Origin: Sphaerosporella brunnea
Taxonomy: Eukaryota > Ascomycota > Pezizomycetes > Pezizales > Pyronemataceae
NCBI GenBank assembly: GCA_008704415.1
Contig: VXIS01000189.1
Location: 27,763-91,762, forward strand
Direction: 5' to 3'
DNA: 64,000 nt
The notes beneath the pieces were generated by a model. It was not told the origin of the DNA, did not search any database, and saw only the letters and a program-made list of their open reading frames with translations. Shown one piece after another: positions 1-64,000 of this stretch. Position numbers and translations under genes: made by a program. The first letter of the stretch is position 1. Every line of letters begins with the position of its first letter.

Positions 1-745
1 TGGTCATAGTGGGAAGCGGCAGGTAGGCGTCAGGGTCCCTAGGGGTCCCATAGGTTCCCCGACCCACGGCGGGTAGGCACCCGGCTCCTTGGGGTTGGAT
101 CCCTGGGCCTGTGGCCTCTAGGCATCCCATCCCCCTGCACATCCCACGGCCCCCCGACCCCACGGCCCCACGCCCGATAGGCCTCCCGTCGCCGTGTCCT
201 CACCTACTGTTTCCTGGCGCCTCGGCGCCTCTGTATATCGGACTTTTAGGCACTATTGTGACTTCACGCGTGGCGCCTGCTTCTTTTCGTACCATCTTGA
301 CCTTTTCCATTTCAGAGATCCGTGACCCAGCGACTTAAATTCTCAATTGAGAAGGGCGAAGGGCCTTCTTATGCAAAATACACCATACAAGCCCCCCCCC
401 CCCCCCGGGTACAAAAAGCACACACAGTATCTACATCTGCGAAGATTTTCAATCACCGAAAGGCCTATTCCACTGGGGTGATATCACACAGATTTCACCA
501 AGCCTAAGCCGACCACGTTTATATAGGGCTAAACTCCCGACTAGCCTGCAACAGACTTAAGGCGGTGTATCACTGAGTACATTAAGATAGCCATCATGAA
601 GTGGAGCATTCGGTCCTCAACAAGGGGGAGGGAGCTACATCGTTGAAAGGCCTCTGCCGCCACAGCCTCTCAGATAACATCACCCCGCACTGCAAAAATA
701 ACAATGTCAAGTGTACGCACGAAAACAAAAAAGATAAGCAAAAAA
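1..745. other. intergenic, no gene seen
   Basis: GC-rich at the left edge (short CCC/GGG-rich phrases around 20-230) and a C-run near 391-406. Open frames here are short, lack splice-site logic and have low-complexity translations, so none is called. Confidence 0.5.
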
Positions 746-817
746 CGATGGCAGCAGGACTCGAACCTGCAACCTCCGGTACCGGAAACCGATGCGCTGC
801 CATTGCGCCATGCCACC
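746..817 (-). tRNA. tRNA-Arg (anticodon CCG)
   Basis: Read on the minus strand this 72-base stretch folds as a cloverleaf. The acceptor GGTGGCA pairs with TGCCATC (one G-T wobble). The D stem is GCGC/GCGC, the anticodon stem TCGGT/ACCGG closes loop TTCCGGT with anticodon CCG, and the T arm is GCAGG-TTCGAGT-CCTGC, with discriminator G. A run of six T immediately follows on the minus strand (plus positions 740-745), a normal pol III terminator. No intron. Confidence 0.93.
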
Positions 818-2699
818 AATGGGTATTTTAGTCGCAGCATGGTTCATAAGGGTTAACCATGCAAAGTGTTGTTCTTGCTTGTGTGAATGTGAGTTATACC
901 CAGCTCATCAAAGCCTACGGTACGAGCGTTGTACGCAAGGCTTCCAGTAGCCCACCCCGAAACCGCCGGCGTTTGCAGCGGACTGGAAAGGCTCGTAGCC
1001 TTGGGGCTTTCGGGTTGGCGGGCTAGGCTGGTCAAGCACTGGCGAAGCACGCCCGGAGGAGCCAGGGACCAAATACACCTTAACCTTACGCCGAGGAAGA
1101 AGGTTGTGGAGTGGGCAAGTCTACGAGGTATAGGTATCACATAACGCTATTCACGTCACCCAGGCTGGGCCCATTACACGTGCGAAGCCTTGAATACGCC
1201 TCATGGAAGCCTGAGAACTGTCCGCCAGGGTAGTCAAGCTCCCCGTAAGGACCAGAGGAGCGCTGCGAAGGAGAATAAAATTGAATTGATTGAATGTCGG
1301 AGACATTGCAGAATGACGCCCGCATCAACAGGAAACTGTGAGTGAGTTGGCTGCAGGGCCCAATGGCGCAGGCATGAGAGGACAAGGCAGTAAAAGCGCG
1401 GGTTTGCATCCAAAGTTAGAAATTTCACTGCTGCGGTACCGAGTTTCGAAGCACTGTTCGACTTCGCCAGGCCTTTGGAAACCGGCCCCCGACTGCCTGC
1501 TTGACCTTCTCCATCGCCAGCCGAAGCCATAACCCGCCCCGGCGTTGGGTAGGGCTTCTGGCAGCCCTGATTGTAAGGGTCGTTCACGTGCATCATATTA
1601 TGCACCATCCCCACATCAAAAGCTCGGTTGATAAACACGCATGACATCGTCCCCCGAGGTTGTTGGTAACGGGGCTAGTTAACGCCAAACCGGTTATTTA
1701 GCACACAAAAATATCCCTACAATAACCCAGTTTGGTATTGATTATGTCCAGTTTTGAGGGATCTACCGAGTCCAGAAGACACCGGGGCGGACTGCAAGAT
1801 GAGAAGACCGGAACGTGAGACGCAGCAGAGTCGAGTGCTGGCTGGTGACGCTACGCCCATCAAAGGCAACACTGAATGCAATGGTGAACACTCCATCAAC
1901 CAGTTTATCGCCGGCATGGCGTCTCTGCAAACAACTGCCAACGTCCGGCGAGTGGTGCGCATGCGCCATGACCTTCCGGTATGGACTTTCGGGTTCTCGA
2001 CTCAGGCGTCCCCCCCAGCGGGAACGCCGTACTAATGACTGCACACCGTGTGGTCACCACACGGATGTTCACTTGTAGCTATAGATAGAAAAGGTAGTCC
2101 ATCACACACCAACAGTGGACGCCAAACTACATTTCCAAACTTGCAAATTCAGCCGATAGGTAATAGTTCTATTCATTCCTAACATCCGCACTAGGACCGC
2201 AAGCGCTGTTTATAAAATTCGCTCCTGTGCTATTCCACCGCGGAGCTGGACAAGTTGTCGGTCTCCATCATCCAGGTTGCGGATGCGGATGCGATGTTGC
2301 GTCTGGTGCCTGTGAACTGGGATTGGAAGACGTGAGCAACAGATAGTGTAGAAAAGAAGCGTGGCGGCGAGCCAGATCCGCAGATTGGGGGGGGGGGGGG
2401 TCTCGTACTGGTCCTTCACTCCCTACGAGCAGCCTAGCACGGAGAGCTCCAAGGCTTTTGCCTCCTCCTCCAGTTCGGATTTGAAGCCTGTACCGCCGGT
2501 GGATTGGGAAACGCCTCTGATTGAATCACTCATCTCGACAGCACAGAATGGATCTGAAAATATTACATTGTCAATCATGGATTGGATTCGGATTGAAAAG
2601 AAAGACCATTACGGGGACCGCGTGAGGAAATCAGATATGCCAAGGCAGCGGGGGTTATGTGCTTTGTTTCGAGATGTTTAATTGTATTTGTGTTGGTGA
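818..2699. other. intergenic, no supported gene
   Basis: Several 60-137 codon open frames exist on both strands but they overlap each other and show no recognisable domain or consistent exon structure. A 14-base G run lies around 2387-2400 and splits the only plausible plus-strand frame (2361-2681). Nothing else is recognised. Confidence 0.45.
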
Positions 2700-3143
2700 T
2701 CAGCATGAGCTAGGTCCTTCGATTGAAAGCAGCCAACGGCACACAAGAGTGTAAAAAATACGACAACACAGCAGAACACTTTTATACTCCAAGGTAGAGT
2801 ACTCATCAAAGTGCGCACCCGTGAAAAATAAATACATAATTTTTTTTATTTTTTTCATGCCTCGGCTAATAGGCTGTAGGCGCACAAAGAAGACCACTAT
2901 GGTCACTATCATCCCCACCTCCCCCTCCTCATGCCGGCGACGAGTCTTGCCCCGTTGCCACTGCTGAAGCTTCTCCACCATCTCGTCGGCACTCTGTAGC
3001 ATCCCGGTCCAGTACTCCATGTGCCGGTCTACCTCGAGGTTCGCTTGCTCTGCGGCTTTTGCGGCGGCTATGGCGGATTTGGGGGCAGTTTCGGCAGCTT
3101 TGGCTGTAGTTTCCGCAGCTTGAATTACTCTCTCAGTTTCGAG
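2700..3143 (-). CDS. possible exon of an Ala-rich coiled-coil protein (hypothetical)
   Basis: A minus-strand open frame starts just after a TAG acceptor-like site (plus 3144-3146) and runs to a stop at 2700. Its first part reads as an alanine/glutamate-rich helix (repeated AAE, AAK and KAAE steps) followed by a charged segment with MEYWTGMLQSADEMVEKLQQ-type heptads and an RRR basic patch. The last 60 codons look less protein-like and may be intron or UTR. The only in-frame Met is at 3020, so an upstream exon would be needed. No family is recognised. Existence as a gene is uncertain. Confidence 0.28.
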   Translation of the reverse strand, partial: LETERVIQAAETTAKAAETAPKSAIAAAKAAEQANLEVDRHMEYWTGMLQSADEMVEKLQQWQRGKTRRRHEEGEVGMIVTIVVFFVRLQPISRGMKKIKKIMYLFFTGAHFDEYSTLEYKSVLLCCRIFYTLVCRWLLSIEGPSSC

Positions 3144-3758
3144 CTAGGAACGTGGCTGAGAGGTGAGGCGGACTTTGAGGCCATGGTGATGCTGGAAGGG
3201 GTTTCTTGCCATCTTTTCTGCTTCGGTGCATATAGAGTCATGAACCGAAGAGGATCAAAGTTAAGATTTAAAGTTGAGACGGGTGAGGGGAATTTCAAAA
3301 GGTTATGATTAAAGCAGAGCGGTTGACACACGTCTCCTCGAGTGCCTTCTGCTGTAGGAGAGCTGGTAAGGGGTAAGTTGTAAGAAGTCGCGATATACCA
3401 TCGTCGGCGCACGTGACTCCAAAACATGAACGCATTCGCGCGCCCAAGATCCACACCACGTTGGTTTGACCGCCCGCTACCTCCGTCTGCACTCTACAAA
3501 TCCACGCCGGCGGAGATTTGCCACAGAGCGCCAGCAGTGAATAACGTGCTACATCAACCGCCCAAATCTGGGTTGCAGTGCTGCGACAGAAACGCGCACG
3601 TCTATCCTGGCTTGTGGAGGACAACGCAGGTGTTGCGGTTATTCTTGCTCATTGAACGATTGGTGTTTGCTTCAGCGGTGATATGGAAAGAACGAGTGAG
3701 GGGTAAGTGGAGGACTAAAAGCGGCTTCATAGGTCAATGCCGACAGTCCGAGCAACTT

Positions 3759-3830
3759 GTCGGTGTAGTATAGTGGTGAGTACAGCTCGTTGTGGCCGAG
3801 CAGACCCATGTTCGATTCATGGCACCGACA
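3759..3830 (+). tRNA. tRNA-His (anticodon GTG)
   Basis: Perfect acceptor GTCGGTG/CACCGAC, D arm with AGTGGTGAG, anticodon stem GCTCG/CGAGC around loop TTGTGGC (anticodon GTG), T arm CCATG-TTCGATT-CATGG, and discriminator A. Eight T at 3841-3848 form the pol III terminator. The encoded first base is G1; the extra G-1 needed by tRNA-His would be added after transcription, as is usual in eukaryotes. No intron. Confidence 0.95.
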
Positions 3831-6153
3831 GTTCATCATATTTTTTTTCTTTTTCTTTTTAATTTAGATTTTGGCTGGGCGGAAGCCGAAAAGACATGCT
3901 GACTGTTTTTTTTATCCAGCGTATAAAGCGTCAGGACAGGCTTCCAGCCAGTGTTCCAGATAGCTGGCCTAACCAGCCCTGGCTGCAAGGACGTGCTGGC
4001 TTCTTGAACGTGAGAAAGACATGCCAGTGTAGATGGCCCTAATCTTGGACATTATTAACTTCTGGGAGGTCTGGCAGGTGGAAAAGGCCTTCAAGCTTCA
4101 GTCTTTGAGTGTTCATTTTTCTTTTTCATGTAAAATTTCCAGAACTCGTAGAGGGAGAGGTGGCGCATTCAATGCATTATATATTTCTACCACACACACA
4201 ATCCGCTTGGACCCGCCCACAGGAATTGACAACATAGGCGTTATAACCCGTGGTAGGAGTCTTCTTTGCCTTAAATTGCGATGAATGAAGGGTTGGTGCA
4301 AGTTTTCCTTGTCAGAGTCACCTTTTTATAAGGCCCGTTTTGGCCCCAATATACAAACTTTCAACCCCATGAAAAAGTAGCCTCTCGTCCACTTGTCGAT
4401 TTCCCAGCAGAGTTTTGGCAACGAAACCATAGTTTGTTCACTGGTGGTGATGGTAGAGCTTCAAAGTCTCACCTCCCCGGTACTAAGAGACAAAGCCACA
4501 GAAGTTTCAGGGTGTGTTTGCGGGTTTAGCCAAGCATGGCTAGCACTTGTTACGGGCGGGGATCTCTGCCAACAGATTGCGGCCAGCCTGGTTGCGGATC
4601 GTCTGCGTCTCCCATACGAGCGTTACGAAAGGTTACTTGCCTGAGCTCTACCAGGATTTAGGCTGGAGAAACCTGGAGAAACGATGCTCACTGGCCTAAT
4701 CTCCTGGGGAAACAGGACTTCGATGAGCTGAGGTCACCGTGTCTCACTCGGCTTAATCGGAGCAGCAGCTACCACGGCGGCGGCAGGAGGCGTGGCTGGC
4801 CTTGTATTGGTATTTGCCACTGGCTCTGTGGGCTCTGCCTGGAGTAGAACTGCGGTGGTGGAGCGGTGGAAAGAAGAGACAGACGAACTCAGTACCATTC
4901 ACGGTCACTCAAGCACAGAGCAGCACTCGGTTTTCTCTTTTTCTACAGTCCCAATGTGTAGAATCCTATTTATTGTCGGCATGCAACCTCGAAAGATTAT
5001 GGATGCTACAGTACCTGCTAGTCCATTTCGCTGTCTAGATACTCGGCAAACACCGCCACTCCACTCGAATCCCTCGAGAAGAGTGGTTTTGAGAATATCA
5101 GTAAGAACACGGAAGTTGTGAGGGATGGGAGCCGTCCGTTGCTGCGAAATTGATGGTCCAGGAAGCCGCGCAACCAACTATGTACAGCTGAGCTTTTCCG
5201 TCTCCGTGCTACCTCATGGCCGGCAGTTACCCGTGGCCGGCACCAAGAACCAAAAGATGCGGGTGGGCGAGATCTCCCGAGACTTCCTCGATCTGACAAT
5301 TTGAACCTCAACTGAGCTCAACGGTTTCTTTTTCGAGTAGGTTTCGGATATTTGCTGTAGTTACATTTTTTGGTGCCCCGAGTAGAACCTTTTTGAAAAC
5401 ATGCAGGTGGGTGAGGTCGCGCGAGACTTTCTCGATCTGGTGATTGTAGTATTTCGCATATGCAGCAGCCAATCCGGACGGGAGGTCGTTCTGGAGATTG
5501 CTTTTTCGTGGTGGGGGTTGATACGCGCGCGACGACAACCAATCCTTCAATTACCTACTACTATACCTCTCAGAACACTCCACCAATATGGCCACCCCTC
5601 TTGCGGGATCTGAGAACCATATCCTGGTCAGTGTTGGTGTTGTCCTCGGCGGCGACGTCATGTGGGTCCTAGGCGTTGTTTGGGCTTTGTCAGGTAGATA
5701 CGGGCTGAAGGACCGCATCAGGATTGAGGCCAAGTCCCGGCACGGCATCAGGCGGACTTGATGTTGGTGATCCCTATTCGGCTCGTCTCGTCGCAAAGAT
5801 GCAGTCGAGGGGGAGGGGAAAGCGGGGCGGCTCTCATGCGGTTTCACAGGAAAAAGCAATGTCCGAAACGACGTTCAGTCCGGATTGGCCGCCGTCCCAG
5901 AGACAAATGCCTTCTATAGTTAAAGCGGCTGCGAGACATACCCACCGGCCCTAAGGTGGGGTCTGAAATGAGGGGCACGGCGCATGTCTCACAAGGAAAG
6001 GCAATTTTCGCGTTGCCCAGCTAACGTATGTTCCACTTCTTCCGGGCGCCTCGTCTCAGCACAGCTGCCGAACTACTTATTTATTGTCCCGTCGACGGAA
6101 TTGTGAACCTTCAGATCAAGCAAAAATCTAACGAAAGCAACAACCTATCGCAA
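3831..6153. other. intergenic, no supported gene
   Basis: No open frame with recognisable domains. A minus-strand frame at 5308-5550 has protein-like composition and overlaps one half of a diverged direct repeat (see 5238-5447), so it may be a degraded exon. The last 150 bases before 6154 are the promoter/5' UTR region of the DUF2235 gene. Confidence 0.4.
5238..5447. repeat. diverged direct duplication, about 65-75 bp units
   Basis: The segment 5238-5301 (core GGTGGGCGAGATCTCCCGAG, then ACTTCCTCGATCTG) recurs diverged at 5372-5447 (core GGTGGGTGAGGTCGCGCGAG, then ACTTTCTCGATCTG). On the minus strand both halves read as a similar short peptide (IEEVSGDLAHPH versus IEKVSRDLTHLH), suggesting a duplicated exon or gene fragment. 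Confidence 0.45.
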
Positions 6154-9100
6154 ATGACTTCGAGGCTGTTCATCAAACAGGGCGAAGCTCGGAACACCGA
6201 CAGCCTCCCCGTCCGCCTCATTCTCTGCTTCGATGGCACTGGAGATACAGCGGATGGCTCTTACAGTGCAGCCAAAGGTTTTTGAAAACATTTCGACCCT
6301 TGTTGGTCCTTTCCACTGACCTTCTGTAGGCCAGAAGTCCGGAACCAAGGATTCAGTTCGAACCATCTTCGATTTGATCAAGCCGGGCCCGGTTACGGAC
6401 GTGAGTGGAAAGACAATGTATCAGGTAACTTTCGTCCTGGGGGGTGGGGAGATGTTCCTTGCTGAAGCGAGCCCTGCAACAGTATGCCCAATACTTTGAG
6501 GGAGTAGCCACAATCAATGCTACCCAAGGCGGATACTTGGTGCAAGCACAGGCGCTGTTCGATGGGGCAACTGGACAAGGTTCACCTTAACTTCCTATCA
6601 CAAAAGATCGAACTAAATATTGTAGGATACCTGGATATACTCCGCAACGGATACAAAGTTTGCTGTCAACAGCTTCAGCACGACGGCAGCGGCCGTCACG
6701 AGATCTTCATTTTCGGGTTCAGCCGTGGCGCTTGTCAGTCTACAATTAACCCTGCTTTCCGCAAATGTTATTCTGATACTAAAGGTTCCCTCAGTTATTT
6801 CTCGGGCATTGGCCTCATTCCTACAGCATGTGGGCCTGATCAAGGCTGAGTATCTTGACCAAGAGGAGGGCCAAGATACGCGTTTTCGGGAAAGGTTTCG
6901 AGAGCTTCTTGACCATTATATGAACGCCACGTCGCCATCGCTTCTCTCCAAAGCCACTTCTCTTCCAGTTAGGCCTTCCCTATCTCAGCGTTTCGAGAGC
7001 GTTACAATGGCTGACATGTTCAATAAAGAACGCTAAGAAGAATGATCTTCCGTATGGACTATAAGTAATCACATGACTAAACACCAGGCTGACTTCGAGT
7101 CCTAGTCCTTTCTGCATCCAATCCCCGCGGGTTCGGCTAATCGGGGCCTTCGACACAGTCAAAACGATCATCCCGCTACCGGTCTCCAACCTTTTGAAAG
7201 AGCGCACGGTCAACATCGATTTCCAAATGGACGCCCCTGGCATAGTTGACCATTTCCGTCATGCACTTGCGCTCAATGAAGCGCGTACACTGTTCAACCC
7301 GGACCTCTGGAAGTTGCCTTCCGATTCATCCGATAGCAGCTATCTGGAAGCCTGGTTCTTTGGCTTCCACCATGATGTTGGTGGTGGCGCCACCGTGCAG
7401 GGTCTGGCGCTTTGGCCGCTTCAGTGGATTTTACGCGCTGCCATGGAATACGGGCTTGCGCTAGATCCCGCCGTGGAGCCTTACGATATTCTCTTCAAAG
7501 GAGCGGACAATATCGTCGACTCACCACAGGAAATCGCTCTTAAGATGTTCGATATGATGCCCTACCACTCAGAATCGACCAGGAAATGGGGCTTGAAGCT
7601 CAACGAGCCGTTCTGGCCGCTCCCTCCAAATCCAAGGGAATATTTTCAGTTTCTCACGAAACCACCTTACCTGAAGTTTTTAAAGCCAAAGGTTTTCGTT
7701 CACCCATCGGCATACCTCGCTTTTGATGTGAGCTCGTCATTCAGAATCCAGGTCTACCAATGGAAACATTTCAGGAAGTTCCTGGAAGGTCGGTTCCAAG
7801 CCTTGCAGCAGGGGACTGTACCCTGGTGGGAGGAGCAGACCGTGTCCAGCATCTTGAAGGAAGCGCAAGCTGTTGGGCGGTTCAATCTGCTGGTAATTGG
7901 GCGACCAAACACAGGCAAGGAAACCATGATCGCCAAGGTTTTTGGACAGCCGTCAGGGCCGCCGGTAAGGCTTAGGCTACACTGCCCCTCGCAAAAGGAA
8001 GCATAAACTGACGCTCTTCCAGACCGATGGTGGGATTAACAGTCCTGTACACATTTCCGGGAATGACAACGTATGCATCTACTACTCCGATGGCTTTGGT
8101 CCAGGCGGCAGCGATGGCCGTGCAGAGGTTGCCGAATTTTTGGAACGCAACCGTAACAGCGCCAACATGGAAGAAAAGATCCACGCTGTCTGGTATTTCA
8201 ACGATTGCTCCAATGAAGAGGTAGCAGGGTCCGAAAAGGAGCTCTTCGACATGGATTTTGGCGATATCCCCGTGCTTGTAGTCTGCCAGAATCAAGACAA
8301 GCTGCGAGATCACTGCAAGGACCTTGCTCTAGGCCAGGAAAACCCTCTGGATCGTGATCTTCTAGATCAAGATATCATCGCCCCGTTCACAGCAGCCATG
8401 GACCGGATCAAAGGGCAGCTACAGTTGCCGAAAGTTGGAAAATACGTGCAAGCGCATAACCGTAAGTCCCCAAAGTGCCCAGTGGAAGCCTTCCGTCGCT
8501 CTATTGGGTCCGAATAGACCGTTGCTACAGACATGGGGGCTCCTACCCCCTGTTCTATCCATTGGATCTAAACAGCACGAATAGATTGTTGTTTGGTGCA
8601 ATAGAACATCGATCTATTCGGTCGCTATAGAGCGACGGCAAGGCTTCCAGTATGTCTACGCACTCGTTTCTAAACAGCAGTGGCAACAGATGATGATATG
8701 CCGAAGACCCTGCTTAACGATACTGCCTGCTGCGTCGATGACGACTCGGTCAACATTGCCCAGATCAAAGCCCAGCGCCTCGAAGTCAAGCCCAAGATTG
8801 CCCTGGCAACGGAAGAGACTGTGCGTGCTTACATAATCTGGCTCAAATTCAGGCTCAGCGGAACGGCTCATCCTTTCGATCGGAACGAAGATGCCGCCGG
8901 GATGTCTCTTTCCATGCGTCTTCTGGAGCCTGTCCTGGCTACCTTCGGAATGCGCTTTGCCGGGGACGATAAGCTTATCAAGTCGCGGATCGGTGCGCCC
9001 TGGGCGGCTCTCGACAAGTGTACCTCCGGGCTGTGTGACAAATCACTCCCGGGCGACCTCATATTGATGTGCATGCTTGATGCCGTCATCATCATGACAT

Positions 9101-9465
9101 ATGCCATGTCTCATCGCGAGAATCCGAAGAACTGGTTGGGCCAGGCCTTGCCGGTGAAACCATCAGACGTTGAAAAAGCTTGTACCTGGTATACAGCCAC
9201 AACAAAGACCGGCCAGGAAACCTGTCAGGAGGAATTGCACAGGCACATCAAAGAGTTGTTGGCATCGGACGGTTCCCCACACGACAAGTCCGTGGCCAAT
9301 GTTCAAATGAAGATCATTGAAATTGTTGAGATACAGTCCGAAAAGGTCCACAAGGGGACCATAATTGGGGCAGTTACTGGGGCTGTTAAAGAGGCAGTTT
9401 CTGGCTTAGAGAACTTGGCCGTTTCGAGTCTGGGAGGATTGAGTGGTAAGTTCAGGGGATGGTAA
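6154..9465 (+). CDS. DUF2235 hydrolase-like / P-loop G-domain fusion protein, multi-exon
   Basis: Start is the Met at 6154 (MTSRLF). Exons joined by sequence logic: 6154-6277, 6330-6424, 6483-6579, 6626-6733, 6795 to about 7050, about 7110-7964, about 8023-8461 and about 8682 to the end; the 7.05-7.11 kb junction is uncertain. The first half has DUF2235 hallmarks: LILCFDGTGDT, a GFSRGA nucleophile elbow (joined across the 6734-6794 intron), GAFDTVKT and FFGFHHDVGGGA. This domain is an alpha/beta-hydrolase relative. A P-loop GRPNTGKET (near 7900) then opens a G domain with YYSDGFGPGG at the DxxG position and CQNQDKL at the NKxD position, so G4 is not canonical. A helical region ends in a glycine/alanine-spaced segment (GTIIGAVTGAVKEAV). 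A GTAAGT at 9448 may start one more intron, so the C-terminus could differ. The hydrolase substrate and cellular role are unknown. Confidence 0.82.
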
Positions 9466-9787
9466 GTTGAAGCGAAGCGCGGGGGTGTGGGTGAGGGAGG
9501 AGGGGGGGGGGGGGTTCTTCATCCCTCATTTTGTGTCTGGTGCTTTGGTTTGGTTTTGCTTTGCTTCGGATGCTATGCTCGTTTCCTCGGCTCAATCGCG
9601 GTACTTTGGTCATGACCTATTCAGAATAAAGATCCGCTTCGCACATAGTTAACCCTTTAGAGAAACGTCTTCTCGCAAAGGCTTTGGCGATGGATGGATC
9701 TTCTATCTCGAGGGGCCATATCATCAATTTGTCACAGAAAGTAACCCGCGGAGCGCTTGTCTTCAGGGTATAATACATCTCATGCCT

Positions 9788-10243
9788 TCATGACAGGGCT
9801 TTCAAGTTCGTAACGTTTTTCAAGTGGAAATCTCGGAGTAATTCTAGCTGCTTGCCATCCATTTGTCCCCTCAGGAGCTGTTCCATCATGTCGGTCATGT
9901 CTGCCCCCACGCGGTCCAATCCTCGTCTGCGTGTTCGCGCAAAGTTGACGTCGAGATTGTCTACTACTCTGTTCGGCTTGGTACTGTATTCTGCTTCGTC
10001 CTCTGCAGCATCCCCCAAAACCATTCCAGGAGAATGGCCGTTCTCCTCAGCACCTTCCCAGGCTGTCGAACCAGTTTCAAAGCTGCATCCAAAATGATCA
10101 CCCATTTCAATGGAAAGAGTGATCATTCTCAGACAAGTGCAAAAAACGTATCGTACTTAGGCTCACCCGCAAACTCACCGCGATCAGCGTTTCCAGAAGC
10201 CTTAAGGCGCCGGAGTCTGCACCAACGTCTGGACCGCAATCTG
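9788..10243 (-). CDS. possible two-exon hypothetical protein
   Basis: A minus-strand frame ending at 9788 reads as an acidic then helical protein (LDRVGADMTDMMEQLLRGQM, then DGKQLELLRDFHLKNV). A GTGAGT donor near plus 10175 and an ATGCAG acceptor near 10082 would join it to an upstream coding-like stretch with GADSGALRLLETLIA. No family recognised. It lies just downstream of, and convergent with, the DUF2235 gene. It could be a real small gene or a remnant. Confidence 0.33.
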
Positions 10244-10284
10244 TGTCATAATATCTGTTCTACCGGCCCAGAAGATAGCCTGTA

Positions 10285-10450
10285 GGCCCACAAGCTGGTA
10301 GTCTCGGCAGGCCAGCCTACTCGGTCGACAGAATTTTAGTCGCGGCAGATGATCTACTCGCCGCCATCAAATCTTTTCAACCTCGGAAACCAACAACCCC
10401 TTTACAAAGTTTACATGATGTCTGCGCCACGTTGCTCGTCCACCAGCACC
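10285..10450. repeat. dispersed repeat, copy 1 (partner near 28.86-29.01 kb)
   Basis: Shares ordered blocks with 28862-29010: GGCAGGCCAGCCTAC, then GATCT..C...GCCATCAA, then CCAACAACCCC, then ACATGATGTCTGCGC and CTCGTCCACCAGCAC. The copies are diverged by substitutions and small indels and lie in the same orientation. No open frame; probably an old non-autonomous element or retroelement piece. Confidence 0.6.
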
Positions 10451-10779
10451 CTTTCAACTGCCTCAGGGAGCAGTATCTTTGAACCATTCACTGTTGACTT
10501 TGGTAAAGGGCTTCACTCGCGAGAAAGTCGGTAAGTAGCGTGTTGGGGTCGGCGGCGAAGGCTGGGGGAGCAGGGTGGCTTCTCGTGTCACGGCTAGGGG
10601 AATCTGACAGCGCTGGCAGCTTGAGCTCCAGAAGGGGCGGGAGACCCGGCAGCCAAAAGCGAAGGTTGAAAAGTGAGCCGAGACGCCTGAGCTTCCAGGT
10701 CCTCTGGCAGAAGGTTCGAACTCTAAAGAACAATTCCCCAGCACTCGCATTTGGTTATTCGTTGTTGCAATCGCTGTAA

Positions 10780-11125
10780 GAATGACGGTCAACAAGGTGG
10801 GTTGAAAAACTCGGGGTTTCAACGGAGTTGAAAAAATTAGTTTGGGCAAAGACACTCTCCGTTTGGCTACAGAAATTTTAGTCTTCAACCGAGTTGAAAA
10901 AACCTTTCAAACGACAAAAGCCCACCTTCAACTTTTTTCAACCCTCTCAAAGCCGCTATTTTGGGTTTAACGGTGGGTTGAGGTCTGGGACCGAACCATA
11001 TACTGGATAGTCCCATCCAAAAACCAGAATTCGTTCGGAGGGTTCCTCAAGCTTTCAACCGGAACGCAGCCTTCTGATTGGCCAACTACACTCGCTCTAA
11101 ATTCTTCAACTCTCTTCAACTCCGG
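10780..11125. repeat. region dense in GTTGAA / TTCAAC inverted words
   Basis: GTTGAAAA and its complement TTTTCAAC occur many times in about 350 bases (for example near 10800, 10827, 10893, 10928 and 11105), often in inverted pairs such as GGTTTCAACGGAGTTGAAA. The base composition is AT-richer than the flanks. No gene. It looks like a degenerate foldback element or nested hairpins. Confidence 0.5.
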
Positions 11126-11484
11126 GGTTTGACAACCCCTTTTGTCAGTTCAAAGGGCAGACAACGTAACAAAAGGCTGATGCTGCCAGTGTCTGGGCTC
11201 GAATTGCCAATAGTGCTACCAACGGGCTGCGATCGGAATGGGCAGCCGCTCTTCCGTTGATGGTGCTGGAAGTGTGACCATTTTGATGAAGAGAACGTTG
11301 GCGTTTTAATCCGTTCCGTGAAAATCCCTGCCTACCGAACGCGCCCTGACTGCCTGGCTATACTGACAACGACTACACACATACAAGATTCTTGCAACCT
11401 TCGGCCTCTATGTTTTGTGTATGCTTCTCCGGCCATAACTTTGCCAGTTTTCATCTGATTGACTTGGGAGTTGAAGCTGCAGAT

Positions 11485-11585
11485 TACCCACCGCATCCTC
11501 CACGCTCCACGCTCTACGCTCCAAGCTTCACGTTCTACGCTCGAAACCCGCATCGCATCCTACGCCGAGTCCTACGCCGAGCCGT
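11485..11585. repeat. degenerate minisatellite, CTACGCTC/CTCCACGCTC words
   Basis: Successive 10-11 base words built on CTCCACGCTC, CTCTACGCTC, TTCTACGCTC and CCTACGCCGAGT follow one another over about 100 bases. The open frames over it are repeat translations, not genes. Confidence 0.6.
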
Positions 11586-11977
11586 TTGGAAGCACCTTGG
11601 AAGATCCATCGCATGGTAAACGGAGTTTTTTTCTTCGCCGCGGTATCGTAATATCGACTGCAAACATCGATAGACTTGAGGGAAGGTGAAAGCTTGATAT
11701 CACCAAAGTTCTTGATTATGTTTGAAGATCACATCCATCACGAGATAATTTGTTTCTTGTTTTTTTGTTTTTTTCCAAAAAAAACAGCCCACAAAAGCCC
11801 GGGCCAAGAAACCATCAAGAGATCATCATTTGCCCTACCACACAGTCGCTGGTGGGTTCCACATCCACACGCAGCCAAACCAAAATCTCCGCCCCCAAGA
11901 AATCCTGGCTCCACACAGTGTAACGTTTGGAATGCATATGCAGGAATATACTATTGTAAAAGAAAGAAAAAATACAG

Positions 11978-12062
11978 TGGAGGAGCGGCGAATCGAACGC
12001 CGGACCGCCTCTAAGCTAGACTTGCATGCTAAAGAGGAATTATACCACTAAACCACACCCCC
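11978..12062 (-). tRNA. tRNA-Ala (anticodon AGC) with a short intron
   Basis: On the minus strand the acceptor GGGGGTG pairs with CTCCTCC (one mismatch, one wobble) and the T arm is CGGCG-TTCGATT-CGCCG. Anticodon stem CCTCT/AGAGG flanks TTAGCA, then about 13 extra bases (TGCAAGTCTAGCT) and T, which fits an intron one base 3' of anticodon AGC. The D arm (GGTTTAGTGGTATAATT) is Gly-like, so isotype rests on the anticodon. Six T follow at plus 11967-11972. Confidence 0.82.
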
Positions 12063-15000
12063 GACTGTGAAACCTAATAGCAAAAGATATCACAAGTACA
12101 GGCCGAGAGAAAACCACGCAGGAGACAGAAACAAAAGGCAACCATTATTATTCGAACGAGTGTCTAGCACGGAGCTTATCGGCCACAGAAGCAAAGAGAG
12201 CCGCATCAGCCTATCAGATTCCGGCACCTGATTGGACGCGCAACTGCTCTCGGAGAGTCTCCTTGGTCTTGCCTCGGTAAGCCTCGCACACGGCAAGATA
12301 GCTTACTGACACCCAGTTAATCCATCGTGATATGCTCCAAGGACACCGTGGGGTTGTTAAAGTGGTATAGATACTCGCAATGGACAGGAGCCTGGGCGAA
12401 GCCAACGCTTCAAAAGAACTTCTTCTGCGTCGCACTGACAAACTCGTCTAGTAGATAGAATATGATAGATAGTTCCCGAGTCGTGTCTGTCGAGAGATTG
12501 TTGCTGTGATTATCGTCGGGACGCTCCTGACTTCGAACGACTCCGAAGGCGGGGCGGGTGCGTGAGTATGCCATAGTGTGGACGATCGGAAGCTTGACGG
12601 AGGCGTTCAGGGCACCGAACGCAGGTGTCAAGGCCGCAGTGCGTACCGCTGCTGACGGTACAATACACCAGTGTGCTCAATAGCCGGCCATCTGGGCTGG
12701 CTGCGTTGGGCTGCGCTGGGCTGATCAAAAGGCCAGGCTGCCTTTTTAAACTCACAAGCACTGCGGGCTTCAGGAGCCATTGCTCGGATATGAAGAATGT
12801 ATGATGATCGCACCATTGCTGCTTCACTGCATGTCATTTTGTACTACTGAGGGGACTGACCGACGCGACTGGCCGTGCCCGACCGGTCAGTGACGGAGCG
12901 GTGACAGGAGACTGTGTGTGGGACGATGAGACGACGAGACAAGCGAGAAACCCAGCGGCGAGAATGCACCCGAAAGCAAAGAACAAACCCCGTGCCAGCG
13001 AAGAACGGAAGAACCCCGCCAGGCCCAAAGAACAAAGCCCCGGGCCGCGGCGGCCGCCGCAGGAAAAGACAAGGGAAATCTGATCGGTGCTAAGGTTTAG
13101 AATGCACGACTTCTAGTTGCATTCACCCACTCAATTGGTAAAGGACTCAGGCGAGGAAGCTCCCTGGAGAGTTCTGCCTCGATGGGTTCTAGTGAACGCA
13201 TAGCGGCTTCGGGCTTGGGCTTTGGCGGCCTAAGTCTTTCTGACTCATTCACTTTTGGAGGCTTCGGGCTTTTGTAAAGGTGACTCGGCGGGGATTCGGT
13301 TTGTGTCAGTGATGCTGTCGGAGACATATCAAGTCCTTACCTCCAAGTTGCCTCGCTATGACGTTTCTCTCCTGCAACCGTCGTGACCGGTTGCACGTCG
13401 TCACTGGCCTTTCCTTTGTACTAATTTGCGCCTTTTACATACATACAAAGATAAGTTTTTGTTAAAAAGGCCATCAACATTGAAGGGGAGAGCAAGTGCC
13501 TTAAATCATTCCAGATGCCATATAAGAACCATAGCCGGGCTTGCTTCTATATCCTGGATATGAAGAGAATTGGTTCACGCACTTGGTAATTTTGGCTCGT
13601 ACTTTTTCGTCTATGATTTAATCAATTGCAGCTTCCAGGGCTGGATCTCCGAGCCTTGAAGCTCCCTGAGGCCATTATATTCGTACAAAACCCTTGTCTT
13701 TAGAAGAGAGGCCCAATAGGTATTGCTGTTTTGTCTTCGTGTCCCTTTGCCAACTGCTTAAGAAATACGTGGACGCTGGGTGTCTGGTAGGACTCCCTAG
13801 CCTCGTGAATCGATATAAGAGGGGTTTGTGCATTACCGAAACCCATGATGTTGCTCATATGGGTCCCCGTCTTCGTCAAGCTTCCCTTGGAGTTGAAACC
13901 CAACGCTGTGTAAACACCTGCAATCAACTCCCGTTCTCCTCTGAAGTTTACTTTTAGGGTATGTTGGAAGTATGAGGGCTCGGCTTTTGGAGACTTAACT
14001 GGTCCTTTTCTCGCGTTCTGTCGCCATCTTGTCGTTACGCGAAGCGTCTCCATTCTCCACGCTCCACATTGTTCTTTCTCTCATTTGGTGCTGTCACCCT
14101 GCGCAGCACCGCCACCCATCCGGCGGGCCGCCGATCACAGTCATCACAACAACGCCTGGGAGTGGCTAGTGGGCAAGCATTTGTGGCGCAGGCACATGCA
14201 CCTTAACTCTATTGGAGACGCCCATAACCCTAACCCTGGTTGCAGTGTCACAGTTTTCAGTGCGATTTTCGTTTTGTCGGATACACGATCTTGTAGCGTA
14301 GCTTTCTAGCTATAGCGGCGGAATCCATGTATTCCGTCAGGAAAAGCTCAAGGCAGGAAGCAACCACAGGGGCCGTTTTGCGTTTGTGAGAGCTGGGCAG
14401 TGTGGGGCTTGATGGCTTTCACGCACTGGTTGCTTGGTCCATGGACGCCTAGACACTAAGAAATATCTTCCGTTGAAAAGGAACAATAACTCCATGGTTA
14501 TGTTGGTAACGGTGAGGCGGGCGAGAGGAGGCAAAGGCCAGAGGCGGCTGGAGAATTGGGGGCGGAGTGAGAGCAGAGTTGATTATGGAGGCGGACATGA
14601 TAAGGGCGGGGGTCTGTCATGATCGTTTGCGGTCGAATACGGACAATAAAGGTGATTACAAACAAACAAAGACAAAGTCCAGGCCATAGCCGCGCGTCAG
14701 ATTCTTGAAGCCAAACAGGGATTCATACAGCGCGCTACTTGCCTAACATCCCGGAGGACCGGTTAGGAATATATCAGCGTTGTGCAGAGTCGAAGCGGCA
14801 AGTTGCTATCGCGAATGTTATGGGTGGTATGGAAAAATTGAGAGGATCACCTGTCCCACTGCAAAAAGCGATGCATGGCCACCGCATACATATCACCGAG
14901 CTTGGATTTTGGGCGGCGTCTAGACTGTTGAACAAAAACAAAGCTTTTGCCAGTGTATAGAGGCCAGCGGAGGGAGCGGCAACCAAGCTCATGGCCATGT

Positions 15001-16616
15001 TAGTGCGAGCGTTACTGCTGTTAAGGTCATGTTCTATGGGAGCGATACTAAGTATTACTAACGGAGTTGTGGAACTCGTAAGGCTACTGAGGTTTAGCGA
15101 AGTTCAATGACTGTCGCGCGACCGTAATTACTAATTACCGTGTCAGTCGTTGCAGTCACGCGTGACGAACTTCCCTACTGAGGTTAGAGTGCTCACGCGT
15201 GAACCTAACCCATAATGAGTCAAACACCAAGTCAAGTCTTTCTCACAGCTATGGCGAAACGCTGAAAAAGGAAAAGAGGAATTATTCCTCCTGAAAAATC
15301 ATTTGGGTCAACGTCACGAATCATAGCATGCACCCACCTCATCAAAATTGACGCAATCCAGAGGAGTGCTTAGTAACTCTCCATCCCTTAGTCTGTAAGT
15401 TTTGGTACAACAGGCCGTGGCGGCGGTAGGTACTTGCGCAAGACGTGATGCAATTGGATCTCCACGATCTATATACCTATTATCTACCCAATACGCTCGA
15501 CGTCTGACAAGACTTCCTCGCCTCCTTAATGGATCCCTGGTGTGCATGGGCAATACCTACCGCGACCGATGATGTTATCCGAACCATAAGGATTAAAGGT
15601 ATCTAGCAATTCCGGATACCTTGTCCGAGACATCTGGGAACTCTTTGCTTAGGGAGTCGCAAACTGAATCCGGGAGATCTGACAGTCTTTCGAAACACTC
15701 CGTCCCCGTCAAGGCCCCCCTTGGGGTTAAAACCCCATGTAAACACACTCAATCACCTCCTCTGTTATCGCCCGATCCTGCATCTCAACAAACACCAGCC
15801 ATCTATTAATCTCCTTCAATTCCTTCAATTCCGTCTCGTGCTTTGTCAAAGTGGCGTGTATCTGTGTGGTATCGACTCTCCGGTCGGCGGTACCGCGATC
15901 ACAACCACGGCCCTCGGCGTCGTATCTGCCTTGGCCATGTGAGCCACGACCACGTCCCCCGACATAGACGTAGGAGAAGGCGCCACTGGCGCGTAACCCG
16001 CGGAAATCTGCATTGCGGTAACGAGGATTCGGAGATTGAGACCTGGAGTTTCGACGGTAGCAAGGAAACTTGGGACTGGAACGGTTGCAGCGGAAGTTCA
16101 TGTTGGCAGGTTGTTTGTAGGGGCGGGGTCGCTGAGGATATTGAGATACCCCCTGGATCGTAGCTGCTTTCGGAACGGACGAAGTCCCAGCGACACCACC
16201 ACACAGACAAGAAATAAACAGTTCGATAAGACAGAAATGTTCTATAGCCTCGCAATCATCATTCTATCTAGTACATAGTATAATACAATTGCTAAATTAA
16301 GTGATTGGTGCCGCGCTCCCCCACCCTCGTTGACCCCTCCCAACAGCCACACCACAATAAATCACCACCAAGGCACCTGATTCCCCCGCAAAGTTATGTC
16401 AGGCTACGTGTGGACTGGTGTTGCAGCTGGTGAGGCTCGAGTTCCAGGGCCGACGGTCTCGTTGATCATATGGATGGTGCTTGCGTTGCGGCGAAAAGTG
16501 ATGCGACACACGCTTGATCCATTGTAAATCACTAGATACTCGGTCTTTGCATTTCGAAATCATATATAGAGCTCGATAGAAATTCCAATTCAAGAACCCA
16601 ACAAATGAATGGAAAA
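12063..16616. other. long gene-poor stretch
   Basis: No recognisable domain on either strand. Frames with some protein-like character but no support are at 13097-13327 (-, proline/lysine-rich), 13700-14053 (-), 14739-14960 (+) and 15727-16101 (-, ending in a charged helix). A two-unit telomere-like word (AACCCTAACCC) lies near 14224-14236. Confidence 0.4.
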
Positions 16617-17210
16617 CTAGTCCAAAAGCCACAAAGCCGCCTCATAAGCCCTTTGAACCTCCTTCTCCATACGCGTGTCCACATCCCAGATCTTGTTGAA
16701 CAATTCGATGATCTGCGACCCACCCGAGAAGACCGCTTCTACAGCCAGACTCAAGAACCCGAGCACGCGATCCGACAACGAGCCCCAGTAATCCGCGGCG
16801 GCATCGCGCTGGTCCTCGGGCAGTTTTTCGATGTACTCAATCGCCTTGTCCGTGGTTTGATCGATGCTCTTCGTGGATTCGGCCTTGAGGGCCAGCGCAG
16901 CTTCCCGGATCGCGTTCTTCAGCTCTGCTTTGGTCCTGCCGGGGGTCTGCAGAACGTCTCGGAACGTCTTGCTCAGCTTCTCGATCGCGGCTTTCTGGTC
17001 GTAGAGGCCAACGCGCCAGATTCCTTTGAGGTCCTGCCGCGCCTTGTCCGGGAGCGTGTCGGTGTATGCCGTGGTGTTCGAAGTGTATGTTGGTGCGGCC
17101 GAGGCGGCAAGGTAGACGCCAGTAGGCTCTTCGGTAACCCTGGTGACGGTGTTTTCGAGGGCCTGCGTGAAGGCTCGTGCTTGGCCCAACAGCCTTTGCT
17201 GCCAAGTCAT
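16617..17210 (-). CDS. 197-aa helical protein, paralogue of the 27.9-kb gene
   Basis: Intronless frame with Met at 17210 and a stop at 17 kb side position 16617; no better upstream Met. The central region ends in KAIEYIEKLPEDQRDAAADY followed by WGSLSDRVLGF. The same block appears in the 222-aa protein at 27912-28580 (AIAVIEKLPESQRDTAADF, then WGNI). The N-terminal half is an Ala/Thr-rich helix. The C-terminus after the shared block is hydrophobic then charged (FLSLAVEAVF, later MEKEVQRAYEAALWLLD), so a membrane-associated helix is possible. No named family is recognised. Its two-member presence in one window argues that both are expressed genes rather than chance frames. Confidence 0.75.
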   Translation of the reverse strand: MTWQQRLLGQARAFTQALENTVTRVTEEPTGVYLAASAAPTYTSNTTAYTDTLPDKARQDLKGIWRVGLYDQKAAIEKLSKTFRDVLQTPGRTKAELKNAIREAALALKAESTKSIDQTTDKAIEYIEKLPEDQRDAAADYWGSLSDRVLGFLSLAVEAVFSGGSQIIELFNKIWDVDTRMEKEVQRAYEAALWLLD

Positions 17211-18772
17211 GGTTCCTGAGTTCTGTAACGTTTAATGGGCTGAGGATCAATCAATGGGACGGAGGGGAGTACCAGTTGAGAGATATGAATATGAAGACGT
17301 TTGCGAAGGGCACTAAATTGTGTCGAGGTTGAAATCCTGGCGAGTTTGGGGGAGACCGATGCGGTAGTGGTAAGTTTATTTATTTACCCACAGTTCGGCG
17401 GCTTGAGCTTGGGATCACAACACCGCGGTGCCGGAACTCGGGCCCAAGCATGTACCGATCCATTCCGGTTGCTTCGATTCCTGCTTGCAAGCTTGATTGC
17501 ATATTTTAACCTGGACCGGAGTACGTAGGCACGCACGTAATTGTGTGCTCACGAATTGCGACGATCTGTAGGAGTCGACGAACATAGGTGCATATGTTTC
17601 TGCGAGGATCCAAGAGTGTCGACATGTCTCGGGCCGATGCTAAATGCGGTTGTCGTTCAGCACATCGTTTTGATGATATGGAATGGCCGCGGAGTAACTG
17701 ATCCCGCTCCCACATAACGGGCCGGCGGCAACAACTACCGTGTCGCTGCAGAACTGGCAAGCAACATGGTCTCGAGCAGCTGAACGGGATGCAAGGAAAG
17801 CCACTCTCGTAAACCCGGAGGGGCTGATCTGAGACTGGGGGTTGTCTCACAAGCGTTGCGGCTACCTCGCTTCGCAATAGAACGTCACTCGCACTCTAAC
17901 AGATAGGAGGTTTTTTGCGTGAATCATGGCCCAATGGGACTGCGGAATTTCCGAAGGCTTGAGTGAGAAAATGGGACGAAAGGCGTCGAGCTCAACCTTA
18001 TTGCGACTGCTTCTCAGCATTTCAGGATCCCCCAAGTTTCCACCACGAGGCACGAGCCCAAGAAAATTGGGATAGAAGCCCCTTCGGCCCACCAAAATTA
18101 CTTTTTTCGGCGCTGAATACTATCTCAGTTTTCTGAACGGTCAAGTGGCTATCCATGCTCTCTTCTCCGTTCGCCCCATTCTGCATTTCCATCACCTACA
18201 TAACTCTACCCCGACAAACGATCGAGGCATCGCACATGAGACACCGAAAAAAGCAAAACAAGAGCAGCAAGTCCTCGGGGGAAAAAAAGCGCAGCTGAAC
18301 AGCACTATCCGCCTATAATATATATGCATAAGGTGATGCACGAGGTGGAAAAAAAAAACAATTGTAAATCGGCGCTAAATAACAGATATTTCGCCAAAAC
18401 ATACACACAGCCCACGAAGAAGCGAGGAGATTCTCTTCCTGCTCGCACAGTTGAATTCCTCACATTATTGGCTTTCATTTGGCCCCTTATACGTCCAATT
18501 TGGTTGAGAACGAAGCGTTTGTTGATGTGGTGTTAACCCTAACCCTTCGGTTAGTTAGGTTCGTTACATGACGTGGTACGGCAACACTTTTGAGCTTTAA
18601 GTCTAAAAACAAGGATCTTTGTCGCGCTTTTTTGTTTTAATCATCCTGTATTCGGCCGCTTGCGGCCATGACATGGGACTATATACATAAATCTACCCTT
18701 GGACCTCATGTGTCCACAGACGGGCGTGATTCAATAAGCATACCAAGGAAAGTCGTGTTCGATATTCAATGC
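17211..18772. other. intergenic, with telomere-like word and dispersed-repeat piece
   Basis: No supported gene. 18532-18548 holds TTAACCCTAACCC followed by TTCGGTTAGTTAGG. 18560-18670 holds two blocks found again elsewhere: AACACTTTTGAGCTTTAAG with neighbours (inverted partner at about 26025-26062) and TTTTGTTTTAATCATCCTG, then TATTCGGCCGCTTGC (diverged partner at about 28828-28866). Confidence 0.5.
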
Positions 18773-18830
18773 GTGACAAAGGAAAGACAAAGGAAAGACA
18801 AAAGGAAAGCAAAGGGAAGAACAGGCGGGG

Positions 18831-21800
18831 TCATTCTTGTGGCTTCTCTGGCCACTTTCCTACATGCGTGCTCGACAGGAAGCCCAACAGGGCTTCCGTG
18901 CACCTAGCGTCTGCCAGGATCCTGGCCACCGGAGTGGGAGTCCTCTTCCAGACCTCCTTGCCGCCTACTTTCGTTGCCAGCCCTATGGCCTTCCATAGGG
19001 CTTCCTGCTCTTTCTTCCATCTTGCGCATCTCTTCAGGAGATGCTCCCTCGTCTGCTTGGGGGCCTTGCGGCACCACCAGCACTTGTCATCTGTCCGGCG
19101 GCCGGTCCACATCAGATATGGAGCGGTGGGTGCTTTGTTGAGCCGGAGTTGGAAGTATCTGGACGCCAGTGCTTTAGGAGCCTTGGCCGCAGTCTTGTCC
19201 CATTTAGCCTTACGCTTATAGTAGGCTTTGGCTTTGATCTGGTGGCTCAGCCAGGCATTTCGGTCTTTCGTCCTGGCGTCGGTGACCAGGCGGCCAATGT
19301 GCGCCAGTGATGTGACCCCAACTGTGTGCGGCCTGTCCAGTCGGTCTCTTGCAGCGGCCTTGGCGACTTGGTCGGCCATTTCGTTGCCTGGGATGCCTTT
19401 GTGCCCGGGCACCCATCTGTACTCGGTGTTCCAGCCGAGCAGACGTAGCTCGTTTTCAGCTTGGCGGATTCGTGGTAGCAGCCATTGACCTGCCCCCGGG
19501 TCGCTGCGCCTCAGGCGTTTGAGTGCCGCTTGAGCGTCCACAAAGATGTAGACGGTTCCAGGCAGGTTCTGTGGGTCTTCTTGTTGGAGGCGTGATCTGA
19601 CGTGGGCGCTTCTTGATGCCAGTTCTAGTCCAGCCGCAATGCCGAACAGCTCTGCGTCATAGGCTTCCTTGTTGTTGCCAATGTAGCCACTGCTTCGGCA
19701 CCACTCGTCGATAGTCATGCTAGTTCGTGCGACTGCGCCAAAGGCACAATGGCCGTCTTCCAAGCGTGATCCGTCCGTGTACACTGCCATGTGGTTTGTT
19801 GTGGGCTGTTCCAGTGACGAGGCCGTCAGCGCCGCAGTGTTTTCGTCCTCCTCAATGGAGACATGGCCGGTGGGGTGCTGGAGATTCGGTCGAGTCGGTT
19901 CTATGCCTGTGGGGTGTCCGGGGATGGTCACGGCCAACTTGCCCATGATGTTGGGTGGCTGAGTTTCTGGGGCACTCCCACCAAAGGCGCTGCTTGCTAT
20001 AAATCGGAGCAGGTCGTTGGTAGACTTGACTTCTGGCTGTCGGTTTCCGTTCATGTCGGTTGCGGCGTTCCACAGCCGGTTGCCGGCTGGGTTGTTGTCT
20101 GGAGCTGCAGCTAGGCGGGCTGCAAAGCGCCTACGTCTGTGGCGGAGGACAGTTTCGGCATCTGTCAGACCGGCTTCGCAGATGAGGGGTCCGATAGCTG
20201 TTGTCGGTAGGGCGCCCAGTAATGATCTGGCCTGCCTGTTGAACAGCTTCTGTATATCGGCAGTTCGTTCCTTCTGGCCGTCAAACCATAGTTCAGTTCC
20301 GTATAGAGCAACAGCTTGCACCGCTGCGATCTGGATCCGTCGTACGTTCTCGGTGCATAAACCCAGCCGGCCTGTTAGTGACCGGATCCTGGCTTCCGCG
20401 GATCTTGCCTTGCCCATTCTGACGTTATGATGATGCTGGAGGGTCAGTTTGGAATCCAAGAAGACTCCGAGCCATCGAGTCGCATGCTTATTATAGGGAA
20501 CTTGCATGCCAGCCACAAAGACTTTCATGTCGGGAAGCCTCCGTTTCCGCGTTAGCAGGATTGCTTCGGTCTTAGCCACATCAAAGGCCACTGCGTTGGC
20601 GTCTGCCCATTTGAGGCTGGCGGTCGCGCAGCGGTCAAGCATGTTTGTGACGTCTGCTACTGTGTCTCCGGTAGCAACCCATGCGATGTCGTCTGCGTAT
20701 GAAAGCGCGAAAGTGCTCTGGACGGCTCTTTCCACCTCCGGGAAGAGGCCTGAGAGGTATACCGCGAAAAGGACGGGCGAGATTGGGGATCCTTGTGGTA
20801 GCCCTGTCTTGATGTTGATCGTCTCGCTGAGTTGTCCTTCAACCTTCATCTGGACACGCCTGTTTTCCATGAAAGAGGCAGTCCATTTGATCAGGCTATG
20901 TGGTGCTCCCAGCTTGATGAGTCTGCGTATAAGCACGGCTTTAGATACATGGTCGAAGGCTCCTTTGACATCCATCAGTAGCGCGCCGACCATGCGTTTC
21001 TCCTGCCAAGCCTCTTGAGCGTGATCCATCAGAATTGCGACCGCATCCACGGCTGCTCTACCTCGTCTGCTGCCAAATTGGCCCTCATGCAGCCAGCCTT
21101 TTGACTCTGCGGCTTGAGTCAATCTGCTTGCGGCTACTCGCTCGATCACCTTGCCCAGGCAGCAAAGTAGGGAGATAACACGGTGAGCTCGGGCTTTGGA
21201 GTAATCGTCTTTGCCGGGTTTGGGTATGACGACGCCGATGGCTTGGCGCCATGGCAGTGGCTGGTGACCTTGCCAGATGCACGCGCGTACAAGTCCTGTG
21301 ATCCTGGTGGGGTCCCACTTGTAAGCTAGCCTGACGGCTGGAGGGCCCAGCTTGTCTGGGCCAGCAGCGGAGCTGGAGGCCTGCGCAAAGCACGCCTGCT
21401 CAACCTCTTCGTCTGTAACGTACGTGTCGTTGCTCAGTCCGTCAAGCTCTTGAGGGGACCAGTTGTCGGATGGAGGCTCGGGGAAGGCTTGGCGAGCCAT
21501 CATGTCGCTCTTCTCCTTCGTGCTGGTGGCTATCCTGCCGTCCTGACCGGTGAGCGCACCCCCTTCAGTCATTGTGGGAGCGTTGTTAGTGTATCTTAAG
21601 GCCTTCCATGTGTCTTCCGGGCCGGCGTGTTGAAGAAAAGTCGTCCAGTGTACCCGTTTAGCTTTCCTGATAGCGCTTCTGAGAGCCCTGCGTGCATTCT
21701 TCACAGCCTGATGAGTGGTCCCTTGACGTCTGCGAAAGGATCGTTTGACCGCATTGAGTACACGGCGTAGTTCGTCGATGTCTGCGTTCCACCAGCGCTT

Positions 21801-22694
21801 AGAGCGTGCACATATGCGTAGCGGTTTGGCGTGCATCTGGAGGGTTTGGGTGATAGTCGCTGAAATCCAGGTGGCCTCCTGATCAAGGGCTGTTGTTGGG
21901 GCGTCGAGCTGTACCACCGGTCTGTTTGTAGCCAGTTCTCTCCACGTATCTTCGGCATCCTTTGACTGTTTTTCCGTCATACCGTTGATGTCCCAGCCAG
22001 TAACCTCTGTGTTGGTTTGGTTGGAGCAGTTGGGTTTATCCTCAAGGCATGACCACATTATTAGCTGGTGGTCAGAGCCCGTCTCGAGATCGGGCTGGTC
22101 TATAATCCAGTTGCTGACAATCATGTTCTTTGACAGTGTGAGGTCTAGAATGGCTGGCTGTGCTCCGCGGTCGCACGTGGGGGTGTCGTCGTTCCAGACG
22201 GTCAGCTTGTGGTGGTCAATGAGTGTCTCAAGCCAACCGCTATTGCGGTTGGTTTGGCAGGTTGGGTCCCAGCGTACGCTATGCGCATTGAAGTCGCCTG
22301 CTAGGATGACCTTATCTGAGTCCATAATGGCGGCCCAATTTTCCGTGCGGCTGGGCCTTTGGCTAGTGAAGGCATTGTTGACGACGTTGATTTTGAACTG
22401 ATCATAGACGTTGATAATGCGGCATTTTGCGCCGGATGGTGCGGTTGCGTCGATGACCATGACGTCACCCGCGCTGGATACCAACTGAGATTGAACAGTG
22501 AAGTTGGTCTTGGAGTCGGTGCGTATAGCAGCCCAGGTCCTGCCTGAGCCATATATCCGGAAGGCTTGGTGTGATACACGATAAGCTGGGGGTTCCTGCA
22601 GGAGCACCAAATCCGTTTTGTTGTGCACCGCGATTTCTAAGCAGGCCTGCAGCACCGGGCCGGACCTGTTTACATTATGTTGGATGCATCGCAT
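18831..22694 (-). CDS. LINE ORF2: endonuclease-reverse transcriptase-RNase H (1287 aa)
   Basis: The N-terminal exonuclease-endonuclease-phosphatase-type domain has QHNVNRS, LLQEP, AGDFNAHS and GSDHQLI, which are the metal-binding and catalytic positions that nick target DNA. The central reverse transcriptase has VVIPKPGKDD, EGQFGSRRG, LLMDVKGAFDHV, GLPQGSPISPVLF and the catalytic YADD. The C-terminal RNase H has YTDGSRLEDG, EAYDAELFGI, FVDAQAAL and PGHKGIPGNEMAD, giving the acidic catalytic set. A cysteine/histidine-rich end (CWWCRKAPKQTREHLLKRC) matches the usual C-terminal zinc finger. Full length for the class, with no frameshift or stop. Likely translated by reinitiation after ORF1. Confidence 0.95.
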   Translation of the reverse strand: MRCIQHNVNRSGPVLQACLEIAVHNKTDLVLLQEPPAYRVSHQAFRIYGSGRTWAAIRTDSKTNFTVQSQLVSSAGDVMVIDATAPSGAKCRIINVYDQFKINVVNNAFTSQRPSRTENWAAIMDSDKVILAGDFNAHSVRWDPTCQTNRNSGWLETLIDHHKLTVWNDDTPTCDRGAQPAILDLTLSKNMIVSNWIIDQPDLETGSDHQLIMWSCLEDKPNCSNQTNTEVTGWDINGMTEKQSKDAEDTWRELATNRPVVQLDAPTTALDQEATWISATITQTLQMHAKPLRICARSKRWWNADIDELRRVLNAVKRSFRRRQGTTHQAVKNARRALRSAIRKAKRVHWTTFLQHAGPEDTWKALRYTNNAPTMTEGGALTGQDGRIATSTKEKSDMMARQAFPEPPSDNWSPQELDGLSNDTYVTDEEVEQACFAQASSSAAGPDKLGPPAVRLAYKWDPTRITGLVRACIWQGHQPLPWRQAIGVVIPKPGKDDYSKARAHRVISLLCCLGKVIERVAASRLTQAAESKGWLHEGQFGSRRGRAAVDAVAILMDHAQEAWQEKRMVGALLMDVKGAFDHVSKAVLIRRLIKLGAPHSLIKWTASFMENRRVQMKVEGQLSETINIKTGLPQGSPISPVLFAVYLSGLFPEVERAVQSTFALSYADDIAWVATGDTVADVTNMLDRCATASLKWADANAVAFDVAKTEAILLTRKRRLPDMKVFVAGMQVPYNKHATRWLGVFLDSKLTLQHHHNVRMGKARSAEARIRSLTGRLGLCTENVRRIQIAAVQAVALYGTELWFDGQKERTADIQKLFNRQARSLLGALPTTAIGPLICEAGLTDAETVLRHRRRRFAARLAAAPDNNPAGNRLWNAATDMNGNRQPEVKSTNDLLRFIASSAFGGSAPETQPPNIMGKLAVTIPGHPTGIEPTRPNLQHPTGHVSIEEDENTAALTASSLEQPTTNHMAVYTDGSRLEDGHCAFGAVARTSMTIDEWCRSSGYIGNNKEAYDAELFGIAAGLELASRSAHVRSRLQQEDPQNLPGTVYIFVDAQAALKRLRRSDPGAGQWLLPRIRQAENELRLLGWNTEYRWVPGHKGIPGNEMADQVAKAAARDRLDRPHTVGVTSLAHIGRLVTDARTKDRNAWLSHQIKAKAYYKRKAKWDKTAAKAPKALASRYFQLRLNKAPTAPYLMWTGRRTDDKCWWCRKAPKQTREHLLKRCARWKKEQEALWKAIGLATKVGGKEVWKRTPTPVARILADARCTEALLGFLSSTHVGKWPEKPQE

Positions 22695-24979
22695 TATAAT
22701 TGTTCCTCTCCGGTCGTGGCCGGGACTAACTTAGAGGTTGTCGGGTCTACCACATCGGGCATGGCGTCATCTATGCCAAGGTCCGCTGCACTCGCACCAT
22801 TGGTGGTGGTTAGCTGGGAGATCAGCCGTGGTCGTGGGGTGTCCTTCAGAGTGATGATGGCGGCCTTTGCCGCTTGGCTTGGTGCTATCTCTCTGGGTCT
22901 AGCGGAAGCGTCGCCAGCAGATGCATGGTCGTTGATGCTCGGCCCCGTTGGCGTAGCCTTTGCTTTTTTCCTCGCCTCCTTCTTCTTGGGGCATATGTCG
23001 TTCAACGCAGAATGCTTGCCGTTGCAGTTCGGGCACTTAAGGGTCGCCACGGAGTGTTTGCATTCGCGGCCGGGTTTCTTGTCGCACTCAGCGCAGCCGG
23101 TGATGTTGCACTTGTGGGTGGTGGTAAGGTGCGAACCGCTGCAGTGCGCGCACTTGGGTGGGGCTTGTATCCTCTTGTGGCCACAGTTGAGTGACAAGTG
23201 GCCCCAGCCTGAGCAGTGATCGCAGAAGGCGTCAGGACCTGCTTTTAGGTATGGTTCCGCCTTCAGGCAGCGTCCCGCGAGAAGCAGACCCTTTTGGATG
23301 GCGTGCATAGCGGTGCCGCGGTCTTTGACGGCGAAGGTGACAGAGGAGGCCCGTATGTTGCCGTCTCTGGTGCGTTGTTGGACTAGAGCCTCAGGGACCA
23401 GCCAGCGGACCATCATTGGGATGTCCAGGCCGTCATTATCGGTCATCAGGTCCCGCTTGAGCGTGTCGAGCTTACCGATGTAGCGTTGAGTGTCTACGCC
23501 GTGGAGCTTGATTCTTGTCCATTCCTCATTCGGGCTTACAGCCACTATGGCCGAGTCCAGCCGTCTTGCCGCAGCTAGGATGGTGTCGCTGAAGGTGCAA
23601 ACCTGTACAGCAGTTGCCGAGGGGTATGACAGGGCGGTGACTGTGCCTTTCCGATTCTGGGTTATCTTGGCCAGACGGATGAAGCCAGGAGCTCGTTTAG
23701 CGGCCAGCGCGTCGTTGATAGCTCGAACCAGGTTGGAGCCATAGCTGGCGTTGACGGGGTGCTGCGAGGCACCTTCCTCACGGGCTAGGATGATTGTCCG
23801 TGCTCTGTCGGGGACGTCTTTCTCGGCTGGTTTAAGGGCGGCGATCGGGGTGCCAGTGGCGAGGAGAGCTGTTGTATTGGGGGCCCTGTGGGCCTTCTTC
23901 TTGACGACCGCTGTACAGGACCCGTCCGCCCTAGAGGTGTCGGCCTTGCTTGGTTTGTCTGCCGCCTTGAAGGTGCTTGGTTTCGATGCAGGGCCCGCCT
24001 TGAGTTCCTGTATCTTGGTGGGGTTAGTTGCGTTGTTGGCACGATTGGCCCTTGCTGCAGCCGTGGCTGAACGTTGAAGGATCTTCGGGGGCCTATTCTG
24101 TTCCGTCTGGTGGGGTTGGTTGTCGGTCTTGGGGAGTGCGTGCTGGGATGCTGCGAGGGACTCTTCCTCCCTTGGTCGGACTAGCTGGGCTAGCAGTTGG
24201 AGCTCCACGGCGTGTTCTTCTTCGGTCCTGTTCATGACTTCTGCCTCCTCCTCTTCACTCATCCACTCCATTGATGCGCTCGGTTGGGATGCTGTAGCTG
24301 GAGTCGGAGCTACAACTGCCTTGTGTTTGGAGGCGGGGGGGCTGTGCGTTTCAGGGCTGACCGTGCCCTGAGACGTTGCTTGTACAGTTGGCCGTTGCTG
24401 TGCTGCGACCACGCGTTCTAGTTCCTCCACCTTCGCGACAAGCGGTCCGGTGATGTCGGCGATCATTTGGAGCACGCGGTTTGCGTGCGTCTCGAAGTCA
24501 GAGCTCAGTTGGTTCAGGTGGCCGGTTAGGGCCTCCCTGATGGTGTCGCGGATAGTGGAGTCCACCAACCTGACGTAGCTGAGCGCTTCTTCGAATCGCC
24601 GTTTCTTGGGTTGTGCAGGTGGGCTGTCGAACGTGGTGGGGGTGCTTGAAAAGATCGAGTCCATTGTCGGCCTGGGGGTGTGATCTTTCAGGCCACGCGT
24701 CATGGCGCGAGTCATGCGTGGCGCACCTAGTGCGCCCGGAGTAGGTGGGGTCGGGTCTGGAGCGGCAGGGCTGGTCTGGGGTTCGGCGGGCGTCATGGCG
24801 ACGGGCAGGGGCGATGGTGCGGCGGGTGCGGGCACCGGCGTCGGGGTCAAAATTGGTTCGGACCACTGGGACGCGCCTTGTAGGTCCATCACTATGTCTT
24901 CTGCGTCGTTTGCGTCGCCCATTTGGGACGACGCGATCGGGTCGGCCGGGTCCTCAAAGGGGTGCGCGGCGTTGGTCAT
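22694..24979 (-). CDS. LINE ORF1: nucleic-acid-binding Gag-like protein (761 aa)
   Basis: Upstream frame of the element. A proline- and acid-rich N-terminus is followed by a helical stretch (RDTIREALTGHLNQLSSDFE) likely to mediate oligomerisation. The C-terminal region has successive zinc-knuckle-like sites: CDHCSGWGHLSLNC, CAHCSGSHLTTTHKC and CPNCNGKHSALNDIC. In this class ORF1 packages element RNA. The stop codon TAA overlaps the ORF2 ATG by one base. Start chosen at the first Met (MTNAAHPF). Confidence 0.92.
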   Translation of the reverse strand: MTNAAHPFEDPADPIASSQMGDANDAEDIVMDLQGASQWSEPILTPTPVPAPAAPSPLPVAMTPAEPQTSPAAPDPTPPTPGALGAPRMTRAMTRGLKDHTPRPTMDSIFSSTPTTFDSPPAQPKKRRFEEALSYVRLVDSTIRDTIREALTGHLNQLSSDFETHANRVLQMIADITGPLVAKVEELERVVAAQQRPTVQATSQGTVSPETHSPPASKHKAVVAPTPATASQPSASMEWMSEEEEAEVMNRTEEEHAVELQLLAQLVRPREEESLAASQHALPKTDNQPHQTEQNRPPKILQRSATAAARANRANNATNPTKIQELKAGPASKPSTFKAADKPSKADTSRADGSCTAVVKKKAHRAPNTTALLATGTPIAALKPAEKDVPDRARTIILAREEGASQHPVNASYGSNLVRAINDALAAKRAPGFIRLAKITQNRKGTVTALSYPSATAVQVCTFSDTILAAARRLDSAIVAVSPNEEWTRIKLHGVDTQRYIGKLDTLKRDLMTDNDGLDIPMMVRWLVPEALVQQRTRDGNIRASSVTFAVKDRGTAMHAIQKGLLLAGRCLKAEPYLKAGPDAFCDHCSGWGHLSLNCGHKRIQAPPKCAHCSGSHLTTTHKCNITGCAECDKKPGRECKHSVATLKCPNCNGKHSALNDICPKKKEARKKAKATPTGPSINDHASAGDASARPREIAPSQAAKAAIITLKDTPRPRLISQLTTTNGASAADLGIDDAMPDVVDPTTSKLVPATTGEEQL

Positions 24980-25336
24980 GGCAGCCGTGACTGCGTTCGT
25001 AGCGACGGCTACGGCTCGCTTGTGGCCTTTTTGTTCTGCGCCCGTGGGCGTGAAGCGGGAGAGTTTTTCGCGATCGGGGTTTTGTCCAATAAGGGAGAGA
25101 CACGTATCGGCTTGGCGTTACCGAGCGCGATGCGTGTGAGGTGTGGGTCGGTTGCGTGAGTTGATCTTTGTCGCGCTTTGTCTACTTGGTAATAGGTGTC
25201 GGAGATGGTAGTGGGGTATCTGTAGATGTACTGACTGCGACGCCACCTGCACACGCGAGGCGGCCACCTACTTCAGGCACAACGGTATGGTTTACAGCGC
25301 GGTCTTTAGAATAGCAGGGCTAATTTCACAGAAATC

Positions 25337-25788
25337 ATGGCGGTCAATAAATCGAGGAAGCGCGCCAGCAAGCGTGCCGGCAAGCGAGCTACTGCACCCA
25401 CCATCAACCCCCAGCCTGTGGTTCGCCCAATCGTCCCAGGTGGCCACAAGGAAACTGCGGGGACTGACCGGTGAGTGTCCTTTTACCTTTTCCAGCAAAA
25501 ATAATGAGCGAGCCATCACCATCCATGTGAAGGCGATTGTGAAGAAAGGGAGAGCCTACTATGCGGACAAGAAGAAGGGGGTTGGGTTCTGGGATGCCCA
25601 TAATAAATACTATGAGGACAAAATGGAGCAGAGAGGTAAATACAACGTGAATATGTAAACATATAAGCTGTGCCTAACTGAAAATAGCGAGCACGGAGGC
25701 CAAGAAAAAAGAAAGTCAGGCGAAATATAGAGAAAAGCACAGGGAGGAAATCCGGGAGAGAGTAAAGTTAAGTCAGGCTAGCTCATGA
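25337..25788 (+). CDS. small basic protein, three exons (124 aa), unrecognised
   Basis: ATG at 25337 sits in a good context (AAATCATGG). Proposed exons are 25337-25470, 25496-25635 and 25688-25788, totalling 375 bases in frame. The N-terminus is very basic (MAVNKSRKRASKRAGKR); the middle is ITIHVKAIVKKGRAYYADKK, then GVGFWDAHNKYYEDK; the end is a charged helix (KYREKHREEIRER). Intron 2 (52 bases) has GTAAAT, a CTAAC branch-like site and TAG. Intron 1 is only 25 bases (GTGAGT...CCAG), unusually short, so a sequencing slip or a different 5' end is possible. It lies head-to-head with the LINE 5' end. No family recognised. Confidence 0.45.
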
Positions 25789-25814
25789 ATGTCTGTTGTC
25801 TATGGTTATACCTC

Positions 25815-25975
25815 TTGATCACTTTGATGCCCACGAGTGTCGATGTCATCCATGATAATTACACCCATATACCCACGAGTTTTCGTGCCATCCGTGATGG
25901 TTACATGTCATCGGCGATGGTTACACCGCCCTGTACCCAAATACCCGCGAGTTGTCGGGTTAGGGTTGCATCACG
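25815..25975. repeat. degenerate tandem repeat, about 35-45 bp units
   Basis: About three imperfect units share TACCCACGAGT, TCGTGCCATCCGTGATGG and GGTTACA words. The last unit drifts to CCCGCGAGTTGTCGGG. No coding content. Confidence 0.5.
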
Positions 25976-26011
25976 ACCCCCACTACTAAAATTCACACCA
26001 ACAAGGATATG

Positions 26012-26066
26012 CCTTCACAAATCCTTGTGTTTAGACTTAAGATCAAAAGTGTTGCCGTACGTGGTG
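26012..26066. repeat. inverted partner of the 18.56-18.62 kb repeat
   Basis: ATCCTTGTGTTTAGACTTAA, then GATCAAAAGTGTTGCCGTAC, matches the reverse complement of 18565-18617 with few differences. The two copies flank the LINE and its neighbours in opposite orientation. Confidence 0.65.
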
Positions 26067-26561
26067 ATGCGGATGCGGGGTCACGCCTCAATGAGCTGCA
26101 ACGCAACCGAATCAACTCACTGCCTCTTTGTGTGTTGTGCAACAACAGTGGCCCCCTTTCTGCCTTGACATCATGGTGTTGTGGCTTTTTATACCCTCCT
26201 TAATTGTGGTCACTAACTATGTACTGGTACTACCTCACCCTGCTGATTCAGACCCCCAATCACCGTATTGTTTCCATACGCGAGTATCTCTGATGCTTGG
26301 TTAACGCTTGGTTTTCGACATGACCATTGGTGTGCAGATACAGGGAATGCACCCAACTCACAGACACTGCTGCAAACCTGGCTAGAAGCGTTGGCGATCA
26401 TCAGCTGAACTGCGGTACCCTCAGAAAACGCCCCCAGCACTGCCCAAGAGCCGATGCACGGTCACGAATGCCGAAGGCCAGAGGTTGATATCGGTATAGT
26501 GAACGTCAATCATGGCCGCGGAGTGCTGAAGAAGTTTGGATAAGTTGCACTGCAGAGAGGA

Positions 26562-26680
26562 TACCGTATTATCTCGGTGCTAAGGCAATGTGGCTAAGCG
26601 ACTTTGCCATGAGGCTGAGTGACTTCTCGACAGAGCGCAGTGACTTTGCCACATTGACTTAGTACCGAGATAATCCGGTA
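26562..26680. repeat. inverted repeat with 33-bp arms and 53-bp loop
   Basis: The left arm 26562-26594 (TACCGTATTATCTCGGTGCT...) pairs with the right arm 26648-26680 (...AGTACCGAGATAATCCGGTA) with few mismatches. The loop contains direct copies of a GTGACTT-type word. It could be a tiny foldback/MITE or a transcribed hairpin. No coding potential. Confidence 0.7.
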
Positions 26681-27209
26681 GCTCAGAATGTAATCGGTGA
26701 AAACAGGGCAGTTTAACACGTTTGTGCCAGGGAGTGAAAGCGAGAAAGGATTGGGTTCTCAGAAAATTCAAAATTCCATGGTTGTTGGAATATATTGGGT
26801 TGGCATCGGTGCCGGTGGTCTGTTAGGGATAACGTTGCCAGTACTAGTGTGTTGTTGATATTGGGTGAAACCTGCAGCGTCGAAAAGAGCTGAATGATTG
26901 ACCCGTGTGGGATGAGCCTTTTTCAAAAACGGGCTTTCACGAGCGGGGGGAGCTGGAGGTGGGGTGGGAAGGGATTGGGATCAGGGTTCCTGCCGCATGC
27001 ACGATTCCTAGCTTTCATAAGTCCTTAGTCGACCAAATTGTTCCAACACTCGCGCTGTTAAAAGTGGGGGTTGTGCGGCAATTTTAACGATAGTAGGTTT
27101 CTGGGATTTCCGATACTTTTGGCGTACACAATCTAGTTATGTCAGTACGTCTACATCACATCGAGGATTTACGCCAGCAGATCTGAAGAACGCAAGAGCT
27201 AGCTGAGAA

Positions 27210-27695
27210 TATATGCCGTTGAGCATGTGTGTGCGAGACATGGCGACGTCAATTGAGCAACTTTCTATCAGGAAAGGGCGGCGCCATCATCGGGAGCAGG
27301 ATGCAACAACGATCGGAGGATCGAGCTGATCTCTCTCGGAAGAGGTTTTCGGGCTGGTTGAACATCGAGTACGAACAGAGCTGAAGAATATGCAGCCGCT
27401 CGAGCTAGAGCTAGCTGAGGAGTTACATGCCGTGGTATGTGGGTGTGTGCGAGACATGGAGGCGTCAATTGAGTAACTTTCTATCGGAAGCAGGATGCAA
27501 ACAACGATCGGAGGATCGAGCTGATCTCTCTCGGAAGAGGTTTTCGGGCTGGTTGAACATCGAGTACGAACAGAGCTGAAGAATATGCAGCCGCTCGAGC
27601 TAGAGCTAGCTGAGGAGTTACATGCCGTGGTATGTGTGTGTGTGCGAGACATGGAGACGTCAATTGAGCAACTTTCTATCAGGAAAGGGCGGCGC
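27210..27695. repeat. tandem duplication, about 194-bp unit, about 2.5 copies
   Basis: GCAGGATG starts units at 27296 and 27490 (period 194). Each unit carries AACGATCGGAGGATCGAG, GAAGAGGTTTTCGGGCTGG, GCTCGAGCTAGAGCTAGCTG and TGTGTGCGAGACATGG. Partial copies lie before 27296 and after 27680. The open frames inside are translations of the repeat. It sits directly upstream of the 222-aa gene promoter. Confidence 0.85.
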
Positions 27696-27738
27696 CAGTT
27701 CTCTCGGGGGAGGCTTTCGGATGGTGGAAGAAGCACAA

Positions 27739-27745
27739 TATAAAA
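27739..27745 (+). promoter_or_regulatory. TATA box of the 222-aa gene
   Basis: TATAAAA about 170 bases before the ATG at 27912, just after the tandem duplication ends. A C/A-rich 5' leader follows. Confidence 0.6.
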
Positions 27746-27911
27746 ACTCAGGCATCCGCGGCTGACTTGTAACTACAGAACCTCCTCCCCTCACAGCAAA
27801 CCCACTCATCCATCGCAAAGACCACCCAGCCATCACATCACCGCGTACACCATCCCCTCACAACTCCTGACAATTATTTTCCCACCTGTTCATTGCGTTT
27901 CCGATCGTACA

Positions 27912-28580
27912 ATGTCTACCGCTTCCGCTGCTCCCGCCGACGTCCCCATGTGGAAGCACAAGCTCCTGACCATGGCAGCCTTCTACAAGGACTGTCACCA
28001 TGAGGGCAACATGGACAAGTTCTTCGAAGTCTATCCGGCGGCGCAGTCCTTGCAAGCGCAGGTGCTCGCCCTGAGCGATCCCTCCTCCCCCCCTGAGGCG
28101 ATGAGTGTGGCCGAAGCCCCCGAGCCCTCTGGGCTTCCGGCCGATACCACGGAGGCGCTGAAGAAGGTTGGCGGGGGCATGATCACGGAACACCAGGAGG
28201 GGTCTGACGAGATGAAAGGTCTGACGGACCAGCTTAAGCAAGATCCGAAGCCGAACAAGGACTCGTGGAAAGACAAGATCAACAAGAAGCGGGAGGAGCT
28301 GAAGAAGAAGTCGGCCCAGATCATCGACGAAAAGACCGACAGCGCAATCGCGGTGATCGAGAAGCTTCCCGAATCCCAGCGCGACACTGCCGCCGACTTC
28401 TGGGGCAACATCGCTTCCGGATTTCTCAAGTTTTGGGATACCATCTGGACTTGGCTCCAGAACGTTTGGCAGGCTGTCGTCCAGTGGTTCTCCGAGATGT
28501 GGGAGAAGATCAAGCAGGGCTTTCAGGAGGTCGGAAAGGCCTTTGTCAGCGCTTGGAACTGGCTTAAGTCGCTGTTTTGA
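27912..28580 (+). CDS. 222-aa protein with Trp-rich amphipathic C-terminus
   Basis: Intronless, ATG at 27912. A Pro/Ala N-terminal third (WKHKLLTMAAFYKDC) is followed by a highly charged Lys/Glu helix (KINKKREELKKKSAQIID). Then comes the block shared with the 197-aa gene (AIAVIEKLPESQRDTAADF). The last 55 residues are an unusual Trp/Phe-rich amphipathic run (KFWDTIWTWLQNVW, VVQWFSEMWEKIK, SAWNWLKSLF) with about eight tryptophans. It looks suited to binding or inserting into a membrane. No signal peptide and no named family. The promoter has a TATA box and upstream tandem repeats, suggesting inducible expression (inference). Confidence 0.8.
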   Translation: MSTASAAPADVPMWKHKLLTMAAFYKDCHHEGNMDKFFEVYPAAQSLQAQVLALSDPSSPPEAMSVAEAPEPSGLPADTTEALKKVGGGMITEHQEGSDEMKGLTDQLKQDPKPNKDSWKDKINKKREELKKKSAQIIDEKTDSAIAVIEKLPESQRDTAADFWGNIASGFLKFWDTIWTWLQNVWQAVVQWFSEMWEKIKQGFQEVGKAFVSAWNWLKSLF

Positions 28581-28825
28581 TGAAGGTTTTTGTCGCACCG
28601 TCGCAACAGGTTTTTTTGGTTGGATTTTTATGAGGTCATGATATGATTGGGGTCGCACTCAGTTTTGTGCTTTGTTTTTTGTTTGTTTTTTCCGATCTCT
28701 CACATTGATTGTATGCGGGTGGACATTGAGGCACAAACATGGAAATATTGATATTCTCAAATTGACTAGCAGTGATGATTGCACGCAATAAAGTCACGTG
28801 ATAGCGATATTGCAGCTAGTGATAT

Positions 28826-29010
28826 TGTTTTTTTGTTTCAATCATACTGTATTCGACCGCTTGCAGGCAGGCCAGCCTACGAAGCAGACGATCTCCCGTC
28901 GCCATCAACTTTTTCCAACCTTCGAGACCAACAACCCCACAACCACACCGTTACATGATGTCTGCGCGCATGCGCCGAGTTCCTCGTCCACCAGCACCGA
29001 GCGAACGTTT
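28826..29010. repeat. dispersed repeat, copy 2 (partners near 10.3 and 18.65 kb)
   Basis: Begins with TTTTGTTTCAATCATACTG, then TATTCGACCGCTTGC, also present in diverged form at 18630-18668. It continues with GCAGGCCAGCCTACGAAGC and later blocks matching 10285-10450. The mosaic suggests a longer parent element of which each locus retains a part. Confidence 0.6.
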
Positions 29011-30849
29011 AATAGACCATGTCCGACAGGGGTCACAGGTACCATGTTATACCATGAAGGGGGAAGTTTGCCGCACAGACAGTCGCAACACTTCAATGCG
29101 ACGAAGCAGCTGCCGTTGAGAATTTTTCGATTTTCACCGTATTTTTACGACAAAAAACGATGAAGATATCCATACGAACCGCACACCACACCACGCCCCC
29201 CAAAGGTGAAATTAAACTGCTTAGTCGTCGCATCTTTCCAACCGACCGCGATCTGGCATACTTTAATTCAACGTCGAAAATGGGTGTATCTTATACTCGA
29301 GTAGATGGGGTAATACATTCCAAGCGGGGCTGATGAGGGTGCTTCTGTTGGAGTTAAGGGGCAATCGAAAAGAGAAAAGCAAGAAGCAAACCAGAATGGA
29401 AACTAAAGTGGGCGGGCAGCGGAAGTGGGTGTGATGAGTGACATGATGTGATGTATTATACTACTCTAGTCCCTTCCCTGCAGAAGGTATCGGTTCCCCA
29501 TTTTTCAAAATACAGAGAGCTCAGTATTTTCAACGTCGGTTCCCGTAAAAATCTCAAGTGTAACATTGGCTACCACCTCGACCCGCCGGAGTGAATGCCA
29601 TCACATCCTCCCGTATTCCACACACGTACCTGTTGCCCCGCGTGATGGCTCTGTGTGGGAACGAAAAAACTGACCTCTTGAGGTCCCTTTTTTTTTTTAG
29701 CTCCTCACAGTTCCCGGTTCTGAACTCCCTCGAACTGAATCCATCCAAACGGGCCATAAAGAGGAAGCAGAAACCCCCTGACTACAACAGCCTTGATTCT
29801 GTAACCGCACGGATTCGCTCCACAGCGATTCAAATGCGACAAAGAAGTTTCTTGCTTGTGGCTGTTCAATCGACATACGTAAAACAGGAAATTAGCCCCC
29901 CACATACATCGATGTACATACAACTTACCTTGTGCTTCCTTTGTGAACCTATTGGCCATTATTGGGAAAAGTATGCCGATAATTTAGTGATGGACACGAG
30001 CTGAGCTGGGTTGAGATTTTGCTCGAACGAAGACGTTTCACGCTCGAGTTTTAACTTAGAATTTACGTCCCTCTGTGCGCGTACTAATCGCCCAAGGAAG
30101 ATGAAGTGGGGGTGTGCGAAACAGCGAGTGACAGCGCAGTAAACATGAGTGATAGCCTATGATCACAATTTGCGGCCCCGATCACAACCCCGCCCACCAG
30201 CTCCCGTACCTCAGGCGCCGGCAACATATCAAACAATGCTTGCCAGTGTGACAAACCAACGGCCTATGCTTGCTGTTTGGCCCTGCCAGTGGGCTGAGCA
30301 CCGTATTAGATGGCCGACATGGCCAATCTGCACAATACTCACATAACACAAACGTGCGCTGAGTACTTGTACATATTGTGCTTACATAATCGGCCTCCTT
30401 CTACTCATCATCACACTCCGACTTGTGGTTTGCCCTGGTCGCAACGATGAGCTGGCGTTGCTCGCTCAACCCTGCTCCTCCCAGTCTCCGGAGGCTACTG
30501 GGATCCGGAGCCCCAGTGGCGAATGGAGAAAACAACTGCGGCGGCGATGCCTCAGCACCTCTCTAGGCCGCCGGGGATACACTCGGCGTCGTACCGCCAC
30601 CTACCCCCCACCGGCACCACCTAGACCTCCATCCATCCGGTCACTAGCCTTTTCGACGAGCTGAGGCCAACTCCGCTAGCCCACGGCTGGCCATCGGATT
30701 GGAATTCATTTTGCACCGCCCATAGAACAATATCAGCTTTAAAAAGTACTTTTGTAGGGCCTGCTCGAGCTCACGAGCCGAGCCTGGAAAACTCCCGAGC
30801 CGACTCGAGCCTACCCACCGGCTCAACTCGAGCCGGCTCGTGTCCATCA
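29011..30849. other. intergenic, no gene seen
   Basis: No supported reading frame. Near 30765-30842, just beyond the P450 stop, is a cluster of GAGCCG/CGGCTC words with small palindromes such as CTCGAGCCGGCTCG. Confidence 0.5.
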
Positions 30850-32757
30850 CTATGCAGCCGATTTATTTCCCCATTCTTCTTCCTCGGCAAAAACCTGATC
30901 GACAAAGCCGGCACCCGCAACGAAAAGTGGTCCAGATGGTGATCGAGGTACGTCTTCCGTGCCATGATTCGCCAATGCTAGATCAAAGTTGAGGGCAACT
31001 CTACTCAGCACCATCCGCATCTCCAAGCAAGCCCGCGGGTTTCCCGCACATTGATACGGCCCTAAGCCTTTGTTACTGAGTGGGTATACACCAGCGTGTA
31101 AATGTGGAACAGACCGAGTGTGAACGGCATGAAAACACGACTATCTCTGACCGGCTCGGGCATTTCCTCTGTCCAGCGCTCAGCAACAAACTCGAACGGG
31201 CGCTCATAATACCTTCCGTCGCGGCCGATAGCGTGCACGGGTACACTGATGATGGTGCTGCCAGGGACGTAAACGCCCTCGATGGTAATTCCCTCGGGCG
31301 GAGTTTCCCTCGGTAGCGCGCTAGGTATCAGTGGTTGCAGCCGTAAAAATTCATGGATAACGCCGCCGAGATATGGTGTGTGAGAGCCGACAGAGTTGGA
31401 GTATTCACGATCGCCGCCCGTGAAATCTTGATCGAGGATACGCTGTAGCTTTTTATAGATGGTCGGATTGGCTGCCATGTAGCACCAGACGCCTACAATC
31501 GCGCTGGCCACGGTGTCGCTGTACTCAACTATCAGCAACAGGTCCGCTGGGGAGTAAGAGTAACATGCACACACACAGCTTCCGGCAGCCACTGTCAGAC
31601 GGGAGTCCAAGTTACGGGCAATCTCTGTCAGTGTGAAAAGGCCCTCAGGGTCATTGACAAGCCTAGAGACAATGCTACCATTGGGCTTTTCTCCGGCTTC
31701 CCTTTTCTACGGTGCTTGTCAGCTGTGGAAGCGCCGAATTTGGGGATTGGGGTAGTAGGTACAATACGAACCTTGATCTCCTGGTTCAGCTCATTGTTAC
31801 ACCAGTCCTGAAAAGGCTCGAGCGCTTTTGCCGCGCCGGGAAGGGAAATCAGCAGTCGTAGCGCCGCCCCATGCAATGTGGAACGTGGTTCCGAAGTGCC
31901 ACTGCAAATACTAATCATAGTAATCAACCGCAGTACTATCCGAAAAAGCGGTTGAAAGGAAAGATGAGTAAACCATAGAGCTGATAAGCTGTATGCCTCT
32001 CCAGATTTTTCAACATCCTGTAAGATTTCCCTAGCCGATCTGCCACCTTGTCAGCAGCGATGACACCAGGGGGGAGGGGGCCAACAATTCCCATAGTATC
32101 AAAGGCAAGCCAACGCGTCCACGCCACCGCATCGATCGCCTTACCATCCATCCCGTGCAACTGGCAACTGCAGCGCCGTTGAAGGGACGGCTCCAGGCCT
32201 TTCGGCGATCACTGTGGATTTCCTTGTTTCGGACGCTGAAAATGGAGCCGTGGTTATCGTCGCCTGGGATGAGCGCTGAACCGCTGCTGTATATCGCGGG
32301 AATTGCGGCAGCCACGGTGGTGGAGAGCTCACGGGGATCTGAGAAGCATGAAAACCTCCAACCTCATAGGGTGGCACTGGAGCAACCGATCATAGCTAAC
32401 GTAACAAGGAAAAGCAACAAGGACAGGCTCTTGCTCACCAATTCTTACCCAGTCTCCATACCGCTGGTGAAGCTGCATCGTCAACACGTGCGCCTGGGGT
32501 TTGTTTGCAACCCTTAAAAAAGTCCACAACTTCGACGCCTTAGCAAAAAACGGGCCTGGAAACCTGCGAAGGCGATGGAAAAACAATCGGTGGGTAAGAA
32601 CACTGGAAAGCAAGCCGCTATCGAAGACGACCGCCGTCATCCCCACGCTTTTCGCCGCGGCTTGGAAACCATGTGTGGCATGGAAAATGCTGAGGAGTAA
32701 GCCGCAGACAACGGCAGCACCAGCCGAGCGTGCAAGGAAGTGGTGCAAATCCAGCAT
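30850..32757 (-). pseudogene. cytochrome P450, probably damaged or unusually spliced
   Basis: The N-terminus from Met 32757 has a membrane anchor (SAGAAVVCGLLLSIF) and the P450 proline-rich hinge and A-helix region (RFPGPFFAKASKLW; YGDWVRI). Further pieces follow in shifting frames: the C-helix region SDRRKAWSRPF, an I-helix-like AGS/DTVAS interrupted by an insert containing GT and AG sites, the K-helix EFLR, then ERW and FMPF. A 3' intron restores the haem-binding FTLGPYQCAG with its cysteine, and the frame runs to a stop at 30850. The segment between the C helix and FDTMG is shorter than usual and shifts frame near 32150. It may therefore be a pseudogene or contain an intron I cannot place. 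P450s are ER-anchored monooxygenases. An adenylation gene lies divergently 1.2 kb away. Confidence 0.72.
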
Positions 32758-33921
32758 GGTATGGCGTATGGCTAACTAAACATGGTGGTAACTGCACAGT
32801 AGTACGTGCGTTATAGCTCAAAATCTACGCACCTACAAGAGGCGGGGTAAAGCTTCATGGACCTGCAATACATCAAAACGTCCGGGTCCTTCCTCTTTTG
32901 GAAGTTTCCCCTCCTTGTGTGCAGAGCTAACTATTGAATTCAGCCAGCGGAACTACCGGCTCACATTTACAAAAACGCCTTGCCGGGGTCTGTCTTGATC
33001 GTCAGACAATAAACTTGATTACAACCAAACAAACGCCTTGCGGGGCTTCCAGGATCCAGATCTACGTGACGGCATAGGCGGCCAGGGCCAAGTTGGTTTT
33101 TTGTGCCGAGCACCAGCCAACCCTTATTCAGATAGCCGCCGGTACTGGCTTCAAGTGTAGCCTTTGTGTGATTTGATTGGGTGTATACGAGGATCTTTGT
33201 TTCCTTGTTTCTTGTCTTCTAAATTACTTCCCTCCCTGTTTTCTCTCAGGGTAACGAACTCCTTGGCACGATTACTTACCTGGTGCGGCTTCCGTGATTA
33301 CTTTTCCTTAGAAAGGCCGCAGGCCTAGCCTAAGGGGTATCATAGTTTCATCTTGTTATATGATTGAAACAAAAACAAAACAAACTGGCGGCTAGATACT
33401 TACGCAGTGAGATCTAAAAATAAGCGTGTTGGATCTCCTCGGCTTTACACGCTTCGATAACCATCTCGGTTCTAGAGGAGCTGTCCAACGGGAGTGTACC
33501 TATGTTTTTACGAGAGCAGCTGCACAAGAGATCCAGAAGTAGAGTAGCTTTTAGGTTTTAGGGCAATCGGCGTATCGGATATCTGCGCAGGTAGCTGTGA
33601 GCGCGAACCACGCATAGTTGTTACCCGACTTCTCCCCCGGGCCTGGACGGTCCTCAGACCCTGGACTCGGGACGTCAAAATACTGTGTCGTGGGTCCGGC
33701 ACAGCAGAGTGTGACGTAACGACTGCGTACCGGCACAAAGGGTGTGCCACCAACTAGGCACCTGGACTGCAAACGTGGGATCCACGGTTTATGTATCTAG
33801 CTGAGCGGAGACACCGGCAGCCGCGATTAATAACTCCATAGCCTTAGGCGCGTGCTTACCTGCAGGGCTATCATAAATACGTCTCAGCCCGCACCGATTA
33901 CTGCGGAAAAACCAACTCACG
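32758..33921. other. divergent intergenic region between P450 and AMP-binding gene
   Basis: Non-coding 1.16 kb separating two divergently transcribed genes, probably containing both promoters. No clear regulatory site identified. Confidence 0.5.
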
Positions 33922-35718
33922 ATGGCCCCACTGCGCTCCCATCTAACGGTACTCTCAGCGGCGTGCAGCAAGTACGCGGCTTCGCCCGCGTTCTGGATCC
34001 CAGCGGCGCCGGGCACGAGCCCCCGCGCTTGGTCCCAGATCTCGTACAAACAGTTCTACGAAGATGTCGAGCTTGCGGCGCGCAGCTGGCACAAAGTGCT
34101 GGGTGGCGCGGGACTGTCGCGAGGGGACATCGTCGGTTTCTGGTTTGTGTCCGCGGTGCATGTGCTGGGCATGAGTGTGGCTGACATTTCGCAGGGCCGG
34201 CGGGCTGAGCTATGCCGACGTGGCCGCCTTCTACGGGCTGTCACTCGCCGGGTACATCCCGCAGCTGATCAGCATGCGTCTTTCCAGCGGCACGGTAGTG
34301 CTGGAGCTGCTGCAAGCGTCCGGCGCAAAAGCGCTGGTCTACGATCCAACATACACGCTTCCCGGGGATGCAGCATCATGGCCGCTGCCCACGTCTCCAA
34401 TCCTCCCAGTTGCAGAGCTGAAACAGTTCAGCGCAGCGCCGCTGCCAGAGTTCCCGGAGCCCAGCTCCCCCGAGTCGCCGGTGATGATCTTCCACACCAG
34501 CGGCAGCACCGGGGGCTGTCCCAAGCTGGTGCCGTACAGCGCGACGTTGCTCGACAACGTGGTGTCGAAAATCCACCGTGTTGCGAAGCCGGCGGATGCT
34601 GGGCGCCGCGATGTTTGCACCTGGATGTAAGCCACCGCTCTCCTTCTCCCCGGGCTGCTCATCAACTTTTGTCCACGTACAGGGGCAGCATCTGCCACCT
34701 CGCGCAAAACACCATCTTCCTGGGCTCGATGCAGCACGGCGCCAGCACGATCCAGCCGACCACGCTGCCGATCAGTGGCGACGAGGCGAAGCAGCTGGTG
34801 AAGCACTGCAGCCTCAACCGGCTGCACATGTTCGACCTGGGGCCGCTGATCCGGGCGTCGAAAACCGACGCCGCATTGCTATCCTGCCTCAAGGGGATGG
34901 ACGCAGTGTTCTACGGCGGACTCGCGCTGGCCAGCGAGGAAGCCGCGTTTGGATATTCGCACGGGATCAAGATTCAAGTCAGTGCTCCCCGCGCCCCTTT
35001 ACCGCTCCTCTCGCTGACGAAGAAACCAGAACTGCTTCGCCTCCACGGAAGTAAACATCATGATGACCTCCTCGCTGACCAGCCCCGTCCTCCGCCCGCT
35101 CCCAGACACAAACTACGTCTTCCTGCCGGCCGACGGCAACGCCGGGCTGGTGGAGCTGGCAGTGCACCCGTCCTCGCCGGACTACCCGGCGCTCTACGTG
35201 GCCTCGCGCGGGCAGTCGACGGCGGAGCCGTACCGCACCGGCGACCTCTTCAGCCGCACCGACGACGGCGGCTACGTCTCGCGCGGGCGCAGCGACAACT
35301 GGATCAAGACGGCGAACGCGCTGCGGTGCGACTGCGGCGCGATCGAGGCCGCGGTGATGTCGCGGTGCGCGGACGTGGTGCGGGCGTGCATAGCGCTTGG
35401 CCAGGGGCGGGCGAGTCCCGTGTTGCTGCTGGAGCCGATGGGCGTGGAGATGGAGGTTGGGTTGCTGAAGACGCAGGTGCTGGCCAGGCTCGAGGAGTGG
35501 AATTCACGCCGCTACGTTCACGAGAGGCTTAATGGCGAGAACTTCGTGGTGGTGTTGCCGAGTGGCGCTTTGCCTAGGACGGCGGTGAGATTTTTTTTCC
35601 CCAAGCACGGAATGCAGCTGACGAAAGTTTGGAATCGCAGGCTAAGGGGAACGTGCAGAGGGCCCTGGCGGAGGCCAAATTCAAGACGATTTTGGATGAG
35701 ATTTATGCGGCAGCATGA
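33922..35718 (+). CDS. stand-alone adenylation (AMP-binding) enzyme, 526 aa, five exons
   Basis: Exons 33922-34142, 34195-34626, 34683-34977, 35030-35584 and 35641-35718 join in frame. Introns are 52-57 bases with recognisable GT/AG ends and a GCTGAC branch point in the first. The product carries ANL-superfamily core motifs: HTSGSTGGCPK (A3, ATP loop), FYGG near the A5 position, YRTGDLF (A7), GRSDNWIKTANA (A8), and LPRTAAKGNVQ with the A10 lysine in the last exon. These enzymes form an acyl-adenylate from ATP and a carboxylic acid. The frame stops 16 codons after A10, so there is no carrier or reductase domain; it is a free-standing A domain or a truncated NRPS-like protein. Substrate not predictable here. 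It is divergent from the P450. Confidence 0.88.
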
Positions 35719-36640
35719 GCTTGCTCGTTGGGCGTTGGGGCATCGGAAGCCGGGACTCTGCAGATGAGCCATTTCCTATACTCATAAACACCCCGTTATG
35801 AGACCTAAAATACAACAATAATGGGGTATTTTCTATTTCACAGCCAGAGTGCGACCTCTACCACATAGTTTTAAATAAACGAGATGCCACCGGCTTGACT
35901 CCCGTGCCCCTTAATGTTCAAGATGCCCCTGTGTGCACACGAAGAGATGTCGACACGCCATCACCTTCAGTTCTTGTTGGATTTGCCTTGTAGGGCTTGC
36001 CGCTGCCTACTTACAGTTCGGGGAACCCGTCGAGTACTAAGGATATGTAGAGGAGCAGCGGTATAAAGAATTGGAACCCCTGGGGGCCTTTGAAGGCGAA
36101 AACCACAATCGATCACTCGCGCAACCAAACTATGCAGCCTATAGAGACTGCTATCTGCCGTCTCATTGAAGTGATCTCAGTGCGCAGCAAAAGTAAGCTG
36201 CGGTTGGCACAGCAACACCTCACTTTGCCAGCAGGTGTGACATTTGAGCGCTAAGTTGTGATATATACTATGTGGCTACTAAAAGCCGTTGTTGACATGC
36301 TGCGGTGGGGAGGACATCGACATCACGGTGTGCGAGCGGCAGCCCTCGCCGCTGGTACCATACTAGTACTGCTACCTACCGTGGTAAAAAAGGGGGGGTA
36401 AAAAAAACGTCTTAGTGATGTTGTGTGATTGTATGCAGATGGTCGACGTGGGCAAGCGTTGGTGGGGCGTCTTCACAGCATCTACGATGCTTCGGTGGCG
36501 TTTTGGGGGAGTGAAACATCGTGAAACGAACGCATCCAATGCGGGAGAGAGATTCACCGGCAAAACGCACTGAAAACACACGATGCTTTGGCGGCGGGGA
36601 CCATGCACCAACACTGTCGGTTCTGCAAGCCATCCGCTGA
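35719..36640. other. intergenic, no gene seen
   Basis: No supported gene. A direct repeat of CGATGCTTCGGTGGCG and CGATGCTTTGGCGGCG lies at about 36485-36500 and 36580-36598. Confidence 0.45.
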
Positions 36641-36913
36641 TTATTTAGGGTCTATATCGCTACATTGCATGCCCTCTCGAAGCATAGCAAATGTCAACTT
36701 CTCCACTTTTGGAGTTTCGCTCTCAAGACTTGCACATTTTCCTGTTGCCAAGGATTTCTGAAGAAAGCAGTTGATATCGTTACACATATGCTCAGAGGCT
36801 CCTGAATCGATGATCCAGGTGGTGGTAGTAGTCGTAGACTGAGTAGGCTTCGTAGTAAGCAGGACCTCCGCGCCAAGTGAGGTTGATGCAGTGAGGGTGG
36901 AAGTCGGTAACCG

Positions 36914-37840
36914 TCAGAGGGTCGCTCCTTCGGTTTCGTCGTCTGAATCTCTCTTAGCAGTTCTGCCTTTTCGCATAGCCATGGCTTTCCGTCGGATCTG
37001 GCATTTGGTTATTATGTGGCCAGGCTCACAACAGTAGTAGCAGACCACGTTTGACTTGTCGTTGTCGGAGTCATCGCGAGATCGCTTGGTGCCGTTTCGA
37101 GGGTTGTCTTTGCTCCAGCAATCTGCGGTATCATGACTTGTCGTCTTGCAGAAATCACACTTCTTCGGCCTTCTAGAAGGCTTGCTGTTTGTCGTCAGGG
37201 CTTCTGCTGCTGCATCAGCGCTAAGTTTCATCGACCGTACTCGCTCATCTTCGATAAGAGCATTGCAGATGCTTTCAACGGTGGCTTCAGGACGGTTTTG
37301 CTGATCGTTGATGGTCATCGCGAATGCCGGAGGTAGGGAGATGAATATGTGCGTTTTGAACCCTGTGTCGGAAATTGCCTCTTCGGTGCCAGCGAGTTGG
37401 ACTCGGATCTCCTCAAGCTCAGCGAAGTAGTCAGCTATAGGAGCACCCGGCTTTGGCCTCATCGCCCCGAATTTCCGGTGTAGCTGCTGCCTTCCCAGAG
37501 CGGTCCTGGCTGTGTTTAGCTTGCTTGCGAGCTTATCCCACATCTCTTGGGGATCATCGGTGTCATCGATCATGACTTTCACGTGTTGAGAGCATCCGTT
37601 GTAGATGTAGTTCGCAGCATCCTCTTTTCTCTCGTTGTAGTTGTTGAAAGCCTGTCGTATGCGATCCGATGCATCAGGAGCAGGCTGCTGCGGCTCTTCT
37701 TCATCGCCGGTTACGATATTCCAGGCGCCGGAGGAGCGAAGGATACGTCTCATATTCTTCGCCCACGACGCGTAGTTTTCCCAGGTGAGAAGGTCGAAGG
37801 TGCCTTTAGGGTGCTTGAACATCTCGTTTTTCGAAGGCAT
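36914..37840 (-). CDS. Copia Gag polyprotein (308 aa)
   Basis: Starts MPSKNEMFKHPKGTFDLLTW. It has the UBN2-type Copia Gag core (WENYASWAKNMRRIL; PQEMWDKLASKLNTARTALG; ADYFAELEEIRVQL; LPPAFAMTI). Near the end is a CCHC zinc knuckle, CYYCCEPGHIITKC, preceded by a basic stretch. It forms the capsid of retrotransposon particles and binds the element RNA. The frame itself is intact; the element is not. Confidence 0.88.
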   Translation of the reverse strand: MPSKNEMFKHPKGTFDLLTWENYASWAKNMRRILRSSGAWNIVTGDEEEPQQPAPDASDRIRQAFNNYNERKEDAANYIYNGCSQHVKVMIDDTDDPQEMWDKLASKLNTARTALGRQQLHRKFGAMRPKPGAPIADYFAELEEIRVQLAGTEEAISDTGFKTHIFISLPPAFAMTINDQQNRPEATVESICNALIEDERVRSMKLSADAAAEALTTNSKPSRRPKKCDFCKTTSHDTADCWSKDNPRNGTKRSRDDSDNDKSNVVCYYCCEPGHIITKCQIRRKAMAMRKGRTAKRDSDDETEGATL

Positions 37841-37921
37841 CTTGGTGAAGGTGTTGAGTTGTCGAGTAGCGGAGTTGTTGTGAGTTTCTTTGACGAGCGA
37901 TTTCTTCAGGAAAGCGCGGGA

Positions 37922-37933
37922 GGGCTCATAACC
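37922..37933 (-). promoter_or_regulatory. Copia primer binding site (half initiator-tRNA type)
   Basis: GGTTATGAGCCC on the minus strand is complementary to the anticodon-arm word GGGCTCATAACC of initiator tRNA-Met. It directly follows a CA-ending LTR edge at 37934. Copia elements are known to prime from a cleaved half of tRNA-iMet. Confidence 0.75.
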
Positions 37934-38033
37934 TGTTGGAAGTAGTCGAGGTGTAGACGTTGAGCTGCGGTGGACGGCAACTATGGCATGTTAATGTGGA
38001 CTCTATCGTAAATCAACTTTGCCAACGTTCTCA

Positions 38034-38547
38034 AGCCTCCCGGCTTTCCTCCACGCACATATCAGTTGATGAAGCCGTGACTTGCTGCACAGGTTGCTCC
38101 CAGGATACAGTCGTGATGCCTTACGAGCCAATTAAGCAAGGCTTCAAGTTCGACTGCCTTGCCAACCAGGAATATATCGATAACTTCGAGCCTACATCGA
38201 ATCAAGCTGTACCGAACCCTGTATCCTCGATTTTCAACCGTGCAGCTACTGAAAAAGAGCTCTGGAACAAGCTTTCTAAGTGTAGGTATTGGAATTGTAT
38301 ACTTAAGTGACTTTTACACAACAATTCTACCGGTTGCCCACTCGCGTCAAGACCTCAAATTCCACGGCTGCGGTATCGCTCGTCCCAGCTGCACTCAATT
38401 GCAAGCGGAGCTAAAACTCAATAGAAGCAACGTCAAGCACTACGAATACCATTCAACAAAAACCGCAGTCATCCAAGAGCAGAGCAAATTGCTGGCGAGG
38501 ATCTATGCAGTGTCACCAAAAGCGACAACACTCCAGCAACGATGTTG
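38034..38547 (+). pseudogene. piggyBac-like transposase remnant, frameshifted
   Basis: SVDEAVTCCTGCSQDTVVMP, then YEPIKQGFKFDCLANQEYID, matches the piggyBac (DDE_Tnp_1_7) pattern of a catalytic DE followed by GR/GC...KPIK.GFK...L....YI. In a second frame from about 38300, VYLSDFYTTILPVAHSRQ followed by HGCGIARP fits the next DxFFTS...GIGA motif block. Neither the N-terminal part nor a contiguous frame survives. It abuts the Copia LTR edge. Confidence 0.55.
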
Positions 38548-38588
38548 ACGACAGCACACCAGCTCAACGGCAAAACGTAAGCAGCCCG

Positions 38589-38590
<2 letters not shown>

Positions 38591-38636
<46 letters not shown>
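38591..38636. repeat. poly(A) tract, 46 bases
   Basis: Uninterrupted A46. It follows the piggyBac-like remnant by about 45 bases. It could be a retroposition tail or a simple homopolymer. Confidence 0.9.
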
Positions 38637-38639
<3 letters not shown>

Positions 38640-39441
38640 TACAAAAACCCCAAGGACGCACGAGCAGCCTTTCGGAGAAAAAAAAAGGACAAGATGGATA
38701 TGGCCCTATTAAACAGCTAGATTCACCGTATGGGTGGGGTGGTATTGATATTGATATTGCAGATCTCCAGCAACGTGCAGCCCACCTCTTAGCGTACCAA
38801 TAGAGTGGGTGGGGCCAATGTTCTTTCCCAGCATAGAAACCACAATCCGTAACCGCTACACTATCTACCGTAACCCCGACTACGCTCCGGACAGTATGCA
38901 AAAAGGCGTTTGGCTTGCCGGCTGGGCCGGAGTATCATCATCATCGTCCACAACCAACCTCTCTTTTACCAGCTGCTACCACTACCGCCACATTTCCCAC
39001 CGTTAGGGATGCTACAGAATTACCTTCAGAATCCTCTGGTGGCAGCCCCCCCTGCTAACCATTTATCATAAAAGTGCTTTTTTTTTTTTTTTCCCATGGA
39101 AAGTCGGCGTTGAAGCGACGTCTCTGAAAGGAGCAACCCCAGTAGCCCGCAGGCAGCTGGCAGTGGGCAACAACAAATAAGTAGCCCGGCCTATCTAACC
39201 ATCATTGCGACTCGATGTGCTTTTGAAGACTCTGCTGAGGGATACATACGCGACAGCCAGCACCCTCACCTTCGTACACACGCGTAGATTTCCAACATCG
39301 CAATAAAAAGTTCCCTTGCCAAAACCAGAAAGCGATAGGAAGAAAAAATAATGTGCAACAACTGCTTTATGAAAAGGGGGGAAAAAACCAAAAAAAAAAA
39401 AAAAACAAGACGTTGCACAAATCAGCGTCAATCTGGTGGAC

Positions 39442-39472
<31 letters not shown>

Positions 39473-40174
39473 AAAACACAAAAGCCGCGCAGGCAGCACT
39501 TAGAAATTAAAATCAAACGTTTATCTACCGTGTTATTGTTTGGTTATTGTTTGTTATTATTATTGTCGGGGGAAATCTTCAATATTAAATATTAACCGTC
39601 AAAAAAAACCCCCTCCCCCCCCCCCTCTTTCACCAAATTTAACAAAACAGACCCGAGTGTTGTTGTAGCCGCAAACCCGAGGAAAGGAAGCCAGCAAAAT
39701 ATCGTCCTGTGTGGGAAGGTAGCTAGTACATACCAACTCGTACCTGGCGAAGGCAAAATTCAAGATGGTGGATGAACCATTTCCCGAGAACTCACAAACA
39801 ACTTCGCCGTGAGACCAAAAAAATTGTTAAACGTAAAACAAAGCAACAGAGCGCCACCCCACAGAATACCTACCCCCAGATCAACAAAATTTTCCCCACC
39901 ACAACATCTGAAACCCCAAATTCAGTAAATTCACTTGTCGATCCTTATCTTATTTTTCTTCAATCTGCCAGGCAAGAACAAAACTTTCGAGAAAAACGAG
40001 ATGGCCACCTATTGCAAAGCAAAGCACAGAAAAAAGGCCAACACAAAAAAAAGGGCAGGGAGAAAAAGATACCGATAGAAAGAAAAAAAAGCATGAGATC
40101 CAAGGAAAAAGCAGCACCCGTAGCACTCCATGCGCCCCCAAAGTTTGCAAAAAAACAAAAGGAAAAAAGAGGAA
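38640..40174. other. gene-poor, simple-sequence-rich stretch; 3' flank of the GTPase gene
   Basis: Contains T14 near 39078, (CA)n at about 39442-39467, C-runs near 39610-39626 and A-rich purine tracts at 39770-40160. No gene. The last 300 bases are probably the 3' UTR of the minus-strand GTPase gene. Confidence 0.5.
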
Positions 40175-41507
40175 TTAATCCCGATCCATATGCTCGCCAC
40201 CGTCGATATCAGGCGCAAAGTCGCTGTCAGCATCGTTGTCGGCCTCCGGCGGGAAATGCTCATCGTAGTACTCCAGTTTAGCGCGCGGCTGGTCGTCCGA
40301 GTCCTCCTCCTTGACGCGGGGCCTCCTGCGGGTGTTGCTGGGACCGGGCTCACCAAGGATGTCCTCAGCAGCGGCAGACATGCTGCTGGCCGCTCCAGCC
40401 GAAATCTGACGACTGGGCCCATCTAGCTGCAGATCACCAGTTCCGTCATCCTCTTCTTTAGCCTCCGCTTTCGGTTCAACATCCAGGCCAACCACAACCT
40501 TGAAAGGCCTCTCGAAGTCGACCAGCGCCTGGCGAACCTTCTCCCTGATTTCCCTGTTCTGCCTGCCCTGACCGCCCGAGAAGTCCTTGGCTTCTCCGCC
40601 AAAAACGGAGTGGTAGTCCCTCGAAATCTCGCTGTACAGGCGCGCAGTGGACTCGTCTATCATATCCTCGATGCTCTTGACCATGTCGCCGAGCCGGCAT
40701 TTGATCGAGTTGACGCTGCGCTCGAACATGACGCGCTTGTTTTGCTCGACATGCTGTTGCATGAAACCCTTCATGCGGGCAAAACAGCCACTGCCACTCT
40801 CGTTTGTGCAGTACATATACGCCTGCACCATGGCCTGCTGCACGCCAGGGGCGAATTCGCGGTTGATTTCACGCTGCGTAGTGTTGACGAATTCGATGAT
40901 TTCGTTGCAGATGGCCTGCATCGCATCGCCGTGCGTGGTGAGCTGGCCAGAGAGAAGGTGCATGTGGGCCGCACGGGCGGGGCCGGCTTGCGCGGTAACG
41001 GTATTGTGGAAAGCTAACATCGCGTCTTTGGCTATACGGACGTAGCTCCTCACGATTGCAGGAATGCGAGTGTTGAAAACGCGCTCCCAGTGTGTAGCGA
41101 GAAGCTTGATGAGAGGTGCCGTGAGCTCAGCGTTCCAATCATAGGCCCCTAGATGCCTAGCTGTCAGCCGTTCTGCGGTTCTGTAGCATATTTTCAATGC
41201 TGGTACTTGCCATTTCCATTGGAGAAAACACCATCGCGTCCTGCAGGAAATGGTCAGCCAGCGTGCTCGTCTCATCAAGGTTGATAACGTACGGCAAATC
41301 GCCTTGTAAGTCGCCCAGTACAATCCACCTTGAGACCGATCCGCACGGTTCTAAAGTATTCTATTAGCTGCACGTACAGATTTTCCCCAGATTTGCGGTA
41401 TGACGCACAACTTTCAACCCCCACTTTTCTGCTGTTTCTGGAGCTTGGGTAGAAGCCGAGTTGACCGCCTCCGCTACAATTATCCAGTCAGACAAAGCCC
41501 AACAGAA

Positions 41508-41557
<50 letters not shown>

Positions 41558-44500
41558 TTACAACGCAATTTTAGGCAAAGTACCGTAACGATCGAAAATC
41601 GACTCTTTCAATGTATCCTTGACGCCCTTGACAGTGCCCTGGATGCCCTATGCTGTTCAGCGTGTTTTTCGTCCCCTCGGACCGTCACCAGTATCGCTCA
41701 CCTTATCCAGTTTGTGGTCAAGAGTGGTGCACGCGCGGTTGAGACGCTGCACCTCGCGGTTCTTTTCATCGGCCGACAACTGAACAACAGCTCCGGATGA
41801 CCAGAGAGTCAGGGAGTTGCACAGTTGGCTAACACTCGTCAAGAATCGGCGTCCGTTGGCGAGGCGCCCTTTTTCGGTTACCTTGGTGCAGAACGAGATC
41901 AGGTCCGGCATTCCGGTCTGCTCGATGTTCTGGAACACGGGGGGATCTCCGTCCTTCTTGAGTCGACCTTGCAGCTTCTGGTAGCCGCGACTAGACACGC
42001 AGAACACCGGCAAGTTTTTCGCGATTTCATCGTAATCACGGATGTCGATGTTCGGGTCAAAGTTGTCGCCTTGTTGCTCCTCGGCGGCTTCCAAGTCGAG
42101 CTCTCGAAGACCGGCGACAAAGTCCTGCTGGATTGCGGCGGTCGAATAGGCGTTACGCTCTTTGATGCACCTGCAGGCAACCTCGTTTTCCAGTTTCCTG
42201 ATGGAATCGGAGAGTTCGGAGATGTCAGCCTTCAGCTTGGTGATAGAGTGTATTAACTCCGACTTCTGCTTTCGGGCAGCCTTTTTCGACTCCTTGAGTT
42301 CGTCGATTTTTGCTTCGATTTCTTCCAAGGAGACGGGCTCGCCCTCGTCTTCCTCTAGTTTGTCGGTCTCCTCTTCCTCTTTGTCGCTAGGTTGCTCCTC
42401 CTCATCATCATCATCATCATCATCGACAGCGAAAACGTCGGCATCGTCCTCCTCGCAACGACGTGTCTTTCTCTTCCCGATGCGAGCTGGGCTGGCACCG
42501 CGCTTCCGCTTCTTTCCTTTGTCTGCGTCCTTGTCGTCTGCGTCCTTGTCTGTCTTCGACAGCTTCGGTTCGTAAACCACTTCGCCCGCCTCGGCCTTGT
42601 CCTTGATGTCCTCCCAAGCACTGAGCCAGTCGTCGAGTTGATCAATGGCGTCCTGAATGTCGGACTTGGTGTCGGTGAGTTCCTTGAGGTCCGCTTTCTT
42701 GGCGTTCTTCTCGGCATCCAACTCCTCGATGCGCGCGTTCTGGGGTTCCAATTCTTCTTCGAGTTGCAAACTTAGGATCGCTTCCGAGACCGAGATATCG
42801 TCGGACTTGGAGCAGATGAAAGAAATGCTGGAGAATCCACCGTCCATCAGAAGTTGACGACGGAAGCCTTCTCCGAGCAGCTTGTGGGCGCTCTTGTCGT
42901 CCACGGCACGGGTGATGGGAGCCACGATCCAGAGACCGGTACACTTCTGCATGTAAGAGTCCGCGACGGCAGCTCGAGCCGCGTTCGCATCGTGAACACC
43001 GGGAAGATCAACCACGACGGCACCGGTCTTCAGGGGTTCGGATTTGACGAAGATTTTGACCACTTGGATAAGAGGCCAAAACTCCATACCCTTCGGCTTC
43101 TTGTCATCCTTGCTCTTTTCAGCGCTGTCCACGTAGCGCTGCAAATCCTTGTAGAACTTGAACGAGTCGGTGTTCTCGAGAACCCTGGTTTTTCCCAGCA
43201 CCATCTTGACCGAGGGTTCGCGGACCAGACTGTCGGGAGAAGTTTTGGTCAGTGTCTCTTTGGTCTTCCCAGGATAGACGGCTTTGATCTTCTCCCAGGC
43301 AACTTGGGCGTCGGCGTCTCGACTGACGTTCCTCATTTCGCCGTACTCGTCGAAGAGGTCTTGCCAGAGGGCCTTCAACTCTTTCAACCAATCCGCCTCG
43401 CTGATGAACTCTATCTTGGCGCGGTAAGGGTGGTCGGTCTCGGTGTTGTACGAGATTTCGGTGACGACGGCGGTGCAGGCACGCATGCAAGAAGTCGGAA
43501 CGAGGCGCTCCTCCTCGAGCAAGGCGTTGATCACGCTGCTTTTCCCGGCACCGGTGTTTCCGACCACACCGATCACGCACCTCTGGAACTCGGCTTGCTT
43601 CCGAATCTTGGCGATCTGCGCCAGCCACGCCTTGCCTTCTTCCGTCTGAGCACCTTCGAGGGCCCTGTCGAGCTTGTACAAGAGCTCCAGTCCCCTGTCG
43701 ACTCCCCGCTCCATCGTTTTGACGTCGACATCATGGAAGAGGGTCTGCAGCTGCACCGGAGAGGTCTCGGGCTCCTTTTGCTCATCCAGTTCCTCCTTCA
43801 CGATCGCGGCGACCTCAGATTTAACTGATGCCTCGCGTGAAGGTGCATGGATTGCTACTGGTGATGCAGTCGGGAAAGCCTGCGGCGATGGTCCCGGAAG
43901 GCGGGCGGCGGTGGCGGGAGTGGACGGGTGAACCGCCAGGCTGGCAAAACCAGCGACAGGAACCGGGTCGACGAACCCAGGAGGTCGGGTCGGGAAGACA
44001 CCGTAAGGCGGCAGAGGTTGTCCGAGCTGCGGCGACGCTCCGGGGGGTTGGTGGGGTCGCGTCGGGGTCGCGGACACGGGTGGAAACTGTGATGGTCGAA
44101 CCGGGGGGTCGGAGTAAGTGCGTACGGACGGAGAAGTGGGATATCGAGCGAAAGGATCTATGAAGGAAGTAGCCTGTAGCGGCGCGACCCCGTTCGTGCT
44201 CGTGGGGATAGCACCAAGCGAAGGTGTGCGGGATGATACTGGGGCAGGTGTGACGGCAACGGGGCGCAGGTTGTCAGTCACGGGCTGGAAAGGCCCCCGC
44301 GCAGGAAGTGTCTGGGGCGGGGTCAGAGGGGTGCTGCGGTCCACGGGAAGTCCGGAGCCAACCTTAGTGGCGATGAACACAACAAGTCCCTTCCCATCGT
44401 CGAAGTCGGCGAGAGACCCAGAGCTATCCCCAACATCGACACCGCGATACCTCAAGGACCAGTCGCCCTCGGGGATGTATCTCCTCACGATAGCCTGCTC

Positions 44501-44902
44501 GGCCTTGTTGCGCAGGGTTGACATTTTGGTCGTCTTGGGTGCGATAGGAGGGTCAGATTTGAGTTTGTTTTCATTTTTTTTGTTTGATCGGGGATGAAGA
44601 ACTTACTGCCACGCCGTTGAACCAGCCGAAATCTTCAGTTTCCAAGTCATGTAAGTTTGGAGGAAGGCCGACGTCGACGAAGACAGCAACCAAGATCCGG
44701 CTAGGTCCCCCATCTTGCATAGGCGGCCTCACCTCTTGCGCTTTGGCGTGGAGGTTACTGCGGGGATGGAAGTAAAGTCAGCAGCGTTCGGAATCGCGGG
44801 GGCGAAAGCGGTGGGATTTAGGCGAGAACAAGATTCACGTTCGCGCAGGGAAACGCGTAGCATATTGAGGGGCTTCACTCACGCGTAGAACTGGTTTGTC
44901 AT
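40175..44902 (-). CDS. SLIP-GC/NUGGC-like nuclear dynamin-family GTPase, 8 exons, 1397 aa
   Basis: Exons (minus) are 44902-44883, 44757-44607, 44533-41702, 41638-41584, 41473-41378, 41328-41293, 41240-41211 and 41148-40175; they sum to 4194 bases in frame. An internal Met at 44524 opens a large single frame, but two upstream exons add 60 residues starting MTNQFYA. Residues 60-290 are proline-rich and disordered. The G domain has GNTGAGKSS (about 382-390), TEISYN after an RACTA-type switch I, VVDLPGVHDA (G3), and ICSKSDDIS at the G4 position. An acidic D/E stretch, a basic KKRKR...GKRKTRR signal and a coiled coil (about 750-850) follow. The C-terminal half is helical (GLYWATYKAICRR, AYDWNAELTAPLIKLL). 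These proteins are nuclear GTPases. Intron 7 is GC-AG. The first 1.8 kb recurs, broken, in the right palindrome arm. Confidence 0.9.
41511..41553. repeat. poly(A) tract, 43 bases, inside GTPase intron 4
   Basis: On the coding strand it is T43, lying 35-40 bases upstream of the TTGTAG acceptor at 41474-41476, in the position of a polypyrimidine tract. It interrupts the C-terminal frame of the GTPase and explains why the gene looks like two separate frames. Confidence 0.85.
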
Positions 44903-47406
44903 GATGACGGGGGGGCGGCTAACGTAGCCGAGCGCGGAGGCGATGGGAGCACAGATACAGATGGAACGGCCGCAAATTATTCGCGAATGGTAGCGATGTC
45001 CAGCCGAGAGGCGGAGAGGCAGAGAGGAGAGGGTGGTGGTGGCAGTGATAGTGGCGATTAAAGAGGAGGCGGAGGAGGAGGAGGAGGGGAGAAGGAGAGT
45101 GACGCGATTGCGGGGGGGGGGGGGTGTGGGTCAACGTGTTGCAGTGGCAAGCCGCAACGACTGGTGTCATCGCGGACGTTTGAATTCCCGATGAAGACAT
45201 TCTATTTCCGTATTCGGACCAAGATGCCGGATGACTGATTGATCCATGACGGGTCACGTGGCAGATGCTGCGCCACGACTTCCCGTGGCTGTGGCTGTGG
45301 CTGCTGGTCTCCCGTGCCGTGATCGTCATGACGCATGCTTGACTGTCACACCACGTGAGACGGCATGCCTGCCAAGAACGCCCATTGCCGGCTTACGTAA
45401 TCAATCGCACCAGAAGCGAAGAGAAGCCGCGATCACTTAAATCACTCGCTTTTCACCACCTCAGCAAAAATCGCCATCTGGTCCAAAAAGTCGACCGCTG
45501 GCCGGGAAAGTAGAAAAACACATGCCATTCAATCCTGGAAAAAAAAAAAAAAAAAAAAAAAAGAGCAAAATTGGAGGTGCTATGAGCTGGGAGGCGCGGT
45601 GGCCCCATACAAAAAGCTACTTGCAAATTGCGTGGTGGTGGTGGAGAAGTAAGAGTATGAAATTCCCAGACGTTACCCGTAAGTGGCCGACACTCTAAGG
45701 ATTTTGGTGGGTCTCGCTCAATCACTCGCAGTTCGCACATCCATACCCTTAGTTCTCCACCTCCACAAGACCAAATTCAAATCGGAGATCGTAGACTTGC
45801 TCAGAACATCCTTCTCTTTAATCGTATGGTGCTTTTACAAACTATTTTTCTGGTTGTTCTGCTCTCTAAAGGTCGGCGCCCCTCTAGTTTCAACCGGGTA
45901 ACCCCAAACCAGTGAAGGTGTACGTTTAAAGCGCCTTGCACCATATAAACTACACCCCCATTTTTAGAATAGCGCCGTTTTCATCTGCGCGTAACCGTAA
46001 GCACGCCAGCGCGGCTTGGCGCTGCAACGTCACTCCGGCCAGCATGGGAGAATGGTTTTCATTCAGCACAGCAACAGACAACCTATTATTTCGAGCTACA
46101 CATATTTCCCAACAATGAGCTCGATCCCATCTATTAAGTCCGCGACTTGCTCACGGGCGACGATTCAACCGGCTCGGCAGTGAGGGATAATAGAAGAGTG
46201 CAGCCAAGAGGCCGAGCTGGCAAGCAAGCAAGCAAGCAATAATAAGGGTCCTCAAAGTTAGATTTCATTAAGAAATGCACTCGAATCTCAGGGGCAGCAT
46301 AAGGTTCTTCCATTGGGCGCTCCTGTTAGCGTCCAACTCGCGTTTTGCTTTCAACTCGATCATTAGCAAGATGGGCAATGATAAGGCGTAGTGTCGAGAG
46401 CGCGAACGTGCCAAAACACATCCGTCACTGGGTGGTACTACCATTCTACAAACTGCATCAACTGAGTCGCTCAAAGTTACAAAGCGGGTTAGCCTTTTTC
46501 ACGGACGTGTGCGACTTGTCTTTTCTGTTCCAATGCTAATAAAAAACAACCTTGAGGACGCTTAATCGGTAGCTCTTGATGCTCTTCCACTCCCAGGACC
46601 TAAACGCTTGAAGAAGCTACAGTCACGGATGACGACTCGACTTGGCTCAGCGCCAGCTGCGGAAGTCATCAGAGTCAAGCGAAATTACGTAGTTGCAGGA
46701 TCTCTTTTCCTGCATTGAGTGACACTGAGTGATGGATGGGGTTTTGGTTTTATTTCAGGGACGAAGATCTTGCTGGCACCCAAATCCGATATTGTACTAG
46801 TTCAAAAGTGGTTGGCGCTGTTCATGAAATAGCGCTAGTCCCAAAATGGGCCTATTTTCTCAACAACCAGGCAGAATTCATAAATTCTGAGTTAATTAGT
46901 CGATAGAGCGAGCGAAAACTACTTAGGCCCCTGACAGTGTTATTTTTTAAAATAACTTTTTTTTTTTTTGGTGGAGGATGCTCTGTCCAAAGTATCAATC
47001 AGTCCAACAAGAAGAGAACGCCCGCCTTCACAGCCTGATTGGCCACCGACCCCACCAACCACCAACCACCAACCACCAACCACCAAACCCCCAACCCAGC
47101 CAACAAGAACAACAACAACAACTCACGCCGCACACAGTTCATATACACAAACAACCATCGCGAGCTCTGGATAACCAACCGCAATGTGCCATGCCACCCT
47201 CCATCCATCCCACGATCCGCAAAGGTACGGTATCCCAAATTCCCCCCCCCCCCCCCCTCCCAAAAACAAAAAACAAAAAACAACACAAACAAAACAAACG
47301 ACAAATCGCCAGCAACAAACAAAGTGAAGTAATGCCTCCAAAAAAAAAAAAAAAAAAAAAAAAAACGCCCAACAAAAAATGCCCACCCGCACACACACAC
47401 GCCTGG
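44903..47406. other. intergenic region upstream of the GTPase gene
   Basis: No gene seen in 2.5 kb. Holds a G-run (about 45112-45124), GTCACGTG near 45251, A24 at 45539-45562, CACCAACCAC-type runs near 47050-47090, C14 near 47243 and A26 at 47340-47365. The side next to 44902 is presumably the GTPase promoter. Confidence 0.5.
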
Positions 47407-47841
47407 CTACCTCCTGATCCTGGCGCCAGTCAACAGCAGCCTGCCGGCGACTCTGGGCGCATTAGCAGCGACGAAGCCGGCCAGGCGCCACAGGGCCACG
47501 GAGACGGACGGGAAGCCAGCCTGCTGCAGTTTCGTGACCAGCAGGCCGCGCTGCAAGATCTCGACGGTGGACTGCAGCGACGACGCGGCGGGGCCTAGCG
47601 GCGCGACATCAGCTGGGGGCCGGGGGGAGGGGAGAGGGGTAGGGGGGAGGGGATTACCAGCTACGGGGACGAGCGGGCCGCAGCCTAGCAGCGCCATCGG
47701 GTTGAGACACAGGAAGACGCCGGCGGCGGTGAAGGCGGTGTCGTAGGGGTGGTTGAGGACGTATCTCCTGAGGGCGCCGAGGACGGAGGAGGGGGAGGAG
47801 GAGGGTGTGGATATGGATGTAGCGGTTGGTTTTGGGCCCAT
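47407..47841 (-). CDS. small membrane protein (129 aa), diverged relative of the IFI6-like neighbour
   Basis: Two exons, 47841-47658 and 47612-47407, with a 45-base GTAATC...CAG intron. The N-terminus is Ser/Thr-rich (MGPKPTATSIST). Next is a hydrophobic segment in the phrase NHPYDTAFTAAGVFLCLNPM, then ALLGCGPLV, which parallels QHPWQTAAILLGIVLILNPV, then ALAGFG, in the next gene. A second apolar stretch near the end (SVALWRLAGFVAANAPRVAG) is followed by a basic tail RIRR. The glycine-rich core of the IFI6 family is not retained, so membership is by synteny and the shared NP-x-AL-x-G motif. It has the same promoter layout as the neighbour. Confidence 0.75.
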   Translation of the reverse strand: MGPKPTATSISTPSSSPSSVLGALRRYVLNHPYDTAFTAAGVFLCLNPMALLGCGPLVPVAGNPLPPTPLPSPRPPADVAPLGPAASSLQSTVEILQRGLLVTKLQQAGFPSVSVALWRLAGFVAANAPRVAGRLLLTGARIRR

Positions 47842-47917
47842 GATGATGGTTGTTGTTACTGTTTGCCGTGTCTTTTCTCCCTTCGGTTGATGAAAAGCGA
47901 CGGCGAAGGCGGGCGGG

Positions 47918-47924
47918 TATATAT
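47918..47924 (-). promoter_or_regulatory. TATA box of the 129-aa membrane-protein gene
   Basis: TATATAT 77 bases before the ATG, followed on the minus strand by ACCCGCCCGCCTTC, nearly the same arrangement as upstream of the next gene. Confidence 0.55.
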
Positions 47925-48262
47925 CGCATCCCCCCGTGACACCCACCCACCACGGCATGCCTATCCCTCCCTCCGCCAGCGACACGTATCCACGCATCCG
48001 CGAGCGTGTGGTGAAGCAACACGTCTCTCGGCGCCCCGCTGCACGCGTCCCAAAGCGTGCAAGCGCGGTGCGAGCAGATCACTCACGCGGGGGGGGGGGG
48101 GCGGGCCGTGCAGATCCCACGATTGGCCGGGGCGGCGCGGGCACGGCACGACAACTCATTTGCGGCGGCGGCCGCGTCTACATGCCGGATGCGTCTACGT
48201 GGAGGTGGTATGTATTCTAGGTACAGTAGCTACACGGCCATCGGCAACTACATGTCCACCCG

Positions 48263-48980
48263 CTATCCCTTCTGGAACCACTCCTTGAGCCACTCGATGG
48301 CTTTCGGCACCACCACCGCCGCAGCCAGCACGCCAAGCCCCGTCATCGGAATGGCCACGGCGCCCAGGACGCCGACGCTCTGCAGGATGGCGAAGGCGCT
48401 TCCGGCGGCAATGTAGCCACCCATACCGGCCTGGATGCCCGCGGCAATCGAGCCTAGTCGATCAGTCAGTCAGTCGGCTCCCGAAACAAAAAAAAACAAA
48501 AAAAAAACAAAAAACAAGAAAACAAAAAAACTCACCACCCACGACGCCACCGGCGCCGAAGCCCGCGAGCGCAACCGGGTTGAGGATCAACACGATGCCG
48601 AGGAGGATGGCGGCGGTCTGCCACGGGTGCTGCTTGATGTACTCGGTGATGGTGTGGTACAGAGCACGCCAGAACGCCGGGTCCTTGAGTGTATCGACGG
48701 CCCTGGTGAAGTTGGCCAGAAGCGCCGTGACGAAGGGGCTGTCGCGCAGCGCGGGGATGTGGGCGAAGGCGTCGATGCTGAGGCCTTTGATGCGGCAGCA
48801 GAGCTCGTGCGGATCGGCTTCATCAGAGGAGGTGTCGCCGCCGCCAGGACCGGCTTCATCAGAGGAGGTGTCGCCGTCGCGGGGACCGGCTTCATCAGAG
48901 GAGGTGTCGCCGCCGCTAGGACCGGCTTCATCCGAGGAGGTGTCGTTGTCGTCGTCGCGGGGGCGCCTGGGAGGAGCCAT
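48263..48980 (-). CDS. IFI6/ISG12-family (Ifi-6-16) membrane protein, 211 aa
   Basis: Exons 48980-48536 and 48453-48263 (intron 82 bases, GTGAGT...CTAG). The N-terminus has four tandem repeats of a 12-residue unit containing DTSSDEAGP, acidic with SxxE/SSDE sites suited to casein kinase 2. A helical middle (IPALRDSPFVTALLANFTRA) precedes the membrane part: QHPWQTAAILLGIVLILNPV, ALAGFGAGGVVGGSIAAGIQ, AGMGGYIAAGSAFAILQSVG, then AIPMTGLGVLAAAV, ending EWFQKG. The GAGG..GSIAAGIQ..IAAGS.FA.LQS pattern is diagnostic of the Ifi-6-16 family. Animal members act in mitochondrial and ER membranes and modulate apoptosis; the fungal role is unknown. It lies divergent from the coiled-coil gene at 49466. 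Confidence 0.87.
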
Positions 48981-49055
48981 GTTTCTTTTCTCTGTCGATG
49001 ATGACGGCGTCGGAGGAAGAAGAAGAAGAAGATGCGTCGGAGGAGAAGCGGGCGG

Positions 49056-49062
49056 TAATATA
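49056..49062 (-). promoter_or_regulatory. TATA box of the IFI6-like gene
   Basis: TATATTA 76 bases before the ATG, followed by ACCGCCCGCTTCTCC on the minus strand; matches the spacing and downstream words of the 129-aa gene's promoter. Confidence 0.55.
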
Positions 49063-49465
49063 CCCTTCCTCCTCCTCCTCCTCCTCCTCCTCCGCAAACC
49101 GCTTCCATTAACCAACCCGCAATCCACACGTTTCCATTCACCGTGTTTGCATCACAAACCCTGACTCGCCCGCCGCTTTCACTCACTCACTCACTGACTG
49201 ACTCACTGACTCACGGCACTCACTCACAAAGAAGAGCAAAGAAAACAAAACAAAAAAACAAACAAGGAGAAAACTGGCGGGGCCCAAACTTGCCCACCGA
49301 GTTTCATCCCATGATGATGATGATCAAGAGTCCATTCAATTCCCCGTCTCGCCGTCCCTCCCTCCCGGTCCCTTCCTTTCTCTCCCCTCCCTCCCTCCCG
49401 GCACTCCCATCCCCCAAAAGCAAAAAAAACTTACAAATCCCACAATCCCCCCCACGATAACAACG

Positions 49466-49810
49466 ATGTCGGACACAGAGCAGCAAGCCGCCGCGCACGC
49501 CACGCTCGTCAGCACGCTGCGCAGCTCGAGCGCCTCGCTGCGCAACGCGAACACGCAGCTGCGCCAGCTGCAGGCGTCGCTGCTCGCGGCGCCCGCCGAG
49601 CAGCGCGACGACGGCCAGATCGCCTACGTCAAGAACTGCCTTCGGCGCATCGAAACCGTCTACGACCTGATCGACAGCATCCGCGACGACAACCTGCTGC
49701 CGCACGTCGACAAGCGGCGCCTGGAGATGCTGAACCGGATGGTGAGCGGCGAGGTAAGTGTGCGGCGCGGGGAGCTGGTGGCTTTGCTGCGGATGGTGGA
49801 AGAGGAGTGA
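49466..49810 (+). CDS. small coiled-coil protein (up to 114 aa), unrecognised
   Basis: ATG at 49466. The frame is almost wholly helical: heptads in LVSTLRSSSASLRNANTQL, then RQLQASLLAAP, then CLRRIETVYDLIDSIRDDNL and DKRRLEMLNRM. A GTAAGT at 49753 (after SGE) is a good donor, so the last 19 codons may be intron and the true end different. Size and composition fit small subunits of multi-protein complexes (kinetochore or tethering types), but I cannot name one. Its partner in the right arm (57289-57633) has the same frame and length. Confidence 0.65.
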   Translation: MSDTEQQAAAHATLVSTLRSSSASLRNANTQLRQLQASLLAAPAEQRDDGQIAYVKNCLRRIETVYDLIDSIRDDNLLPHVDKRRLEMLNRMVSGEVSVRRGELVALLRMVEEE

Positions 49811-49940
49811 GTCGGAAGGATTGTCGGTTTCTAGCTGGGTGATGGGGTGTGTGTGGTGGTTCGCTGCTGCTGCAATCAATATCTAGAAGCTGCTTTTGCG
49901 AAGGGGAAGAAATTGAATACCGATGTTGGCCGGATACCGG

Positions 49941-49974
<34 letters not shown>

Positions 49975-50234
49975 GCAGCCTTTCCACGCGGTTCTCGTCT
50001 ATCTTAGCTTGCTTGCTTGACGTGATGCAGCCATCGGCTCTTCCCTCCCTCCCTCCCGAGGGAATACGAAACCCAATGACGTCCACTGCTCGCTCGCAGA
50101 ACCAAAACCAAAGAAAAAAACAAAAAACAAAGACTCCCCCCCCAGTCCTCACCAACTCCACCTTCCTCACTCCAATCCCACCAGCAAAAACACCAAAAAC
50201 ATCCAGCCAAACCTCAACCCACCAACCAGAAAAG

Positions 50235-50735
50235 ATGTCCGCAGTCGGAGCCGCCACCGCCGACGTCGGCGTGCGCACCTGGCGCGAAGCCTTCCGCCGA
50301 GACCCCGAGCTCTACGTAGGCCCCTCGTCCCCTCTCTGCGCCCTCACTGACCCCCCCGCCACAGGGCATGGCGATCCTCGTCACCGGCGTCCTCGGCACC
50401 TTCGGCTACTACTTCGGCCGCAACAGCACCGCGGTGACGGCGCGGGGCGCAGGCCAACGCATCAACGTGGCGCGCAGGGGGGAGCCGTGGGCCGCCAAGG
50501 GCGTCGAAAACACCGACAAGAACAGCTACAAGTACATGTACCACCCCAGGGGCGACTTTCGGAACGCGCCCAAGCGTGCGCCGGGGGCGTTGAATTCGGT
50601 CATTGTGCCAGGGGTTACACTGCCGAAGGTGAGTTCGGTGAAGTGTGTTTTTTTGAGGAGGGAGGGAAAGGATGGTGCTGATTGGCGCAGGAAGTGCACG
50701 AGAAGTTGAATAAGTATGGGAAGGATAATTACTAG
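50235..50735 (+). CDS. single-pass membrane protein, 129 aa, three exons
   Basis: Exons 50235-50315, 50365-50628 and 50691-50735; both introns keep phase 0, with CAG acceptors and a GCTGATT branch-like site in the second. The short N-terminus TWREAFRRDPELY leads into a transmembrane helix (GMAILVTGVLGTFGYYFGR), then a soluble tail with RGEPWAAKGV, YKYMYHPRGDFRNAP and a compact C-terminus EVHEKLNKYGKDNY. Layout resembles small mitochondrial inner-membrane accessory subunits, but the family is not identified. The gene is duplicated with identical frames at 56364-56864. Confidence 0.75.
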
Positions 50736-51528
50736 TCTGTGAGCCGAGGAAGTAATGCTGCGGCGGAAGAATTGCGAATATAGCTTGTTTTCCAGATCTG
50801 ACTTCATCTGTGGCCGTCCGGCCCCGAAATCTGTGGCGTCTGAATGATCGAATGTAATGTTTGGCACCAGGAAACCAGCTCTCAACTGCTGCATTCTGTT
50901 CAATTCGACCAACGGCTTTGACCTATCCATCGAAACCAATTGTAACCCCGATGCAAAAAAATATCTCGAAGAAAAGAACAAAGTAGTCAGTCCATCGTTC
51001 ATTTAAAAAAGAAAAAAACCTCGCAACTCAGCGAGCAGAGAGAGAAAGATAAAGAAGGAAAGAAAAAGCAAATCAGAACGCCGTGGAAAAGATGATAGTG
51101 AGCAAAGGCGCATGCAAGTAAATCGGTAAGTAGCGGAGAAAAAAAGGCCGGCTCCATCCCAGGCCGAACGAAAGAGAAAGAGAAAAAGAAGCCGCAAATC
51201 TATCCTCCCCCCATTCGTATCGTAACAGCAAGAAAAAAAGCACCGTATTACATTTTCCATCTCCCGCATATAAGGAAAAAGGATCGCCCTTCCATCATCA
51301 AATGAGAACAGCACATGCATTGCATCGCAGAAAGCAGAAGAAAGTGAAGCAAACGAAAGACAAAGCCACAGATCACAGCCCAATCCACCGTATCATGCAA
51401 AGAATCAGCAATAAAAAAAAAATAAAAAAAAGGAAAACCACAGCATGTCCCCCTTTGCTTCAATGTGCCCGCAAAGGGTATCCCAATACACCCACCTCTA
51501 TGCCAATTAACGCCAGATCCACTCCCGC
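50736..51528. other. intergenic between convergent genes
   Basis: Non-coding. The stretch 51005-51450 is very purine-rich on the plus strand (A/G runs) and probably holds the 3' UTR of the proline-rich gene. Confidence 0.5.
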
Positions 51529-53262
51529 TTAAACGCTGACCTCATCCTCCTCGTCGTCGTCATCCGTGCTCTCGCAATAGTTGACTCTACCAGCTGTCGC
51601 GGTGCTGCGCGTGCTCTTGCGTCGGTTCGGATCCTCCTCCCTCTGCGGCTGCCGAGTAGCCTCTCTGCCACGCAAACTGCGCTTGACGTCGCGATCCGCG
51701 GAGGCGAAGGTAATGACTGGGTTCGAGGTCGCGCTCGCGCCAATCGGGGTGCTGATCGCAGTGGTGGTGACAGTCGCGATGGGCGACTCGCTTCCACTGC
51801 TAGGCTGGCTGGTCGGCCGGAAGAAGCTGAACAGCGTGCCCTGCTTCTTGGCCTGTTGAGCCGCAGTCGCACCCGCAGGCTTGTCCGGCACCGCCGCCTT
51901 GTGGGATGCCGGAGCAGTCGTGTGCACGAACCGGAGCTGCTGCGGGGCAGCAGGTGCGGGCGTGACCGTGGCCACGGTGCTCAATTGCCGAGGCTTGGAC
52001 TTGATCTGCTTGGAGGGGCCCTTGGGCTTCCCCGGCGAGGTGGGGGGCTTCGCGGAACCCGTGGAAGAGACCGAGCGACGAGACGTGGCTGGGGCAGGTG
52101 GTGACTGCAAACGGATCGAGTCGAGCGCATCATCGGCGGGCCGAGCCGGAAGTGCCTGGGAAGGCGCCGGCGGAGGGACGGCGATGGAGGAGGTGCGCGA
52201 ACGCGAGCGGAGGCGCTTGGTGGAAGAAGCGGCGTCGGTCGGCTTAGGGCGCGATTCACCAGGCGCCCGTGCAGTTGGCTGTGGGGCATAAAATCCGGCC
52301 GGCTGGACCGCAGAAGTGTGCTCGGCGACGAACGTGAAGACCTTGGGCTTCGGGATGGGCGCCGGGGGCGGCGGCTGGACCTTCTCCTCATCACGTTGGG
52401 GAACAGATTCGTTTGCAGGGGGCATGACCGGCTTCTGGGTGATTTGCCGTTCCGGCGGTGCGATGGTGGTGGTGGTGGTGGTGGTGAATTCCGGCATCGG
52501 GCGGCTACTGCGTGGCTTTTCCTCGGCAACTGCTGCCTGGAACTTCTCCGGAGGGACGAAAGAGAAGTCAAAGGGCGTTTCCTCCAGCTTGATCGGGGGG
52601 TCGCGGGCCTGCGAGAACGAATCCCGCATGCGCATGTCCGCCGCCGAAGCGTCCGACATTGCGGGGGTGAATGACTGAGTAAACGAAGGTGTCATGGATG
52701 GGGTCCTGGACTCCACCGAGCTGCTCTTGAGGAACTTGCCATCGTCACCTCTCCTCTTGCCTGGGGTGCCCGTCCTGCCCGGGGACGTAGCTGTAGCAGG
52801 AGTGGCGGCGGTGGTGGCGGCGACCGGCGGAGCAGCAGCAGCAGCAGCATCGGTCGCCTTCGGCTTCTTCTCAAACTTCCCACCCTTTCCCCGCCTCGCC
52901 TCTTGCATCGCCCTCATCCGCTCCCGCTTCCTCTTGCTCTCCTCCTCCTTTTTCCTCCGCTCGTCCTCCCGCTTCTCCTTGACCTTGCGTTCCTCTTCCT
53001 CCTTGCGCTCCCGCTCGGCCTGTTCCTCGCGCAGTATCCGCTGCAGATCCTCCGGTTCGACCCTCAACGCGCGTTCGAACGGAGCGAGCAGCAGCGCGAT
53101 CAGGGTCTCCCTGTTGCGCCAGCAGATGTCGCACTTCAAGTCGCGGTCCGAGGACGGGTCGATGTACATCATGTCGTGGCCGCACTCGGCGAGACGCTCC
53201 GGGTTGGTGCGCAGCGTGCGAAGTGACCGCCGCCGGTTCCCGAGGCTCGGCGAGGGATCCAT
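51529..53262 (-). CDS. proline- and charge-rich protein with Cys/His motif (577 aa)
   Basis: Start placed at Met 53262 (MDPSPSLGNRRRSLRTLRTN); the frame stays open to an upstream Met at 53343, but that extension spans a G-run and is low complexity. Residues about 25-45 hold ECGHDM and KCDICWRNRE, a possible C-x2-H/C-x2-C metal site. A long Glu/Arg/Lys helix follows (EEQAERERKEEEERKVKEKR), then about 400 residues of Pro/Ser/Thr-rich disordered sequence and an acidic end (STDDDDEEDEVSV). No family recognised; composition suggests a nuclear or scaffold protein. The right-arm copy is broken. Confidence 0.7.
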   Translation of the reverse strand: MDPSPSLGNRRRSLRTLRTNPERLAECGHDMMYIDPSSDRDLKCDICWRNRETLIALLLAPFERALRVEPEDLQRILREEQAERERKEEEERKVKEKREDERRKKEEESKRKRERMRAMQEARRGKGGKFEKKPKATDAAAAAAPPVAATTAATPATATSPGRTGTPGKRRGDDGKFLKSSSVESRTPSMTPSFTQSFTPAMSDASAADMRMRDSFSQARDPPIKLEETPFDFSFVPPEKFQAAVAEEKPRSSRPMPEFTTTTTTTIAPPERQITQKPVMPPANESVPQRDEEKVQPPPPAPIPKPKVFTFVAEHTSAVQPAGFYAPQPTARAPGESRPKPTDAASSTKRLRSRSRTSSIAVPPPAPSQALPARPADDALDSIRLQSPPAPATSRRSVSSTGSAKPPTSPGKPKGPSKQIKSKPRQLSTVATVTPAPAAPQQLRFVHTTAPASHKAAVPDKPAGATAAQQAKKQGTLFSFFRPTSQPSSGSESPIATVTTTAISTPIGASATSNPVITFASADRDVKRSLRGREATRQPQREEDPNRRKSTRSTATAGRVNYCESTDDDDEEDEVSV

Positions 53263-53504
53263 CGCAGCGGGCGGGGCTCCTTCGGGGTGGGTTGAGGGTG
53301 AGGGGGGGGGGGACGTTAGTTGTCGGCGAGGACGATCATGCAACGGCGGGAGAGCAGGCTTGAATTGAGGATCGCAGGTGAGTCAGGCGCCAAGGGATGG
53401 GGGGGGGGGGGGTGTAGCGGGCGGAGTAGCGGGCGGAGTAGCGGACGACGAGCGGATTGTCGGCGGGTGGTGGTGGTGGTGGTGGTGGTGGCGGTGGTGG
53501 TCGT

Positions 53505-53565
53505 GGTGGTGGTGGCTTGTCGGTGTTGGGTGGACCAAACACCGACAAGCCACCACCACCACGAC
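53505..53565. repeat. palindrome centre (hairpin, 10-base loop) in a GGT/CCA tract
   Basis: GGCTTGTCGGTGTT (ending 53527), loop GGGTGGACCA (53528-53537), then AACACCGACAAGCC. The stem extends outward through CCACCACC/GGTGGTGG repeats. Frames read across here are poly-Gly or poly-His repeat translations. Confidence 0.9.
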
Positions 53566-53823
53566 CCCCACCCCACACAACCACCACACCCACCAACCGC
53601 GACAAGTCCGCTCGTCGTTCCGCTACTCCGCCGCTATCTCCGCCGCTACTACCCCCCCTGTGTCCCCATCCCTACGCCTGAGAGCTCACACCTGCGACCT
53701 CAAGTCACAAAGACCTAGCTCTCCCGCAGTTGCATGAATGTCCTGCGCCGATCATAACTAAACGTCCTCACGATCCCCCTCACCACTAACCCACCCGAGG
53801 GAGCCCCCTGCCTCCAGCTGCAC

Positions 53824-55571
53824 GATGGATCGCCGCGACCGGAACTCGGGAAGCCGGACGGCGGTTCACTACTCGCACGGCTGCGCAACCAAACCCGGAG
53901 CCGTCTCACCGAGTGCGGCCACGACATGATGTACATCGACCCGTCCTCGGACCGCGACTTGAAGTGCGACATCTGCTGGCGCAACAGGGAGACCCTGATC
54001 GCGCTGCTGCTCGCTCCGTTCGAACGCGCGTTGAGGGTCGAACCGGAGGATCTGCAGCGGATACTGCGCGAGGAACAGGCCCGAGCGGGAGCGCAAGGAG
54101 GAAGAGGAACAGCAGGTCAAGGAGAAGCGGGGGAGAGACGAGCGGAGGAAAAAGGAGGAGGAGAGCAAGAGGGAAGCGGGAGCGGAGAGGGCGATGCAAG
54201 AGGCGAGGCGGGGAGAAAGGGTGGGAAGTTTGAGAAGAAGCCGAAGGCGACCGATGCTGCTGCTGCTGCTGCTCCGCGGTCGCCGCCACCACCGCCGCCA
54301 CTCCTGCTACAGCTACGTCCCCGGCAGGACGGGCACACCAGGCAAGAGGAGAGGTGACGATGCAAGTTCCTCAAGAGCAGCTCGGTGGAGTCCAGGGACC
54401 CCATCCATGACACCTTCGTTTACTCAGTCATTCACCCCCGCATGTCGGACGCTTCGGCGGCGGACATGCGCATGCGGGATTCGTTCTCGCAGGCCCGCGA
54501 CCCCCCGATCAAGCTGGAGGAAACGCCCTTTGACTTCTCTTTCGTCCCTCCGGAGAAGTTCCAGGCAGCAGTTGCCGAGGAAAAGCCACGCAGTAGCCGC
54601 CCGATGCGGAATTCACCACCACCACCACCACCACCATCGCACCGCCGGAACGGCAAATCACCCAGAAGCCGGTCATGCCCCCTGCAAACGAATCTGTTTC
54701 CCCAACGTGATGAGGAGAAGGTCCAGCCGCCGCCCCCGGCGCCCATCCCGAAGCCCAAGGTCTTCACGTTCGTCGCCGAGCACACTTCTGCGGTCCAGCC
54801 GGCCGGATTTTATGCCCCACAGCCAACTGCACGGGCGCCTGGTGAATCGCGCCCTAGCCGACCGACGCCGCTTCTTCCACCAAGCGCCTCCGCTCGCGTT
54901 CGCGCACCTCCTCCATCGCCGTCCCTCCGCCGGCGCCTTCCCAGGCACTTCCGGCTCGGCCCGCCGATGATGCGCTCGACTCGATCCGTTTGCAGTCACC
55001 ACCTGCCCCAGCCACGTCTCGTCGCTCGGTCTCTTCCACGGGTTCCGCGAAGCCCCCCACCTCGCCGGGGAAGCCCAAGGGCCCCTCCAAGCAGATCAAG
55101 TCCAAGCCTCGGCAATTGAGCACCGTGGCCACGGTCACGCCCGCACCTGCTGCCCCGCAGCAGCTCCGGTTCGTGCACACGACTGCTCCGGCATCCCACA
55201 AGGCGGCGGTGCCGGACAAGCCTGCGGGTGCGACTGCGGCTCAACAGGCCAAGAAGCAGGGCACGCTGTTCAGCTTCTTCCGGCCGACCAGCCAGCCTAG
55301 CAGTGGAAGCGAGTCGCCCATCGCGACTGTCACCACCACTGCGATCAGCACCCCGATTGGCGCGAGCGCGACCTCGAACCCAGTCATTACCTTCGCCTCC
55401 GCGGATCGCGACGTCAAGCGCAGTTTGCGTGGCAGAGAGGCTACTCGGCAGCCGCAGAGGGAGGAGGATCCGAACCGACGCAAGAGCACGCGCAGCACCG
55501 CGACAGCTGGTAGAGTCAACTATTGCGAGAGCACGGATGACGACGACGAGGAGGATGAGGTCAGCGTTTAA
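53824..55571 (+). pseudogene. right-arm copy of the proline-rich gene, frameshifted
   Basis: Reverse-complement partner of 51529-53262. Frame is lost at once after the start and at several later points through single-base insertions and deletions. From about 54990 to the stop at 55571 it matches the left copy perfectly in frame (STDDDDEEDEVSV end). The pattern suggests sequence error rather than decay. Confidence 0.85.
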
Positions 55572-56363
55572 GCGGGAGTGGATCTGGCGTTAATTGGCAT
55601 AGAGGTGGGTGTATTGGGATACCCTTTGCGGGCACATTGAAGCAAAGGGGGACATGCTGTGGTTTTCCTTTTTTTTATTTTTTTTTATTGCTGATTCTTT
55701 GCATGATACGGTGGATTGGGCTGTGATCTGTGGCTTTGTCTTTCGTTTGCTTCACTTTCTTCTGCTTTCTGCGATGCAATGCATGTGCTGTTCTCATTTG
55801 ATGATGGAAGGGCGATCCTTTTTCCTTATATGCGGGAGATGGAAAATGTAATACGGTGCTTTTTTTCTTGCTGTTACGATACGAATGGGGGGAGGATAGA
55901 TTTGCGGCTTCTTTTTCTCTTTCTCTTTCGTTCGGCCTGGGATGGAGCCGGCCTTTTTTTCTCCGCTACTTACCGATTTACTTGCATGCGCCTTTGCTCA
56001 CTATCATCTTTTCCACGGCGTTCTGATTTGCTTTTTCTTTCCTTCTTTATCTTTCTCTCTCTGCTCGCTGAGTTGCGAGGTTTTTTTCTTTTTTAAATGA
56101 ACGATGGACTGACTACTTTGTTCTTTTCTTCGAGATATTTTTTTGCATCGGGGTTACAATTGGTTTCGATGGATAGGTCAAAGCCGTTGGTCGAATTGAA
56201 CAGAATGCAGCAGTTGAGAGCTGGTTTCCTGGTGCCAAACATTACATTCGATCATTCAGACGCCACAGATTTCGGGGCCGGACGGCCACAGATGAAGTCA
56301 GATCTGGAAAACAAGCTATATTCGCAATTCTTCCGCCGCAGCATTACTTCCTCGGCTCACAGA

Positions 56364-56864
56364 CTAGTAATTATCCTTCCCATACTTATTCAACTTCTCG
56401 TGCACTTCCTGCGCCAATCAGCACCATCCTTTCCCTCCCTCCTCAAAAAAACACACTTCACCGAACTCACCTTCGGCAGTGTAACCCCTGGCACAATGAC
56501 CGAATTCAACGCCCCCGGCGCACGCTTGGGCGCGTTCCGAAAGTCGCCCCTGGGGTGGTACATGTACTTGTAGCTGTTCTTGTCGGTGTTTTCGACGCCC
56601 TTGGCGGCCCACGGCTCCCCCCTGCGCGCCACGTTGATGCGTTGGCCTGCGCCCCGCGCCGTCACCGCGGTGCTGTTGCGGCCGAAGTAGTAGCCGAAGG
56701 TGCCGAGGACGCCGGTGACGAGGATCGCCATGCCCTGTGGCGGGGGGGTCAGTGAGGGCGCAGAGAGGGGACGAGGGGCCTACGTAGAGCTCGGGGTCTC
56801 GGCGGAAGGCTTCGCGCCAGGTGCGCACGCCGACGTCGGCGGTGGCGGCTCCGACTGCGGACAT
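56364..56864 (-). CDS. right-arm copy of the single-pass membrane protein
   Basis: Reverse-complement partner of 50235-50735 with all three exons intact and the same predicted 129-aa product. Probably the same locus represented twice rather than a second gene. Confidence 0.6.
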
Positions 56865-57124
56865 CTTTTCTGGTTGGTGGGTTGAGGTTTGGCTGGATGT
56901 TTTTGGTGTTTTTGCTGGTGGGATTGGAGTGAGGAAGGTGGAGTTGGTGAGGACTGGGGGGGGAGTCTTTGTTTTTTGTTTTTTTCTTTGGTTTTGGTTC
57001 TGCGAGCGAGCAGTGGACGTCATTGGGTTTCGTATTCCCTCGGGAGGGAGGGAGGGAAGAGCCGATGGCTGCATCACGTCAAGCAAGCAAGCTAAGATAG
57101 ACGAGAACCGCGTGGAAAGGCTGC

Positions 57125-57158
<34 letters not shown>

Positions 57159-57288
57159 CCGGTATCCGGCCAACATCGGTATTCAATTTCTTCCCCTTCG
57201 CAAAAGCAGCTTCTAGATATTGATTGCAGCAGCAGCGAACCACCACACACACCCCATCACCCAGCTAGAAACCGACAATCCTTCCGAC

Positions 57289-57633
57289 TCACTCCTCTTC
57301 CACCATCCGCAGCAAAGCCACCAGCTCCCCGCGCCGCACACTTACCTCGCCGCTCACCATCCGGTTCAGCATCTCCAGGCGCCGCTTGTCGACGTGCGGC
57401 AGCAGGTTGTCGTCGCGGATGCTGTCGATCAGGTCGTAGACGGTTTCGATGCGCCGAAGGCAGTTCTTGACGTAGGCGATCTGGCCGTCGTCGCGCTGCT
57501 CGGCGGGCGCCGCGAGCAGCGACGCCTGCAGCTGGCGCAGCTGCGTGTTCGCGTTGCGCAGCGAGGCGCTCGAGCTGCGCAGCGTGCTGACGAGCGTGGC
57601 GTGCGCGGCGGCTTGCTGCTCTGTGTCCGACAT
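57289..57633 (-). CDS. right-arm copy of the small coiled-coil protein
   Basis: Identical frame and length to 49466-49810, in inverted orientation. Same caution about being an assembly duplicate. Confidence 0.6.
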   Translation of the reverse strand: MSDTEQQAAAHATLVSTLRSSSASLRNANTQLRQLQASLLAAPAEQRDDGQIAYVKNCLRRIETVYDLIDSIRDDNLLPHVDKRRLEMLNRMVSGEVSVRRGELVALLRMVEEE

Positions 57634-58118
57634 CGTTGTTATCGTGGGGGGGATTGTGGGATTTGTAAGTTTTTTTTGCTTTTGGGGGATGGGAGTGCCG
57701 GGAGGGAGGGAGGGGAGAGAAAGGAAGGGACCGGGAGGGAGGGACGGCGAGACGGGGAATTGAATGGACTCTTGATCATCATCATCATGGGATGAAACTC
57801 GGTGGGCAAGTTTGGGCCCCGCCAGTTTTCTCCTTGTTTGTTTTTTTGTTTTGTTTTCTTTGCTCTTCTTTGTGAGTGAGTGCCGTGAGTCAGTGAGTCA
57901 GTCAGTGAGTGAGTGAGTGAAAGCGGCGGGCGAGTCAGGGTTTGTGATGCAAACACGGTGAATGGAAACGTGTGGATTGCGGGTTGGTTAATGGAAGCGG
58001 TTTGCGGAGGAGGAGGAGGAGGAGGAGGAGGAAGGGTATATTACCGCCCGCTTCTCCTCCGACGCATCTTCTTCTTCTTCTTCCTCCGACGCCGTCATCA
58101 TCGACAGAGAAAAGAAAC

Positions 58119-58835
58119 ATGGCTCCTCCCAGGCGCCCCCGCGACGACGACAACGACACCTCCTCGGATGAAGCCGGTCCTAGCGGCGGCGACACCTCCT
58201 CTGATGAAGCCGGTCCCCGCGACGGCGACACCTCCTCTGATGAAGCCGGTCCTGGCGGCGGCGACACCTCCTCTGATGAAGCCGATCCGCACGAGCTCTG
58301 CTGCCGCATCAAAGGCCTCAGCATCGACGCCTTCGCCCACATCCCCGCGCTGCGCGACAGCCCCTTCGTCACGGCGCTTCTGGCCAACTTCACCAGGGCC
58401 GTCGATACACTCAAGGACCCGGCGTTCTGGCGTGCTCTGTACCACACCATCACCGAGTACATCAAGCAGCACCCGTGGCAGACCGCCGCCATCCTCCTCG
58501 GCATCGTGTTGATCCTCAACCCGGTTGCGCTCGCGGGCTTCGGCGCCGGTGGCGTCGTGGGTGGTGAGTTTTTTTGTTTTCTTGTTTTTTGTTTTTTTTT
58601 GTTTTTTTTTGTTTCGGGAGCCGACTGACTGACTGATCGACTAGGCTCGATTGCCGCGGGCATCCAGGCCGGTATGGGTGGCTACATTGCCGCCGGAAGC
58701 GCCTTCGCCATCCTGCAGAGCGTCGGCGTCCTGGGCGCCGTGGCCATTCCGATGACGGGGCTTGGCGTGCTGGGCTGCGGCGGTGGTGGTGCCGAAAGCC
58801 ATCGAGTGGCTCAGGAGTGGTTCCAGAAGGGATAG
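58119..58835 (+). pseudogene. right-arm copy of the IFI6-like gene, exon 2 altered
   Basis: Exon 1 (58119-58563) is identical in translation to the left copy. In exon 2 (58645-58835) one G is gained in the GTGCTGGGCTGC stretch and one A lost in GGCTCAGGAGTGG. About 20 codons between them are read in the wrong frame before the frame is restored at the C-terminus. Two compensating one-base errors so close together are typical of raw long-read sequence. Confidence 0.8.
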
Positions 58836-59237
58836 CGGGTGGCATGTAGTTGCCGATGGCCGTGTAGCTACTGTACCTAGAATACATACCACTCACGTAG
58901 ACGCATCCGGCATGTAGACGCGGGCCGCCGCCGCAAATGAGTTGTCGTGCCGTGCCCGCGCCGCCCGGCCAATCGTGGGATCTGCACGGCCCGCGCGCGT
59001 GATGTCTGCTCGCCCGCGCTTGCACGCTTTGGGACGCGTGCAGCGTGGCCCGAGAGACGTGTTGCTTCACCACACGCTCGCGGATGCGTGGATACGTGTC
59101 GCTGGCGAGGGAGGGATAGGCATGCGTGGTGGGTGGTGTTCACGGGGGGATGCGATATATAACCGCCCGCCTTCGCCGTCGCTTTTCATCAACCGAAGGG
59201 AGAAAAGACACGGCAAACAGTAACAACAACCATCATC

Positions 59238-59664
59238 ATGGGCCCAAAACCACCGCTACATCCATATCCACACCCTCCTCCTCCCCTCCTCCGTCCTCGC
59301 GCCTCAGGAGATACGTCCTCAACCACCCCTACGACACCGCTTCACCGCCGCCGGCGTCTTCCTGTGTCTCAACCCGATGGCGCTGCTAGGCTGCGGCCCG
59401 CTCGTCCCCGTAGCTGGTAATCCCCCTCCCCCCTACCCCTCTCCCCTCCCCCGGCCCCAGCTGTATGTCGCGCCGCTAGGCCCCGCCGCGTCGTCGCTGC
59501 AGTCCACCGTCGAGATCTTGCAGCGCGGCCTGCTGGTCACGAAACGCAGCAGGCTGGCTTCCCGTCCGTCTCCGTGCCCTGTGGCGCCTGGCCGGCTCGT
59601 CGCTGCTAATGCGCCCAGAGTCGCCGGCAGGCTGCTGTTGACTGGCGCCAGGATAAGGAGGTAG
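59238..59664 (+). pseudogene. right-arm copy of the 129-aa membrane-protein gene, frameshifted
   Basis: ATG at 59238 corresponds to 47841. A base is missing within the first ten codons (AAAACCACCGC against AAAACCAACCGC) and others further on, so no continuous product is encoded. The end (TGARIRR) is intact. Confidence 0.8.
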
Positions 59665-62173
59665 CCAGGCGTGTGTGTGTGCGGGTGGGCATTTTTTGTT
59701 GGGCGTTTTGGAGGCATTACTTCACTTTGTTTGTTGCTGTGCGATTTGTCGTTTTGTTTTGTTTGTGTTGTTTTGTTTTTTGTTTTTGGGAGAATTTGGG
59801 ATACCGTACCTTTGCGGATCGTGGGATGGATGGAGGGTGGCATGGCACATTGCGGTTGGTTATCCAGAGCTCGCGATGGTTGTTTGTGTATATGAACTGT
59901 GTGCGGCGTGAGTTGTTTGTTGTTTGTTCTTGTTGGCTGGGTTGGGGGTTTGGTGGTTGGTGGTTGGTGGTGGTGGTTGGTGGGGTCGTGGCCAATCAGG
60001 CTGTGAAGGCGGGCGTTCTCTTCTTGTTGGACTGATTGATACTTTGGACAGAGCATCCTCCACCAAAAAAAAAGTTATTTTAAAAAATAACACTGTCAGG
60101 GGCCTAAGTAGTTTTCGCTCGCTCTATCGACTAATTAACTCAGAATTTATGAATTCTGCCTGGTTGTTGAGAAAATAGGCCCATTTTGGGACTAGCGCTA
60201 TTTCATGAACAGCGCCAACCACTTTTGAACTAGTACAATATCGGATTTGGGTGCCAGCAAGATCTTCGTCCCTGAAATAAAACCAAAACCCCATCCATCA
60301 CTCAGTGTCACTCAATGCAGGAAAAGAGATCCTGCAACTACGTAATTTCGCTTGACTCTGATGACTTCCGCAGCTGGCGCTGAGCCAAGTCGAGTCGTCA
60401 TCCGTGACTGTAGCTTCTTCAAGCGTTTAGGTCCTGGGAGTGGAAGAGCATCAAGAGCTACCGATTAAGCGTCCTCAAGGTTGTTTTTTATTAGCATTGG
60501 AACAGAAAAGACAAGTCGCACACGTCCGTGAAAAAGGCTAACCCGCTTTGTAACTTTGAGCGACTCAGTTGATGCAGTTTGTAGAATGGTAGTACCACCC
60601 AGTGACGGATGTGTTTTTGGCACGTTCGCGCTCTCGGACACTACGCCTTATCATTGCCCATCTTGCTAATGATCGAGTTGAAAGCAAAACGCGGTTGGAC
60701 GCTAACAGGAGCGCCCAATGGAAGAACCTTATGCTGCCCTGAGATTCGAGTGCATTTCTTAATGAAATCTAACTTTGAGGACCCTTATTATTGCTTGCTG
60801 CTTGCTTGCCAGCTCGGCATTCTTGGCCTGCACTCTCTTCTATTATCCCGTCACTGCCGAGCCTGGTTGAATCGTCGCCCGTGAGCAAGTCGCGGACTTA
60901 ATAGATGGGATCGAGCTCATTGATTGGGAAATATGTGTAGCTCGAAATAATAGGTTGTTCTGTTTGCTGTGCCTGAATGAAAACCATTCTCCCATGCTGG
61001 CCGGAGTGACGTTGCCAGCGCACAAGCCCGCGCTGGCGTGCTTACGGTTACGCGCAGATGGAAAACGGCGCTATTCTAAGAAATGGGGTGGTGTAGTTTA
61101 TATGGTGCAAGGCGCTTTAAACGTACACCTTCACTGGTTTTGGGGTTACCCGGTTGAAAACTAGAGCGGGCCGCCGACCTTTAGAGAGCAGAACAACCAG
61201 AAAAATAGTTTGTAAAAGCACCATACGAATTAAAGAGAAGGATGTTCTGAGGCAAGTCTACGATCTCCGATTTGTAATTTGGTCTTGTGGAGGTGGAGAA
61301 CTAAGGTATCGGATGTGCGAACTGCGAGTGATTGAGCGAGACCCACCAAAATCCTTAGAGTGTCGGCCACTTACGGGTAACGTCTGGGAATTTCATACTC
61401 TTACTTCTCCACCACCACCACGCAATTTGCAAGTAGCTTTTTGTATGGGGCCACCGCGCCTCCCAGCTCATAGCACCCTCCAATTTTGCTCTTTTTTTTT
61501 TTTTTTTTTTTTTTTCCAGGATTGAATGGCATGTGTTTTTCTACTTTCCCGGCACAGCGGTCGACTCTTTTGGGACCAGATGGCGATTTTTGCTGAGGTG
61601 GTGAAAAGCGAGTGATTTAAGTGATCGCGGCTTCTCTTCGCTTCTGGTGCGATTGATTACGTAAGCCGGCAATGGGCGTTCTGGCAGGCATGCCGCTCTC
61701 ACGTGGTGTGACAGTCAGAGCATGCGTCATGACGATCACGGCACTGGAGAGACCAGCAGCCACAGCCACAGCCACGGGAAGTCGTGGCTGCAGCATCTGC
61801 CACGTGTGACCGTCATGGATCAATCAGTCATCCGGTCATCTTGGTCCGAATACGGAAATAGAATGTCTTCATCGGGAATTCAAACGTCCGCGATGACACC
61901 AGTCGTTGCACGGCTTAGCCACTTGCAACACGTTGACCCACACCCCCCCCCCCCCCGCAATCGCGTCACTCCTCCTTCTCCCCTCCTCCTCCTCCTCCGC
62001 CTACCTCTTGTAATCGCCACTATCACTGCCACCACCACCCTCTCCTCTCTGCCTCTCCGCCTCTCGGCTGGACATCGCTACCATTCGCGAATAATTTGCG
62101 GCCGTTCCTATCTGTATGCTGTGCTCCCATCGTCCTCCGCGCTGCGGCTACGTTAGCCGCCCCCCCCGTCATC
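59665..62173. other. right-arm copy of the intergenic region
   Basis: Partner of 44903-47406. The 26-A run at 47340 is reduced to four T here, and the 14-C run near 47243 is missing, while the 24-A run at 45539 is retained at similar length. No gene. Confidence 0.75.
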
Positions 62174-64000
62174 ATGACAAACCAGTTCTACGCGTGAGTG
62201 AAGCCCCTCAATATGCTACGCGTTTCCTCTGCGCGAACGTGAATCTTGTTCTCGCCTAAATCCCACCGCTTTCGCCCCCGCGATTCCGAACGCTGCTGAC
62301 TTTACTTCCATCCCCGCAGTAACCTCCACGCCAATAGCGCAAGAGGTTGAGGCCGCCTATGCAAGATGGGGGACCTAGCCGGATCTTGGTTGCTGTCTTC
62401 GTCGACGTCGGCCTTCCTCTCAAACTTACATGACTTGGAAACTGAAGATTTCGGCTGGTTCAACGGCGTGCAGTAAGTTCTTCATCCCCGATCAAACAAA
62501 AAAAATGAAAACAAACTCAAATCGACCCTCCTATCGCACCCATAGACGACCAAAATGTCAACCCTTGCGCAACAAGGCCGAGCATGCTATCGTGAGGAGA
62601 TACATCCCCGAGGGCGAACTGGTCCTTGAGGTATCGCGTTGGATCGATGTTGGGGATAGCTCTGGGTCTCTCGCCGATCTTCGACGATGGGAAGGGACTT
62701 GTTGTGTTCAATCGCCACTAGAGTTGGCTCCGGACTTCCCGTGGACCGCAGCACCCCTCTGACCCCGCCCCAGACACTTCCTGCGCGGGGGCCTTTCCAG
62801 CCCGTGACTGACAACCTGCGCCCCGTTGCCGTCACACCCTGCCCCAGTATCCATCCGCACACCTTCGCTTGGTGCTATCCCCACGAGCACGAACGGGGTC
62901 GCGCCGCTACAGGGCTACTTCCTTCATAGATCCTTTCGCTCGATATCCCACTTCTCCGTCCGTACGCACTTACTCCGACCCCCCCGGTTTCGACCATCCA
63001 CAGTTTCCACCCGTGTGCCGCGACACCCCGACGCGACCCCACCAACCCCCCGGAGGCGTCGCCGCAGCTCGGACAACCTCTGGCCGCCTTAACGGTGTTC
63101 TTCCCGACCCGACCTCCTGGTTCGTCGACCCGGATTCCTGTCGCTGGCTTTTGCCAGCCTGGCGGTTCACCCGTCCACTCCCGCCACCGCCGCCCGCCTT
63201 CCGGGACCATCGCCGCAGGCTTTCCCGACATGCATCACCAGTAGCAATCCATGCACCTTCACGCGAGGCATCAGTTAAATCTGAGGTCGCCGCGATCGTG
63301 AAGGAGGAACTGGATGAGCAAAAGGAGCCCGAGACCTCTCCGGTGCAGCTGCAGACCCTCTTCCATGATGTCGACGTCAAAACGATGGAGCGGGGAGTCG
63401 ACAGGGGACTGGAGCTCTTGTACAAGCTCGACAGGGCCCTCGAAGGTGCTCAGACGGAAGAAGGCAAGGCGTGGCTGGCGCAGATCGCCAAGATTCGGAA
63501 GCAAGCCGAGTTCCAGAGGTGCGTGATCGGTGTGGTCGGAAACACCGGTGCCGGAAAGCAGCGTGATCAACGCCTTGCTCGAGGAGGAGCGCCTCGTTCC
63601 GACTTCTTGCATGCGTGCCTGCACCGCCGTCGTCACGAAATCTCGTACAACACCGAGACCGACCACCCTTACCGCGCCAAGATAGAGTTCATCAGCGAGG
63701 CGGATTGGTTGAAAGAGTTGAAGCCCTCTGGCAAGACCTCTCGACGAGTACGGCGAATGAGGAACGTCAGTCGAGACGCCGACGCCCAAGTTGCCTGGGA
63801 GAAGATCAAAGCCGTCTATCCTGGGAAGACCAAAGAGACACTGACCAAACTTCTCCCGACAGTCTGGTCCGCGAACCCTCGGTCAAGATGGTGCTGGGAA
63901 AAACCAGGTTCTCGAGAACACCGACTCGTTCAAGTCTTCTACAAGGATTTGCAGCGCTACGTGAGCACAGCGCTGAAAAGAGCAAGGATGACAAGAAGCC
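62174..64000 (+). pseudogene. right-arm partial copy of the SLIP-GC-like GTPase, many frameshifts, cut by window end
   Basis: Exon 1 and its donor (62174 onward) match 44902. Later exons carry one-base insertions and deletions every few tens to hundreds of bases. The P-loop coding stretch loses two bases in its G and A runs (GCCGGAAAGC against GCCGGGAAAAGC). The only long uninterrupted piece is about 63290-63560. The copy ends at the window edge opposite 43099. Confidence 0.85.

Follow-up and report, generated by a model that had tools for sequence, protein, structure and literature searches.

A near-spacerless palindrome at the end of a Sphaerosporella brunnea contig, very probably a fold-back long-read artefact

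Fold-back reads have been documented by Heinz, Meyerson and Li (PMC12870357); in the available text of that paper they are reported mainly for Nanopore data, with hardly any in three PacBio samples. Artificial palindromes in PacBio reads obtained after whole-genome amplification, which are harmful to assembly, are described in the accessible part of the Pacasus paper (PMC6218980). Long reads with an undetected hairpin adapter, in which both strands of the insert are present in one read, are handled in Canu according to the accessible part of PMC5411767. Another report, PMC7229812, in its accessible part concerns Nanopore and is not directly applicable. As for the organism studied here, the available text of the S. 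brunnea genome paper gives a PacBio low-input “10-kb library” and a Falcon/finisherSC/Arrow draft at 908x; the raw PacBio reads are found under SRP214822 and SRP215074 (PMC6908789, accessible part). None of the titles or abstract openings among the literature matches listed names the S. brunnea palindrome described below.

The window analyzed, i.e., the whole stretch of 64,000 nucleotides, corresponds to positions 27763-91762 of contig C100 (91,762 bases) of the 50.6-Mb, 640-contig S. brunnea assembly, and window position 64000 (C100:91762) is the last base of the contig. The right part of the window is a large palindrome that is present in the assembly but is, in our view with high probability, a fold-back long-read artefact kept as contig sequence.

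Extent of the palindrome and its position at the contig end

Comparison of the window with itself retrieved an inverted match of region 43095-64000 to itself that extends over 21,156 columns at 97.1% identity. A repeat search revealed 16 inverted pairs across this region that are 92-100% complementary, the longest being 2,948 nt at 100%. Since none of 10 first-order Markov simulations, each of this 21-kb stretch, produced an inverted match at E<=0.01, a palindrome arising by chance is excluded. The arms, of ca. 10.4 kb each, face each other across an exact 29-bp stem (53499-53527 with 53538-53566) that surrounds the loop (Table 1). The original prediction, made from the sequence, described arms of this length folding at this same 10-base loop and pairing to the window end, and both self-comparison and the exact stem bear this out; the arm start that it gave, 43099, should read 43095. 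This left limit follows from the place where the contig stops and is not a biological boundary.

Table 1. Coordinates of the palindrome and of the genes it affects (window positions)
Feature	Position	Strand	Remarks
Inner arm (A)	43095..53527	+	continuous with the contig to its left; two conserved genes intact
Terminal arm (B)	53538..64000	-	inverted copy of arm A, up to the exact contig end, with indels relative to A
Near-identical core of arm A	48489..52244	.	99.9% identity to arm B 54856-58610
Turn, 10-base loop	53528..53537	.	adjoins GGT/CCA tract
Dynamin/DUF7605 GTPase gene, P0001 (FN846DRAFT_910178), 1401 aa	40178..44759	-	extends over the arm boundary and can be read through arm A
Arm B copy of the 5′ part of the P0001 gene	62341..64000	+	frame-broken; cut by the contig end
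Conserved Pezizales gene P0121, 577 aa	51529..53262	-	intact in arm A
Arm B copy of the P0121 gene	53833..55568	+	split over two frames
GenBank model P0133 (FN846DRAFT_213302), 287 aa	54194..55116	+	fits arm B

Because the contig stops inside arm B, it contains no unique flank for this arm. Four probes of 0.5-1.6 kb, three of them internal to the arms and one spanning the boundary, matched C100 only among the best-scored candidates; a second flank located on another contig, which these probes sought, could be hidden by a contig gap. Two copies of the telomere motif TTAGGG were found nowhere in the whole contig, and two exact copies of TTTAGGG nowhere in the window, and a telomere-linked hairpin was therefore rejected. 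Likewise, an extrachromosomal rDNA palindrome was rejected since the arms contain no rRNA genes: no rRNA was detected in the window at the gathering score, and the two tRNAs found are both located outside the arms.

In the remainder of the window, an ORF at 18831-22730 (1299 aa) resembles a non-LTR retrotransposon and encodes endonuclease, reverse transcriptase and RNase H domains. A Copia-type gag ORF is located at 36914-37990, and the ORF at 7077-8006 encodes a phospholipase domain of the Tle1-like type (PF09994). A stretch of 119 bases at 26562-26680, separate from the large palindrome, matches its reverse complement at 74% identity.

Differences between the arms and their effect on genes

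Pairwise alignment of the arms revealed 139 indel events (a 94-base unaligned lead-in is omitted from this count), 102 of which involve a single base; in arm B, 89 are insertions and 50 are deletions. There are 130 mismatched columns, 67 of them between position 53001 and the turn, and just four substitutions are isolated in the sense that no other difference is found within 10 columns of them. Outside the core (Table 1, 99.9%), identity is 93.8-99.3%, and it drops to 80% in the last ca. 530 bases before the turn. When the whole palindrome was aligned by blastn, 121 mismatches were counted versus 331 gaps, each difference being counted on both arms. The contig contains eight further repeat pairs with a length of 150 bases or more, and in all eight mismatches exceeded gaps, with ratios from 15:5 to 124:3, though five of these pairs come from one tandem array, so the pairs are not independent. 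The differences between the arms are of the sequencing-error type and not of the type produced by evolutionary divergence. An old segmental duplication was rejected by the balance of indels and substitutions.

The gene coding for P0001 lies partly in unique sequence and partly in arm A. When its protein was searched as exact 12-mers, the frames of 40.0-53.5 kb accounted for 1383 of the 1401 residues; arm B, which extends no further than approximately residue 536, accounted for 364. All 28 indels that distinguish B from A in the coding stretch 43095-44533 have lengths that are not multiples of 3. Five related proteins from other sources were compared with both arms, and each fits arm A better, in alignments that span 790-1,011 columns of a single frame at 46-53% identity; with arm B, the same five proteins produced one stretch each, of 218-279 columns at 35-46%.

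The P0121 gene, whose relatives are present in Wilcoxina and Trichophaea, behaves similarly. Four of four related proteins fit arm A better, and in arm B every one of them is split over two frames; in the stop-to-stop ORF of this gene, 22 of the 26 indels are not multiples of 3. Arm B contains 286 of the 287 residues of model P0133, divided into two pieces; arm A contains 275, divided into seven. Given the better fit to arm B, it is evidently from this arm that the model was made.

Gap biases of the two arms are opposite at 44.0-46.5 and 46.5-48.5 kb, as might be expected if raw errors switched between the arms; this idea was dropped for both gene stretches because arm A is intact there. The judgment as to which arm is correct covers these two stretches, with ca. 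44.8-51.5 kb lying between them. With both conserved genes intact in it, arm A is taken as the genuine copy, and arm B is presumably the artefact.

The turn and the ends of other contigs

A GGT run (53466-53515) is located next to the loop, and the GGT/CCA tract noted at the turn in the original prediction is thus present. With a shift of one base, the turn can also fold into a 4-bp stem (53526-53529 with 53535-53538) that leaves five bases in the loop. A missed SMRTbell adapter would leave ca. 45 bases between the arms. We searched the turn for a trace of the 45-base adapter sequence; the best local score was 8.5, and 242 of 300 random windows scored as high or higher. Since no adapter trace is present at the turn, a simple missed adapter is unlikely, and this explanation was rejected, there being no adapter-like sequence between the arms. 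G runs of 11 and 14 at 53301-53420 are present in arm A and absent from arm B; base calls near the turn may be poor in both arms.

Of 40 contig ends retrieved (250 bases each), eight, each from a different contig, were searched singly for terminal palindrome partners, and one was found, for C102. The right end of this contig (91,747 bases) matches C102:66534-66784 in inverted orientation. At the center predicted from this match, there is a palindrome with 99.3% identity over 995 columns, and the turn consists of an exact 33-bp stem around three loop bases (79144-79146); at the outer end, 1,750 bases match at 99.9%. Judging from the center and outer-end stretches only, the arms of C102 would be ca. 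12.6 kb long. The compared stretches of C102 (ca. 1 kb at the center and 1.75 kb at the end) do not carry the indel load of arm B. No inverted partner was found for the right ends of C80, C98, C99, C130, C200 and C500 and the left end of C160, with the best 40 candidates scored for each of C80 and C130, whose ends are high-copy repeats. Fold-backs were found in none of the first 10 kb of eight contigs, six of which are shorter than 20 kb, so that their middles were covered, and two longer than 170 kb; two of these eight starts hold short, diverged inverted pairs of no more than 280 columns.

Of the best 40 scored places for the high-copy repeat at the right end of C130, seven are no more than 320 bases away from the start of a contig. 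On C122, C142, C172 and C183, its copies occur ca. 7.8 kb apart, which suggests a long tandem repeat. The 250 bases of this end produced no match in Rfam.

Origin of the palindrome

Four observations favor a fold-back artefact: the contig ends in arm B, the differences between the arms are of the error type and break genes, the library was a PacBio 10-kb library, and C102 also has a terminal palindrome. The original prediction had left an artefact and a real duplication both open; our evidence favors the artefact, even though a real fold-back would be nearly identical in sequence. One can envisage that one end of a ca. 10.4-kb library molecule was close to the GGT tract at 53.5 kb, and that one strand of this molecule folded back at a short inverted repeat (ca. 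4 bp, with a 5-base loop) and was extended or sealed, forming a closed hairpin end. PacBio sequencing would then proceed along one strand and return on its complement, with no normal adapter between the two, and generate a read of ca. 21 kb. Such a double-length read would be an attractive Falcon seed or finisherSC extension and would be placed on the contig end, in which case the true contig sequence stops near 53.5 kb and the terminal arm ends where the read ended. The read itself, the snap-back step and the choice of seed are what we infer here. Falcon takes the longest reads as seeds, a preference by which a double-length fold-back read would be favored, and loops of 3 to 10 bases at both turns fit the snap-back of a single strand on a few complementary bases. 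The arm length of ca. 10.4 kb is close to the 10-kb insert size, a match of two numbers and not a proof. Counting against the artefact are the missing adapter trace, the absence of an error load in the compared stretches of C102, and the seven of eight contig ends and eight of eight contig starts that have no fold-back.

The same structure could be produced in the cell, by snap-back repair or breakage-fusion at a chromosome break or end. In such a real inverted duplication, each arm would measure at least 10.4 kb, and the likeness of the arms would be due to a recent origin or to gene conversion; the assembler would have stopped unresolved in the second arm, as assemblers do in long inverted repeats. 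The small loop and the near-zero number of true substitutions (the four isolated ones) are expected of a very young real fold-back, and small-loop fold-backs arise in cells too. However, with 908x coverage, correction of the second arm of a real palindrome should be about as good as that of the first, and arm B has frame-breaking indels in two conserved genes. Ambiguous mapping weakens this argument, since a real palindrome, too, may be left unpolished where reads map equally to both arms. The lack of the doubled TTAGGG motif in the contig and the failure of the probed arm pieces to match any other contig among the best-scored candidates also speak against a real duplication, and, with C102 being alike, any real cause would need to have operated more than once. 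In view of the badly corrected terminal arm, the absence of a second flank and telomere motif, and the C102 sibling, we regard a real fold-back as very unlikely. Fractionally less probable still is that C100 and C102 represent several true, recent, near-spacerless palindromes with more than 10 kb per arm, created by in vivo snap-back repair on micro-inverted repeats at breaks.

An error in graph building or scaffolding would require no chimeric molecule at all: Falcon or finisherSC, both of which were used for this draft, would have joined the contig to a poorly corrected reverse-complement leftover of its own end, which would explain why one arm is poorly corrected. But an assembly join needs overlap, and the exact stems with tiny loops, 29 bp and 10 bases here and 33 bp and 3 bases in C102, look as if they came from a continuous fold-back molecule. 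We consider such an error just as improbable as a real fold-back in C100.

If the palindrome is indeed a fold-back artefact, the last 10.4 kb of C100 and probably ca. 12.6 kb of C102 are duplicates in a public genome, and broken or phantom gene models (P0133 being one), false inverted duplications and an inflated assembly result. The biological interest is low, and the value lies in the correction; screening contig ends for terminal self-palindromes could reveal such cases in other draft genomes.

Of the systems described previously, the Pacasus case (PMC6218980) differs in that, for S. brunnea, the available text of the genome paper describes a low-input protocol with no mention of amplification. 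Unlike reads with an undetected adapter, as treated in the accessible part of PMC5411767, the C100 turn contains no adapter-like sequence. The fold-backs described in the available text of PMC12870357 were seen in reads, whereas the C100 palindrome is seen in a finished contig, and their near-absence from the PacBio samples of that study counts against an easy analogy. Yet, as in those fold-backs, a single locus is read forward and then as its reverse complement, with the turn near the middle and little or no spacer.
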